A stretch of 64,000 nt of DNA from Prostheceraeus crozeri (Eukaryota > Platyhelminthes > Polycladida > Euryleptidae), in the NCBI GenBank assembly GCA_907163375.1, contig CAJQUW010005346.1, forward strand, positions 124,001 to 188,000, given 5' to 3'. The notes beneath the pieces are model-generated. The model did not search any database and had not been told where the DNA came from. It was given only the letters and a program-made list of their open reading frames with translations. Position numbers and translations under genes: made by a program. This document shows positions 1 to 64,000 of the stretch, one piece after another (within the stretch, counting starts at the first letter, position 1; every line of letters begins with the position of its first letter).

Positions 1-1612
1 ATTTACGAGAACATTTCAATTCTAACTCATGAAAGTGAGTTGTCCACTTTAAATTGCTAGTCCACGTCACACCTAGGACTTTCAGTTCATCGTCAACATC
101 AATAGGAACTGACGCAAGAATCTATGGCAAACATAGCAGCCTGAATCAGTTGCCCTTTTAGGCCTACTGAGTTGAAGCGGACTAACGAATCGATTTTTTA
201 ACTAACTTTTCCAATAATTCTTCGCGCCGCATCACCTGACTATTTTTGATTGGTTCGTAAAGGATTAACTTTTTTTCATTGTTGCAGATACACTTCTGAA
301 TTCTTTAGAATTAAGAAGATCATCTAATCGTCCTTAACACAGACTTCTCCAAAAACATCGGCATTCGTTCTGGATGTTCCCGGAACACTGTTCCGACATA
401 CTTCCCCTTTCGGTGTTTCACAACTTCGATCCAAGAGCGATTCTAGAGAAGTTTCCTGTCCAGATGCTAGCATTAAGAAGTCTATGCGCAGTGTTGTCAA
501 TCTTTGATGTTCTATGTTTATTGAATCATGCTGAACAACCTGCTATGATCACGATTGATGGATGGAAATTACATGTCAATCGGTTCGATATCTTGAATTC
601 ACGATTGGATATACTCAGAATTTCAGCTTACACTCGTTTCTCTATGACAGTTCTCAATATTCAGACTTCAAACTTTGCAAACAAAAACTTATGGGTATTT
701 TGCATTTGTGTACAAAAAATCAGCTGAATCGAATGGAAAAAGACCAAATTACAAGTGTTTAGTTTCCGGGGCTTTTTTGGGACACCCGGCATAACTTTAC
801 TGTCAATTAACTGATATCATTTATATAAACACGCATCCTTCTCTTTGCTAGGGCATGCACCTCTATGTTTTAAGTATTAACTTAAATTTATGTGCTCTGG
901 ACTTTAAGAAACCTAATTTATAACACCATTTTCCACTAGAGAAGTTGTTTTAATTTTGTTTTCTTCCGCTCCCTGGATTCTTCGAATTTTTAACCGTGAC
1001 GGGATTTAATTTAATTCCATTTCATTTCATGGAAAAGATTTAACAATTTTATCAATTTGGTAGCTTAAAATATTGGATTACTTCTAATTAGGTCCTAATG
1101 ACAAATAAAACGTCCATGAATAACGTCTCTTAGAATTCAATAGCGAAATGACTCACGTTATACACAGCGATTGACTGTTCGCGTAAAACAAGAACCTATC
1201 TAGAATCCTAAATTTTCTGTATGAATTATGTAAAATCGATCGTGTTTAGTGTCTCATTCGTACTTAGTCATCAATAAAGCATAATAATCTAGGATAATCG
1301 TTAATTGGATTAACCAAAGTAGAATAAGCACTGACTAATTACGCAACCCTGTAATATGTGCTTCATTCTGTTTCAGTTGTCGCGATTGGAAGCTATGATT
1401 CAAGGTGTGGATGAGTCATCAAAGAAGATGAGATCGACTATTCGAAAGTGCTTATTATGTACATTAAGTCCAAAAACCTCTACCAGTGAACAATCAACGA
1501 TTAACAAAACAGCCAGGGCGGTGTTTCGGTTAATAGCCCTTGATGAAGTATTTCAATATTATACACGGGAAGCTACAACGAAATCAACGAAAAATCAGCG
1601 AATGAATTTTCA
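1..1612. other. unassigned flank, no supported gene
   Basis: AT-rich sequence with short open frames only (for example 374-727 on the plus strand) that match no family I recognise. A polypyrimidine-AG acceptor-like site precedes an open stretch at about 1376-1616 that could be an orphan exon, but no donor, partner exon or domain supports it. The Penelope-like repeat starts at 1613. Confidence 0.4.
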
Positions 1613-2059
1613 CTGATTCGCAAATATAATCTCAATGTCCGTCTTGTTAATACTACCAGTCCTACATTGTCCCGTTGTCTAAATAGTCGCAATAAACATA
1701 AAAATAAAAAACATAACAATTGCAACCTTTGTGATCGTTTGCCTGAAAAAATAAATTGTAATAGTTACAATGTCGTCTATGAGTTTAAATGTCGGATTTG
1801 TAATGCTAGTTACATAGGTAAAACTTCAAGATCTTTCAAAATTAGGTATCAAGAACATAAGCGGAGTATTATGAATAAGGACAGTGAGAGTGCATTGAGT
1901 GTGTATCTTCGTGATTGTACTGCTGTTGACCTTGATGATTTCGATGTGAATATCCTTCAGAGAGCGCGAAGTACGGTTGACACTGCTTTGATAGAAGCTC
2001 GCATGATTCAGGACAGATGTCCATCTATGAATCGTCGTCATGAGCTTGCTGGCTTGTAG
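1613..2059 (+). pseudogene. 5'-truncated GIY-YIG endonuclease fragment
   Basis: Coding part of the upstream pseudo-LTR. It has four cysteines in a CNLC and CRIC arrangement, then the YIGKTSRSFKIRYQEH segment of the GIY-YIG nuclease fold. It lacks the reverse transcriptase and is identical in reading to the C-terminus of the downstream copy. It is a structural by-product of the tandem repeat arrangement, not an independent gene. Confidence 0.85.
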
Positions 2060-2144
2060 GAGAACACAGGTCGCGCCATATAGATTTTTATTCAGCTTTT
2101 ACATATATATGTCCAAGTAGCATGTCATATGCGCCTGTTTTAAA

Positions 2145-2180
2145 CTCTATGAAGAAGGGTCTGTACCCGAAACGTCGAGT
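2145..2180 (+). ncRNA. hammerhead-ribozyme-like motif, copy 1
   Basis: CTATGAAG is followed by a short hairpin (GGGTC/ACCC) and then GAAACGTC. This resembles the CUGAUGA, stem II, GAAA, GUC order of minimal hammerhead ribozymes reported in Penelope-like terminal repeats. The first box deviates by one base, so activity is uncertain. Stem III would be only about 2 bp. Confidence 0.4.
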
Positions 2181-2270
2181 AAAAGCTAGTTTTTTCTTTA
2201 CTATTTTAACTAACGGATTTGCAGAAATTCAAGGGAGTGCGTTTCTCGATTACGAGTACAGCCTATAATC

Positions 2271-4945
2271 ATGATCCTCCCGTTTGCTGCCATCACTTAT
2301 GTGATCTCCGCAGTCCTGGATACAGACTTGCGTGCATCTGCTAAAGGCTTCATCAATCTTCAAATGAAGTTTCTCAAAGTCAGTTGTGACATCATCTTCT
2401 TGGAGACATGCTTGAAGAACAGCACGATACCTACCTTCATCAACAACATGGTAAAAATTCCAATCGATCTACAACAAAGGAAAGCAACAATGAGAAAAGA
2501 AAAGTCCCTCAAGTTGGAGATTCTTAGAGAGAGCATACAAGAAAGAAAGAAGAAACAGTATGTGATTAATCAAGCAAGAGGATATGAATATCTGAAGCTA
2601 TCAAGAAGACTCGAGGAGAAGGTGTTCTACGAAATGCTGCAACATCTGGCCGATGACCTCAAACGTGAGAACCGTAAGAAGTTCAACAAGCATTCAAACA
2701 AGTGGAACACATTGACTTCTACTGTGTATCCTGCGTACGACTACGACAACGTGTACAAGCCGTGTTTTCCTTTCGTCTTAGTTGATAAATTTCTATGTGG
2801 CGCGACCTGTACCAGTAGTAAAATGAGAGAAGTTGGGTATGCTGAAAGTGAGGCTTTCACTAATAATAGTGAATACTCGCTGCCTCAATCTTGCGTGAGT
2901 CTTCTTAAAAAAGGTCCTAGTTATCGTATTCCGCCTAAACTTGATGACAGTTTTATTGACGATATGATATTAAACTTGGATAGATTAACGTATAAACTGC
3001 GTTGGAATAATGTATTCGATACCACGAGTTATGAACAAAATAATAGCAATAATTTCAATATTCCGTTTGAGCGCAATACGGTTAGTTTTCCTAAGCATAT
3101 GGATAAAGAATCGGAAAATATTCTTAATGCTTTCAAATATGAAGTCATAGAAGTTACTAAAAAAGAAGTAGCCTTCACTAAAAACAGTAATTCTTACCGA
3201 GAAATACAAAAACAGATTAGAAAAACTAAAACATTTGTAAAAGAACATAATCTAGAAATTGTTCCGACAGATAAATGAAAACGTTTATGCGTAACTGATA
3301 AAGAAAAACATAATCAAAATAACAGGGATATCTTAGATAATGGAAATACATATAAGCTATTGTCTAGATCTAAATGTGAAAACATACAACGACAAGCTAA
3401 TAAGATAATTAACTCTTGCTACAAAAATAAATTAAGTAGAAATCAGTTAGAGCGTCTTCATGCATCCAACTCTCAACCGGCTGGATTTTACACTCTTATA
3501 AAAGACCATAAGCCTGAAAATAATGGAATCTATCCTATGAGACCAATAGCATCTACCATAAATACTCCTACTGAAAAAATCGATTGGTTATGTAGTAAAA
3601 TATTAAATCAATTGGTTAACTTTGTCCCCTCACATTTAAGTAGTTCCAAACAATTAAGTGAGATTCTTGATAATTACACGGGAGTAAAAACTGGTGATAT
3701 TTTCATATCTCTAGATGTTATTGCTTTGTATCCGAGCATACCGATTAGTCTGGCACTCGAAGTAGTCGTAGAATTTGCTCAAAGACATTGGGATGAAATA
3801 AATCATTTTGATCTCACGATGGAGCAATTTAGCAACTGCCTTAAGTTTGTGAGCTATAATTATGAGATACAGTATGGTGATGAAACATATCTCCAAATTG
3901 GTGGCGTCCCTATGGGCACACATTATGCTCCCCCCCCTTCGCCGTTATTTTCATGAACTACATAGAAAATAGAGCATTAAAAGAATTGAAAAAAATTAAT
4001 ATCTCACCTCCGATATTCAAACGGTATATCGATGACATCATTATGGGTCCTTTCTCATCTAGTTTTCAAGATAGTTATAAAATTCTCAACATATTCAACA
4101 GTATAAATAAAGATGTTCAATTTACTTTAGAAATCCCACAAAATTGTCTAAACTTTCTAGATTTGAGCATCTCGATTAAAAACGATTGTGTTTGTTACAA
4201 GCACTATAGTAAGCCATTAACTTCGGATAACTCTCTACGCAAAGACAGTTGGATACCACATCATGTTAAAAGTAACTTCATAGAAAATACTCTGAACACA
4301 GCCGATGAAAGATGCAATACGATAGCAGAAAAAACTGAAGCAATTCATAATGCTAAACAAAAACTTAAGAAAAACGGTTTCAAAGAAAAAGATTTTAAAC
4401 GGAAATCGAAGAATAGGAAGCGTCATTCCAATGCAAGTAAAGATATTAATTTATCTATGCCTTTCGTTAACGATAGCTTAAACAGAAAAATTAATTCTCT
4501 GATTCGCAAATATAATCTCAATGTTCGTCTTGTTAATACTACCAGTCCTACATTGTCCCGTTGTCTAAATAGTCGCAATAAACATAAAAATAAAAAACAT
4601 AACAATTGCAACCTTTGTGATCGTTTGCCTGAAAAAATAAATTGTAATAGTTACAATGTCGTCTATGAGTTTAAATGTCGGATTTGTAATGCTAGTTACA
4701 TAGGTAAAACTTCAAGATCTTTCAAAATTAGGTATCAAGAACATAAGCGGAGTATTATGAATAAGGACAGTGAGAGTGCATTGAGTGTGTATCTTCGTGA
4801 TTGTACTGCTGTTGACCTTGATGATTTCGATGTGAATATCCTTCAGAGAGCGCGAAGTACGGTTGACACTGCTTTGATAGAAGCTCGCATGATTCAGGAC
4901 AGATGTCCATCTATGAATCGTCGTCATGAGCTTGCTGGCTTGTAG
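2271..4945 (+). pseudogene. Penelope-like reverse transcriptase with GIY-YIG endonuclease
   Basis: The frame opens at ATG 2271, just after the upstream repeat. The N-terminal ~335 residues are basic and coiled. An in-frame TGA at 3276-3278 interrupts the same frame, which continues with RT motifs: LDVIALYPSIP (palm aspartate), GVPMGTHYAPP, then, after a frameshift in the C8 run near 3931-3938, RYIDDIIM (the YxDD catalytic box). The C-terminus holds a CxxC-CxxC zinc-like motif and the GIY-YIG nuclease segment YIGKTSRSFKIRYQEH. The family reverse transcribes at a nicked target, with the GIY-YIG domain presumed to nick DNA. Two lesions make this copy inactive. Confidence in the family is high. 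Confidence 0.88.
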
Positions 4946-5154
4946 GAGAACACAGGTCGCGCCATATAGATTTTTATTCAGCTTTTACATATATATGTCC
5001 AAGTAGCATGTCATATGCGCCTGTTTTAAACTCTATGAAGAAGGGTCTGGACCCGAAACGTCGAGTAAAAGCTAGTTTTTTCTTTACTATTTTAACTAAC
5101 GGATTTGCAGAAATTCAAGGGAGTGCGTTTCTCGATTACGAGTACAGCCTATAA
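4499..5154 (+). repeat. downstream pseudo-LTR of the Penelope-like element
   Basis: Second copy of the 656-bp direct repeat. It differs at a C/T near its start and at one base in the hammerhead-like loop, where it reads GGGTCTGGACCC and forms a perfect short palindrome. Confidence 0.88.
5031..5066 (+). ncRNA. hammerhead-ribozyme-like motif, copy 2
   Basis: Same motif as at 2145-2180, here with a fully complementary stem II (GGGTC with GACCC). The pair of motifs 2886 bp apart would bracket one full-length transcript unit if both cleaved. Confidence 0.4.
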
Positions 5155-5380
5155 CCTGTTTTCTTGGCTATGGATAGCTAACGTATCTCCGCAGATAGTG
5201 GCCCTTACACCGCGGTTATTTATTTGATATCCTGTTATCTTGGTTATGGATAGCTAACGTATCTCCGCAGATAGTGCCCTTACACCGCGGTTATTTATTT
5301 GATATCCTGTTATCTTGGTTATGAATATCTACCGGTACTCTGCAGCGATTACTATCCTTCGTTGATAGCCGTCGGATATC
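5155..5380. repeat. 75-76-bp tandem repeat
   Basis: Two near-identical units start with CCTGTT at 5155 and 5231, and a diverging third starts at 5306. Each contains GATAGCTAACGTATCTCCG and an ACACCGCGG block. The array abuts the 3' end of the Penelope-like element, so it may be its target or a generated tail. Related CCGCGGATA and ACACCG words continue to about 5560. Confidence 0.75.
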
Positions 5381-7676
5381 ACCTAACAGTAAGGAGGTGT
5401 ATTACGGTGATCCGCTGATAGCGGACGCTACACCGTGGTAGTCCGCAGGTATCCGTCGGATCTCATAGTGTTATCCACAGATATCAGAAGGATACCTGAG
5501 GTACATCCTCTGCGGTTAAATTTTGTCGTACGAAAAAGCGCGTTTAATCCGCGGATAGTTCCATTCAGTCTTAGAAACGGTTAAGATACGGATATCCTAC
5601 AGAGCTCTCCTTGCTCGGTGGGTAAAGATATAGATTTGTATGCAAAAAACACAAGTTTGTAAAGCATCTGCGAAGGCACAATTTGTGAACTTTCATAGTA
5701 TTCTTGTAAAAAAGCAACATTTAACATCACATTATTAAAAGATTTACATGTTCTATAGGCAATTTCAGAAAGTCCGGTTTGATACTGAAACAGATTTTTA
5801 AACAAATTATCATAGACAAACATGGATTTGCAATCAATTTACATGATGACTTACATGGCACAATTAATTCACATATGACGACTTGTTCAAATACATTCAA
5901 TGTGACAATTTGTAGGAAGTATGAAATAGATATTCAACAGATTGATTCGCACATAATTATGATATATTGCATGCACAACACAAGTCAAAAACATTTTAAG
6001 AGCGCAACTGTTCTCAAGTGCATATATTCGTATACTTCACAGTAGTCTCAGTAATAATTAAATTATAATTATTCCCGCGACTGTCGATCAATGTCATTCG
6101 CCACAACATATTCCAGGATTATTTACAAAGCATTCGGAAGCTCTGACATATGTGTCGGCATGAAAATTAAACGACTTACCTTTATATTTATAACCAGAAT
6201 GACACGTGAGGTCGATTTCGTCAGCCATTTAATGTAGCTTGAGCATTTTATTACTTAATCAGGGGATGGGGGACCATTTGGATTAATGCAAGGGCATCAT
6301 CATCTAAAAGAAAGCGAGTATGCACCTAATATTCGTCTCAAACATCTTTTATGAACCAAGTGCAGTGGCACTGTTTTCCGATTTACTTTCACCCCATGAC
6401 CGCAGAATGTGCGCATTAATAAGATTCGTTTCAGTGGTTGAGAAAATAAGGTTTTATTCCAATGCCTCATGTGATGATTCATTTTATAAAGTGCCTATTG
6501 TAATAGGCTATCTTGTTTTTCATTTTCATTAATTCATAATTTTAGCAAGACAATTATAAAATTGATATTATCTCACTCACTAATTGCCAATTTACATGAT
6601 TACCCTCTAACAAGATAGGCCTACTTAATTTCCTTACCTGATACTACTTGAAACTTTGATGCTGTAGACCCAATACGTAGGCCCTACCTTACATCCACCG
6701 GATGAATTATGAGGAAAACATAGGCATTTTTTTTTATTCCTACCCAGACTAAAACAGCCGTGTTACATTCTCCTATCTCTCGCATGCGGCATGACCAATG
6801 AATGCAACCCAGATCAGAGCACTTTGGATCGGAGTCAGAAAAGAAATGGAACCCTAAAATGAAGCACAGTATAAAAATGATCACACCGAAAATGATGTGA
6901 TGCTTGACCTTCACATTGAATTTCAAAAAAATATTCACTGTGAGGATGTTTTTAATTTAAAAAAAATTAGTTCCGTAGGTCTAGGAAAGTATCTTCACTT
7001 TTTTTCGACAATCTGAAGCACATTAGACCAAAAAGGAAACCATGAAAGTGCACGTTTACGGCTAAAATACAATTTAACTCACATTTTATGGAATAATAAC
7101 TTGGTTTGTATTCGAAAGAAGTTTCACGAAATCAGAGTTTGCCAATGCATAGAATCAACAAGAAAATTTACTGGCATCCAGTGATGCTTCACGATTCACT
7201 GCGCTACTGGTCGACTGAGGAACGCACGCGTACAAGTATGGCCAGACTATCAGGTCACGCATTGTTAAAAGAAACGACAGCAAAGTAAGTCAATGCGCGC
7301 CATAGACGGTGGGGGCGCTCGCACACTATGCGTGAGTCACTGTATAAGGCAATTTGATCTAAAAAAGTGTGAGGCAAGCTTGGCGTCACTCGATCGCATT
7401 AACAGAAGTAGTCCTCGAAAGACATGAAAAGGAGAAGCAAACGCTCATATTATTGTAGAACTTTGAGCATTAACAAAGTATGGGAAAGATGGGGTGCTGT
7501 TTGTGCTTGTCTGTGAAATAAAACTACATCGACTTCAATGTGATGTGAAGACCATTAGACAGACATGCTTCTGCTACGACGCTAGTACAAGTTACATGGT
7601 GAAACATCCCCCTAACCCGAGTAAAAAAATTATGTTTTGCTTGCTAAGCGTCATGGTACGCGCGCAGTTAACTTAG
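5381..7676. other. unassigned intergenic sequence
   Basis: No gene, RNA or intact mobile element recognised. Short open frames occur (for example near 5581-5823 on the minus strand and 6684-6938 on the minus strand) without family signatures or supporting splice structure. Confidence 0.4.
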
Positions 7677-7880
7677 TAGGCGACATATTAACACGCAAAA
7701 CCGCGATATGCCTACTAGGCACATATCAAACACCTACTAAATTGATTAAGCAAAGCAAGATTACCACATGCCTAGTAGGTCCATATCAAGCGCCTACTAA
7801 ATTGGTCAGGCAAAGTTTGCTAGGGCATGATTACCATATGCCTACTAGACACATAACAAGCACCTACTAAATTGGCTAAG
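7616..7880. repeat. 60-70-bp tandem repeat with GCCTACTAG units
   Basis: Three diverged units are anchored at GCCTANTAG (about 7710, 7770 and 7840). Each ends in CACCTACTAAATTG followed by a GCAAAGCAA-like word. The leading edge CCCGAGTAAAAAAATTATG at about 7616 also occurs in reverse orientation at the end of the array near 46260, so the two arrays look like members of one dispersed family. Confidence 0.6.
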
Positions 7881-10800
7881 CAAGCAATATTTTTTTCTGT
7901 TCTTATCAAGCGTCATCAGCTTGAAGGGCTTCTCACGGCGTTAAATGATCAGACAAAAGCGGCATAATAATTTTGAATGGCTAATAAGCTCTTGCTGCTT
8001 TGCTTGATTCGTTTGGAATGAGGTAGATCAGTAAATATACAAAGCCAATCTGTGCCATTGTCATAAAAATGTTAAATGCTTCATTACTTATCCCTGTCAA
8101 TTAAATATTTTCGTCACACGGAACTTGGGTGTATTTTACTGTACACCAGATCAATGCATATTAAACGCGAGAATAGTTGATAGCCCACAATTACAGTTGT
8201 GTTGCTGTAAAAGGCCTGCACCAAGTATAGACACACGTGATAGCGTAGGGAAAGTGATGTTTAAATGGCCAGTTGATGCGTGTGTTTCATCAAAATAATT
8301 ATAGTACTATTTAAAGCTCTGGTATAAACATTAAAATGATCATGCGTAGAGCTTAGTATTCGGAATGATATTACACTTGTGAAAGCAGCTTATCGAAACC
8401 TCGTACTGTAGAAATTACATGTAGTTATGTACTTTCTTGATTGACAATCGACTATCATGGCAGTTGTCAATTTAGGTATCAAGACAAGAAGTCAAGATCC
8501 ATCCCTTTCAGTCCGGGTTTCATTGTATTTCATAATTTCACCAACAATGTTATTGTTAAACCATCGACTGAGTTTTCTGAAGTCTGGCATATGCGTACAA
8601 TATAGGAGGATAGGAGGTGAGTGAGTCAGCAGTCATGACGGAGAAGTCTATTCATGCAAAGTTGCTATGCTACCACGGATCGATCAACGACGTCTGCTCT
8701 TACTGCAGTCTTGGCCAAACGTATCAATGCGCCACGCTTTAAGCTGACAGCACTTGGGTGTCAAGTCGAAACTCGGAATTCGGCATTAGCACAGCGTGAA
8801 ACAAAGTCATTTTCGGATGAACTGTTTAGGTTAATATTCGCTTTGCGGTTACTCAATGACTTTTCAACGGAAAGCCAATGCGAACTTAATTTACAATTGC
8901 TGTCTTCAAGTTTCACCTGACTTTGCAGCGTCGTGAAGGATTGCATTTCCGTCGAACAAGTGAGGAAGAGATCATATCCTATAAATCCTGTCAAACAAGA
9001 TGCGGAATCGAATCTTCTTTATCACGTGCGCGGAAAGGGGACGGTTATCAAGATCGAATGCTCTTTTACATGACAAGATTCCAGACCAAGGTGAGAAAAT
9101 ATAATCAATCTCAATCATTTTATGCAATAAAAATAATACGATAAGTGAAAATGTAGGATACAAAAATTTAGGAAAATTACATGTATGTCAGCTTCCTATG
9201 TTTTGAAAGTTGCTGATAACCTGTTAAATTTAATCAAAAGCACGAAAACTTGAAGTGCTATTAGTTAAGTGATCGTGTGACTTATTCATCTGTTTACTGA
9301 CATTCATTTAGATTTGCTAAGTCTTATCCCTATTAAGAAATAGCAGCATTATGTTTGAACTGTATGCTGTCTCTGCAGGCCAGATATTAAGCGCACGATG
9401 AGGTCAACAAACTCATTCCCCGACAACTCGTGAAGCGATGATGACCAGGCCAGATCCCTTACACTAGCATTTTTTCAACTAAAAAAGGTTGTGGCAAGGC
9501 AGTGGTCACGTGAAGATTTTAAATGGCAGTAGTGGATGAGAAGAAGAGGGAAATCGAGAAGGAACAATGTACACACGAGCAACAATAATGCGTCGAATAG
9601 ACGAAGTCAAATGAAGTGGTTGACATCGCTGCGCTTCACGTTATCGTCTATAATGCAAAAAGTACTTGTCCGATCTGCATAAAGTTTTGATGTAGGTAGA
9701 AAATATGCTTAAGTAGGCCTACGTCTACCCGAAGCTTGGTGATGATTGATATATTTTTGCAGATTTTAGACGAATTTGAAAACCTGGGGATAATCGAGTT
9801 TCCGCACTCTTCAGATAGTGAATAACAATTTTGTGGATTAACATCTTTCAAACAGCAATTATCGAACAAATATGTAAATGTGGTCAAATGTCTGTAAAAT
9901 GTCTCATGATCAAATTGAAAAATGACAATATGAAAAAAGCACTAAAAATTTCGCAAAATCCAGAGCTTTTTAAATATCATTTTCTCAAATTATATCGTGG
10001 TAAAGTATCAAGTTTCAAAGTCTTTTGAAATTATTTTGAAGAATACTCGAGAGCTCAATATGCTGACGCTTTATTGCTGACGCCACCTTTTATTCCTTAC
10101 CTGATCATTCTTGTAATTGATGATTTATATCAAGATTAACTAATTATGAAGTAAGCGCTGAATAGAATGGTGATTTAGGTTTGACCGATCTAGAAGCTAA
10201 TCATATTAAGTACAGACATGTCAACTGCAGAATGACACGACCATTCGAGTTCATCGCTGACACTCCAACAGCATAGTTACCGAAATGATCAGGTGAAGTA
10301 TGCCCGTTTCAAATGCCAACAATCATATCCTGCAATTACATTATGCTTCCCCTTGGCAGGGAGTCTTCTGAGCATAGGATTCGCGAATTCTTTTAGTCAT
10401 AGTTAAACTTGAGATCATTTTTTTCTTTTCCTTCAGAAAATTATTTGTTATGTAATAACGTCTGTTCATGCACATCTGTATGTCGCATGTTTAATTTCAA
10501 CTTTACCAAATTTCTTGCTCTGTATTTTCCTTAAGACAGTAGGACATTATGCATTCTCTTGAAATAGTGTATGTGAGCTTAACTTAGGCTGTGCGCAGTG
10601 AAGCCATCTAAATAAATGTGTAAATGCGATTATAGCATTAAACGCTCGGTACCTGAGTTTTGCTCCCGCAATTGGCGCAGTATGTTGCTGATGCGCCATG
10701 AGAGATAAGCTACCAACGGAACTCAACGAACTCCTCGATCCTCTCTCACTAATGAATATTTGGAGATTATAATTTGTTAGTGAAATTTGTTCGACAAAAT

Positions 10801-12062
10801 TTGATCAGATCTTGAAAAACTGCAGATAAAACTCTTAAGAGAGGTGCCGACATCAATCATTCAATCAACTTTCAATCATTCTTGACTTTTTGTACAAACA
10901 ACGTTCAGTAGCCCTTAATTTCTTATGGCACCGGATTTTACAATAAGTCCCCCCCCCAAATAACAAGCTTCAGGATTTTCGCTTCCGGTAGCTTGCCGCG
11001 GAGTAAGCTTTAGGGAGGTATTCATTTGAGTGCGCTTGATCAATCTTTGCTTCACGCTGCTACGTCAGGACAATTGACACTTCTTCTCTGTTCTTCTTCT
11101 CAACCATGAGCCAACATGAACATTAATTTCGAGGGAAAATAGAAATCCTTTAACTTGAAGAGCATTATCAGCATAATTTCATCTTAAATGAACTAGGCCT
11201 ACAACATTTGAAGCAATGCAACTGATTGGCATCATCTTCAGGATGGACTGAGAGTTTCAGGAGCTTATCATCTTTATAAACCATCGACCAAATCAGATCA
11301 GAAATAACTTTTTAGCATGACAAAATTGAGTTTGATACGATGAAAAAATCAGTTTCAAAGCGTCGAACCACTTATATTCTCTTTCTCCTGTGACTAAGCA
11401 TCACCGGGATGGAACAGGCCGCGGGCACGGCCTTCCGATTAATTTTAATGGGCCTATATTGACCATTAACTATGCATTCCCTCTAGAGGAAATCGTTTAG
11501 TCAATCAAAAGGAAAACAGCATTATAGGAGCATGTATAGTTAGTGTAACATATTAAAAGATGCCTACCTAAACGTGCTCTATCATAAATGTTGCGAACTG
11601 ATTCTTAAATAGTAAAAAAATACTAACTTTTGCATGTAATTAGACATAACTTATCTCAAATAAAATTGTCAGAATCCTATATTCTAGCCTACATGAATTT
11701 TTATAGCAGCAAATCAAAAATCAAGCTCCACCATTCTGCTAAGGTCCACATTGTTTCTATTGACTTTTAAAAGCGCGGGACGCCGAAGCGCGTCAACTTC
11801 TGCTTAATTTTAGCGCCAGTAGGAATCGACCGCTCAAAAGAAAGGGGATCTTGATTTTTTTCTGTGCTGCTATAATGACTATGATCTCCTGCCGTTTGGT
11901 CAACTGTGTGAATTTTGTAAGAATTATGTATTCCTTAGCCTATCTATCCAATGATTATTTCATATCTCGATTAACTGGAAATAATCTGGAGGAATCAAAA
12001 TGAATGATTGGATTTCAATGCAAACACATGTACGAGTAATGATAGTAGCGCCTACTAGCCTG
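7881..12062. other. unassigned flank left of Maverick element 1
   Basis: AT-rich sequence with no supported gene. Short frames around 8654-9144 lack recognisable domains. A C8 homopolymer lies near 10951. The segment ends at the 6-bp target duplication of the Maverick. Confidence 0.4.
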
Positions 12063-12068
12063 CATGTG
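12063..12068. repeat. left target-site duplication CATGTG
   Basis: CATGTG immediately precedes the AGTAGC terminus, and the same six bases follow GCTACT at 37419-37424. Six base pairs is the usual Maverick/Polinton duplication length. Confidence 0.93.
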
Positions 12069-12289
12069 AGTAGCAAATTCTAGCCCCTTTCCGCCGCATT
12101 TGACCTTCAGTACATGTGTACTTTTATCGGAGCACACGCCCACGCATCAGAGCACGGAGCACACGCCCACACATCGGCGCACTTGGGGTATGAGCACGGA
12201 GCACCAATCGGAGCACGCGGCGCCGAGCACGTGTGATGAGTCACCGCACGGTATATAAGGAAGGCGCTGCCAGAGAAAATCATTCTCAT
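12069..12289 (+). repeat. left terminal inverted repeat of element 1
   Basis: 221 bp, matching the reverse complement of 37198-37418 with one T/A difference near position 43. It contains the complete inward-facing promoter, so both outermost genes are driven by the same sequence. Confidence 0.95.
12129..12258 (+). promoter_or_regulatory. TIR promoter: GGAGCAC array, E-box, AP-1 site, TATA
   Basis: About seven GAGCAC words lie upstream of CACGTG (12228-12233), TGAGTCA (12237-12243, an AP-1/bZIP consensus) and TATATAA (12252-12258). The polB ATG is at 12297, about 38 nt past the TATA box. The E-box is degenerate in element 2 but the AP-1 site and TATA box are conserved there. The layout fits a host Pol II early promoter responsive to bZIP factors; factor binding is inference. 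Confidence 0.75.
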
Positions 12290-12296
12290 TCTAACC

Positions 12297-15200
12297 ATGC
12301 AGTACACGTGTGAATTCTGCCGTCAGTCCTTCTCTCGCTTTCAAGACTGTATTGCTCATGGAGCAGCGGAGACGGGTCGCAACTATTGTTGGACATGCTG
12401 TAAATGGTATGGAGACGAACACGATTGCCGCGCGTTTAATTATGGTGATGACAATGACTTGCTGTGTTTGGATTGCGACGGACGTTTCGACGTGGAGGCG
12501 TACCATAAGCATGCGTGTGTAGGACGGTGTCGCTACTGTGATGCAGTGGTGAATGCTGAAGCGGAAGGATGGGATGAACATTTGTATCCCTACCTGTTTG
12601 AGTTCATGCAAGAGGGCGGTGCAGCTGTGGAAGAAGAACGGATCATGGACGGTCGTGGATATAATTATAGATTTACCCCTCATCAAGCCACGAATGAATG
12701 GAGGACATATTTAAATTCAATGTATGCGGACTTGTATCGTGTCATTGTGCAACAACACCCCCACGAGGATGTGAAAGTGTTTGTGAGTATGAAACTCAGG
12801 TTTGTCAAGATTGATATGTCGACGGGTGAAGAGGAAGTGAGAGACATCACCCCACCCTCATACATTCACGAAGGCGTCCAAGCACGTAACTTTGATACAT
12901 GGTTCCGTGACATGGTGTCAAAGATTGAAGAATTTATTGAAGACTATCGAGAAGACGGATCAGGATTTGCGGTGAAGGAAGTGTTGGAGTTACTAGTTCA
13001 AACAAGTTCCTTCCCTAATTTTCGCATGGGCGCACCCATTCCTATCCACCGAGATATCAAGCTCTGCAAAGGCATATGTGTGTTTGAGCGCAACACCTAT
13101 ACATCACATTGTTTTCAAGACAGTGTCCTCTATGCACTTGCCTACCAAGACAATCGCATTCCTCGACGTGCTAATTCCCACACCAAGAAAACCTATGACA
13201 GATATCTGAATGAGCTTCCTACAGTGCGCATGTTGAATTTGAACCAATATTATCATCTAGACTTTTCCATGATGACGTCAGAGGGGTTGATGAATACACG
13301 GGATATTCAGGAGTTCGAAAAGAAGAACAATGTCATTGTTCGTATCCACGTACATGACAGTAAAGGATTTGTGGGCCAATTATACCCGGTCCGTCAAGCT
13401 GTGAAGGAGAACACACGCATCGTTCATCTGGTGATGGTGACGCGGTACGATATGGAGGATCAGTCTGGACATTTTCTTCCCGTGACGGATTTTCAGAAAT
13501 GTGCTCGCATGTGGTATCGGAACATGAGCCAAACGCAAGTGAAACGTTTTGAAACATGCGAGTTATGTAGTTTACGATTCAATTTCTACGAGAAGGGGAT
13601 AAAGTATGGAAAGACAAAGGACATGGCGCACAAAGAACGTCTGGAACATCAAGCCAAATGCGATGGAGGATTTTTTCAGATGGAAACGACCCCGAAAGAT
13701 ACGAAACCGCACGAATTTATCGACCACGCGAAAACCACTCAACCCCTCGCTGTGATGTATGCGGACATTGAGAGCATGATTGATTCCGTGTCCAAGAAGC
13801 ATACGGCAGCGTATGTGGGATCCTATGTGGTGTGGCATCCGGCGCCGGACGTGAAAGAATCGGTGGTGGTCCATAAGGGGACGAGTGCATTCCTGCCTTT
13901 ATTACACACATCAGACAGGTGATCTTGTCTATGTTTGATCACATGGAAGCGACGAAGCGTAACATGACGCTGACGGAGGATGATATGCGGGACTATGAAC
14001 AGACAGCTCAATGTAACATGTGCGGATGTGATGTAAAACCCCAGAAGCAAGGTGAAAAGAATGGGCCTACGACAAAGGTGCGAGACCACGATCATATCAC
14101 GGGCAAATATTTGCAAACCCTGTGCAATGCATGTAACCTGCGACGACGTCAATCCCGGAACACATTAAACATCTTGTTTCACAATTGGAAGGGATATGAC
14201 AGTCACCAGGTGATTGTGCAAGGGTTTACCAAGCTGGATCACAAGTATAAGATCGAGCCCATTTATGTGTCAGGAGACAAGACGTTGGGAGTGACCATCT
14301 TTCTTCCCATGCCATCCAATACCCTATATAAAATCCGATTCATCGATTCATGTCAGTTTTTGAAAGACTCTCTAAGCAATTTGTCAACGACCATCAGTGA
14401 CTTTCCTCACTCAAATCACATATTGAGCAACGTCTATCCGAATTGCGATCACACATCTATTCGGAAAGGATATTTTCCCTATACATATTTTGACTGCTGG
14501 GATCGTATCCACGAGACTCAATTGCCTCCGAAGGAAGCATTTTACAATGATTTGAGTGAGAAGGAGTTGGAAGAGGATGAGTATGCTGTGGCACAAAAGG
14601 CGTGCACAGAGACGGGGTGCAGCACGTTTGAAGATTATATCCACTATTATTTGACAGTGGATGTAGCCTTGCTCGCAGACATCTTCGAACAATTTGGAAG
14701 TGAAATACGCGACGTGTCTGCATTGGACCCCATCCACTATTTCGGCACACCTGGCTTGACCTATTCAATTTTCTTTAAAAAGACACAGGTCAAGTTGGAG
14801 AAATTGCATGACGTGGATATGTACCGCGTGTTTGAAGCAGGGATTCGTGGAGGGATGACATTTGTGAATCAGCACCGCGCTCAAGCAGAAGAAGGTACTC
14901 ACCTGTTTTATGTCGATGCGAACAATTTATACGGTGCGGCCATGATGGGACCTTTGCCGAAGGATTGTTTTGCCTGGGTACGACCGGAGGTCTTGGTGGA
15001 CATCAACGACGAATGGGTGAGACGATACAATGTCAATGGCACCACAGGTCATGTACTGTGCGTCGATTTGGAGTATCCCCCACACGTCCAAGATGCCACG
15101 GAAGATTTACCATTGGCTCTTTACCGCGGGACGGCGAAATGGGAGGACATGTCTCCCTATATGCATGAACTATGGCAAGAGTTGAACGGGAACCGACCCT

Positions 15201-16240
15201 TTCATTCAGCCAACAAGTTAATGATGACGCACGAAAATCGCAAAGAGTATGTGGTACATATCGCCGCTCTCAAGTATTATGTGGAGAAGGGCTTACATAT
15301 CACCAAGGTTCATTACGGGATCTCCTTCAATCAAGAACCGTATATTCGCCCCCATGTTCAATACCATACGCAAGAACGCGCCAAGGCAACCACGAAAATG
15401 CGCCGCAATCTCCACAAGTTGATGGTGAACGCACTCTACGGCAAGACGATGGAGAATATATGGGAAATATGGGAAATATGGGAAGCACTATTTTGTACGA
15501 TCACCGAATTTATTTAGCAAATGGACACGTCATCCCTATTGCCAATCCTTCTTCAACATCAGCGACAAAGCCGTGGTGGTGAATGTGCGCAAGACCAAGG
15601 TAGACTTGAACAAGCCCATTAATATCGGGCAATGCATCCTGGACAACAGCAAGATTATTATGTATAAGCTGTTTGACCAGTGGAAAGCCAACAAGACGTG
15701 CACCTAAGTTCAGCTCATTGGTCGGGACACAGACTCCTTCTTCCTCAAAGTCCGCAGCCGGTATACACGCGAAGAAGTACTGCGTTCGTTTGAAAACATC
15801 CCAAATTTTATTGATACGGAGGCGAAAGGTGTTCTCGATACCTCAAATTATCCCGTGAGTCATCCAGAGAGACGTACCGAGAATGCGAATCGTTTGGGAT
15901 GTTTCAAGGACGAGTGTGTGGGGGATAGGGTGAAGGAGTTTGTATGTTTGAGTGCCAAGATGTACTCTTACATTGTCCTCAAAGGCAATGAGGAAGAAAT
16001 CCACGACTGTCACATGAAGGGAGTGTGTCAAGCAAAGAAGCGACAAGTGAAACATCAGAATTATGTGGAAGCATTTGAAAAACATTCAATTACCTCAGTG
16101 TCACAAACCCTCCTCCAATCCCAACACCACGTGATGAGAACAGTGACGCAAGTGAAGAAGGCCTTAAGTATCTGGGAGGACAAGCGGTGTTGGTATTTAC
16201 CCAATCAGAGTCTTCCATACGGTAACCATCGCCTATATGA
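12297..16240 (+). pseudogene. protein-primed-type DNA polymerase B, broken
   Basis: Order of parts: an N-terminal cysteine/histidine zinc-finger module (residues ~1-100, with HACVGRCRYCD), a conserved Cys/His module (HCFQDSVLYALAY ... SGHFLPV), exonuclease Exo I (YADIES), an endonuclease VII-like zinc motif (CNMCG ... VRDHDHITGKY ... CNAC), Exo II (NWKGYDSH), Exo III (YYLTVDVALLAD), polymerase motif A (YVDANNLYG), motif B (KLMVNALYGK) and motif C (GRDTDSFF near 15726). It would copy the linear element. Lesions: a frameshift near 13919, a frameshift at the triplicated ATATGGGAA near 15460-15480, an in-frame TAA at 15705-15707, and a probable one-base shift before 16240, where the usual polB end (DKRCWYLPNQSLPYGNHR) meets a TGA overlapping the next ATG. 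The exact natural stop is inferred. Confidence 0.92.
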
Positions 16241-16812
16241 AGAAGGGTATCTACACCCCGCTCTCAAAAATGTCAAGGATCTGCAACCGCATGGTGGAGC
16301 TCACAGCATCCTCCGCAATACCACTGCAGACATTGTTACCGCAACTCCCTCTGGCCACATACCGAGCATCACGCCCTTGTCGAGTCTATTGGAAATGGAA
16401 CTCTTCGGTTGCTGTACAGATTTTTCCACGGGGGTGTATCCAAATTTTGGGCAACCACTCTCTGGAAACATACGATCGTATTTGTAAAGAGATGCGCCAA
16501 TTACTCGCCCCCTACGGATTGGACGTGAGCGACCCAATCACAAAATCCTGCACAGTTCAATGTCAATGGAACTATACAAAAGACCGCATGCAAACCATTC
16601 AACAGTTGCCATCGACATCGGTGATTTCCAACGAGCGCGGCCTGTTTCCCGGAACGTTAATACGCAAAGGTAATTTGCATTGTTCCTTCTTTTCCAACGG
16701 AAATGTGATTGTGACGGGTGTCTTATCGATTGCAGAAGCGGAATCGTTGGTGGAAGACATTCTCAAATCCCTATTCGAAGGAGATTCCCTCAATGAATCG
16801 GACAGCAACTAG
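16237..16812 (+). CDS. TATA-binding-protein-like (TBP-fold) protein
   Basis: 191 residues, intact. The C-terminal half reads GLFPGTLIRKG, then CSFFSNGNVIVTG, then a helix (SIAEAESLVEDILKSL). This is the order and spacing of the second TBP repeat (FPG, phenylalanine-bearing strand, SGK-V-TGAK-like turn, long helix). The N-terminal half shows the matching first repeat: CRVYWKWNSSVAVQIFPRG, CIQILG and the helix LETYDRICKEMRQLL. The two-fold pseudo-symmetry argues against coincidence. TBP binds and bends TATA DNA and nucleates Pol II initiation; viral TBP-fold proteins are known in herpesviruses and giant DNA viruses. The ATG at 16237 overlaps the inferred polB stop as ATGA. Alternatively this could be a C-terminal domain of polB joined by readthrough, or a fast-evolving protein of another fold. 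The call rests on pattern reading without a profile search. Confidence 0.62.
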   Translation: MKKGIYTPLSKMSRICNRMVELTASSAIPLQTLLPQLPLATYRASRPCRVYWKWNSSVAVQIFPRGCIQILGNHSLETYDRICKEMRQLLAPYGLDVSDPITKSCTVQCQWNYTKDRMQTIQQLPSTSVISNERGLFPGTLIRKGNLHCSFFSNGNVIVTGVLSIAEAESLVEDILKSLFEGDSLNESDSN

Positions 16813-17296
16813 TATCCCAACGTCGTGGGTTGTCGCAAGAGACCTGGGATATTCATTCAAAGCTATAGAAACTGTAACACATCTCAATGAAACGATCACC
16901 GCTGGTGAATTAGTGGATCGACTCATGGATCTCGATGAGCATGCTATGAATCACCATTTGGAGCGTAGGTGGATAGAGGATGACTCTCTGCTACACTGCA
17001 ATACAATGACATTGGCGCGATCTGGAGTGAAAAAAGTGAAAAAAGTGACTTTTGCAATGGATGTGTCAGATAACTCTTCCCATAAAAGTGACTTTAGAAA
17101 GAAATTAGAAGAAGAGACATTTCAATTATTATGTGAACGGAACTGTGTTACATGTTTTAAACAGGAACGGTCCCTTCTCTTTTTACCATGTTCTCATAAT
17201 GTTATGTGTTCTACATGTTATGTACCCTTTGAAACGTTATCTTGTCCCCTTTGTGATCAAGACATTGCTTCAACAGTCACTGTCTATCGTGCATGA
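16793..17296 (+). CDS. UBA-RING protein, IAP-like E3 ligase without BIR
   Basis: From ATG 16793, 167 residues. Residues ~12-60 (ARDLGYSFKAIETVTHL ... ELVDRLMDLDEHAM) resemble the UBA segment found before the RING of inhibitor-of-apoptosis proteins. The C-terminus is a C3HC4 RING of IAP type: CVTCF, LPCSHNVMCSTC, CPLCDQDI, with the usual short tail after the last cysteine pair. No BIR domain is present. RING proteins of this type act as ubiquitin ligases, and viruses use them to block apoptosis or degrade host factors; the target here is unknown. The ATG lies inside the last codons of the TBP-like gene (20-bp overlap). A longer frame from 16718 exists, but its N-terminus lies in the overlapped gene and is less likely. 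Confidence 0.8.
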   Translation: MNRTATSIPTSWVVARDLGYSFKAIETVTHLNETITAGELVDRLMDLDEHAMNHHLERRWIEDDSLLHCNTMTLARSGVKKVKKVTFAMDVSDNSSHKSDFRKKLEEETFQLLCERNCVTCFKQERSLLFLPCSHNVMCSTCYVPFETLSCPLCDQDIASTVTVYRA

Positions 17297-17387
17297 TGTA
17301 TAGTGTATAGTGTGCTATCACGAGTGACTGAACCTTGTACAAAACCTTGTGGTATTATCCTCTGTAAAAAGTTCAAAGGTTCCATTG

Positions 17388-17393
17388 AAATAA
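17388..17393 (+). terminator. polyadenylation signal AATAAA
   Basis: AATAAA about 90 nt after the UBA-RING stop, in the gap between the rightward and leftward gene blocks. A reverse-strand AATAAA at 17422-17427 lies in the last codons of the converging protease gene. Confidence 0.6.
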
Positions 17394-17414
17394 AAATACA
17401 ATCATTGACATGAT

Positions 17415-18131
17415 TCATTTCTTTATTGACTTCAAAACATGGGATAATGTAGAATACAAATAGGAATAGACAATTTTATCATTGAAGGACAAGTAGGTTT
17501 GAATGAGTTCTTGATCTTTCTCGTGAGCATCCAACGTTCGAAAGAAGGTCAGTGCTTTATCCATAGACCTGTTAAAAGGGCGATGGTTTAAAAAGTAAGT
17601 ACAGTAAGCACCACAATAGGCTTTAGGACCTTGTATACGCAGAGGGCGACGATAAAAGGATAAGGTGTTGTCGATAACCACTCGGTCACATGTGGATAGT
17701 GAGATGGAGTGAGTCCATAAGAGTCAAAGAATTCGCACACGCGTTGATCCGCATTTTGATAAAAGGCCAACCAATGCTTGCCAGGTTGATGAGAGCGATC
17801 ACTATTGACAATAAGTGTCTTTGATTCCGGGGAATGAGCAGGAAGTAGATCAGCAGGAAACACACCTTGGAAGGGAACGTAAGAAGATTGGAGGAGGCGA
17901 TGAGCAAACGTTTGACAACTACACTGAATAGCACAGAGAAAATCATCTTCGCACATGCAGGCATTGAGTAAATGTTTCTCTTGTAATTGATTCATACCCT
18001 GCATGATTCCTTCGATTTCCGTGTTGCTTAACCATTCTCCCATTCAGCCAACGCTGAGCTTTAATGAGACGATGTTGATAAAGAGATGTCCAAGCGATAG
18101 GAGCAACGTGATACTCGGGTTCTTTCACCAT
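17415..18131 (-). pseudogene. adenain-like cysteine protease, frameshifted
   Basis: Three overlapping frames together make one gene read leftward from ATG 18131. Recognisable parts are GKHWLAFYQ (catalytic His), CEFFDSYG (Asp region), then in the last frame QGPKAYCGAYCTYFL (oxyanion Gln and catalytic Cys). This is the H-D-Q-C order of the adenovirus protease/ULP1 clan found in Polintons, where the enzyme matures capsid proteins. Frameshifts lie near 18040 and near 17665, so this copy is inactive. A late-type motif sits 28 nt before the ATG. The gene converges on the UBA-RING gene. Confidence 0.85.
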
Positions 18132-18159
18132 GTCTTATGATGATGTCAATGCGCGCCAA

Positions 18160-18167
18160 CACTTAAA
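18160..18167 (-). promoter_or_regulatory. late-type motif before the protease
   Basis: Reads TTTAAGTG on the minus strand, 28 nt before the protease ATG and overlapping the stop codon of the capsid gene. Confidence 0.5.
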
Positions 18168-19530
18168 TAGCGGGTGGGATATACGCACTGGAGATGACAG
18201 GATTCTCCGATGTGACGGAGAATTGTTCGTCATGAATGACAAACATTAATAAATCCATATTTTGCGTGGTCGTATTCTCAAATTGCAATTCCAGTCCATA
18301 TTGACGTGTATTGGTGGGTTGAACACTATCGATTTGTTTATCCAAGGTACAGTCAAAGGCGATAAAGTAACAGTATTTGGTAAAACTCTCCAAATCAATA
18401 CCACATGATTCATTCGTGTTATAAACTTGAATCGCACGATTGAATTGGCTGTAGGCAATCACGTCATCTTTGCAATTGATGGTGCCTCCTGTCATGATGG
18501 CTCCATTGGTGGTCATGGTGACTTGAGAGAGTCCATGCCTTTCAAAATAGAGTTTACGACTTCCTGGATCAAACCAAGAGTTACTGGGAACAACCGCGAA
18601 AAAGATGAGTTTAGGACTCAATAGAGCGGCCACATTGGAAAACGTCTTCTTTTGTATTCCACGTTCAATCGTTTGTCGTTGGACGGTCATGCCATTGTAG
18701 CGATAATAAATGGCTTCTGTCTTGCGTCGATTCGCAGTTTTCAATTGCAGTTCTGCATTCGGTGTGAGCATAGGCATATACAATTGGAAAGAGGTGATTT
18801 TGAACCTGTACTTTGTAGAGGTCGTCCCTGCAGCATGTGCCATATCATAAATGGCATATTCCGGTTTATTCAAGGTGAAAATGAGATCCAGTTGCATGCC
18901 TGGGGGCAGAGCAATCACTTGTTGGAACAAATTACATTTCAGGGGAAAGTCAAAGGTACGTTTAAATTTGTAGTCTACCCATTGTTTGAGAATGGCTTGA
19001 TTGAGTGCATTCTCTTTATCTGTAAACTCTACCGCCTTAGACTTTACCGTCTTCGTCCCTGCATCAAACTCCGTGTCATACATCACTTGAGGAACTGTAA
19101 ATCCTTGTGTGACCATGTGTGTATTCTTCACATCATTGGTATATTGTAAAAGATTGCTAAGGTAAGCTCTCAAATAATACAAGTCATTGCCTCCTTCAAT
19201 GGTGCGTTCATTCAAGCGGATAGTAATGTCGGAAAAGAGGGAGTGGGCCGTATTGTTGATAATAATTGCCTTGTCTGACGACTCACATGGCACGTCTGCT
19301 CCTTTAGCCGCATCATGTTTCATGAGTTGTACTTCCACGCGAAAATAGGCATTGCATACATCCATCCAATGAATGGCTAGTCGAGGGACCGTGAATTGAA
19401 TGGTACCGGGATTTTCCAATCCATTCACTGGTGTCAGAACGCTCGTATGCTGAGAAGTACTCGAGACATCGACTTTATCACTTTGGAATACATCGTAACG
19501 CGCATCCAATAAGGCAGGTGTTTCCGCCAT
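18163..19530 (-). CDS. major capsid protein (double jelly-roll type)
   Basis: 455 residues, intact. The signature region IINNTAHSLFSDITIRLNE followed by DLYYLRAYLSNLLQY is typical of Polinton/adintovirus hexon-like capsid proteins, as is the N-terminal VDVSSTSQHTS and IQFTVPR stretch. The protein should form the trimeric capsomers of an icosahedral shell. It lies between the protease and the core/penton genes, the usual morphogenesis block. The start is supported by an AACTAAGC motif 27 nt upstream. No break was seen, in contrast to its neighbours. Confidence 0.9.
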   Translation of the reverse strand: MAETPALLDARYDVFQSDKVDVSSTSQHTSVLTPVNGLENPGTIQFTVPRLAIHWMDVCNAYFRVEVQLMKHDAAKGADVPCESSDKAIIINNTAHSLFSDITIRLNERTIEGGNDLYYLRAYLSNLLQYTNDVKNTHMVTQGFTVPQVMYDTEFDAGTKTVKSKAVEFTDKENALNQAILKQWVDYKFKRTFDFPLKCNLFQQVIALPPGMQLDLIFTLNKPEYAIYDMAHAAGTTSTKYRFKITSFQLYMPMLTPNAELQLKTANRRKTEAIYYRYNGMTVQRQTIERGIQKKTFSNVAALLSPKLIFFAVVPSNSWFDPGSRKLYFERHGLSQVTMTTNGAIMTGGTINCKDDVIAYSQFNRAIQVYNTNESCGIDLESFTKYCYFIAFDCTLDKQIDSVQPTNTRQYGLELQFENTTTQNMDLLMFVIHDEQFSVTSENPVISSAYIPPAI

Positions 19531-19557
19531 GCTTGATGGAACGGATGTCCTAAGATT

Positions 19558-19565
19558 GCTTAGTT
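19558..19565 (-). promoter_or_regulatory. late-type motif before the major capsid gene
   Basis: AACTAAGC on the minus strand, 27 nt before the capsid ATG and just after the end of the upstream core-protein frame. Confidence 0.55.
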
Positions 19566-19566
19566 C

Positions 19567-20214
19567 TTAAAAGAGCATGCGTTGTTTAGCACCTCCGCGA
19601 TAACGCCCCATCAAACTTCCTTTCCCCCATTTCGTATGATGGGCAATGTCCACATGACCACGACGACGTTTAGGAGCAGGTGCTTCCACCCTATCCCCTT
19701 CTTCATCCGTGAAGACGCGTTTCCGACTCACTTTATTTTGAATAGCTTCTACAACACGTTCGGGAGCAGTCTGTCAAGTGCGTTTGGCGAGTGCTTTCAC
19801 ACCCTTTTTGAGACGATCAACTCCTTGTGCGGTAGAGCTGACAGCATCCGTGACAGCTTGTTTCGCAGAATTGAGAAACTCTGTCGTACGTAACGATTTT
19901 CCCAACGTTTTCTGTACCGTATGTACAAGTCCTTTTTGCGATGTTTTTTGCGATGCTTTTCGCGATGCTTTTCGAGAGGGTTTTCGAGAGGGTTGTCGAG
20001 ATGGGTTTCGAGATGTTTTTCTGGGAACTCTCTTTTTGAGTGATTTGGGCAGACGGATGGATGGTGTCTTGACACCAGTGACACGTGGTCTAATCATGCG
20101 TGTTTTCTGTCCAATCACTTTATTCCATCCACCTCGTTGCATAAATGAACCTCTTCCAAACAATCGTCCAGAGGAATGTTTTCGGTTACGGATTAAAAAG
20201 AGATTTGTCATCAT
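19567..20214 (-). pseudogene. basic core/minor capsid protein with internal stop
   Basis: The first 146 residues are strongly basic, with a run of PSRKPSRKASRKASQK repeats and then a helical AKQAVTDAVSSTAQGVDRL segment. An in-frame TGA at 19774-19776 ends that frame, but the same frame stays open for 68 more codons to 19567. It reads through KRVFTDEEGDRVEAP, a PKRRRG nuclear-signal-like block and a RYRGGAKQRMLF tail. This looks like one gene with a nonsense mutation. Composition and position resemble adenovirus-type DNA-condensing or pVI-like internal proteins; the exact homology is uncertain. Confidence 0.65.
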
Positions 20215-20240
20215 GTCTTGATGTGCTTGGGAAAAGACAA

Positions 20241-20250
20241 TTACTTAATT
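20241..20250 (-). promoter_or_regulatory. late-type motif before the core gene
   Basis: AATTAAGTAA on the minus strand, 26 nt before ATG 20214. The terminal TAA is also the stop codon of the upstream penton-like gene. Confidence 0.5.
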
Positions 20251-21125
20251 GCGCGACGTCGAAGATGCATTTTTACATAGGACCGTCCGTCTGTCATAGC
20301 GATGGGATGACCTTCATCCGACATGAGTTTGATTTCAATATCTTGCACATGTTGACTTTTCACAGGGAGATAGGTGACATTCTGGAATTCATGATGAATA
20401 CTATCTCCATAATCTTTCCCCGTGTAGGGAATCACACACATACAGTTTGTTTTCATACCCCCTACATAATGATAGCCTACAATATTACAATACAGGAGAA
20501 TATTGTAGGTAAAGGCATTCAAATTCAAAGGGGCAGTCGCTTGCTGTGAGGAGGTGAGTAAGTCTGTTTTAAACCCAAGAATATCTTTGAGAAAAGGATG
20601 GAGTTTCATACTGTAGTGTGGGGGTACGACCACTGAGACAACATGGACATGAGGCGCCAATGTAGTGATAGAAAAGTGCAAATTGTGTCCATGCTGTCGA
20701 TTCTGATTCAAACACTGCATCAACGTCTTCTCCGAATAAATACCGCGTGGAATGTTGAAGCGCGTAAACATGCCTCCCTGTTTTCCTTGTTTGTCTTGTT
20801 TGCCTTGCTCTCCCTGTTTGCCTTGTTCTCCCTGTTTGCCTTGCTCTCCTCGCGGTGAATCCGTTTTGATGGACATGATAGAGGACGTATAGACGGTCGG
20901 AATCGTCTCAGGATGATCCTTCAACGTCCCCACACTAAAGCTGACATCCACGGGTATTGTCTGCAGGGTATTAATAAAATTGACGACGGAGATACCGGCT
21001 TCCCATTGATCCCCATGGACCATGGGCATGGAAGGAACCAAGCGATTTTTGAAATGATTGGCTCTATTTTCAGGAAACAAATTGGGCTGAGCATTACTTA
21101 ACAAGTGAATCGTTTCCTCATGCAT
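20241..21125 (-). CDS. penton-like minor capsid protein with collagen-like insert
   Basis: 294 residues, intact. It starts with ETIHLLSNAQPNLFPENRAN, a leader shared with the large neighbour upstream (VYLLSNTQPHLYDNKANHF). Residues ~91-117 are a collagen-like run of GEQGKQ triplets. The C-terminal part (NILLYCNIVGYHYVGG, then DIEIKLMSDEGHPI and SYVKMHLRRR) matches the second half of the large gene and resembles the penton/minor-capsid jelly roll of Polintons. It probably sits at a vertex, with the collagen-like segment as a possible stalk; that role is inference. Confidence 0.7.
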   Translation of the reverse strand: MHEETIHLLSNAQPNLFPENRANHFKNRLVPSMPMVHGDQWEAGISVVNFINTLQTIPVDVSFSVGTLKDHPETIPTVYTSSIMSIKTDSPRGEQGKQGEQGKQGEQGKQDKQGKQGGMFTRFNIPRGIYSEKTLMQCLNQNRQHGHNLHFSITTLAPHVHVVSVVVPPHYSMKLHPFLKDILGFKTDLLTSSQQATAPLNLNAFTYNILLYCNIVGYHYVGGMKTNCMCVIPYTGKDYGDSIHHEFQNVTYLPVKSQHVQDIEIKLMSDEGHPIAMTDGRSYVKMHLRRRAIK

Positions 21126-21149
21126 GGTTGAGTGTCACTCTGCCCCCAT

Positions 21150-24100
21150 TTACCTAGTCTCCTTACGGCGGAGATGGAGTTTGAAATAGGATCGTCCTTC
21201 ATTAATCGGAATAAATTCACCATCATCACCACGCAACTGAATTTCAATCTCATCAATAGCTGATGTAAAAATGGGGTAATAATCAATATTGGACACTTCA
21301 TACGACACCATTTCCCCCAAACGTTGTTTCTCTTCAATGGGGTGAATTTTCAAGATTTGTTCACGTTGTCCTCCCACAATACTTTCCGCCACAATATTAC
21401 AATAGACGATAATGTTGAAGGAATTGGGGGTCATGCTGAGGGGAGAGAGTGTTGTCATCTGTGTATTGGGTCCATAATAGGATTGGGGTAGACCTATACG
21501 ATAACTCAACGCTTCTCCAAAATCAATAAAGGCATGTTCCGCGGTTTTCACCGTCAAATAATGATCTTTCGAGAGAGAGAGGGATACATCAGTCCACGCC
21601 TGTAAATTCACCTGAAGTTTGGAAAAGAGTCCTTCCAAGGTATAACTCCCTTTAGGAATGAGGATGCGATGAAACGAGGTAGAAATGTCCAGGGTGGGGT
21701 TGATGTAACCTTGCCGAATCATGTGGTCATAGATGTGCAACGGTTTCATGGTCTTGCTATAGAGATGAAGAAAAGGGCGAGGTGTGGGATTTGTATTCAC
21801 CATCACCGATTGAATATCTTGTTTTCCCACATCCACTCCCAACACCATACCATCCATTAGATAAAACATGTTTTCTTGCCAGCGTTCCATCATGGTCGTC
21901 ATGAGCCTTTGCATATCCTCACTGAACCATCCAATAAAGGAAGTCAATCTATCTTTGCAGACTTTCAGGTTGGATCCTTCTTGATACGCGACAGCGGGTG
22001 AATACAATGTCTTATCAGAGAGTCTATCTCCAAACAAGTAGGATTGTAAACACGTATTGGCCAACAGCTCTTTCGATTCGTAAGCATAAGGGAAATAGGA
22101 TTTCTGAAACAAGCGATCCAATTCCTTCCCTTTCCATGGGAAGAGGGTGTCGAGGGTGTGGTTCCATCCTTTGGCATAATCAAAGGTATATTCCGGTAAA
22201 CCATAGATGTGTAATGTCATCCCATGGGTGACATGTTTTGGACGTTGTTGATACCGACGGTAACTTGCAGAACAATGTTCCGGCGTTTCCGAGTGTATAC
22301 AGGTTTGTTCATGATAGGTGAACATACCATATTAATGACTATGATTCAACATGTGTTGCCAGAGTTGTGGGGGATTGATTTTCAACCCATACCCTTCCGC
22401 GATTTTAAAGTGAAGCACGTAAAAGACACCCACTGTGGTATACGTCACCCACACTATATCAGGCAGGGGGATGGCTTGATTGAAAGCGTGCACAAATGAT
22501 TGGAGGGTATAGTATTTCGTGGGTAAATTGAATCGTAATGGACTAGGAATATGAGATAGGGTATGAAACATCTCAAAAGAGTCACCATGTTTGATGTTGA
22601 GAATATTGGGATGCTTCTTATCCTCGGTCTTTTACTGTTGTGTCGGTTTTCCGTTTCGATGCAAGACATGGGTCCCATTCAATGCATAGGGGACACTCTT
22701 CTTTTCAAAGAGAGCGTCCAATTTCATGGTTTGTTTCTGAAGGATAAAGGAGGGAACATGAATCGTGCTGAGGGGGATTTCCAAGATCCATTCGTCCCAC
22801 ACGTAGGTAGCCACTTGTTCTGCTTTGAAAATCTCATAGGCTTTAGATTGCCGGTCCATCTTGATTTCCATATCGTCCGTGCAATCGATGGTCAGTTCAT
22901 AATGATAGGACATGGATGTGATGGTCCATGTCATGGGGGCGGGGAAGATGGCATTCAAATAGGTTTCCAACGAATAATAAACTGTGGGGACGATAGAACT
23001 CCACGTCTTATCACTCTCTACATTCTTGTAATAAAACGATTCAGGTCTAGACACATAAAATAACAGTTTGTTCTCCTTGGTTAATTGACAAAGATCCGTT
23101 GTCAACACAGTCACTTCTGCATTCACCCTATCTCGTTCACGAACAATCTCGTCAAGATTGTCAGTTCCTGCAGTGGGTTTGAATGCTTTCACCCTCCTTC
23201 TTAACGTTGTCAACCGTTCCTGTTTTACTTCAAATGCATGAAGAATAGTCCCATACAGCTCCATCAAATCCACCAAACTATGATAGGCAAATACATTATA
23301 AGTGTTGCAGATATGATACTGTTCCGTAGGTGTGAAGGGAAGGGCATGTTGTCCCGTTTCGTGCTGCATATCCGCACCACTGGCCAATACATTTTCTTTC
23401 CCATCTTTAGGATGGGAATGAACTAAATGATGAATAATAGGCCGTTTCGTGGCTTGTTCCTTTTGAATCGATTTTCGAAAATTTTTCAATAAGACCGTAT
23501 CAAACAATCGCTTCTTGGCTCCGAATCGTTTAGAGACTAAAACACCTTCCATCTTGTATTGACGTAGGATTCGCATCATGTTGCGGTACTTTGCATTCAG
23601 TGTGTTGATATAGGTAGGCAAGAAACGGGAGGTGACTAAATCAGGAGCATCGGCTATATGGAGGGTAGGATCGATTTTGTGTAACTGTGTATCAATCCTG
23701 TCATACAATTGATCAATACGGTTTCTGAACCATGACACATGTTTTTTCTTGGGATGTGGATACTTCTTTTCACGTTCTTTTGGAGTGAGTGGATTGAGGA
23801 ACTCCACTGGGAAAATAAATTGATTTTTCGTGGTGCGTGTTGGTAAAGCAAACCATTTTTTAGAGACCAAATGTTGCAATCGGAAAAAGGTGTGTTGATA
23901 CATTCTCACGGCTTTCATCAACTGTCCCAGTTTAGGAAGAAGGATGCGAAGATTATGAAACAGGCCTATATGCCCTCTGGGAATAGGAGGTGCCTTTGCA
24001 TTGAGTTTGAGAGAGCTCACAAAGGTATCGGTCCTCATCCACACAGCACGTGTCGTATCATCACTCAGGGGTTGTATATCCTTATAGGTCACTGGGGGAG

Positions 24101-24995
24101 CCATGGTAACAGTGGCTATTTTCTGCAAATCGGAGAGGATTCCATAATCCATCGCAGACAATGTATAATTGGAAGCATGCGTCACATGAAAGGACAAACT
24201 GCTGGACGAATGAAACACTAATTTCCCCACACCAAACCATTCTAATTGTTTGAATAAATTGAGCACTGAGATTTCATTTCCCAACAACCTTTCAATCCCA
24301 TGTTTGGCAAAATGACAGCGGTGTAAGGAAATCACACTGAACCAATAGTCATGGGCGGGATATTTCTTTACGTCACATTCCTTTCGATGAATGGATAGAC
24401 GTGTATGGATCCGAACGACATCCTTCAACGATAAATGATAGACACATTTGTCCAATAAGAGTGAGGCCGCCAAATGAGGGGAAAACACAAGGACGTAATG
24501 AAATGCGGAGAATTCCTTGATTTGAAACAGGGAAAATGGGACAATGTCAATCACATAGACATCTGCTTCCTCTATACCATTGCATCCATAATACAAGTAG
24601 GATGGATGTGTCGTGACAGTCATCATGTTGGAAATGGTACGGCGTGTATATAATTCTAACGCTGTGATCATGGGGACTCTTTTCACTTCCTCATCGGATT
24701 CAAAAATGGTGTGACGACGGACCACATTGGTCCCTTCCATCGTATAATAAGGCAAATAGGTCTTCAAATCTTTCGTATCCACCATTTTCCCCACGGTAAT
24801 ATAACAATCTTTGGGAATCGTATCCACATTATTCACATACCCAAACTCTTTCAAGCCTACTTCCCATGTTTCTCCTTTAGGAATAAAAAGTGGATTTTCC
24901 AGTCGTGTAAAGAAATGATTGGCTTTATTGTCATACAAATGGGGTTGAGTATTGCTCAACAAGTACACATGTTGTTCCTCATGCAGTTCCTGCAT
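21150..24995 (-). pseudogene. giant modular penton/spike-like protein, two in-frame stops
   Basis: One minus-strand frame stays open from 24995 to 21150 except for TAA at 22632-22634 and TAA at 22332-22334. It begins MQELHEEQHVYLLSNTQPHL, like its smaller neighbour. It contains repeated modules: YYSLETYLNAIF, YYTLQSFVHAF and YTLEGLFSKL, plus a duplicated LDALFEKKSVPYAL / LDRLFQKSYFPYAY block. It ends with NIIVYCNIVAESIVGG and EIEIQLRGDDGEF, the penton-like tail. I take ATG 24995 rather than 25022 because a CTAGGTAA motif lies 26 nt before it. It is likely a vertex or spike protein of ~1,280 residues; three separate genes remain possible. Confidence 0.6.
21151..21158 (-). promoter_or_regulatory. 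late-type motif before the collagen-containing gene
   Basis: ACTAGGTA on the minus strand, 25 nt before ATG 21125, including the TAG stop of the preceding frame. Confidence 0.5.
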
Positions 24996-25021
24996 GATTA
25001 CAAAATCAATAGCGGCGTTCA

Positions 25022-25029
25022 TTACCTAG
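25022..25029 (-). promoter_or_regulatory. late-type motif before the giant penton-like gene
   Basis: CTAGGTAA on the minus strand, 26 nt before ATG 24995. Its presence decides the start: the in-frame ATG at 25022 would sit inside the motif. Confidence 0.5.
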
Positions 25030-25047
25030 AGGTTCTAAGTCTGTCAC

Positions 25048-26280
25048 TCATGAGTTCATCGAGGCCGGATAACCTTGCCAGTGCGCAAAATATTCTGTAC
25101 GCCCATTCCGACGTCGGGTCTTGAGCACTTTGTCCACTTGATATACTTCTTCCTCCCGATGAATCACTTGTAATTCCTGAGCATAAAAGGATCCTTTGAT
25201 CTCTTCTCCACCCAAGTCTTTGATCTTGTACATTTTGGTACCATGGGGGTTCTTGAGAATGTTGGAGACAGTGAACTCTTCCGTCGACCAATTCGCTTCA
25301 TACCCCCGTCCAAACGTTCCTTTATCACGTGAAATACGTACCCGTGCTCCCACAGGGATAGACTTCCCCGGGACTGCAACCTTTTTATAGTTTTGTCGGA
25401 GACGTTTCGCATTGTTTCGTTTCACTTCCTCGGTATTGGAGGCATTCACATCCATCGGGGTGAAACCTGTGGATGAATGGGTGCTGTGATTGTATGCATA
25501 CATGACATCTGCGATATAATCCACCCAATTCTTGTGATTGGTGGCTGTAAAGATACGTTCCAATTTATTCTTGACAGTACGGTTCAATCGTTCGACATGG
25601 GCACATTTATAGGGACTGTAGATGGAAAACAATTCAATAGCGTGCTTGTCCAAGACGTCTTTCACCGGTCGGTTATAAAATTCACGGCCTTGATCCGTTT
25701 GTAGTCGTTGCGGGGTGGGAATGGTTGCGAAAATGGCTTCTAAAACCCCCGACACTTCTTTGGCACTCTTGGTCTTGAGAGGGAATGCCCAGGCTTTGCG
25801 TGTAAAGATGTCCATCACCATGAGAATATACTTGTAGCCACGATTATGCTGTGCATACTTTTGATAATCGACAATATCCGCTTGAAATTGAATTTGCGGA
25901 CCGCGTACACGATACGGGTGCAAAGGCTTAATACGATGCAATCGAGATTTGCGAAGGGTGTAGGTCGGTTGACGCATTAACCATTGTTTGACTTTTGTTT
26001 TTGAATAATATGAAGCAGCAGCAAGTGCATTGACGCTTCCGTAGCCAGCGGGATGTTTGGGATTGTAATAAATCTTGTGCAACACCTCCTCCATCGACAC
26101 AATCTGCTTGGTATTGACGTGGGGGTTGAAGATAGGCGGGTTCCCGTTGGAACAACAATTAAAGCTCGCCGTGATGGTGTACTGTGTCTCTGCGCTGTCG
26201 TCTGCGTTGCCTTGGCCGCAACAACGCCCAAAGATACGTGATAAGAATGAGGAGGCAATTGGCGCGGCTGCCGTTGCCAT
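25048..26280 (-). CDS. retroviral-type integrase with truncated chromodomain
   Basis: 410 residues. The helical N-terminus YYNPKHPAGYGSVNALAAAS is typical of Polinton integrases. The rve core has D in FQADIVDY, D in LQTDQGREF and E in HVERLNRT, with 33 residues between the last two. An SH3-like part follows (ARVRISRDKGTFGRGYEANW), then a chromodomain start (YQVDKVLKTRRRNGRTEYF, HWQGYPASMNS). The frame stops at TGA 25048-25050 exactly where chromodomains carry a conserved tryptophan, and stays open afterwards to 25006, so a TGG-to-TGA nonsense change is likely. The family cuts and joins element ends to make 6-bp duplications. The ATG overlaps the end of the ATPase gene. Confidence 0.92.
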   Translation of the reverse strand: MATAAAPIASSFLSRIFGRCCGQGNADDSAETQYTITASFNCCSNGNPPIFNPHVNTKQIVSMEEVLHKIYYNPKHPAGYGSVNALAAASYYSKTKVKQWLMRQPTYTLRKSRLHRIKPLHPYRVRGPQIQFQADIVDYQKYAQHNRGYKYILMVMDIFTRKAWAFPLKTKSAKEVSGVLEAIFATIPTPQRLQTDQGREFYNRPVKDVLDKHAIELFSIYSPYKCAHVERLNRTVKNKLERIFTATNHKNWVDYIADVMYAYNHSTHSSTGFTPMDVNASNTEEVKRNNAKRLRQNYKKVAVPGKSIPVGARVRISRDKGTFGRGYEANWSTEEFTVSNILKNPHGTKMYKIKDLGGEEIKGSFYAQELQVIHREEEVYQVDKVLKTRRRNGRTEYFAHWQGYPASMNS

Positions 26281-27470
26281 TACTTGAATGGTGTGCCATA
26301 GGATCCCAATTCAAAAACTCCTTTTTTACTTAAACGAGTATTGATGGTCGATTTCAATGGGGATCGCTTCGTCTTGGGAGAGGTGACAACCGAAGGTTTG
26401 ACGACTTTCCCTTTCGATCTCTTGAGGACGGGTAGATCTGCAACGTGCGTGAGTGGAGGTTTTGCGGCATGAGTGAGCGGAGGTTTTGTGACGTGCGTGA
26501 GCAGAGGTTTTTCCAATCGCTTCCCATGATCATCGTCCAAATTGAAAAATTGGCGACGAAATTTATCGAACAAATACATCCGAGCGTTCCATGCAGCGAT
26601 ATTATTGGCGGTAGGACGGTGACGCACAATCTCTCGTGCAATACGATCAAGATGGGCTTGTTGAGGAGCCATCATCATGGTTCTCACCCTCTGATCTTCC
26701 GCTTGACGTTGTAACATGGTCGACATCAGTTGGGTACTGTCACCACCACCACCCATTTGCTGTCCGCCACCGGTGTGTTCATTCATGTCAGATTTGGGAA
26801 CCACTACTAATTCACTAAAGTCCATTTTCGTTTTATTGGGTCTTTTGCTTAACTTAAACACAATCATAGGTGGGTTAAATAAGTTTGTGCGAAATCGGTA
26901 CTCAAACGGACAATTCGTAGTGAAATCAATAAAGAGGTAGGCATAATTCCCATACTTTTGAACCAATGTCGTTAACATATCATGCACAACGCTCATATTG
27001 CCTTTGGGGAGCATTTTCCCCATGAATTGAGCTAATTGTTGTTGATTTCTCGGATTATTGAACGCGACCAAATAATGGACATTGCCATTACAAATATTTT
27101 GTTCTTTATCACCATACAAATACTGTGTGATTTGCACTGCGAAAAACCGTTTATGATGAGATCCTCTTAAAAACAATCCCGTCACAGTTTCATTGTTTTG
27201 AGATTCCTGTTGTAAATCATCGAGAATAATTAAATCATTTTCTTGCAATTGATCAAAATCATCTTGGGTAGGGACACCCATTTTCAAGATCACCTCTTGT
27301 AACTCTTTATGAAGTGGACTTTCTATCCCATAATACCACCAGACTTTACGAATGGGCTTTTTAAATAAAGTATGACGGTTCTTGATCATATTCGCCACAA
27401 ACGTGGACTTTCCCGATTTACTACGACCCGAGACAATCATGGATGAGTCATTCTCTAAACGGAAATCCAT
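26280..27470 (-). CDS. DNA packaging ATPase (FtsK/HerA, A32-like)
   Basis: 396 residues, intact. Walker A SGRSKSGKST lies at residues ~14-23 and Walker B LIILDDL at ~80. A sensor-like QITQYLYG follows, then the FNNPRNQQQLAQF segment typical of the Polinton/adintovirus packaging ATPase. The C-terminal ~150 residues are an unusual low-complexity tail with THVTKPPLTH repeats and lysine-rich blocks. It should pump the genome into preformed capsids. A TTAAGTTATG motif lies upstream, here about 50 nt from the ATG. Confidence 0.88.
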   Translation of the reverse strand: MDFRLENDSSMIVSGRSKSGKSTFVANMIKNRHTLFKKPIRKVWWYYGIESPLHKELQEVILKMGVPTQDDFDQLQENDLIILDDLQQESQNNETVTGLFLRGSHHKRFFAVQITQYLYGDKEQNICNGNVHYLVAFNNPRNQQQLAQFMGKMLPKGNMSVVHDMLTTLVQKYGNYAYLFIDFTTNCPFEYRFRTNLFNPPMIVFKLSKRPNKTKMDFSELVVVPKSDMNEHTGGGQQMGGGGDSTQLMSTMLQRQAEDQRVRTMMMAPQQAHLDRIAREIVRHRPTANNIAAWNARMYLFDKFRRQFFNLDDDHGKRLEKPLLTHVTKPPLTHAAKPPLTHVADLPVLKRSKGKVVKPSVVTSPKTKRSPLKSTINTRLSKKGVFELGSYGTPFK

Positions 27471-27520
27471 CTTGTCGAATCATAAAAGTCAGACATATAT
27501 TCCATGCATCATGTATTAAA

Positions 27521-27530
27521 CATAACTTAA
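27521..27530 (-). promoter_or_regulatory. late-type motif before the packaging ATPase
   Basis: TTAAGTTATG on the minus strand. The spacing to the ATG (50 nt) is longer than at other genes. It overlaps the stop of the upstream gene. Confidence 0.45.
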
Positions 27531-28069
27531 AATTGTTTCCAGAACATAGAATCATTTCCAGAATAAAGAAGAGGTGGAATAAAACGTCCACGTGTACATG
27601 TCTTAAAGAGTGAGTTTTCAAGAGCAGTCACCATTTCACTCATCAATGTCCTTTCCATGTCATTGGTAAGAGGATTCATATTGTACCGTGCAAATGCTTC
27701 CTTCAACATGTTGGGAAAGGCGCGACGATGGATTTCGTAGGCACTACGCACAATGAAATAATGTTCAATATAGTTCAACACAGACCACTTCTCATTGACA
27801 CACTGTCCTGCTTTGTACCATGAGGATGACACATACCACTGACTCTCCTGATTATGTTCCACCATATCCTTGAACATTTCGAGGAATCGATTGATCCATT
27901 TCTCGGCTTGTATTTGATCACCGTCAAAGATATGCAGCGCGTGTGACTCTTCCCGGATGCGAATGTACACGTCGAGTGCTTGCGCCTTGGTATAATCCGT
28001 CCGCATCCTCCTCCAATCCTCCTCCTCCGTGGGTTGAGCACTCCACCTTTGAGAAAGCATGCTTGTCAT
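27527..28069 (-). CDS. unknown element protein, 180 aa
   Basis: Intact frame with even composition and many aromatic and charged residues (WYVSSSWYKAGQCVNEKW, YIEHYFIVRSAYEIHRRAF), probably all-helical. No recognised domain. Its ATG overlaps the stop of the upstream gene by four bases (ATGA), so both may come from one transcript. No late-type motif is seen right before it. Confidence 0.65.
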   Translation of the reverse strand: MTSMLSQRWSAQPTEEEDWRRMRTDYTKAQALDVYIRIREESHALHIFDGDQIQAEKWINRFLEMFKDMVEHNQESQWYVSSSWYKAGQCVNEKWSVLNYIEHYFIVRSAYEIHRRAFPNMLKEAFARYNMNPLTNDMERTLMSEMVTALENSLFKTCTRGRFIPPLLYSGNDSMFWKQF

Positions 28070-29049
28070 CTCATCCTCCTTTCTTTCATAAGTACAGTTC
28101 TATCCTCTGATTGGGATAACTGATCGAGATCCTCTATAAAGTGATTGAGTTCCTCCCAATCAATGTCCTTTTTAGGTTGCACCATGTGTATCAGATTAAA
28201 TAAACCACTTGAGGGAATGGATGCCTTCTTTATATCGAGTGTCAGCTTTGTCTTCTTCTTCTTTTCCTCCACCGCTATGCTCTGACCTTCCTCCACCTGT
28301 TTGATACGGACTTGGATTTGATCCACAGTAAAACACAGTTTCAGAGTCTTTGTCTGTGGATTACAGTATATGCCTGTGACGCGGAAGATGGTATTTGCTT
28401 GAAGGAAGGTATTCGCCTTGAGATTGGAAAGAAGATGTCCAAGAGTGGCCAAACAAACCTTCTTGTTCTTTCCATTCTCCTTCATCAGGAAGATGGGTGT
28501 GTCCTGCTTCAGCTTCATAAAGACACTGTCGTAGGCCGATTTCTTGTGTACATAACCGAGACAGGAGGTGAGGTTGTAGGCAGATTCGGGTTGGACTTGT
28601 TTGTAGAGGGATTGTATCGCATCTTCCAACGTCTCCAAATCGCGTGAGACGGCTTGAGAAATGGTGAAGAGGGAGGAGAGTTGATCGGAACCGTACCCAG
28701 CGTCATTGTATGTTTGTGCACGCCATCCATAAAATCCCGTGGCAAACACGAGTTTTGAGATGTCTCGTCGTGATTGCCAATCCATCGCATCCATCATCGC
28801 ATTCTCTTCGCGAATGGGATAATATCCAGTGATACCCCATTTCTTGCCCAATACCAGACGTGTGATGGGCAGAGGCTCCAACTGTGGATGTGCCTTGGTA
28901 AGGTAGTTCTTCTCGGCTTTCCCATTCGTATGGAAATAGGGTTCCGTCGCTTCAACAAAGACTGGCTTCGATGTCGGTGTATCTGACGAATACGTGACTT
29001 TCGCCTTCTTCGCGAGAGTAGCTTCCAACGTGTTCGTACGTTTACCCAT
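28066..29049 (-). CDS. unknown early-type nuclear protein, 327 aa
   Basis: Intact, and repeated nearly unchanged in element 2 (63591 onward). The N-terminus MGKRTNTLEATLAKKAKV looks like a nuclear localisation signal. A KKKKTKLTLDIKK block lies near residue 265. The middle (LPITRLVLGKKWGITGYYP, FATGFYGWRAQTYNDAGYG) is well conserved between copies but unfamiliar. The promoter has TATATAA and the GGAGCACCAATC block of the TIRs, so expression with polB is likely. A replication or DNA-binding accessory role is a guess from context only. Confidence 0.75.
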   Translation of the reverse strand: MGKRTNTLEATLAKKAKVTYSSDTPTSKPVFVEATEPYFHTNGKAEKNYLTKAHPQLEPLPITRLVLGKKWGITGYYPIREENAMMDAMDWQSRRDISKLVFATGFYGWRAQTYNDAGYGSDQLSSLFTISQAVSRDLETLEDAIQSLYKQVQPESAYNLTSCLGYVHKKSAYDSVFMKLKQDTPIFLMKENGKNKKVCLATLGHLLSNLKANTFLQANTIFRVTGIYCNPQTKTLKLCFTVDQIQVRIKQVEEGQSIAVEEKKKKTKLTLDIKKASIPSSGLFNLIHMVQPKKDIDWEELNHFIEDLDQLSQSEDRTVLMKERRMR

Positions 29050-29080
29050 GACTGAATGAAAATGATTGAAATGGCTCAGC

Positions 29081-29157
29081 TTATATAGAGTTGAGCGTGG
29101 GAAAATTTCTTCTCATTGGTTGACGCCCACGCATACAAGTGCTCTGATTGGTGCTCC
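29081..29157 (-). promoter_or_regulatory. internal early-type promoter (TATA plus GGAGCAC block)
   Basis: Reading the minus strand, GGAGCACCAATCAGAGCAC (29157-29139) differs at one of 19 bases from the TIR block at 12198-12216, followed by CTATATAA (29088-29081) about 30 nt before the ATG. The same arrangement stands before the element 2 copy at 63483-63558. Confidence 0.75.
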
Positions 29158-29169
29158 GTCAAATTCACG

Positions 29170-29560
29170 ATGAATCATTCATTTTTGGTGGTGTACGGGG
29201 CTTGTCCCTTTTTGTAGGTCAAATTCACGAGATAACGCTTGATTTCATGAGAATTTGCTGAGTCATTTTACGATAACATTGGTCGATTTGGTGTGGAAAA
29301 GTACCTCAGAATTCTCGATAAATCACCTGATTTTACGAGGATTTGTAGCAGAGTGTGTTCTTCAAAGTCACAGTGAATCGATTGATATCATGGGAAAATA
29401 ACACATCAAATCCGTAGTATTTTTAACGATGTCATGGGAAAATCAAGCTTTAAATCTTCGGTAGATCGTTTGATTTCATAGGAATTTTACTGTGTGAACG
29501 TGTCTTATTCACACTCTTCGATAAATCGTTCGATTTCATGGGAATTTCATTTTGCGGTTT
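29170..29560 (-). repeat. degenerate TTTCCCATGAAATC repeats across a gene end
   Basis: On the minus strand, words close to TTTCCCATGAAATC recur every ~45-100 bp. The first two encode the IPMKSNDL repeats of the 29450-29812 protein. The rest continue past its stop into non-coding sequence up to the early promoter. Some are followed by ATTTATCGA or AATCGATT. The pattern is retained in element 2 (63093-63420). Confidence 0.6.
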
Positions 29561-29812
29561 GGTGGGATTGAGTATAGGTGTTTTGGACATATCATAGTTG
29601 ACGACTTCCACATCGAGTAAGGGTTTTCCACTATCTTTACGTTTTTTGATATCTTTCATCATTTTTCGACCAGATAAGAGGGTAACCAAAATGAATATGA
29701 CGAGTGTAAAGAATTGTGATAGGGTTTCTTTGAATGAACCAATGGGTGAACATTTTAAATCTCCTCCGTTGGCTGTTGAAAGTGTGTTCGCTATGGATTG
29801 AACAGTGTCCAT
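29450..29812 (-). CDS. small membrane protein with IPMKSND repeats
   Basis: 120 residues. One hydrophobic helix (FFTLVIFILVTLLSG, residues ~34-48) is followed by a lysine-rich stretch (KMMKDIKKRKD) and two tail repeats of IPMKSNDL. It is probably a single-pass membrane protein of the virion or infected cell; no named family. A late-type motif lies 28 nt upstream. Almost identical in element 2. Confidence 0.7.
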   Translation of the reverse strand: MDTVQSIANTLSTANGGDLKCSPIGSFKETLSQFFTLVIFILVTLLSGRKMMKDIKKRKDSGKPLLDVEVVNYDMSKTPILNPTKPQNEIPMKSNDLSKSVNKTRSHSKIPMKSNDLPKI

Positions 29813-29840
29813 GATGACGCTGTTGATGACGTGGGTATGG

Positions 29841-29848
29841 TTTACTTA
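29841..29848 (-). promoter_or_regulatory. late-type motif before the small membrane protein
   Basis: ACTAAGTA on the minus strand, 28 nt before ATG 29812, overlapping the TAA of the upstream gene. Confidence 0.55.
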
Positions 29849-30241
29849 GTGTTTGGAACCGATCGATGCATGTAAGGCTTGTTTGAAAGCTGCTGGATTA
29901 TCGTGATATGCCATGGCATAGGCTTGTGCGAAGGGAGTTTGTTTCTTGTTAAATTTCCGTTTTTGACCCAAGTATTTGCGAGTTTGAGGGGGTGGTTTCA
30001 CAAATTTGCGGAGAATTCCTTTGTAAGATTGAATAAACTCGTGCTGTAAAGGTGTTAATTTCCCTGGATTCTCTCGCATTTTGCTCATGAGTGCTTGCAT
30101 ATCCTTGACATATTCCTCAGGCAATTGATCGACATGACGGTTAATTTTCTTTTTCGAACATCCTTTCCCTGAACTTAGGGATTTCAGTACATTGGTAAAG
30201 TCCTGACGTCGACTTGAACATATTTCACACTGACACGTCAT
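29846..30241 (-). CDS. small cysteine-motif protein, 131 aa
   Basis: It starts MTCQCEICSSRRQDF, with a CxCxxC cluster that could bind zinc with a cysteine near residue 28. A helical middle follows (LPEEYVKDMQALMSKMREN), then a basic segment (KYLGQKRKFNKKQ) and an alanine-rich end (FAQAYAMAYHDNPAAF). No family recognised. Nearly unchanged in element 2. Its position among late-motif genes suggests a virion role. Confidence 0.7.
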   Translation of the reverse strand: MTCQCEICSSRRQDFTNVLKSLSSGKGCSKKKINRHVDQLPEEYVKDMQALMSKMRENPGKLTPLQHEFIQSYKGILRKFVKPPPQTRKYLGQKRKFNKKQTPFAQAYAMAYHDNPAAFKQALHASIGSKH

Positions 30242-30266
30242 TCTTGTCTATCATCCTCTATCCCAC

Positions 30267-30276
30267 ATAACTTAGT
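30267..30276 (-). promoter_or_regulatory. late-type motif before the cysteine-motif gene
   Basis: ACTAAGTTAT on the minus strand, 25 nt before ATG 30241, just after the stop codon of the previous gene. Confidence 0.55.
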
Positions 30277-31578
30277 TTACATGGCGTTCACCAAATTCAT
30301 GTAGCGTGCGTGGACGTCTGCATTTTGGTTTGTTAAGTGGGCAATAAACTCTTCCTTTTGAGTCAGCAAGTCACGCATGCTTTCTAATGTCTCATCCAAA
30401 TAGTCTCCATTGCCATCTGTACGATTGGGTTCATGAATGTGTTGATTAAATGCCTCTTCCAACACGTGCAAGATGCGTTTGCGAGCATTTAAATGACGTT
30501 CATGGAGACGAATAGAATCGTTCAACAGTTGAACAATGGCGCTGTTTTTCAAATTGTTCAGTTGAATAATGTACTCGTGGGAGTTGTCAATGACAGGTGA
30601 ATTGACTGGGTAAAACATTCTTTCCGCCACGGGGTGTGTGTCCATGGGTTGTTGAGTGGTTCCTACCCCCACTGAGTGTTGTTGTTGAGGGGTTCTTACC
30701 CCCACTGAGTGTTGTTGTTGAGGGGTTCCTACCGAGTGTTGTTGGAGAGGTTCTCTTGATTCTTGTACCTCTGGATTTCCCACTGTGTTCGACATGGCTT
30801 GGACATAACTGTTGTGATCATTGACCGGACCTGGGTAGTTATCAAATGTCACATGACTTAGTGTAGGTTGAATATTCTCTAACGATAGAGGACTCATATC
30901 AATCTCATTCGCAGCCATGGCTAACACATCTGGCGGCAATCGATTCTATTCTTCTTGTATTTGATGGACCGTATGGGTGGGATCCGGGGGAGCACCCACT
31001 CTGGCTCGATCTTCAACCATACTTTTCACGACAGCTTGCAGCATAGTGTGAGAAGGATCAGGTGTTGCTTGACGTGATGTTAAGGCGCGATGATCGGCTG
31101 GAGAGGGTCGAATGAGTGCTTCTAGACTATCGTCTGCATCCAAATCTGTATTCATAGGTTGAGGGGGTCGCAAGGGGGTTGCACGACGTGAGGCGGGTGA
31201 TAATTGTCGATCTTGTCCTGTCAACATAGATGACATCTTCAAAGAGGGTCTCGGAACATGCTGTTGAATAATATAGTTGAGTTTGCTCACATTTTCTCCC
31301 TCCATTCGCTTGTTTAAAATATGGGTATGTTGACGCGCAAATTGTTGAGCTGTCTTCCTATCCATCGTTCCATCGAGTGTTTCCCCGCATAGACATGCAT
31401 AGATGAACTCTTGAATTGCTTTTATCTCTTCTTTTGTCTTATATTTTAGATTGTGTGAATTATAAATATGCCTTCTCAGACGATCTTTTTGATAAGGGCA
31501 TTTACAGACAGGACATAGGGTTATTCTCAATTTTCGCAACGTCAATGTCTCTTCACTTTCACGCGTTCCTCCCTTCAT
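30277..31578 (-). pseudogene. zinc-finger (module B) protein with nonsense mutation
   Basis: Starting at MKGGTRESEE (31578), the protein has a CPVC ... H ... H finger (YQKDRLRRHIYNSH), then FIYACLCGETL and QFARQHTHIL. This block is also present in the element's right-end zinc-finger protein. A disordered proline/threonine-rich middle follows, then glutamine/histidine repeats (QQQHSVGV) and a coiled-coil-like end (LNDSIRLHERHLNARKRIL). An in-frame TAG at 30946-30948 replaces a TTG seen in element 2. Element 2 instead has a frameshift elsewhere in the gene. The gene is probably a DNA-binding or structural protein. Confidence 0.7.
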
Positions 31579-31609
31579 GATTGATTTCTGTTGTGTGTTC
31601 CTGTGCATG

Positions 31610-31618
31610 CTTAAATAC
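31610..31618 (-). promoter_or_regulatory. late-type motif before the module B gene
   Basis: TATTTAAGC on the minus strand, 31 nt before ATG 31578. In element 2 the corresponding bases read TATTGAAGC. Confidence 0.35.
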
Positions 31619-31729
31619 ATTCGTTGGCCATTGAAACAAAATACTGAAATGAGCACAGATACGATTCAATGTCTCTTTGATATAAATAAGACTTGCTGCT
31701 GAAATCACACGTTTATGATACAGCTCTTG

Positions 31730-31957
31730 TCAATATGTCAAATGTTTCTCATTCATAAACCTCCATAGTGTGTCCTCATACAAATCGTCATCCTCAAAAA
31801 TAGCCATGAGTAAATACACACGTCCCACGATGGAATAGCGGTCATTCAGTACCAATTGATTCAAATAGACGGTGGACGTGTCGGTAAACTCTTCTAATGT
31901 GGGGATATCATTGCCTCGGATGCGTTCATCGAACCAAAAATCAATAAGGATCTTCAT
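31730..31957 (-). pseudogene. unknown protein, truncated by nonsense mutation
   Basis: MKILIDFWFDERIRGND starts a frame that in element 2 runs 132 residues but here ends after 75 at a TGA (31730-31732) where element 2 has TTA. It is acidic and helical with no recognised domain. The start is conserved in both copies. The complete version would overlap the start of the module B gene by about 20 bp. Confidence 0.6.
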
Positions 31958-32091
31958 CCGCGCTTAGTGCGAAGGAGTGGTCGAACTTTCTGTGGGCGTG
32001 ATGTCCATCTTCCACAAGATCGTCTTTTTCGAGGGTGTCTTGTCCGAATAGGGCGATGTCGTCTTTTTCGATAATAGGGTAGGAGTAACAT
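31954..32091 (-). CDS. arginine-rich mini-protein, 45 aa
   Basis: A small frame beginning MLLLPYYRKRRHRPIR, with more than a third arginine/lysine. The element 2 version (60611-60760, 49 aa) keeps the start and the basic core, with a one-base indel changing the C-terminus. A TTTAAGTTAT motif lies 28 nt before the ATG in both copies, which supports a real gene. Composition suggests a DNA-condensing core peptide. It overlaps the next gene's ATG as ATGA here. Confidence 0.55.
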   Translation of the reverse strand: MLLLPYYRKRRHRPIRTRHPRKRRSCGRWTSRPQKVRPLLRTKRG

Positions 32092-32119
32092 GATCTTATT
32101 TGAGAGAGTGTGACGATCC

Positions 32120-32129
32120 ATAACTTAAA
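32120..32129 (-). promoter_or_regulatory. late-type motif before the arginine-rich mini-gene
   Basis: TTTAAGTTAT on the minus strand, 28 nt before ATG 32091; conserved at 60573-60582. Confidence 0.5.
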
Positions 32130-32282
32130 TAGTCACTCATCGCGGTGAGTATGCGTACAATCTCTCTCAGAAGAAAAAGGAGTACAAGTAGCATGTTTTT
32201 CCAAATCTATCAACCCCAATAGCAGAATGCTTATAATATGGAAAAGCAACATGATTCATACAACGACATTCTTTTTTCATAC

Positions 32283-32678
32283 TTAGTCTGCGTCGCTTAC
32301 ATATTCTTCTTCTGATGTCCATCCAACAGAGATATATTCAAAATTAAACGTTATACAATAGACACCAAGAATCTCTTTGTTATCTTTGTCCATAAATTCA
32401 TAGTCCCATACGTTCTTTAGTGAGGCTAAATAGTCATCCATTTCTTCGACGTCACTTTCATAATAACGTTCACTAGCGCCCATCAATGGTGGAGAACCAT
32501 TTCTTTTATATTCATAAATCATGAATGTATCCATGGAGAGTTCACATTCAGGCTTCACTTTGATCTTCTCCTTCACATAGGGAATCACTTTCTCCAACAT
32601 CGCGTGCGGTTGACATGTCGTTTTCGGGTAAATAATGAGCTGATTTGGATAGGTGTACACGTGAAAGTCTTCCATCAT
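32283..32678 (-). CDS. unknown acidic protein, 131 aa
   Basis: Intact and close to the element 2 copy. Begins MMEDFHVYTYPNQLIIYP, with a beta-rich look (GVYCITFNFEYISVGW) and an acidic end (EEEYVSDAD). No family recognised. Start supported by ACTAGGTA 28 nt upstream. Confidence 0.7.
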   Translation of the reverse strand: MMEDFHVYTYPNQLIIYPKTTCQPHAMLEKVIPYVKEKIKVKPECELSMDTFMIYEYKRNGSPPLMGASERYYESDVEEMDDYLASLKNVWDYEFMDKDNKEILGVYCITFNFEYISVGWTSEEEYVSDAD

Positions 32679-32706
32679 GTATGTGTCTTGATCGTTTCTC
32701 CATTTT

Positions 32707-32714
32707 TACCTAGT
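32707..32714 (-). promoter_or_regulatory. late-type motif before the acidic 131-aa gene
   Basis: ACTAGGTA on the minus strand, 28 nt before ATG 32678. Confidence 0.5.
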
Positions 32715-32727
32715 TCTCCAATCGATA

Positions 32728-32867
32728 GGTGCTCCGATATGAAATGCTCCGTTCTGTGCTCCGATATGGAATGGGGCACACACAATGCTCTGTTCTGTGC
32801 TCCGAACATGGAATGGGGCACACCCAATTCTCGGAGCAGGGGATGGGATATTTGCAAAACTATAAAG
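32728..32867 (+). promoter_or_regulatory. GGAGCAC-type promoter of the proline-rich gene
   Basis: Repeated TGCTCCGATATG, TGCTCCGAACATGG and TCGGAGCAGG words with intervening ATGGAATGGGGCACAC repeats, ending in TATAAAG (32861-32867). The proline-rich gene starts at 32917. It lies back to back with a late-motif gene on the other strand, so the two promoter types share one gap. Confidence 0.6.
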
Positions 32868-32916
32868 CCAAGTCGAAAATGTTCCACCTTCATAACACTC
32901 GCGAACATACAAGAGG

Positions 32917-33438
32917 ATGGTCGATCTCAGCGGAATAAGGGTTCGGAACGCATTGGAAGAAGAGACGATTGTGATCCCAGACACTCCACCACCGACCCCA
33001 GGAAGTCCGCTACCTTCCTCACCAGCCAGCCCACTACCTTCATTAGCAGCCAATTCAGAAGACGATTTCCCAACGGATCTCCCATCCCACTGGGGTTCCA
33101 TTCCTGATCCCGATGGACCATATTCCCTACCTCCGACGCCACCCACCATCGATGGACCTTACGTGTTGCCACCGTCACCTACCTTGACAACAGATCTCGA
33201 ACCACCAAGTCTGTTCATTATATATCGGGCACTTGACTCAATTAAGGAGAATCTTCCTCCTAGCTCCGATGACTATCTTGAACTCGATCTTCGACCCACT
33301 CAACGTCCCTTTCGCGAACCTCTTACGGATATCAGCAGTAGATTCAATCGTCGCACTAAATTGGAACTCATTGACGAAGCTATCGCCAACTTGGATACAG
33401 TGGACTTTATAAGTGAAGTCAGTGACTGGGTTTTTTAA
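32917..33438 (+). CDS. proline-rich acidic disordered protein
   Basis: 173 residues. The first ~110 are disordered with PPPTPGSPLPSSPASPLPS and DGPYSLPPTPPTIDGPY repeats. Then comes a more ordered acidic tail ending in SDWVF. Element 2 retains both the proline-rich part and a DDWVF ending, but frameshifted. It is the only plus-strand gene in the right part of element 1 and has an early-type promoter. Small disordered acidic early proteins often act as transcriptional or cell-cycle hubs in DNA viruses; no LxCxE was seen, so the role is open. AATAAA follows at 33472-33477. Confidence 0.65.
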   Translation: MVDLSGIRVRNALEEETIVIPDTPPPTPGSPLPSSPASPLPSLAANSEDDFPTDLPSHWGSIPDPDGPYSLPPTPPTIDGPYVLPPSPTLTTDLEPPSLFIIYRALDSIKENLPPSSDDYLELDLRPTQRPFREPLTDISSRFNRRTKLELIDEAIANLDTVDFISEVSDWVF

Positions 33439-33471
33439 ATGTAATCATTCTTTCTATCTTGATTTCTTCTC

Positions 33472-33477
33472 AATAAA
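33472..33477 (+). terminator. polyadenylation signal AATAAA
   Basis: AATAAA about 35 nt after the stop of the proline-rich gene. Confidence 0.6.
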
Positions 33478-33779
33478 CATACATGGTAAGCTATGATTAT
33501 TTTTATTCAAGGGTGAAATGGGTTATAGGACATATCATGATAGAAGTTAAAATTAATGTTAAAGATTGAATTTTAAGATTGGAAATCGTTCATAAAATTT
33601 ACACGTTAGCATTCATAAAATTGACAGTGCTATCATTCCCAAGTCAATGATTATCAAAAATAACAGGTCATTGGAATAACATTTATTATAGAGATGCACT
33701 GTCTTGAGTTATTACACAACGTGCATTATTCTTGCACAAGGTACGATGTTCGGCATAGTCACTGAAGTTACAATAATGA

Positions 33780-33793
33780 ACAATGTAAGACTT
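33780..33793. repeat. left 14-bp target duplication of the hairpin insertion
   Basis: ACAATGTAAGACTT here and again at 34206-34219. Element 2 has a single closely similar site in the exonuclease frame (58954-58967). Confidence 0.8.
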
Positions 33794-34205
33794 ATAACGA
33801 ATCCTGCACAGTACTACCGCAAAAGTCAAAACTATAACAGTACGCGAGGCGCCTTTCGACCGAATCGCTCGGACATCATCAGGCGTATGATTTATTCATG
33901 TCGTAACATTCAATTTAGAAATGGGAATACATAATACATCAATGAGTCATTTGATCAATTCATTCCATGCTTGGCCGATGTCATGGCACCTGTTGTAGCC
34001 CCCTAATCTGTGCGTCCAAATTGCCTCCTTCACTCGTCTCTTCCCTGTCATTTCTAAATTGAATGTTACGACATGAATAAATCATACGCCTGATGATGTC
34101 CGAGCGATTCGGTCGAAAGGCGCCTCGCGTACTGTTATAGTTTTGACTTTTGCGGTGGTACTGTCCAGGATTCGTTATAATTTACAATGACCACGCTGAA
34201 TGAGT
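33794..34205. mobile_element. 412-bp hairpin insertion in the exonuclease gene
   Basis: Two ~130-bp arms (33794-33923 and 34049-34178) are near-perfect inverted repeats starting ATAACGAATCCTG, around a ~125-bp loop, followed by 27 bp. The insert is bracketed by a 14-bp duplication and is missing from element 2. No ORF, so it is a non-autonomous foldback-type element. The 27-bp asymmetry beyond the right arm is unexplained. Confidence 0.8.
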
Positions 34206-35113
34206 ACAATGTAAGACTTGTGGAGTTGTCCATTGTCCACCGTGGTTGATTCATGCATCACAGTGATGTGGTCAATCTTGGTCCAGGCCCATGCAGCTTC
34301 ACAGGAATCATAATTTAAATACAGCGTATGCACATAAAGTCGATAGTGTAGTTCAAAGCAATAATGAAGGAGAATCTCGACCACATCTGACAGCGCACAG
34401 TGGTACCCATACTGTACTTTGGCAGCTTGAGTTTCTGTAAGTGCTTTCCCTCGGCGTAAATGTAACAGAGCTCGACGGTACGCTTCTTTCCCTTCATACT
34501 GGGAATGATTCATCCAGTGACATCCGCGACGCATATGTTCCTTATAGCCAAGTCTATACAGTTCACTATCCCGCATACATGAGGCGAATATATTCCAATG
34601 AGAGTCAATGCGTTGAGACCATTCGGGGACGGAAATACTATCCATGGTCACTTTTTCCAAGAGTTTTATGCTTTTCAACCAAGCTCTTTCCATCTCCGAT
34701 AATCCATTCCCTACAATCAGTTCCGCATCTCCATACTCGCGTGTCATTTCATGGACCCAGCAATTAAAACGGTGAATAATCACACTCTCTTCTGCACCAC
34801 ATTTCCCAATCACACGTGGGTTGAGGCCATGAATAAATTGAGTCGCAAAAACATCACACACCGATGTCTCATGATTGATAAAGTCATGGAAGCGCGATGT
34901 AATGGACACATATCCACTCGGTTTATCGTCTCTGGGCGTATAATGACACCAAATGGCAGCAACTTCCTGCATGGGATCTCCTTCCGTATCAAATACGATG
35001 AAATTGCGCACCGGCTTCTTCTGCTCCACCCACCATTGTTGTACTTTAGGATGATCAAATGTAATGGTATAAGAACCTTGCATGAGCTCGCCCAAATGCT
35101 GAATCCGACGCAT
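34175..35113 (-). pseudogene. DEDDh-type 3'-5' exonuclease-like, C-terminus disrupted
   Basis: VRNFIVFDTEGDPMQEVAA gives a DxE Exo I motif near residues 41-43. VGNGLSEMERAWLKS fits an Exo II region, with Glu where Asp is usual. YGYHCALSDVVEILLHY has the HxxxxD Exo III signature. The fold call (DnaQ/TREX-like) is from these motifs only. In element 2 the gene runs on past SYIV for another ~30 residues; here the hairpin insertion replaces that tail with nine foreign residues. A TATA box (35146-35153) and no late motif suggest early expression. Confidence 0.6.
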
Positions 35114-35145
35114 CGTGAAATGAATCTCACCTTGTGTGTCTCGAC

Positions 35146-35153
35146 TTATATAC
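35146..35153 (-). promoter_or_regulatory. TATA box of the exonuclease-like gene
   Basis: GTATATAA on the minus strand, about 32 nt before ATG 35113; the same sequence precedes the copy at 58059. Confidence 0.6.
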
Positions 35154-35185
35154 CCGTCCCTAGGGTGGTGTACAACATGATTGGT

Positions 35186-35455
35186 TTAGCGATGATGACG
35201 TCTCCTTCGACGTTTTCCTCCTGACATTTTATTCGCTATAGCACTTGCGCCTGCGGCACCGGCTGCACCCGCTGCTCCCAACGCTGCAGCTTTCCCTGCG
35301 GCAATAAGTGCAGGGACGAGGGGGAGTAAAAATGGGAGGATACCTCCTCTTTGTTTACGACTTCCGCGGTAGATTCCACCCTTTTGTCTTCGACTACCAC
35401 GGTAAATGCCCCCTTTTTGACGACGGCTTCCGCGATAAATACCTCCACGTTGCAT
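35186..35455 (-). CDS. pX-like core protein with GGIYRGS repeats
   Basis: 89 residues. About three tandem copies of a QKGGIYRGSRR unit, then RGGILPFLLPLVPALIAAG, an alanine/glycine-rich hydrophobic segment, and a terminal GGKRRRRRHHR. A basic repeat region followed by RGGILP and a small-residue hydrophobic stretch resembles the adenovirus pX/mu precursor type seen in adintoviruses. It would condense DNA or act on membranes after protease cleavage. Element 2 has fewer repeat units. Confidence 0.7.
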   Translation of the reverse strand: MQRGGIYRGSRRQKGGIYRGSRRQKGGIYRGSRKQRGGILPFLLPLVPALIAAGKAAALGAAGAAGAAGASAIANKMSGGKRRRRRHHR

Positions 35456-35481
35456 GATTACCGTGATAGGCTAGATGTCCC

Positions 35482-35489
35482 TACTTAGT
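35482..35489 (-). promoter_or_regulatory. late-type motif before the pX-like gene
   Basis: ACTAAGTA on the minus strand, 26 nt before ATG 35455, overlapping the TAA of the preceding gene. Confidence 0.55.
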
Positions 35490-35766
35490 TCTTCATTAAT
35501 AGTTTCCCTAACGTCTTTAGCTTTCCCAACTTGTTCCTAATTAGATCGTGTTTCAACCGTTGCCATTCTTCCTTTATCATTTGATTATTGGATTTATAAC
35601 GTGGTCGCCACGCTGCTGGCAACAACGTATTGCCCAAATGACGTCGAATCAATTCGCCTTTATGTCTCTGAAAAGCTTCACGTCCTCTACGATGCATTTG
35701 AGATTTTATATACCGTTTCACATGTCTTACAGTTCCTCCTCTCTGGCGTCGTTTACGGCGTGTCAT
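35485..35766 (-). CDS. basic core protein, 93 aa
   Basis: Begins MTRRKRRQRGGTVRHVKR and stays strongly basic and helical to the end (KLKTLGKLLMKN). The protein appears identical in element 2, suggesting constraint or recent copying. Composition and late motif point to a DNA-binding virion core protein; no specific family is assigned. Confidence 0.7.
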   Translation of the reverse strand: MTRRKRRQRGGTVRHVKRYIKSQMHRRGREAFQRHKGELIRRHLGNTLLPAAWRPRYKSNNQMIKEEWQRLKHDLIRNKLGKLKTLGKLLMKN

Positions 35767-35790
35767 GATTAATGTTTACGCTTCCCAATC

Positions 35791-35800
35791 ATAACTTAGT
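35791..35800 (-). promoter_or_regulatory. late-type motif before the basic core gene
   Basis: ACTAAGTTAT on the minus strand, 24 nt before ATG 35766. Confidence 0.55.
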
Positions 35801-35828
35801 CACAACAATAGGAGAATGATCACTACAT

Positions 35829-36743
35829 TTATTCATCATCCAAATCTACATTATACGTGAACCAATTCAATTGGTTCTTCAAAACAATGGGTTTCAGAGG
35901 TCTCCCTCGTTTCTTACTAAAGTCAAATAAATATTTGCGTGGGTCCCGATTTCTATTCTCTGGTCGAAGCGAGGCTTGGGGGACACTATTCACTTCCTTG
36001 GGCGGATTCGGTTGACTCTCATATATCCGTTTCAAATTTTCGCGCTGATTTCTCCAAATTTTCTTGCCCATATGCTCCTTATGCAGCGAGACAAATTGAC
36101 GGACCTTCTCTTCCTCCACGTCACGGTGCAGCATCTCACCACAGACACACATATAGACAAAGTTGTCGCATGCCTCATTCGTCTTGCTCCATGTCGGATT
36201 CCTTCCACGCACCTCCTTATGATGTCTGCAAACATGTTCCCATAAGAAGAGTGCTTGGTACATGTTATGACACCAGGGACAGCGCGCCAACTTCACTTTT
36301 GACAAGTCGTACGGATATGAATTCGTACTCTCCGACTCCACTGGGCGATTCGGGTCCAAGGGTTCGGTGGGCATATACATGCTCAAATAGGGACATAAAT
36401 GTTCATTCCATTCATTCTCCTCCTCCTGTATCTTCTCATCACAGTACCTGCACCGACCCACACATGGGTGTTTATGGTAAGCTTCCATATTATAGTCTTG
36501 TTTGCAAAGCATACAGGTGAACTCACTCTCCTTGTCGCCCCAATAACCCCTATCCAGTGAGCACTGATGATCGGTAGTCCACCATTTCCCACAACGATCG
36601 CAATACTCCTTCCCTATCTGCTTGCGTCCATGACGGATGCATTGTGAAAACAGTCGGAAGCGTTTATTGCAAAACTCGCACTCATAATAGGGTTGAGGGC
36701 GGGGGCGGACTGTGGTTCGCCTCTTCTTTGTTGGTGGCTCCAT
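35829..36743 (-). CDS. double-module zinc-finger protein (A and B)
   Basis: 304 residues from MEPPTKKRRTTVRPR, a nuclear-signal-like start. Module A (residues ~19-120) has YECEFCNKRF, YCDRCGKWW, FTCMLCKQDY and EAYHKHPCVGRCRYCD, and ends EWNEHLCPYL. The same cysteine/histidine pattern opens the polB protein at the other end of the element. Module B (RCPWCHNMYQ ... VCRHH, FVYMCVCGEML, QFVSLHKEH) is shared with the 30277-31578 gene. It probably binds DNA, perhaps element ends or promoters; that role is inference. Longer upstream codons overlap the neighbour and are unlikely. Confidence 0.8.
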   Translation of the reverse strand: MEPPTKKRRTTVRPRPQPYYECEFCNKRFRLFSQCIRHGRKQIGKEYCDRCGKWWTTDHQCSLDRGYWGDKESEFTCMLCKQDYNMEAYHKHPCVGRCRYCDEKIQEEENEWNEHLCPYLSMYMPTEPLDPNRPVESESTNSYPYDLSKVKLARCPWCHNMYQALFLWEHVCRHHKEVRGRNPTWSKTNEACDNFVYMCVCGEMLHRDVEEEKVRQFVSLHKEHMGKKIWRNQRENLKRIYESQPNPPKEVNSVPQASLRPENRNRDPRKYLFDFSKKRGRPLKPIVLKNQLNWFTYNVDLDDE

Positions 36744-36768
36744 TATATCGTGGTTCAGATAATGTATC

Positions 36769-37194
36769 TTACGTAAACAATGAACCAAACCCAATGTCAA
36801 TCTGCATACACAAGATTCCTCCAAAATAACGACACTCCAATTGAGAACGTAACTTCTTCTGCAACGAATCAATCAGTTCTTCCACGTCCCAATCGTCACC
36901 AATGTTCAAATAGCGATAGGACACGTCCAGTGCACCTTTGGGGAACTTTGTAGATGTTCGAATATCAAACAAGAAGCGCGGTCCATACAGTATTACATTC
37001 AGCAACTGAATACGAAGCTCTGCAATAATCTTCTCTAACGACACACTCTTCTCCTTTGTCGGAATAATATACAGTGTATTACAGTCTCGTTCCACAATAA
37101 AGTCTTTCGATGAATAAGGTGTATAGGATATCTCCTCATTGGGATGACGTGTCTCAGCCAGAGGGCGTAATCTACCCGTTAATGTTGTCGACAT
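36769..37194 (-). CDS. unknown TIR-promoter protein, 141 aa
   Basis: First gene inward from the right TIR. I start it at MSTTLTGRLRPLAETRH (37194) because the longer frame would begin upstream of the TATA box. Mixed alpha/beta look (LYIIPTKEKSVSLEKIIAEL, FLFDIRTSTKFP). No family recognised. It shares the duplicated promoter with polB, so it should be an early gene. Closely similar in element 2. Confidence 0.7.
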   Translation of the reverse strand: MSTTLTGRLRPLAETRHPNEEISYTPYSSKDFIVERDCNTLYIIPTKEKSVSLEKIIAELRIQLLNVILYGPRFLFDIRTSTKFPKGALDVSYRYLNIGDDWDVEELIDSLQKKLRSQLECRYFGGILCMQIDIGFGSLFT

Positions 37195-37197
37195 ATG

Positions 37198-37418
37198 ATG
37201 AGAATGATTTTCTCTGGCAGCGCCTTCCTTATATACCGTGCGGTGACTCATCACACGTGCTCGGCGCCGCGTGCTCCGATTGGTGCTCCGTGCTCATACC
37301 CCAAGTGCGCCGATGTGTGGGCGTGTGCTCCGTGCTCTGATGCGTGGGCGTGTGCTCCGATAAAAGTACACATGTTCTGAAGGTCAAATGCGGCGGAAAG
37401 GGGCTAGAATTTGCTACT
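37198..37418 (-). repeat. right terminal inverted repeat of element 1
   Basis: Mirror of 12069-12289, with the same GGAGCAC array, E-box, AP-1 site and TATA box pointing inward. Confidence 0.95.
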
Positions 37419-37424
37419 CATGTG
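37419..37424. repeat. right target-site duplication CATGTG
   Basis: Matches 12063-12068 exactly. Confidence 0.93.
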
Positions 37425-38270
37425 CTCTTGACAGTCGATGGTAGAGCAGTGTCTGAAGTTAGCGGCATGCGATCAATTTTGATTGACATCGTACGTTGTC
37501 AACCCCTGCTGGCTTTGATTACTCCGGCCGGTTTCAGCCCTGACTCATTTATATTATTTATATTGATAGAATTTTCTAGCAATGCATTCCCAATTTAATG
37601 TGTATTTAACTAACTTTTGTAAAATGCCTTAAAAGTAGGTTTCGTTATAGATCGCAGATTTCCTTTGTTAAGACTGGCCACTTTGGCAATGTTTTCCACG
37701 GTTTTTATGCAAGTATTTGAGCATTCCGAAATCTTGCTCCTGTGCAGAGTTGTGGGTACAATTTTTGTGCATGGTTTATATTTCTTAAAACTATATTTAT
37801 CACTGTTCTAAACTTGCGGAAAAGCCCTAAGCATGCTAGTATGTTTAAATGAAAACAGAATATTTTGGAAATCGTAAAAACAACCACAGTTTAAAATTTT
37901 GGTTAAGCATCGTTTTTGATAACAAATGTGCACATTCAGCATCTGCTTTTGGTTTCATCTTTTGTTAAAAAAAGAAGTTGCAGAGGCCTGCTCCTCACAG
38001 CAGGCCTATTATCATTTCAATGATTCTGATTTCTGTAGTAACCTACTATAGAATTAGCTGATCACAAAGCTAATCATATCCATGATGTGGCCCACTACTA
38101 GAACCGTTTTTAACACCTTTGAGGTGGATGATTCGCATGCAACATGCAAAACTTGCAAGTCATGGCATACATGTATACATGTACATTTGAAAAATTTCTC
38201 TTCTTTGTCCATGACTCGGTCTCCTACGAAATTTGTTTTATGACTAGCTAGCAGTTTTTCTACTTAAAGC
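37425..38270. other. unassigned sequence between two transposons
   Basis: No gene or repeat recognised between the Maverick and the 4.2-kb DNA transposon. Confidence 0.4.
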
Positions 38271-38274
38271 ACAT
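38271..38274. repeat. left 4-bp target duplication ACAT
   Basis: ACAT precedes the CGACAGCC terminus, and the same four bases follow the right terminus at 42452-42455. Chance matches of 4 bp are not rare, but the position is exact. Confidence 0.65.
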
Positions 38275-38305
38275 CGACAGCCTTATGCAAAAATGGCCTA
38301 ACTGC
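38275..38305 (+). repeat. left TIR of the DNA transposon
   Basis: 31 bp beginning CGACAGCCTTATGCAAAAAT; pairs with 42421-42451 with one A/T mismatch. Confidence 0.85.
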
Positions 38306-38848
38306 CACTTAGGCCAAAATTGAACTATTATACAGCAATAATCCTTATTTTGTTTGTCATCGATTAATCATCAACATTTAAAAAAGTTATCGTTGGAAAT
38401 GCTAATTTTTAGCACAACTGCATTTTGGCCTATCTAACATTGTCAGTTAGGCCATTACGCAGAAATAACTCAGGTTCACATGTAGGGTACTTCGACAATT
38501 GCCAAAACTTAAATTTGTTCGGCATCGTTGCAGGAACACGTAGCGACCATGAAACTCATATTAACAGTAGCTTTTTCTAAATAGATGCCAAGCGTGCTAC
38601 TTCTTCATTATGACGCACGCTGCCTGTGGGAAGATAGTGGTCGCACACTGTGCACTCAAAATTGCGTTGTGTGACAGCACGCAGTAGCTTGTCGATAGAG
38701 ATGAGAGCCATCAGACAGAGGATCATTCTGACATTGATCAGCCTGTTGTTGACCTTGACTTTCCTACATTCAAGCGTGTTAGGTATATCAATATCAACTC
38801 GATTGTTAAGTGTGGACTTCGTTTATCGTGGATATGAAAAGTAGAGGG

Positions 38849-41800
38849 ATGCTCATGGTACAGGCAGCCTGTAAAAAACGACGAATTGGTAAGTTTTTAA
38901 CAATCGGCCCATTGATGTTTCAGTATTACCGATAGTACAAGAAATATTTGTCAAATATCTAAGTTATGTAGGGTAGTTTATAAAACTCTTAGTATAATAT
39001 TATAATCAGTGCTACATGTTAGAATAATGTATCATAAATTAGGCATTATTCAAATAGTATATCCAAATAATTTCAATTTAGAATCCTTGAATATTCATTA
39101 TTTATGATTTTATTTTCATTATGACATTAATTTCTACGTACACATATTATTTTAGTTTGCAACTTTATAAAGCATGTACATACCATAAATTGATTTTTTA
39201 TTGAGTTCTATATCCATTTTATGAATCATTTCAATAAATACATATGGTTATAATACTTGTATCGAACACTGATCAATCTAGACATTTATATGTAGGCAGG
39301 TATAGCTAAGAAGGAATCAAGAACGTGATAACTTCAATATCAAATGTTTAGTTGACATCAAACAAATGTCTGTTTTTACAGGCATATTTTACTTTCCAGA
39401 ATTAACTGTGAACCCCCGCTCAATGCCCTTGACGCCTAATGAAGTTTTCCGGACGTTATTACACGAGCAAGGTATGTAGAAACTAACTTTTCATTTGTGC
39501 TAAGAAACGAATAAATAATTGAAATGATATTTTTCTTCCAATGAAATTATGCATTTATGAAAATCAAATTTGATAGATATGCAAAAGTATTCTAATTAAA
39601 GAAATATAGTCAACTATTTAATATATCATTGCTATATTTTTGGCTTTGCAAAACAATGAAATACATAGCTGCCCGCTATATGTTTCGTAACATGTTTCTA
39701 ATTGATATTTAATAGGAACTTCGTGAACATTTATTAAAAAATTCAGGTTAAGTACAATATATTACAATTATATTATTGAGTACATCATATATGACCATAG
39801 ATAGCTGTGCATAGCCCATTGATTTTTACAACCTTTTTAGTCAATAGCTAAATAAAGATAATTAACTTTTATTAATATACATGTATTTTGCGTCCTGGTG
39901 GCCGGAGGCTATGATCAAATTATGATTTTCATTTTTAGATACATATATTTTGCGTCCTGGTGGCCAGAGGCTATTGTCAAATTATGATTTTCATTTAATT
40001 AGCATGCTTTGTTCTACACAATTAAAATATACATGTAATAGTTGAGCATTTAGCATCCATTGTTACTATTGTTTGTTTTCCTTTCAGATACAAATCATGG
40101 AGATGAGATGTCCGTTGTCAGTCATGGAGATGAGATGCCCGTTGTCAGTCATGGAGATGAGATGCCTACAGTTGGCAAAAGAAAAAGGAAGTATGAGCAA
40201 AGAAGACCTGACCTGTGGAAACGAAATCGAACCAAGCGTCTAAGGGAAATGGGAGAACCATACAACAACAAACCGGCTCGATCCATGGGAGGGCCTTGTA
40301 CATCGAATGGTTGCAAAACCTCATCAAGAGCTTGCTGTAATATCACAGAAGAACAAAGAATGAAAATATTCGACAATGTTTGGGGTAAGATGAAGACATT
40401 TCGAGAAAGGAAAATATACATCAAAAGCCTCATCAAGTCAGCAGAACCAAAACGCCGTACATCAAGCAGTGATTCTCGCAGATCTAGGAGCTTTTCGTAC
40501 AATTTGGAAGTGGACGAAAATTCTTATCATGTCTGCAAGAGCCTGTTTTGTTCAACAGTTGGCATTCCACAAAGAACTATTGTGCATTGGATGTCAGAGG
40601 AGGCTAATGAATCTCTCATATCACCAGAATCGACCAGTTCTGCTCGAACAGTCGCAAATAGGATCACTGAGGAAGTCACCGCTAACCTAGAGACATTCTT
40701 GAATAGTATAACTACAATGCCATCGCATTATTGCAGAGCAATATATCAGGACCAGAAATTTCTTGAATCTGGGAAGACATTGTCCGGTCTATTCAAAGAA
40801 TACCAAACGAGTGCACAAGCTCTAAACCAAAAGCCAGTGGGTTACAGTACGTTTCTCAAGAAGTTCCACTCCATGGGGTTCAGAGTCTTTACTCCGAGAA
40901 AGGACCAATGCAATGAATGCATAAAATATAAAATTGGCACTCTATCATCAGAGGATCACTCCAAGCATTTGACTTTAAAGGATGCTGCCCAAGCCGAGAA
41001 GGCAAATGACAAAAATGAAGCAAAAAACAAAAGTTTCAGTATGGACTATGGACTTGCAGGCAGTCCTGTTATGTCCCAAAACACAAGCAAGCTGCATGTA
41101 TTATAAGACAAAATTACAGATGCATAACTTCACATTATACTGTTTAGAAACCAAAGAGGGACATTGCTATCCTTGGACCGAGGTTGATGGCGATCTATCC
41201 TCTGAAGTGTTTGCCTACCTTCAGTATCAACACTTCAAGGATTATCTCAATCGTCATGACAGTGTTGAGAAACTAATTATTTGGTCCGACGGTTGTGCTT
41301 ATCAAAACCGCAACGCAACTGTCAGCAATGCCTACCTACACTTGGCTAAAGAAAAAAACGTAACAATAATACAGAAGTATCTCATCAGCGGGCATAGTCA
41401 AATGGAGGCCGATTCTATGCACAGCACAATTGAAAGAAGAATTAGGTGCGAAATCTATTCACCAAGTGACTACAAGATGGCGATGAAATTGGCCCGCCGA
41501 AACCCTGAACCATACGTTGTTCATGATTTGAACCATTCCTATTTTAAAAAGGGGTTTCAAAGCCTATATGTGAAGTCAATAAGACCCGGAAAGAATATCG
41601 GAGACGCAAAAGTTAATGAACTATCAGCATTGAAGTACACAATGACAGGCGAAATGTACTTCAAATTAAAAGGAGAAGAGGAGTGGTCACTTTTACCACA
41701 AAGAATAAATCGTACATCGACCCTTCTCTTGAACCAAATGTTCCCGACGCATCTGGAAATATCGGAGCGGAAGTATCAAGATCTTCAGGTACTCAAATCA

Positions 41801-41851
41801 GTGATCCCAAGTGAAAATCATGCATTTTATGATAGCCTTCCTCACTCTTGA
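38849..41851 (+). pseudogene. transposase with two introns, frameshifted
   Basis: Exon 1 38849-38888 (MLMVQAACKKRRI, donor GTAAGT), exon 2 39382-39471 (acceptor TTTTTACAG, donor GTATGT) and exon 3 from 40088 (acceptor TTTCAG) keep one open reading frame, which strongly supports the splice model. Exon 3 has a Cys/His region (ACCN ... CNECIKYK), then MDLQAVLLCP (first Asp), IIWSDGCAYQNRN (second Asp) and GHSQMEADSMHSTIE (third acidic site). This is an RNase H-like transposase pattern widespread in invertebrate genomes. A direct duplication of TATGGAC at 41040-41053 shifts the frame, so this copy is dead. Confidence 0.75.
39879..40001. repeat. 62-bp direct duplication in the transposase intron
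   Basis: Two adjacent copies of an ATTTTGCGTCCTGGTGGCC-containing unit starting at 39879 and 39941, with a few differences, located in intron 2 of the transposase. Confidence 0.75.
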
Positions 41852-42420
41852 TAACTTTTGCAATCTTTTGAATAGTTTTTTGTTTACATTCTAACTAACA
41901 CAAGTAAAGATGAAAAATTAATCGTTTTCATTGAGCTCCTTTTTAGATTATTCTCGATTAATGGGTGAAATGGAGTAAGATGGTTTCAATATTTACTTCC
42001 TGATGTGTTTGAACTGAAAGTAACAGCCATGTATACAAATCTTTCATTATAATAATTAAATTTTCCCCATAAAATTAGGCCCACAATTAGATTATCTTTT
42101 CAAGTCAATACTTATAGGCCTAAAGTATGTAATTATCATATAACACACAAAATACTTATCTAATTTTGTAAGATAATATGAAAATATAAATGAAACAAAT
42201 CATCTATTCTAATTTTGTGCAAAAATGGCCTATCTACAGAAAATTAATGCAAAATTGGCCTATCTGCAAAAACAACCTATTGTCGAACCAGTATAGCGAA
42301 AATGAAGTGATCCCCTGTTAGGTATACTAATCTTGATATAACACACGAAAAAACTATATTGTTTACCTGGAAAATAAAAAATAGGAAAGTTTATTTCAAT
42401 TTTCTCGAAAGTGGAAAATT

Positions 42421-42451
42421 GCAGATAGGCCATTTTTGCATAAGGCTGTCG
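42421..42451 (-). repeat. right TIR of the DNA transposon
   Basis: Reverse complement of the left TIR, ending GCATAAGGCTGTCG before the ACAT duplication. Confidence 0.85.
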
Positions 42452-42455
42452 ACAT

Positions 42456-45400
42456 GTACATGTACATGTATGCTCGCTGCCAGAACTACATGTGCATATA
42501 TTAGTTTTGCAATTTCCAATTCATACAAGCAGTGGCAGTAGCAACGCTCGCATCACCTTGGCCTCCAGACAAAAAAAGTGCGAACTGAAGTATAGGGCGC
42601 ACAGATCTCTCCAAATGTGCACCTATAGCACAATGCAACTAATATTTAAGACTCACAGTTTACGAGCAATCAAGAAGGTCAATCGTTTTGCAAACTTCAA
42701 TTTTCAGCAAATACACTTTGTCATGTCTTAATAGTTGTTTCCTGTAACGTAAGTGATGCAATTGCCATTCATATCTTGACATCCACTCCACTTTCTGTTA
42801 CGTTTTTATTAATTCACATGTTTTCCTGACTACAAGTTTTCAACTGCACAAACCAAGAAAAGCAACTGCACATTTGAATTTAGAACTGCCGAAATTGTGT
42901 CCAGTTGTACGTTAAAAAACCCTATAGCTAAACAACAGTGCATGAGAGTGAACATGATCTACCATGGACGTTACTTAGTGAACGTCTGCCGCGATGATAG
43001 GTGTGGTACATTCGAATATACTGTACAACAACGGTTTCTATTTCCTAAAACTGAGGATTCGCGTTGTTGTATTTCACTTGGAGAAGGCATTAAGTGAATT
43101 ACATGTGCTTGTATGTCGGCCATCCTTATTAGGTACTAGTTTCAAAAGGGTATTTCGGTCTATCTTTCAGTATTTGTACAAATCTCATGGTTCCTATTTC
43201 ATCAAAGTATAGAGCCCTAATGATTGTTTAGGTGGAAGTTGCTTTGAAACCTTTGCATTTATCAATTTAGGAGATAATAAGAGACAAAAGGTCTGATCAA
43301 CTCAAAACATAAATTCGTTATGCTGAAATCACATTTTTTAACTTCATTTAAGTTAGATAAAAAAGTACAAAAAATATCATGCGAACAGAGATAACTGAAA
43401 CTACAATCCCAAGTTGCATCAGTAAAGAAAAATGCCTAATATAGTCATTTTGCCTTCTTTGACTAAGGATGATTTAAATAAACTAGAGCTGTAATTGGAA
43501 ATTTACAGCTCTAATCATCGTTTCATGGTATTATGCTGATTGAATGACAACTGATTTGTCAATAAAGAACATTAACGCCCTTGATTCCCCGACCGCTTCC
43601 TATGGTAGGTTCTAATCATTGTATTTGACACACGTGCTGAAGTGACAGCAAGCAAGGTTGGACCTAGGGTTTTGGGTCGACCTTGGGTAAGTGATGCAAA
43701 ACTTGGGTTTTCTATTAATGCTGAATATATACAGATCAAGTTACAAAAATTAATATTTTGATTTGAATCTTAGGAGAGCTACAGGATAAGTGCATAAAGT
43801 TCTGATATTTTATCAAATTTCCAATGGATTCACAGAATATTTCAAAAGTGATTAGCTATTTCATTCTGGGCTTGACGATTACCGCACATTGAAAGTTCAT
43901 AGGCCTGCATATTGTATCTACTGTAAGTTTACATGTCTTTTGCTGCATTTTTGCATATTGAATTTTTATATATTCCGCATATTTTACATCTTCGCAGTTA
44001 TCTTCTCACCCTTAACTTTCTGCGATGGCCGACATTTATCCAAAAATTAAAATCATTCCGATTTCGCATTCCATTCACTTACTGCGCACCTATAATATTT
44101 ATCAAGCCTGTTTATATTTCTGAATGATAAAATGAAAACAATTGCGTTGCTATGAGCAATGTGAAACTCAATCATAATTAAATCATAGATCTTCAATTAG
44201 TCAGTAGGTTGTATCAGTGTTGGTTAAATCAAAATAAAACTTTATGACGTAATACATGTACTTAGGCGACTAATTACATTAATTATTGCAATAATAAATC
44301 GTTTCCCACTAATACCTCACTTCTCATGGGCCCAATAGGAATTTTGGCCTATAGAAGAATCTTTATGTCAGCACAAAATACAAAGAATGCACTTCGTCTA
44401 CTTGATTTCATTCATTTATTTAAACTTGGATTTTGGGTTTTGACCCCAAGTTTTTGCCCAACCTTGCAGCAAGCGGCGAGGGTGAGAGTTGTCATCTCAA
44501 AGTTCAAGAGATGAGATTTTCGTCTCTAAACTGCAGAGGGAGGGTTTAACGTTTGCAGAGTTTGAGTGTAGCCTACTTTTTAATACCGTAATTACTAATT
44601 CTTCAATTGTCTGCTTTATAATACGTTAGTTGAGGTTCCCAAATTTCGTGTGCCTGTGCAAAAAATTAAGCTTTATCGTGTAGTAACCCTATGTTGATGT
44701 TGCTTATCTCAATTTTAGATGCGGATATCCCCATGTTCGGCTCGAGGCTCATGCGACTGATCTTCACAAGACGATATTTCCTATCGAAAAGCCGCTACGT
44801 TTGGGAGGAGATTCTCATCGACAACCAAGTGCTGACAAAACAATGTTCATGCAGTGTTAAAGGTATGTGGCCTCTGCCTTCTATAAGGAGACTTCCACTA
44901 TCAGTGCCTCTCGATATGCACTTGCGTACTGCTAAAATATTGTTGCAAACATTGTTCGATAAGAAGCTTTTAACCGTTGACATGGTCTCTTCACTGTATC
45001 ATCTGTCAAAGTTCACCACTATTTTTTGAAGGCGGCCCAGAAATGTATTCCAATATATATATGGAAAACGTAAGAGCATAATCTTTTGCAGTACCCTACC
45101 TTCTCTCCTTTGTCTTTACATATCCAAATTTTATTCAAACAAATATATCGAGGCAGACACCAGCTTCCTATATTAATGTGTCGTGCCGTCGATATTTTGC
45201 TTTCATGTGAGATGATAGACATTATTGTAATTATTAATATTGAAAATTGTTATATATTTTTCAAAAACTTTTGATCAGAATTTTGATGAAGTTGTGAAAA
45301 TATATTCTCTACATGCGTTGAGTCATTTGTTAGACCAGACGAAAACCTTGCTAGACTGTCCGCGACGACGGCGAAACTGCTATAAGTAATGCAGCTTGGG

Positions 45401-45486
45401 GTCCTTTAAAAGACTTTCGAACTGCTTTCTTAAACTTAAGGAAGTATTTCACTGCAGAGACTTAGAGGGCCAGACATTTTTATCCA
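42456..45486. other. unassigned sequence, one possible orphan exon
   Basis: No gene supported. An open stretch at 44719-45029, preceded by a TCAATTTTAG acceptor-like site, reads SRLMRLIFTRRYFLS and DMHLRTAKILLQTLF. It could be a terminal exon of an unknown gene, but no partner exon or domain was found. A short perfect-looking hairpin (AGAGCTGTAA ... TTACAGCTCT) lies at about 43484-43514. Confidence 0.35.
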
Positions 45487-45660
45487 AATTTGAGGAAAGT
45501 CCATGCATTTGACTTCTAATTTTTATTCTTTAGCGAGGCCTTTCAGTCACTAGGAGGCTAAGATAGCCGAAGACAGCTTCTTGTAGTGATGAAAGGCCTC
45601 GCAAAAACAATGTAAATTGGAAGTCGACAACATCTCTCGCTTTCGGGCTTTCCTCAAATT
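45487..45660. mobile_element. 174-bp hairpin (MITE-like)
   Basis: Ends AATTTGAGGAAAGTCC and GGGCTTTCCTCAAATT are inverted, and an inner perfect 13-bp pair GCGAGGCCTTTCA / TGAAAGGCCTCGC lies at 45533-45545 and 45590-45602. It is non-coding and resembles a miniature inverted-repeat element. Confidence 0.6.
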
Positions 45661-45939
45661 AAGGAAGTATGTTTCTCTTACCTTTTATATGAATGTTTAC
45701 TTTTATCTAGTTATTTATTTCAGCGCATCGTAGAATTGGAACAACTGCATGCATATGCTCTTATCTGATGTGAATAAATTTTTTCCACTATCCATTTGTA
45801 TATTGTGCATGAGTCCTAGCTGTTGCTATGTTAATACATGAAAAGTTCCATTATTAATTGTTTTGTAAATTTCATCGGCAGCAACTGCGGGAAGCGCACT
45901 GATCTCAATGATGTTGTCATATTTAACACACAGCTTGCT

Positions 45940-46275
45940 GGGTCTAACAGTCCCATTCTAAGCAATTAATATCAAACTTCGCAGTTTATTTATAGTGTTT
46001 ATGTTAGGCAGAACATTGACAGCCTACGCAGCACCATACTAGGCAATTATCATAAAACTTGGCAGTTTATCTATGGTGCTTACTAGGCAGAACATTGGTT
46101 GCCTACGCAGCACCACACTAGGCAATTATTATAAAACTTGGCAGTTTATGTATGGTGCTTACTAAGCAAAAGATGGATAGCCTACGCAGCGCCATACTAG
46201 GCAGTTATTATAAAACTTGGCAGTTTATCTATGGTGCTTACTAAACTACCTATTAAGCAGAGCATATTTTTTTTA
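45940..46275. repeat. 79-80-bp tandem repeat array
   Basis: About four units, each with CCTACGCAGCACCA, TAGGCAATTAT, AAAACTTGGCAGTTTAT and GGTGCTTACTA. The right end, ATATTTTTTTTACTCGGG, is the reverse complement of the start of the 7.6-kb array. Confidence 0.75.
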
Positions 46276-47449
46276 CTCGGGAATGGATGTTCGAACGTAG
46301 CAGGAGACAAAACAGCTTCCAGCTGATGTGGTTCTGTACAAATGATACCCCTTTTAATTTGCTGACCGACAAGTCAGTCACTCTAACTTCAGAATTGTAA
46401 AAAAAATGATTGCGTATACTTAATTAAATTGGGTTAATCGGAATCTATCAAATTCAAATGCATCGAAGCAATTAATTAATTGCCATTATTTGATGGCAGC
46501 CATCAATTGTAATTGCAATTCTTAATGGCACCAATTAGTTAATGGCAATTTAATTGTTCACGTATTTGTCTTGGAGATTCGGTTCCGTTTTGACACCAGC
46601 TCCTGGCCAGTGATAAAAAGTTGTGATTTTTATATCATTTGACGTAAACATTCTTATCAGGTAGCCCAACAGATAAGTTCAGAACTCACTGCCCTGTTTA
46701 GATAAGCATATAAGTATGCAGAAATATTTTTGTTATTTAGACAAATTAATTTCTAGATATTTGTAAAATGTTTCAGATTTGAACATTTAAGTGATTATCA
46801 TAATTTTTGTCAAATAATAATCAAATATGTATCAAAAATTATTCAAAAATATCAAATATGAAGTATTTGATTGTTTTATAAAACAATTACCTAATTTTTA
46901 TAAAATCTATCACCATCAATTATATATTAGATAAATTATCTCTGTTTTTTCAACCCGGGTACATCTCATCCTCCATATTTCATTCATTGTATATACTGTT
47001 TGTCAATCACGTCCAAATTTTATCAGCTTGGTGGTAATATCAGATAGGAGAAAGTGTTTAAAAATCGATTTGAATGAAGATAAATTTAACTTCTCCAAAT
47101 GTAAAGCTTCAATAACCACTCAAACTTTATGTTTCTGGTGTATTTCCAGCATCCTAGTAAGCCTACCATAAATGTGCCATAGATATTTAGATTGGAAAAA
47201 TTATGTTAAAAACATAAAGTAAGTACATTTAGGTAGAGTGTCGACTCAAAAAAGTATCTGTATACAGTGAAAATATTTATTTGAAAAGATTCAGTTTTTT
47301 GCGGAGATTACGTTCCCGTGTCCCAAAAAATTATTTGAGCACTTTTGAAAAAAGTCAAAATTTATCAATTTATATACTACCGAGCTATGACTCTCTTCTA
47401 TAAGTAGTATGAAACAAGTTGGATATCAAAAGGAATGAATATTTGCTAA
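46276..47449. other. unassigned AT-rich sequence
   Basis: Low-complexity stretches built from AATTAATTGCCATTA-type words around 46470-46550; no gene seen. Confidence 0.4.
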
Positions 47450-48045
47450 TAAGCATTCTAACTGAGCAGAATTTAAGCTGATTGTCGACTGAATTTCATT
47501 AAAGTCCTCATGAAAAAGTCGCGATATAATTCGTGCTTCCTTGAATGAGTTTCAAGTTTTTAATTCGATTTTCATCGGTATGATTTTATGATTCACTACA
47601 TTTACCGGTATATTTTTCATTTCTTGAATCTGAATAATGATGTGGACCATTACATCTTTCAAAGTTAATTGAAATCATTGCCTTTGATAATGTGATTTTG
47701 TTCTGCCAGTGGCAAGTTGCCTGTGACATGATCACGCTTAAGAAAATACTCTTGAGGTTGAGCATGAAAGTAATAGGAATTCCATCGAATTGCTAATTTA
47801 ACAAACATTAAGTTTCCTATCCAAGGCTGCCATGACACTGAGAATCTGTAGAATAATATTATTTCTTTCTGCATTTATCATACCATCATGATCAGTCAAT
47901 TCCGTTGTAATTTCTTCAAAACTACAAAAATTTGCATATCTCACATTTGGTGACAATACCACCTGTTTCCCACACGAGTTAATTTAATAAAATCGAAAGT
48001 GTATGCACATTGGGGATTTAATAAATGCGGAGTTACCACTCTACC
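47450..48045 (-). repeat. dispersed repeat, left inverted copy
   Basis: Reverse-complement similarity over ~500 bp to 51950-52475 (for example CCACCTGTTTCCC versus its counterpart near 51980, and TCATGAAAAAGTCGCGATAT). Also carries GGAGTTACCACTCTACC, which recurs inverted at 52497-52570. It flanks the LINE on the left. Confidence 0.65.
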
Positions 48046-48299
48046 AACTTCTCTATGGTTTATCCTGTGTTATCACCTTGCACTGACGTAGGATGTCCAT
48101 CTGAATCTCTGTATATGTCAACTGTCTCTTTCATCAGATAATTGGGAGACTGGCTCATTATACTTGGACTATTCAAGTCGACGATTTTACAATAGCACCG
48201 GCTTATTGCAGATTGAAACATGACCATATCTCAATGACCGATAATTGATTGTCAGGCAAGAATGAAAGACGTCTTCAGTCTAGGCTAAATCGAAATTTG

Positions 48300-51200
48300 A
48301 CTCGATTCGGTCTTCTACTAACATAAAACATTTAATTTCCGACTTGTTGTTAAATATTACAACATCATTCACAACATCCTCTACCGCCGTAGCCGTCGGA
48401 CGCATTCATGTGCTGCTCGTACAGGTTGTCAGCGCAGCAAGGCAAATTCATGTTTTTGACACTCTACGCTTGTTTTTTTCTCGTCGATCTTTACGTCTTT
48501 CGATTCGGAAACTCTTGCGCTATCCAGCGATGTCCTTCGCTTAAATGGTTTCCGCAACCCTGCTCTGCAATTAGCGTTTTTTTCAATTTTTAAGTTGTCC
48601 ATCAATTAGTCAGCATTCCTGCTTTCCACTCTGCATTCATCTTGCCTCCCATTCCCATGACGTCATCCCCACGAATCACCTACGCGCGGTCCACTCTTCT
48701 GCAGCTGAGAGGAAACTACCGACTGCCTCGCAAACAAAGACGCGCTCTCTGGTTCCATCGCCTCCTTCTTCCCAAAGCGATAATTACATCATCGAATTCC
48801 TGCAAACAGCCAACTTCTCCCTACTCATCCCCGACCGCCAGCACCAATGCTGTGACCAACGGACACGTGAAGTTACGCAAGCCGAAATCCCCACAATATC
48901 AAGCCCCATCTATTCTTGTGTTCAACGCGAGGTCTCTTTTTAATAAACTTGACGATATTCTTATTAGAACCTCAAAATTCGACGCGGACGTTGTAGTGAT
49001 TACGGAATCCTGGCTTGACTCTAACATCTCTGATCATGCCGTCTCACTTCCAGGATGCGAATTGGTTCGACAAGATCGTGATTCGAACGGAGGAGGTATT
49101 GTGTGTTACTGTAAATCACATCTGAAGATTTCTAGTGTAAGTAATACCCATGTTTCTTCTTTCAAATCAAACATTCTTTGTATTTGCATGGACAACTTTG
49201 ATTTGACTTTATGTGCTATTTATCATCCTTACTGGGGTAAAGTCGCTGCACATTCATTAGTTTTGGACTTCGTTCAAGAATTGATAGATAACAGTGAAAC
49301 CAGTCATTTTATGATTGTTGGTGACATCAATGATTTGAGACTTTATATTGATGATTTCTTTGCTTTGAATAATTTGAAACAGCTTGTTAATGTATCTACG
49401 AGAGGTCGTAACACTCTTGACATTGTTGCCACGAATATGCCTAAAAAATTTATGTCCCCTCATTGTATTTCGCCATTGGGACGTTCAGATCACAAAGGCA
49501 TTTTTCTTAATAAATCAAGTGTGATTTCTGTTATCACCAGGAAAGTTAAGGTCCGGTACTTCTCTCCATCATCTTTCGCTGCATGTTATCGTTATCTATC
49601 TTCGGTTGATTGGGATGATTTCTTTCTTCATGTGGATGATGTGAATGTTGCTGTTGACCATTTTCACATGTTCCTTCGCTATGTTTTTCTTCTCTACTCG
49701 ACTGAACGAACCGTCCGTATGAGAAATGTTGATCCTGTTTGGCTGACCCCTACCCTGAAACTCTTGTCTGATGATCGTGACCGTGCGCTCTCTAAAGGGA
49801 ATTATCCTAAGTATCTTCAGCTTAGAGAGAAATTTCGTAACTCTGTGCTTTCCGCCAAATTCCAGCATTTCTCTCATTTGACGTCTGACTCGACCTCCGA
49901 CAGATGGAAATGTATCAATGCTCAAATAGCTGGCAAAAAACAACAATCGGCTTTTGACTTCGCTGATGTCATCAATCTTAATGATTACTTTCAGCGTGCA
50001 TTTTCTCCTCCCGACATTCATCTCTTTAGTGATTCACGTCCTTTAACCAAACCCACCCCGTTTCGAGTCACTGAATCCTTGGTTGTCAATATGATTAAAA
50101 AATGCAAATCGAACTCTGTTGGTCCGGATGAAATTCCCGGATTCTTTTTCAGATCTTTCATCGATGTACTTGCTCTGCCTCTTACAAGACTTTACAACCA
50201 GTGTCTTCAAAGCGGCGTTTTCCCCAACCTCTGGAAATGTGCGAACATCACTCCGATTCCAAAGGGCACAAATGACCACAGACCCATCTCCATCCTACCC
50301 TTTTTGAGTAAAGTTCTGGAGCGGCTTATCAGAGACCATGTCCTATTACCTTCGTTTAATCATCATTTTAACAACAGACAGTTCGGGTTCATTTCAAACG
50401 GTCTTGGTGGTTGCACCAATGCTTTGGTAGCCATTCGCCTTTCTATCATTGAACACATCACTAAGAACCCAACTCATTATGCGAAACTTCTCGCCGTCGA
50501 TTTTCGTAAAGCGTTTGATTCAGTTAGTCATTCCCTAATCCTCCATAATCTCAAGACAAACTTCGCCTGTGACCCCTTCACGATTAAATTCATACAAAGC
50601 TTCCTCAGCAGTCGTTTTCAGCGTGTTTCCACGAGTGGCCTCGTAGCTCCATGGAAAGAGATCCATAGTGGTGTCCCCCAGGGTTCCATTCTTGGCCCCA
50701 TCCTTTTCATCACCCTGATTGATGACCTTCCCGTTTTGCAGGATACGAAAGTTGTTGTGTATGCGGATGATGTCACGTTGATTTTTTTGGGCGATGAGAA
50801 TGCTGTTGATACTTTTCAGAATGTTGTGAATGTCTTCAGTGATTGGTGCGATGAGAAAAAGCTTACGATAAACTCGGAGAAAACAAAATGCATGACTGTC
50901 GCTCGAAAGCTGCGCACTCCGCCAAATTGCCCTGTCCTGATCAACAATAAACCAATCGAGCATGTGAATTATATTAAGATTCTTGGTGTGTTTTTTCTGA
51001 TGATGCGAAATGGGACATACAATTCTCTTCCCTGTACAGCAGATGTTGTCGCTCTATGTCAGTTGTAAAACGCTTGCGAAACAACCATAACTCAGGAAAT
51101 GTATTGTGGCAGGCTTACATAAGTTTCGTTTATTGTCATATTGATTTTTGCTGGCCTGTTATCTGCGATATCAACAGCAACTCCTTCCGCAAACTTGAAC

Positions 51201-51520
51201 AACTTCATCGCATGGCCATGAAATGGTCTGGTTTTTCTTGTAAGTCGAGTCTCATCGATATGCTCGACAAGTGTTGTGCAAAGCTAATCAAGAAAATTGC
51301 AAGCCAAAAGGACATTCATCCCCTTGCTGATTTCTTCGTCACTCGTTCCCATGCTGCTAACGTGCGGAACCCCCGTGTGTTACTCCCTTTCCGAAGACGT
51401 TCGGCCATGTATAACAAATCTTTTGTTAAGTACTGTGTTCACTCATGATTTGTCTTTCTGTACATATTGTCATTACCGCCATTTGTTTTTGACAAATAAA
51501 GAATTATTATTATTATTATT
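48300..51520 (+). mobile_element. CR1/Jockey-type non-LTR retrotransposon
   Basis: A plus-strand endonuclease/reverse-transcriptase ORF, then a short 3' region with AATAAAG and an (ATT)n tail at 51503-51520. The 5' boundary is approximate; GC-richer 5' untranslated sequence begins around 48340. No target duplication was found. The coding region is frameshifted. Confidence 0.8.
48642..51448 (+). pseudogene. LINE ORF2: APE endonuclease plus reverse transcriptase
   Basis: The N-terminal endonuclease has SILVFNARSLFNKLDD, VITESWLD (catalytic Glu), IVGDIND and LGRSDHKGIF (terminal His region). The RT has VGPDEIPG, LLAVDFRKAFDSVSH, GVPQGSILGPILF and VVYADDVTLIF (the YxDD-type box). The first frame ends at 51068, and the C-terminal part continues in another frame from about 51056 to 51448 (LEQLHRMAMKWSG), so there is a frameshift near 51000-51060. 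In the endonuclease, IVGDIND is followed by LRL where the family usually has FN. The protein nicks target DNA and primes reverse transcription there. Confidence 0.88.
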
Positions 51521-51949
51521 GTGCTCGCATGAAATTAGGAGTTAGACTTATGAATATTAATAACAAAAGAGAATTTTAATTTTATGTGCCGAGACCGAAA
51601 GTGCAGTACAACTTGCATTAAGTATATTCACTCCCCCAGAAATTATCCCAAATAGCAATAAAAGCACATAACAGTTGATACTAAGATGCTATAATGTCTC
51701 AAATCCAATCATTAGTTTTTATAATTGAAAGTTAGATCAAATGCCTTAAGAAACCACTACACTGCAAGCCGTCAACTACCAAAGGAAATAAACTTCGTTG
51801 CGGAAGCAACTCATAAAAAATGACATTTCTCCCAAATGAAGACGGCTTGCATTCCTTGCTACCAGACCGTGTTCATATCTAACTTTTCACATTTAGTTTA
51901 TATTGAATACTACTTGTAAATGAACTGAACAGTAGTTGACATACACTTT

Positions 51950-52475
51950 CGATTTTATTAAATGAACTTAAGGGAGATACAGGTGGTATTGTCACCAAAT
52001 GTGAGATATGCATATTTTTGCAGTTTTGCAGAAATTACAGCGGAATTGAGTGATCATGATTGCAATGTAAAAGGAACGATGGCATTTTACAGATTCTCAT
52101 GACAGCCTTAGAGATTTAATGTTTGTTGAAAGAGAAATTCGATGGGTTCCTATTATTTTCATACTCAACCTCAAGAGTATTTTCTTAAACATGATCATGT
52201 CACAGGCAGCCTGCCACTGGTAGAGCAAATAATCAAAGACAATGATTTCAATTAACTTTGAAAAATGTAAATGTTTCCACATCACTATTCAGATTCAAGA
52301 AATGAAACATGAATTTAGTGAATCATAAAATCATGCCCGTGAAAATTGAATTAAAAACTTGAAATTTCAGCCAAGAAAGCACGAATGATATCGCGACTTT
52401 TTCATGAGGACTTTCATTATAATACAATTCATGAAATTCCCTTGATGATCAGCTTGATTTCCGCTTAGTTGGGAT
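51950..52475 (+). repeat. dispersed repeat, right inverted copy
   Basis: Inverted partner of 47450-48045 across the LINE. Shares CACTTTCGATTTTATTAAAT, GGTGGTATTGTCACCAAATG and CATGAGGACTTTCAT words. The copies are clearly diverged. Confidence 0.65.
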
Positions 52476-52484
52476 GCTTTCATT

Positions 52485-52572
52485 GAGTAGGTATGTTAGG
52501 TAGAGTGGTAACTCCGCATTTATTAAATCCCCAACATAGAGTAGGTATATTAGGTAGAGTGGTAACTCCCCT
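52485..52572. repeat. short direct duplication GTAGGTATRTTAGGTAGAG
   Basis: Two copies of GTAGGTATRTTAGGTAGAG followed by TGGTAACTCC, about 58 bp apart. The same block is present inverted in the left dispersed repeat. Confidence 0.6.
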
Positions 52573-53160
52573 GTGCAAACGGAAAGTCGTCCAAAGTCTG
52601 GGCCGAAGTCGCCCGAACGCGACGTGTCCGGACGCCCCTAAGTCGGCCCAGATTCGGCTGGCCGACTTTGGCCCGTAGTGTATTGATCGCATGTAGCGGG
52701 TCGATTTGTGGTGGCTGAATCCAGTCCGCGAGATCTGCGTTGGCTTGCCTTTACCTAACCATATGTAATAAGCAATAATAACTTCTCAGATGATGAAACT
52801 TGTTGATTGTATGTGAAATGGTTGTATACTGCATGTTGCATGGTGAAATGGGATGAAATGGTTGATTGTACCTCAAACAAGTTTATATCTTGAATACAAT
52901 GGATAATAACAATCATATCCAATGGTATTCAAAACTATCGTAGATGAGGTTCACTCTGCTCCTAAATTTTGATGTCTGAAACCAACAAAAATACATTATA
53001 AGCGAATTCAGATAGTAGAACGCAGACAAACTGTGAACAATGATGTAAAACATAAACCATGTAGAGCTCTATAACGATCACGGGAGCTGTAAATATGTTT
53101 CTGGGTTCTCCCTTCATCAGTACGGCACACCCAGACTATCACATCTTGCCCCGCCGAGCA
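52573..53160. other. unassigned sequence with GC-rich inverted words
   Basis: A GC-rich patch at 52580-52680 contains inverted GGCCGAAGTCG / CGACTTTGGCC-type words. Otherwise nothing recognised. Confidence 0.4.
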
Positions 53161-53590
53161 AAAAGTCATCCGGCGGAAGTCCGCTGAATGTCTTTTTGGT
53201 GTCCGTTCGCGGTCAGTTAACGGATAGTAAACGGTGGACAAATTTTGTCCGCCGAGGACATCACAAGGACATAGGGCGGAAATGAAAGGACAAAGAACGG
53301 GTAGCCTAAGGCATTAGAACGGACTTCAAATGAACAATAGCGGACATTGTTTGTCCGCATTAAAATAATCTGACGGACAGTTGACGGATATGATGAATGC
53401 GCGGATTCTGAACGGACTGACCACAGATAACCAACGGACTAATTACGGATTCTGACGGACTAATTATGGACTCTGACGGACTAATTATGGACTCGGACGG
53501 ACTAAATACGGATTCTGACGGACTAATTATGGACTCTGACGGACTAAATACGGATTCCAACGGACAAGTTTAAGATCGTCGACGGGTTAG
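53160..53590. repeat. GACGGACTAA tandem repeat
   Basis: Units of about 21 bp (TGACGGACTAATTATGGACTC) repeat head to tail between ~53430 and 53570, with looser GGACA/CGGAC words from 53160. The apparent minus-strand ORF here (SPSESIISPSES repeats) is only the repeat translated. Confidence 0.75.
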
Positions 53591-55733
53591 ATTACGGACA
53601 GATTACTTAGGATAAGCGGGTCCTGTACGAGCTAACTACGGATCAGTTACAGATAAATTGCCAATGTTTCACTGATGTTGAACGAATTGGCTACAAATAT
53701 CTAGCGCTTCCGGAAATATAGACAGGTAAGTCATACATATTATAATCGGCAATTCAATTAAAATACATTAAACAAAGTGGTCGTCTCACGAAGCTATCCC
53801 ATTTGTTTGTAAAATTTCAAGGAAAACCAACAACTTTACACGAGATATCTGTTGAGCACCAGAGACGACAAATTGAGAAATATGTATACCAACAGTTAAC
53901 ATTCGTTAAACAAATAACAAGGGTAAAACAATTATCGACTGGTCTGGAAAGCTTGTAAACTTGCCAAAATGGGAATATGTCAACATTCATGGACAATCGC
54001 AATGTTACTATTAGCCTATTGGTAGTCTTATTGTGCGAAGTTACAAGTTTTTCTAAGGCAGCCGTTTTACTAGTAGGTATGAGAAGAAAATCATTTTATT
54101 TTCATACTAGACGGATTATGCAAATCTTTATTTCATAATTTAAAACAGGAGAAATAATTGCATATCCAACTTTAAATGTTAACCTATCAAATGAAGTACA
54201 AGCATCATCCGACAAATGGCACACGAAAAACCTTACTTATCATTGACTTTATACCCAAAACATACTATTGTATGATATCATACAGGCCTAATAGTGTACG
54301 TACGAATAATTAATATATTATAAAATATATAATATTATATATATATATATATATAATAAATATAAAAATTAATTATCAAATATAAATTTATATATATTAT
54401 ATGTTAAATAACGTTTACTCAACATTGAAACAGTAACTGCCGAATGGCGTTTGAAATGATAAGTCACACAGAAATTTTTCCCTTTTGGCAACGATTACAA
54501 ACTTCCCAAATACTTCCTTGTAATGTGTGAGTGGAAATGATTGAAGTTTCGTACAGAAATACATATGATCAAAACTTATATAAAAAGAATTACTAGATTG
54601 ATAAATGAACAATGGACGACGTTTGATTTAATTGTGACACTCGTTCTTTCGACGCTTTTCGATCACACGTGACACCATTTGATCATAATTTCCGGCCAGG
54701 TTTGCACATACTCGTATTACGGATATCACAACTAGATAAAGTGTCGGAAAAGATGTTGGAAAACATCTCTTCGAGAATTTCCACTTTGAAAACTTGTCGT
54801 CTCGGATGAAAAATTGCATCAACTCGTTCGGTGCAATGAGTCGGCACACTTTGCGAGTAACTAACAACGGTTGAACCTGAGATGATTAGTTGATTTGTGG
54901 AGAAATTAGTGCTTTCAGAACGAAGGCGTCCAGGGCGATTTGCAATCTCACACGTTCCGGCTTCACCAACTTTTCTTCCAAGGAATTGAACTGAAATTAA
55001 GAAGTCTACTGAAATCACCTTAATCACTGAAGAGTGGATATTTTTGATAATCATCATTGCATGTGTTAGAGGGGAAATTATTACGAGAATTCGAGTGATA
55101 CATGGTAGGTGATTTGACACAAATTTTGTGAAAACGCTGCCACTGCTTAATGAATAAAAGAAAAGTGCTGATATTACAACCACTGTGTCATCAATACCTA
55201 AAAATTCTTGAAAGTTTCATTCATACATGGTTAATAGAATCTATATTTTTGTAATCATAGCAAGGTATGATTTGGCATACGAGTAAGGAGACTTGGGGAC
55301 TTAAGACTTTACGGCTCTTTTAAGTTAAATTAGCTTTCATTTGACTTTATAGTAGTGAAGTGAGCGATCAACCAATCGCTAATCGGTTCATTCATTATGA
55401 CCCTGTTCAAATTAACTTATTCCATGCATTTTAAGATAAGTTAAGTCGAAAACAAGAGATACATAATGTGCAGTAAAACATTATGATAAAATATTCCATA
55501 ATAATATTAGCAATAATATTGCTAATTTTTATTACAATCAATTATCTTCAATTTGGTAGTAGGCGTATTCAAAGATTATGTATATTATCTTTGTGATTAT
55601 TATATTATCCATTGTTTTTGGGCGTATTTTTATACGCATGCCACTTAATTACATTATTTGAAATGTTATGTTATCGCAGCAAGATATAATGTTGTTTGTC
55701 GGTTACCCATGTTAACGGATTGACTAATTCACA
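53591..55733. other. unassigned sequence left of Maverick element 2
   Basis: AT-rich, with a TATATA microsatellite-like tract at about 54310-54400. Minus-strand frames near 54683-55183 lack recognised domains. Ends at the presumed terminus of element 2. Confidence 0.4.
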
Positions 55734-55739
55734 TCAGTT

Positions 55740-56007
55740 AGTAGTACAGCCTAGTCCCCGTTCGCACCATTTGCACTAAAGTACATGACCTTGCCCCGGG
55801 CATCGGAGCACACGCCCACGCATCAGAGCACGTGGTTGCTAAGAGGACAGGAAACGGAGCAGTCGGAGCACACGCCCACGCATCGGCGCACTTGGGGGTT
55901 AAGAGGACAGGAAACGGAGCACCAATCGGAGCACGTGGCGCCGTGCACGTGTGATGAGTCACAGCAGGGTATATAAGGAAGGCGCTGTCAGAGAAAATCA
56001 TTCTCAT
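55740..56007 (+). repeat. terminal repeat arm of element 2 with promoter
   Basis: From the AGTAG terminus to the base where similarity to the element 1 TIR ends. Contains GGAGCAC words, a 24-bp-class direct repeat (TAAGAGGACAGGAAACGGAG twice, near 55839 and 55900), GGAGCACCAATCGGAGCAC (55916-55934), TGAGTCA (55955-55961) and ATATAAGG (55971-55978). Confidence 0.75.
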
Positions 56008-56010
56008 CAT

Positions 56011-56436
56011 ATGTCGACAACATTAACGGGTAGATTACGCCCTCTGGCTGAGACACGTCATCCCAATGAGGAGATATCCTATACACCTTATTCATCGAAA
56101 GACTTTATTGTGGAACGAGACTGTAATACACTGTATATTATTCCGACAAAGGAGAAGATTGTGTCGTTAGAGAAGATTATTGCAGAGCTTCGTATCCAGT
56201 TGTTGAATGTAATACTGTATGGACCACGCTTCTTGTTTGATATTCGAACATCTGCAAAGTTCCCCAAAGGTGCACTGGACGTGTCCTATCGCTATTTGAA
56301 CATTGGTGACGATTGGGACGTGGAAGAACTGATTGATTCGTTGCAGAAGAAGTTACGTTCTCAACTGGAGTGTCGTTATTTTGGGGGAATCTTGTGTATG
56401 CAGATTGACATTGGGTTTGGTTCATTGTTTACGTAA
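56011..56436 (+). CDS. unknown TIR-promoter protein, copy in element 2
   Basis: 141 residues from MSTTLTGRLRPLAETRH, differing from the 36769-37194 copy at only a few positions. The ATG lies about 33 nt after the TATA box, which supports this start over the longer frame from 55951. Function unknown. Confidence 0.7.
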   Translation: MSTTLTGRLRPLAETRHPNEEISYTPYSSKDFIVERDCNTLYIIPTKEKIVSLEKIIAELRIQLLNVILYGPRFLFDIRTSAKFPKGALDVSYRYLNIGDDWDVEELIDSLQKKLRSQLECRYFGGILCMQIDIGFGSLFT

Positions 56437-56461
56437 GATACATTATCTGAACCACGATATA

Positions 56462-57382
56462 ATGGAGCCACCAACAAAGAAGAGGCGAACCACAGTCCGC
56501 CCCCGCTCTCAACCCTATTATGAGTGCGAGTTTTGCAATAAACGCTTCCGACTGTTTTCACAATGCATCACTCATGGACGCAAGGAGATAGGGAAGGAGT
56601 ATTGCGATCGTTGTGGGAAATGGTGGACTACCGATCATTGCTGCTCTCTGGATAGGGGTTACTGTGGCGACAAGGAGAGTGAGTTCACCTGTATGCTTTG
56701 CAAACAAGACTATAATATGGAAGCTTACCATAAACACCCATGTGTGGGTCGGTGCAGGTACTGTGATGAGAAGATTCAGGAGGAGGATAATGAATGGGAT
56801 GACCATTTATGTCCCTATTTGAGCATGTATATGCCCACCGAACCCTTGGACCCGAATCGCCCAGTGGAGTCGGAGAGTACGAATTCATATCCGTACGACT
56901 TGTCAAAAGTGAAGTTGGCACGCTGTCCATGGTGTCATAACATGTACCAAGCATTCTTCTTATGGGAACATGTTTGCAAACATCATAAGGAGATGTGTCG
57001 AAGCAATCCGATGTGGTGCAAGAGCAAGACGAATGAGGCATGCGACAACTTTTTCTATATATGTGTCTGTAGTGAGATGCTGCACCGTGACGTGGAGGAA
57101 GAGAAGGTCCGTCAATTTGTCTCGTTGCATAAGGAGCATATGGGCAAGAAAATTTGGAGAAATCAGCGCGAAAATTTGAAACGGATATATGAGAGTCAAC
57201 CGAATCCGCCCAAGGAAGTGAATAGTGTCCCCCAAGCCTCGCTTCGACCAGAGAATAGAAATCGGGACCCACGCGAATATTTATTTGACTTTAGTAAGAA
57301 ACGAGGGAGACCTCTGAAACCCATTGTTTTTAAGAACCAATTGAATTGGTTCACGTATAATGTAGATTTGGATAATGAATAA
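56462..57382 (+). CDS. double-module zinc-finger protein, copy in element 2
   Basis: 306 residues, MEPPTKKRR start. All cysteines and histidines of module A are kept (YECEFCNKRF, YCDRCGKWW, HPCVGRCRYCD) and those of module B (RCPWCHNMYQ, VCKHHKE), except that the CGE of element 1 reads CSE here. The region between modules carries a few substitutions and a small insertion (RSNPMWCKSK). Confidence 0.8.
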   Translation: MEPPTKKRRTTVRPRSQPYYECEFCNKRFRLFSQCITHGRKEIGKEYCDRCGKWWTTDHCCSLDRGYCGDKESEFTCMLCKQDYNMEAYHKHPCVGRCRYCDEKIQEEDNEWDDHLCPYLSMYMPTEPLDPNRPVESESTNSYPYDLSKVKLARCPWCHNMYQAFFLWEHVCKHHKEMCRSNPMWCKSKTNEACDNFFYICVCSEMLHRDVEEEKVRQFVSLHKEHMGKKIWRNQRENLKRIYESQPNPPKEVNSVPQASLRPENRNRDPREYLFDFSKKRGRPLKPIVFKNQLNWFTYNVDLDNE

Positions 57383-57398
57383 ATCTCCTATTTTTGTG

Positions 57399-57408
57399 AC
57401 TAAGTTAT
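57399..57408 (+). promoter_or_regulatory. late-type motif before the basic core gene (element 2)
   Basis: ACTAAGTTAT, 24 nt before ATG 57433. Confidence 0.55.
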
Positions 57409-57432
57409 GATTGGGAAGCGTAAACATTAATC

Positions 57433-57714
57433 ATGACACGCCGTAAACGACGCCAGAGAGGAGGAACTGTAAGACATGTGAAACGGTATATAAAATCTCA
57501 AATGCATCGTAGAGGACGTGAAGCTTTTCAGAGACATAAAGGCGAATTGATTCGACGTCATTTGGGCAATACGTTGTTGCCAGCAGCGTGGCGACCACGT
57601 TATAAATCCAATAATCAAATGATAAAGGAAGAATGGCAACGGTTGAAACACGATCTAATTAGGAACAAGTTGGGAAAGCTAAAGACGTTAGGGAAACTAT
57701 TAATGAAGAACTAA
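57433..57714 (+). CDS. basic core protein, copy in element 2
   Basis: 93 residues, apparently identical to the 35485-35766 product. Basic throughout, with RRKRRQRGG at the start. The absence of differences, where neighbours differ, is notable. Confidence 0.7.
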   Translation: MTRRKRRQRGGTVRHVKRYIKSQMHRRGREAFQRHKGELIRRHLGNTLLPAAWRPRYKSNNQMIKEEWQRLKHDLIRNKLGKLKTLGKLLMKN

Positions 57715-57717
57715 GTA
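57710..57717 (+). promoter_or_regulatory. late-type motif before the pX-like gene (element 2)
   Basis: ACTAAGTA, 26 nt before ATG 57744, using the TAA of the previous stop. Confidence 0.55.
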
Positions 57718-57743
57718 GGGACATCTAGCCTATCACGGTAATC

Positions 57744-57986
57744 ATGCAACGTGGAGGTATTTATCGCGGAAGCCCTCGTCAAAAAGGTGGAGGTCAGAAA
57801 GGAGGTATTTACCGTGGTAGTCGTAAACAAAGAGGAGGCATCCTCCCATTTTTAGCCCCCCTCATCCCTGCACTTATTGCCGCAGGGAAAGCTGCAGCGT
57901 TGGGAGCAGCCGGTGCCGCAGGCGCAAGTGCTATAGCGAATAAAATGTCAGGAGGAAAACGTCGAAGGAGACGTCACCATCGCTAA
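57744..57986 (+). CDS. pX-like core protein, shorter repeat version
   Basis: 80 residues. About two GGIYRGS units plus a compressed RQKGGGQKGG junction, then RGGILPFLAPLIPALIAAG and the GGKRRRRRHHR end. Compared with element 1, one repeat unit and three alanine-region residues are missing, as expected from slippage in a repeat. Confidence 0.7.
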   Translation: MQRGGIYRGSPRQKGGGQKGGIYRGSRKQRGGILPFLAPLIPALIAAGKAAALGAAGAAGASAIANKMSGGKRRRRRHHR

Positions 57987-58058
57987 ACCAATCATGTTGT
58001 ACACCACCCTAGGGACGGGTATATAAGTCGAGACACACAAGGTGAGATTCATTTCACG

Positions 58059-59060
58059 ATGCGTCGGATTCAGCATTTGGGCGAGCTCATGCAAGGTTCT
58101 TATACCATTACATTTGATCATCCTAAAGTACAACAATGGTGGGTGGAGCAGAAGAAGCCGGTGCGCAATTTCATCGTATTTGATACGGAAGGAGATCCCA
58201 TGCAGGAAGTCGCTGCCATTTGGTGTCATTATACGCCCAGAGACGATAAACCGACCGGATATGTGACCATTACATCGCGCTTCCATGACTTTATCAATCA
58301 TGAGACATCGGTGTGTGATGTTTTTGCGACTAATTTTATTCATGGCCTCAACCCACGTGTGATTGGGAAATGTGGTGCAGAAGAGAGTGTGATTATTCAC
58401 CGTTTTAATTGCTGGGTCCATGAAATGACACGCGAGTATGGAGACGCGGAACTGATTGTAGGGAATGGATTATCGGAGATGGAAAGAGCTTGGTTGAAAA
58501 GCATAAAACTCTTGGAAAAAGTGACCATGGATAGTATTTCCGTCCCCGAATGGTCTCAACGCATTGACTCTCATTGGAATATATTCGCCTCATGTATGCG
58601 GGATAGTGAACTGTATAGACTTGGCTATAAGGAACATATGCGTCGCGGATGTCACTGGATGAATCATTCCCAGTATGAAGGGAAAGAAGCTTACCGTCGA
58701 GCTCTGTTACATTTACGCCGAGGGAAAGCACTCACAGAAACTCAAGCTGCCAAGGTACAGTATGGGTACCACTGTGCGCTGTCAGATGTGGTCGAGATTC
58801 TCCTTCATTATTGCTTTGAACTACACTATCGACTTTATGTGCATACGCTGTATTTAAATTATGATTCCTTTGAAGCTGCATGGGCCTGGACCAAGATTGA
58901 CCACATCACTGTGATGCATGAATCAACCACGGTGGACAATGGACAACTCCACAAGTCTTACATTGTTCATTATTGTAACTTCAGTGACTATGCCGAACAT
59001 CGTACCTTGTGCAAGAATAATGCATGTTGTGAAATGACTCAAGAAAGTGCATCTCTATAA
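58059..59060 (+). CDS. DEDDh-type exonuclease-like protein, intact copy
   Basis: 333 residues. Shows VRNFIVFDTEGDPM (Exo I DxE), VGNGLSEMERAWL (Exo II region) and YGYHCALSDVVEIL (HxxxxD Exo III). After SYIV it continues with a cysteine-rich tail (CNFSDYAEHRTLCKNNACC) lost in element 1. A TATATAA box stands about 32 nt upstream of the ATG. Role could be proofreading, end processing or degradation of host nucleic acid. Assignment is by motif only. Confidence 0.62.
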   Translation: MRRIQHLGELMQGSYTITFDHPKVQQWWVEQKKPVRNFIVFDTEGDPMQEVAAIWCHYTPRDDKPTGYVTITSRFHDFINHETSVCDVFATNFIHGLNPRVIGKCGAEESVIIHRFNCWVHEMTREYGDAELIVGNGLSEMERAWLKSIKLLEKVTMDSISVPEWSQRIDSHWNIFASCMRDSELYRLGYKEHMRRGCHWMNHSQYEGKEAYRRALLHLRRGKALTETQAAKVQYGYHCALSDVVEILLHYCFELHYRLYVHTLYLNYDSFEAAWAWTKIDHITVMHESTTVDNGQLHKSYIVHYCNFSDYAEHRTLCKNNACCEMTQESASL

Positions 59061-59351
59061 TAAATGTTATTCCAATCACCTGTTATTTTTGATAATCATT
59101 TACTTGGGAATGATAGCACTTGTCAATTTTATGAACCATTTTCAACATTTAAATTAATGCTAACGTGTAAATTTTATGATCGATTTCCAATCTTAAAATT
59201 CAATCTTTAACATTAATTTTAACTTCTATTCTATCATGATATGTCCTATAACCCATTACTATCCCCAGAATAAAAATAATCATAGTTTACCATGTATGTT
59301 TATTGAATACATGTATCAAAAATATGAAGTAGAAGAAGAAAGATACACAAG

Positions 59352-59811
59352 TTAAAACACCCAATCGTCAACAAAGTCTACGTCGTCCCAAAATGCAACC
59401 GCTTCATCCAAGTTTTTTTAGTTCAGTTCTAATGTTATACCGACTACTCAAATTAGTCAGTGGACGGCGAAAGGGTTGACGATTAAAAGTCAGTTCTGGA
59501 TAGCCAGCTGCATTCGGCGGGGTATTCTCCTTCTCATCTGTCAAATAGTCCTCCACCTGACCATCGCTCATACTCGGTGGTCCGAGATCGTCGAAACTAG
59601 ACGTAGAAAGTTCAGGGGTTGGTGGGATGTAATATGGCCCATCGATGGTGGGTGGTGTTGGCGGGAGGGAATACGGTCCGTCCGGATCGGGAATGAAACC
59701 CCAGTTCGAGGGGAGGTCCGTTGGAAAGTCATCTTCATCACTTGAGGGATCTGGACTGGCTGGCGATGAAGGTAGTGTGCTTGGTCTTGGTAGTGGGCTG
59801 AGATCGACCAT
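59352..59811 (-). pseudogene. proline-rich acidic protein, frameshifted copy
   Basis: Starts MVDLSPLPRPSTLPSSPASP; keeps DEDDFPTDLP and DGPYSLPPTPPTIDGPY. An A-run at about 59415-59421 shifts the frame, so the read product ends RTELKKLG. The other frame beyond it carries the conserved acidic DDWVF ending, down to 59352. Confidence 0.6.
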
Positions 59812-59884
59812 CCTCTTGAATGTTCACGAGTGTTATGAAGGTGGAACATTTTCGACTTGGCTTTATAGTTTTGCAAATACCCCA

Positions 59885-59985
59885 TCCCCTGCTCCGAGCA
59901 TTGGGTGTGCCCCATTCCATGGTCGGAGCACAGAACGGAGCACTGGGTGTGCCCCATTCCATGTCCGGAGCACCTATCGATTGGA
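59885..59985 (-). promoter_or_regulatory. GGAGCAC-type promoter of the proline-rich gene (element 2)
   Basis: Words such as GGTCGGAGCAC, ACGGAGCAC and GTCCGGAGCACC with ATGGAATGGGGCACAC repeats, mirroring 32728-32867 but with fewer repeats. Confidence 0.55.
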
Positions 59986-59987
59986 GA

Positions 59988-59995
59988 ACTAGGTA
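59988..59995 (+). promoter_or_regulatory. late-type motif before the acidic 131-aa gene (element 2)
   Basis: ACTAGGTA, 28 nt before ATG 60024. Confidence 0.5.
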
Positions 59996-60023
59996 AAAAT
60001 GGAGAAACGATCAAGACACATAC

Positions 60024-60419
60024 ATGATGGAAGACTTTCACGTGTACACCTACCCAAATCAGCTCATTGTTTACCCGAAATCGACATGTCAACCGCACGC
60101 GATGTTGGAGAAAGTGATTCCATATGTGAAGGAGAAGATCAAAGTGAAGCCTGAATGTGAACTCTCCATGGATACATTCATGATTTATGAATACAAAAGA
60201 AATGGTTCTCCACCATTGATGGGCGCCAGTGAACGTTATTATGAAAGTGACATCCAAGAAGTGGATGACTATTTATCCTCACTGAAGAACGTATGGGACT
60301 ATGAATTTATGGACAGTGTTAACAAAGAGATTCTTGGTGTCTATTGTATAACGTTTAATTTTGAATATATATCTGTTGGATGGACATCAGAAGAAGAATA
60401 TGTAAGCGACACAGACTAA
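60024..60419 (+). CDS. unknown acidic protein, copy in element 2
   Basis: 131 residues, differing from the 32283-32678 product mainly around the ESDIQEVDDYLSSL stretch. Function unknown. Confidence 0.7.
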   Translation: MMEDFHVYTYPNQLIVYPKSTCQPHAMLEKVIPYVKEKIKVKPECELSMDTFMIYEYKRNGSPPLMGASERYYESDIQEVDDYLSSLKNVWDYEFMDSVNKEILGVYCITFNFEYISVGWTSEEEYVSDTD

Positions 60420-60572
60420 GTATGAATAAAGAATGTCGTTGTATGAATCATGTTGCTTTTCCATATTATAAGCATTCTGCTATTGGGGTTGATAGATTTG
60501 GAAAAATATGCTACTTGTACTCCTTTTTCTTCTGAGAGAGATTGTACGCATACTCACCGCGATGAGTAACTA

Positions 60573-60582
60573 TTTAAGTTAT
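60573..60582 (+). promoter_or_regulatory. late-type motif before the arginine-rich mini-gene (element 2)
   Basis: TTTAAGTTAT, 28 nt before ATG 60611. Confidence 0.5.
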
Positions 60583-60610
60583 GGATCTTCACGCTCTCTC
60601 AAATAAGATC

Positions 60611-60760
60611 ATGTTATTCCTGCCCTATTATCGAAAAAGACGACATCGCCCTATTCGGAAAAGACGCTCTCGAAAAAGACGACAACGTGGAGGATGGACA
60701 TCACGCCCACAGAAAGTTCGTCATTCCTTCGCACCAAGCGCGGATGAAGATCCTTATTGA
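60611..60760 (+). CDS. arginine-rich mini-protein, 49 aa
   Basis: MLFLPYYRKRRHRPIRKRR then RKRRQRGGWTSRPQKVR. The RKRRQRGG block is shared with the 93-aa basic core protein, hinting at common origin or function. Overlaps the start of the next gene by 17 bp in another frame. Confidence 0.55.
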   Translation: MLFLPYYRKRRHRPIRKRRSRKRRQRGGWTSRPQKVRHSFAPSADEDPY

Positions 60761-61142
60761 TTTTTGGTTCGATGAACGCATCCGAGGCAATGATATCCCC
60801 AAATTAGAAGAGTTTACCGACATGTCCACCGTCTATTTGAATCAATTGGTACTGAATGACCGCTATTCCATCGTGGGACGTGTGTATTTACTCATGGCTA
60901 TTTTTGAGGATGACGATTTGTATGAGGAAACACTATGGGGGTTTATGAATGAGAAACATTTGACATATTTACAAGAGCTGTATCATAAACGTGTGATTTC
61001 AGCAGCAAGTCTTATTTATATCAAAGAGACATTGAGTCGTATCTGTGCTCATTTCAGTTTTTTGTTTCAATGGCCAACGAATGTATTGAAGCATGCACAG
61101 GAACACACAACAGAAATCAATCATGAAGGGAGGAACACGTGA
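60744..61142 (+). CDS. unknown protein, 132 aa, complete copy
   Basis: From MKILIDFWFDERIRGND. This is the intact version of the truncated element 1 gene at 31730-31957. Helical, with acidic IFEDDDLYEETLW and a basic C-terminus. In-frame codons upstream lack an ATG, so this conserved ATG is preferred. Confidence 0.6.
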   Translation: MKILIDFWFDERIRGNDIPKLEEFTDMSTVYLNQLVLNDRYSIVGRVYLLMAIFEDDDLYEETLWGFMNEKHLTYLQELYHKRVISAASLIYIKETLSRICAHFSFLFQWPTNVLKHAQEHTTEINHEGRNT

Positions 61143-62363
61143 AAGTGAAGAGACACTGACGTTGCGAAAATTGAGAATAACCCTATGTCCTGTCTGTAAA
61201 TGCCCTTATCAAAAAGATCGTTTGAGAAGCCATATTTATAATTCACACCATCTAAGATATAAATCAAAAGAAGAGAAAAAAGCAAGTCAAGAGTTCATCT
61301 ATGCATGTCTATGCGGGGAAACACTTGGTGGAACGGTTGATAGGAAGACAGCTCAACCATTTGCGCGTCAACACACCCATATTTTAAACGAGCGAATGGA
61401 GGGAGAAAATGTTAGTAAACTCAACTATATTATTCAACAGCATGTTCCGAGACCCTCTTTGAATGTGACATCTACGTTGACAGGACAAGATCGACAATTA
61501 TCACCCACCTCACGTCGTGCAACCCCCTTGCGACCCCCTCAACCTATGAATACAGATTTGGATGCAGACGATAGTCTAGAAGCACTCATTCGACCTCTCC
61601 AGCTGATCATCGCGCCTTAACATCACGTCAAGCAACACCTGATCCTTCTCACACTATGCTGCAAGTGAAAAGTATGGTTGAAGATCGAGCCAGAGTGGAT
61701 GCTCCCCCGGATACCACCCATACGGTCCATCAAATACAAGAAGAATTGAATCGATTGCCGCCAGATGTTTTAGCCATGGCTGCTAATGAGATTGATATGA
61801 GTCCTATATCGTTAGAGAATATTCAACCTACACTAAGTCATGTGACATTTGATAACTACCCAGGTCCGGTCAATGATCACAACAGTTATGTCCAAGCCAT
61901 GTCGAACACAATGGGAAATCCAGAGGTTGATCAACAAGAATCAAGAGAACCTCTTCAACAACACTCGGTGGGGGTAGGAACCACTCAACAACCCATGGAC
62001 GCACACCCCGTGGAGGAAAGAATGTTTTACCCAGTCAATTCACCTGTCATTGACAACTCCCACGAGTACATTATTCAACTGAACAATTTGAAAAACAGCG
62101 CCATTGTTCAACTGTTGAACGATTCTATTCGTCTCCATGAACGTCATTTAAATGCTCGCAAACGCATCTTGCACGTGTTGGAAGAGGCATTTAATCAACA
62201 CATTCATGAACCCAATCGTACAGATGGCAATGGAGACTACGTGGATGAGACATTGGAAAGCATGCGTGACTTGCTGACTCAAAAGGAAGAGTTTATTGCC
62301 CACTTAACCAACCAAAATGCGGACGTCCACGCACGCTACATGAATTTGGTGAACGTCATGTAA
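61123..62363 (+). pseudogene. zinc-finger (module B) protein, frameshifted copy
   Basis: MKGGTRESEE start, CPVCKCPYQKDRLRSH finger and FIYACLCGETL. The frame ends at 61620 because one C is missing near 61594 relative to element 1. The downstream frame (from ~61656) continues to 62363 with the coiled-coil-like end intact, and this copy lacks the TAG of element 1. It has fewer QQHSVGV repeats. Confidence 0.7.
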
Positions 62364-62373
62364 ACTAAGTTAT
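62364..62373 (+). promoter_or_regulatory. late-type motif before the cysteine-motif gene (element 2)
   Basis: ACTAAGTTAT, 25 nt before ATG 62399, immediately after the previous stop. Confidence 0.55.
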
Positions 62374-62398
62374 GTGGGATAGAGGATGATATACAAGA

Positions 62399-62794
62399 AT
62401 GACGTGTCAGTGTGAAATATGTTCAAATCGACGTCAGGACTTTACCAATGTACTGAAATCCCTAAGTTCAGGGATAGGATGTTCGAAAAAGAAAATTAAC
62501 CGTCATCTCGATCAATTGCCTGAGGAATATGTCAAGGATATGCAAGCACTCATGAGCAAAATGCGAGAGAATCCAGGGAAATTAACACCTTTACAGCACG
62601 AGTTTATTCAATCTTACAAAGGAATTCTCCGCAAATTTGTGAAACCACCCCCTCAAACTCGCAAATACTTGGGTCAAAAACGGAAATTTAACAAGAAACA
62701 AACTCCCTTCGCACAAGCCTATGCCATGGCATATCACGATAATCCAGCAGCTTTCAAACAAGCCTTACATGCATCGATCGGTTCCAAACACTAA
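62399..62794 (+). CDS. small cysteine-motif protein, copy in element 2
   Basis: 131 residues with the MTCQCEICSNRR start; only a few changes from 29846-30241. Confidence 0.7.
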   Translation: MTCQCEICSNRRQDFTNVLKSLSSGIGCSKKKINRHLDQLPEEYVKDMQALMSKMRENPGKLTPLQHEFIQSYKGILRKFVKPPPQTRKYLGQKRKFNKKQTPFAQAYAMAYHDNPAAFKQALHASIGSKH

Positions 62795-62797
62795 GTA
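62790..62797 (+). promoter_or_regulatory. late-type motif before the small membrane protein (element 2)
   Basis: ACTAAGTA, 30 nt before ATG 62828, overlapping the previous stop. Confidence 0.55.
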
Positions 62798-62827
62798 AAC
62801 CATACCCACGTCATCAACAGCGTCATC

Positions 62828-63190
62828 ATGGACACTGTTCAATCCATAGCGAACACACTTTCAACAGCCAACGGAGGAGATTTAAAATGTTCACTCATTG
62901 GTTCATTCAAAGAAACCCTATCACAATTCTTTACACTCGTCATATTCATTTTGGTTACCCTCTTATCTGGTCGAAAAATGATGAAAGATATCAAAAAACG
63001 TAAAGATAGTGGAAAACCCTTACTCGATGTGGAAGTCGTCAACTATGATATGTCCAAAACACCTATACTCAATCCCACCAAACCGCAAAATGAAATTCCC
63101 ATGAAATCGAACGATTTATCGAAGAGTGTGAATAAGTCACGTTCACACAGTAAAATTCCTATGAAATCAAACGATGTACCGAAGATTTAA
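62828..63190 (+). CDS. small membrane protein, copy in element 2
   Basis: 120 residues; same single hydrophobic helix (FFTLVIFILVTLLSG) and two IPMKSND tail repeats as 29450-29812. Confidence 0.7.
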   Translation: MDTVQSIANTLSTANGGDLKCSLIGSFKETLSQFFTLVIFILVTLLSGRKMMKDIKKRKDSGKPLLDVEVVNYDMSKTPILNPTKPQNEIPMKSNDLSKSVNKSRSHSKIPMKSNDVPKI

Positions 63191-63420
63191 AGCTTGATTT
63201 TCCCATGATATCGTTAAAAATACTACGGATTTGATGTGTTATTTTCCCATGATATCAATCGATTCACTGTGACTTTGAAGAACACACTCTGTTACAAATC
63301 CTCGTAAAATCAGGTGATTTATCGAGAATTCTGAGGTACTTTTCCACACCAAATCGACCAATGTTATCGTAAAATGACTCAGCCATTTCCCATGAAATCA
63401 AGCGTTATCTCGCAAATTTG
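63093..63420 (+). repeat. degenerate TTTCCCATGAAATC repeats (element 2)
   Basis: Copies near 63097, 63155, 63200, 63243 and 63387, with a weaker one near 63304; the first two are coding and the rest lie past the stop at 63190. Confidence 0.6.
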
Positions 63421-63482
63421 ACCTACAAAAAGGGACAAGTCCCGTACACCACCAAAAATGAATGATTCATCGTGAATTTGAC

Positions 63483-63558
63483 GGAGCACCAATCAGAGCA
63501 CTTGTATGCGTGGGCGTCAACCAATGAGAAGAAATTTTCCCACGATCAACTCTATATA
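63483..63558 (+). promoter_or_regulatory. internal early-type promoter (element 2)
   Basis: GGAGCACCAATCAGAGCAC (63483-63501), then CTATATAAA (63551-63559), with ATG at 63591. Confidence 0.75.
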
Positions 63559-63590
63559 AACTGAGCCATTTCAATCATTTTCATTCAGTC

Positions 63591-64000
63591 ATGGGTAAAC
63601 GTACGAACACGTTGGAAGCTCCTCTCGCGAAGAAGGTGAAAGTCACGTATTCGTCAGATACACCGACATCGAAGCCAGTCTTTGTTGAAGCGACGGAACC
63701 CTATTTCCATACGAATGGGAAAGCCGAGAAGAACTACCTTACCAAGGCACATACACAGTTGGAGCCTCTGTCCATCACACGTCTGGTATTAGGCAAGAAA
63801 TGGGGTATCACTGGATATTATCCCATTCGCGGAGAGAATGCGATGATGGATGTGATGGATTGGCAATCACGACGAGACATCTCAAAACTCGTGTTTGCCA
63901 CGGGATTTTATGGATGGCGTGCACAAACATACAATGACGCTGGGTACGGTTCCGATCAACTCTCCTCCCTCTTCATCATTTCTCAAGCCGTCTCACGCGA
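63591..64000 (+). CDS. unknown early-type nuclear protein, cut by window end
   Basis: N-terminal ~136 residues of the element 2 copy of the 28066-29049 gene (MGKRTNTLEAPLAKKVKV). Intact as far as visible, with scattered substitutions; continues beyond the window. Confidence 0.7.
   Translation, partial: MGKRTNTLEAPLAKKVKVTYSSDTPTSKPVFVEATEPYFHTNGKAEKNYLTKAHTQLEPLSITRLVLGKKWGITGYYPIRGENAMMDVMDWQSRRDISKLVFATGFYGWRAQTYNDAGYGSDQLSSLFIISQAVSR

Follow-up and report, generated by a model that had tools for sequence, protein, structure and literature searches.

A Polinton in the genome of the polyclad flatworm Prostheceraeus crozeri almost certainly encodes a homologue of the TATA-binding protein (TBP). 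The element also carries a second class of promoter-like motif, and together the protein and this motif class suggest that the Polinton may control its late gene expression with a switch of its own. To our knowledge, little is known about the early/late control of transcription in small double jelly-roll viruses, Polintons among them. Within the open-access literature (most subscription papers lie outside it), none of the matches listed announces a Polinton, Maverick or adintovirus TBP in its title or abstract opening, which agrees with an earlier sequence-only reading of this DNA that was aware of no TBP described as a Polinton gene. A simple word search of four main texts on gene content (PMC11071308, PMC10120064, PMC8097293, PMC4028283) likewise returned neither 'tata' nor 'tbp'. 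Elsewhere, passages of one paper report a TBP in a giant virus (PMC12085832), and passages of another place TBPs sporadically in mirusvirus-like elements and not in that paper's Polinton-like viruses (PMC10675990).

The window (the whole stretch of DNA that was analysed, 64,000 nucleotides) contains a complete Polinton of 25,350 bp (12069..37418). It is bounded by terminal inverted repeats of 221 bp (12069..12289, + strand, and 37198..37418, − strand) and by a matching CATGTG target-site duplication (12063..12068 and 37419..37424, both +). The location inside a Polinton that the earlier reading had proposed is thereby supported, as the 6-bp duplication, inverted repeats, integrase and family B DNA polymerase (polB) of Polintons/Mavericks are all present. 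The two repeats differ by 1 mismatch, and this near-identity points to a recent insertion. On the + strand, polB is followed directly by the TBP gene and then by a gene for a RING-finger protein. The polB remains (12297..16250, right boundary approximate; delimited by PF03175, ORF pieces and stops) are of the viral/organellar type (PF03175, 1.8e-23 on 13919-15514). The pieces do not share one reading frame, and stop codons interrupt them in the region from about 15.5 to 15.7 kb, whereas the TBP and RING ORFs are open. This interruption reflects either decay after the recent insertion or derivation from a copy that was already broken. The RING-finger protein (16793..17296, +, 167 aa; PF13920, 2.7e-10) overlaps the TBP ORF by 20 nt. 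A C-terminal RING recalls inhibitor-of-apoptosis proteins; the Pfam scan detected no BIR domain in this one.

The remaining genes that we could name lie on the − strand. A retroviral-type integrase (25048..26280; PF00665, 1.3e-11) ends in a chromodomain-like stretch (PF00385, 7.2e-4, below cut-off), and is adjoined by a probable packaging ATPase (26280..27470) whose P-loop matches are all sub-threshold. The ORF at 18163..19530 encodes a putative major capsid protein; it has no Pfam match at E<=0.001, and its single-sequence structure model is unusable (pLDDT 30.1). Two overlapping ORFs (17588..18131) possibly encode an adenain-type protease, a weak assignment (PF00770, E 0.022, below cut-off). 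Pfam scans of the element's main ORFs, a set without one stop-containing polB piece, a small basic ORF and the majority of short/antisense ORFs, found no TFIIB or polymerase-subunit gene. The element is richer in G+C (43.7%) than the remainder of the window (38.1%). It also contains a 132-bp inverted repeat (arms 33792-33923 and 34049-34180, 98% complementary, 125 bp between), possibly a small nested transposon. Elsewhere in the window, a reverse transcriptase with a weak endonuclease-like part (48642-51068, +; PF00078, 4.4e-31) probably marks a LINE-type element.

The TBP ORF spans 16237-16812 (+), as first read, and is open for 191 codons. Its product of 191 aa exceeds any ORF in 200 mononucleotide shuffles of a 660-nt stretch (longest ORF mean 47 aa, maximum 148). 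Although these coordinates are correct for the ORF, the start of the gene is likely not 16237 but 16270 (giving 16270..16812), because relatives that keep their N-termini begin at the equivalent of residue 12. Against Pfam at E<=10, the protein matches TBP (PF00352) as sole family, with 39.4 bits (curated cut-off, 22.9 bits) and E 5.5e-10. The second half had been called the more telling, and it is: residues 98-191 alone score 2.8e-5, above the cut-off, while residues 1-97 alone score 0.0013, below it. The two half-profiles of the family align weakly with each other (hhalign P 1.3e-4, probability 54%).

Searches against known structures agree with this assignment. With the single sequence, a PDB search (E<=10) returned five archaeal TBPs at E 0.019-0.057 over near-full length; with a 40-member family profile, 35 of the 36 sequences at E<=1 were TBPs or TBP fusions (best, 1.6e-14), and all 40 alignment members match PF00352 at E<=1e-3. 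In structural comparisons, two pseudo-symmetric lobes form a saddle over nearly the whole protein, as in cellular and archaeal TBPs (PF00352; 1ais, 2z8u, 1ytb, 1cdw), to which the window protein is 16-21% identical in the structural alignments. The sequence-only reading had named profile search and structure as the means of checking its TBP proposal; both uphold it, as does the conservation described below. Its claim that both halves of the fold are present holds for the two-lobed saddle, but the first half lacks one of its two intercalating phenylalanines. These family-profile matches and structural alignments rule out another fold with chance motifs. A mere C-terminal extension of polB is also ruled out, since database entries give the relatives as proteins in their own right, 111-225 aa long. 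In a viral structure library the top match was a Heterosigma akashiwo virus TBP (E 2.7e-9), and a UL87-domain protein gave a weak fold match (Foldseek E 1.2e-3). The protein does not belong to the herpesvirus UL87 family by sequence, nor is it already filed there, given that the Pfam scan at E<=10 returns PF00352 only.

Two promoter classes had been proposed for the element, and both are borne out as sequence motifs, though 8 of the 25 starts have neither within 60 nt upstream. These counts refer to 25 start sites (mostly first ATGs) of one element, 21 of them on the minus strand. TATA[AT]A occurs within 60 nt upstream of five starts (random mean 0.80, P 0.0006): those of polB, the right-end gene, p327, p312 and an acidic protein. 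A TATATAAG box lies 45 nt before the polB ATG (12252..12259, +) and, in the mirror repeat, 41 nt before ATG 37194 (37228..37235, −). YTARGT occurs within the same distance of 11 starts (random mean 0.86, maximum 6 in 5,000 draws), and YTARG[TC] lies 30-38 nt upstream of nine (random mean 0.18, maximum 3 in 20,000). Counting 5-mers without a preset motif also put TAAGT at the top (9/25, 4e-8 before correction). The starts with neither motif (6 of the 21 on the minus strand) include those of TBP and RING, and upstream of TBP we saw no separate promoter.

We call the YTARGT genes 'late', a label inferred from gene type. All nine sites are on the minus strand, and in eight genes YTARGT keeps a spacing of 32-37 nt to the ATG. 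CTAAGT stands 33 nt before ATG 35766 (35794..35799), 33 nt before ATG 35455 (35483..35488), 34 nt before ATG 30241 (30270..30275) and 37 nt before ATG 29812 (29844..29849). CTAGGT stands 35 nt before ATG 32678 (32708..32713) and 32 nt before ATG 21125 (21152..21157), and TTAAGT 34 nt before ATG 20214 (20243..20248) and, within TATTTAAGT, 35 nt before ATG 18131 (18161..18166). A variant, CTAAGC, precedes the probable capsid ATG by about 33 nt (19558..19563). At other distances, YTARGT is found 53 nt before the integrase, 60 nt before the probable ATPase and 7 nt before p796. A late-class motif also lies upstream of a very basic 45-aa ORF (31954-32091, −), which is perhaps a small DNA-condensing protein.

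It is conceivable that YTARGT is not a promoter at all. That is, the motif could be a signal at compact gene junctions (RNA processing/splicing) with no connection to the TBP, as would fit five of the nine genes: in three of them the upstream gene ends at the motif's own TAA, and in another two the motif overlaps the upstream stop codon. For the same reason we limited a control to TAR triplets: of the 19 located 30-40 nt upstream of minus-strand starts, 8 extend to YTARGT, as against 10 of 420 elsewhere on the strand (Fisher p 8e-8). This enrichment speaks against a junction signal, as do the narrow spacing to the ATG and the four genes (including the probable capsid protein and p93) in which, by eye, the motif leaves the upstream stop untouched; we therefore consider a junction signal unlikely. 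Among other ATGs, the motif stands at 30-38 nt in 12 of 650 on the minus strand and in none of 610 on the plus strand, and several of the 12 are alternative starts of the same genes (e.g. 24995, 20211).

The protein family shows which parts of the TBP are under constraint. Three successive searches across 5.8 billion proteins yielded 5, then 39, then 219 proteins, and the best 120 of the 219 were used. Residues were counted in 140 family proteins, namely the window protein and 139 relatives among the matches listed; for these relatives, again among the matches listed, the longest reported contig is at most 20,463 bp, approximately the Polinton size range. Both phenylalanines of the second lobe are invariant (140/140 each), and the second phenylalanine of the first lobe is present in 139 of 140 (one gap). 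The first phenylalanine site of the first lobe instead carries R/K (136/140) followed by P (135/140); the exceptions are three gapped proteins, together with one protein that deviates at the first position and two that deviate at the second. The phenylalanine is missing whether one follows MAFFT, which aligns it with the P, or hhalign, which aligns it with the R/K. None of 16 comparators in the printed alignment (four cellular and twelve IMG/VR TBPs) has R/K-P at this site. As three rather than four intercalating phenylalanines are kept, the canonical trait of TATA-box TBPs is absent, and we file the protein in the TBP family and not as a canonical TBP. At two acidic positions of the C lobe, which by yeast TBP numbering we take to be the TFIIB-contact residues, Glu is found in 131/140 and 139/140; the window copy is the single exception at one of them.

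Conserved TFIIB-contact glutamates and an altered first half of the saddle are also what one might expect of a decoy. The protein could be aimed at the host, competing with its TBP or tying up TFIIB so that host transcription falls, while the element's own genes, the late ones too, use host factors. We rate this as quite improbable, in that it explains neither the position-fixed second motif class nor the near-invariance of three intercalating phenylalanines across 140 proteins. Less probable again is a DNA-bending protein, acting perhaps at the terminal repeats, that helps to replicate, package or organise the genome and has no part in transcription. The place of the gene directly after polB and the mostly retained saddle residues would suit such a role, yet a DNA bender would presumably have no need of the TFIIB-contact pair that the family keeps.

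A tree of 57 rows comprised 41 family proteins, left from the 140 by thinning, four cellular TBPs and twelve IMG/VR TBPs, two pairs of the latter being indistinguishable in the retained columns. In it, a branch with 100/100 support separates the window's group, together with a more distant one, from all cellular and IMG/VR TBPs. Because the IMG/VR comparators were retrieved with patterns taken from the C and N lobes of ordinary TBPs, they are biased towards these. Another tree used 75 of 144 rows, after dropping proteins of <150 aa and thinning P0042-P0140 to a third. Finer placement is unsafe because of long branches. Mobile elements do capture host genes, and every TBP is ultimately related to cellular TBP by descent, but a captured host paralogue (TRF type) with no lasting role in the element is very unlikely given this branch and the conservation of the 40 aligned members at 27-51% identity to the window protein (one near-copy, at 98%, apart), which indicates lasting selection.

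We think it probable that the divergent TBP is the Polinton's own promoter-recognition factor, acting in late initiation through host TFIIB and RNA polymerase II. The TBP would be made early, together with polB, from the TATA-containing promoter in the terminal repeat. Its saddle, with three of the four intercalating phenylalanines, would then bind YTARG[TC] at a fixed distance upstream of the structural genes, and its conserved C-terminal stirrup would recruit host TFIIB and polymerase II, thereby switching on the late genes in the manner of the TBP mimics of beta- and gammaherpesviruses. Since the family keeps its TFIIB-contact positions and the scanned ORFs hold neither a TFIIB nor a polymerase-subunit gene, use of the host's TFIIB and polymerase II would be the simplest arrangement. 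The second motif class exists; its link to the TBP, and with it the role of virus-encoded initiation factor that the sequence-only reading had raised, we infer. The full scheme, a self-made early-to-late switch of Polintons of this lineage in which an early TBP with an asymmetric, three-phenylalanine saddle reads YTARGT and takes over host TFIIB and polymerase II, is plausible rather than probable. Counting against our preferred explanation are the decay of the window copy, with its polB broken and one TFIIB-contact Glu lost, and several features of the motif data: they come from a single element, the TBP gene and other starts have neither motif, YTARGT lies at other distances from the integrase, the probable ATPase and p796, and it also coincides with upstream stop codons and precedes some other minus-strand ATGs.

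Known viral systems offer partial parallels. The TBP mimics of beta- and gammaherpesviruses (KSHV ORF24, HCMV UL87 family) are also virus-encoded TBP-like domains. Passages of two papers describe a non-canonical TATTWAA about 30 bp upstream of late start sites such as those of KSHV (PMC12529657, PMC6541308); its likeness to YTARGT is one of logic, not of sequence. In ORF24, according to passages of the former (PMC12529657), an additional C-terminal part binds DNA, all four phenylalanines are required and the TFIIB-contact acids are absent. In contrast, the Polinton TBP is a bare TBP core, its family retaining those acids, and differs from cellular and archaeal TBPs, with which it shares three phenylalanines and, at the level of its family, the TFIIB-contact glutamates, in its R/K-P site and in being encoded by a mobile element. 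Giant viruses and mirusviruses also have TBP genes (a TBP gene cluster in 59% of mirusvirus genomes, in a passage of PMC10132985), but their genomes are far larger. According to passages of PMC7221094, a TBP-like sequence in a virus is nearly always accompanied by a TFIIB-like protein, and divergence at the acidic adapter-contact positions is the rule among viral TBPs. In the Polinton ORFs scanned, Pfam finds no TFIIB, and the family retains these positions.

With such a protein, Polintons would join the virus groups that have a TBP of their own. Paired with a matching second promoter class, it would make early/late control approachable through a single small protein and one short DNA motif. 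Since its family retains the TFIIB-contact residues and the scans detected no viral TFIIB, this TBP could be a naturally occurring minimal system in which a single foreign factor redirects the host polymerase II machinery. If the full early-to-late scheme is true, the R/K-P proteins would form a large class of small-DNA-virus TBPs that has gone unrecognised.
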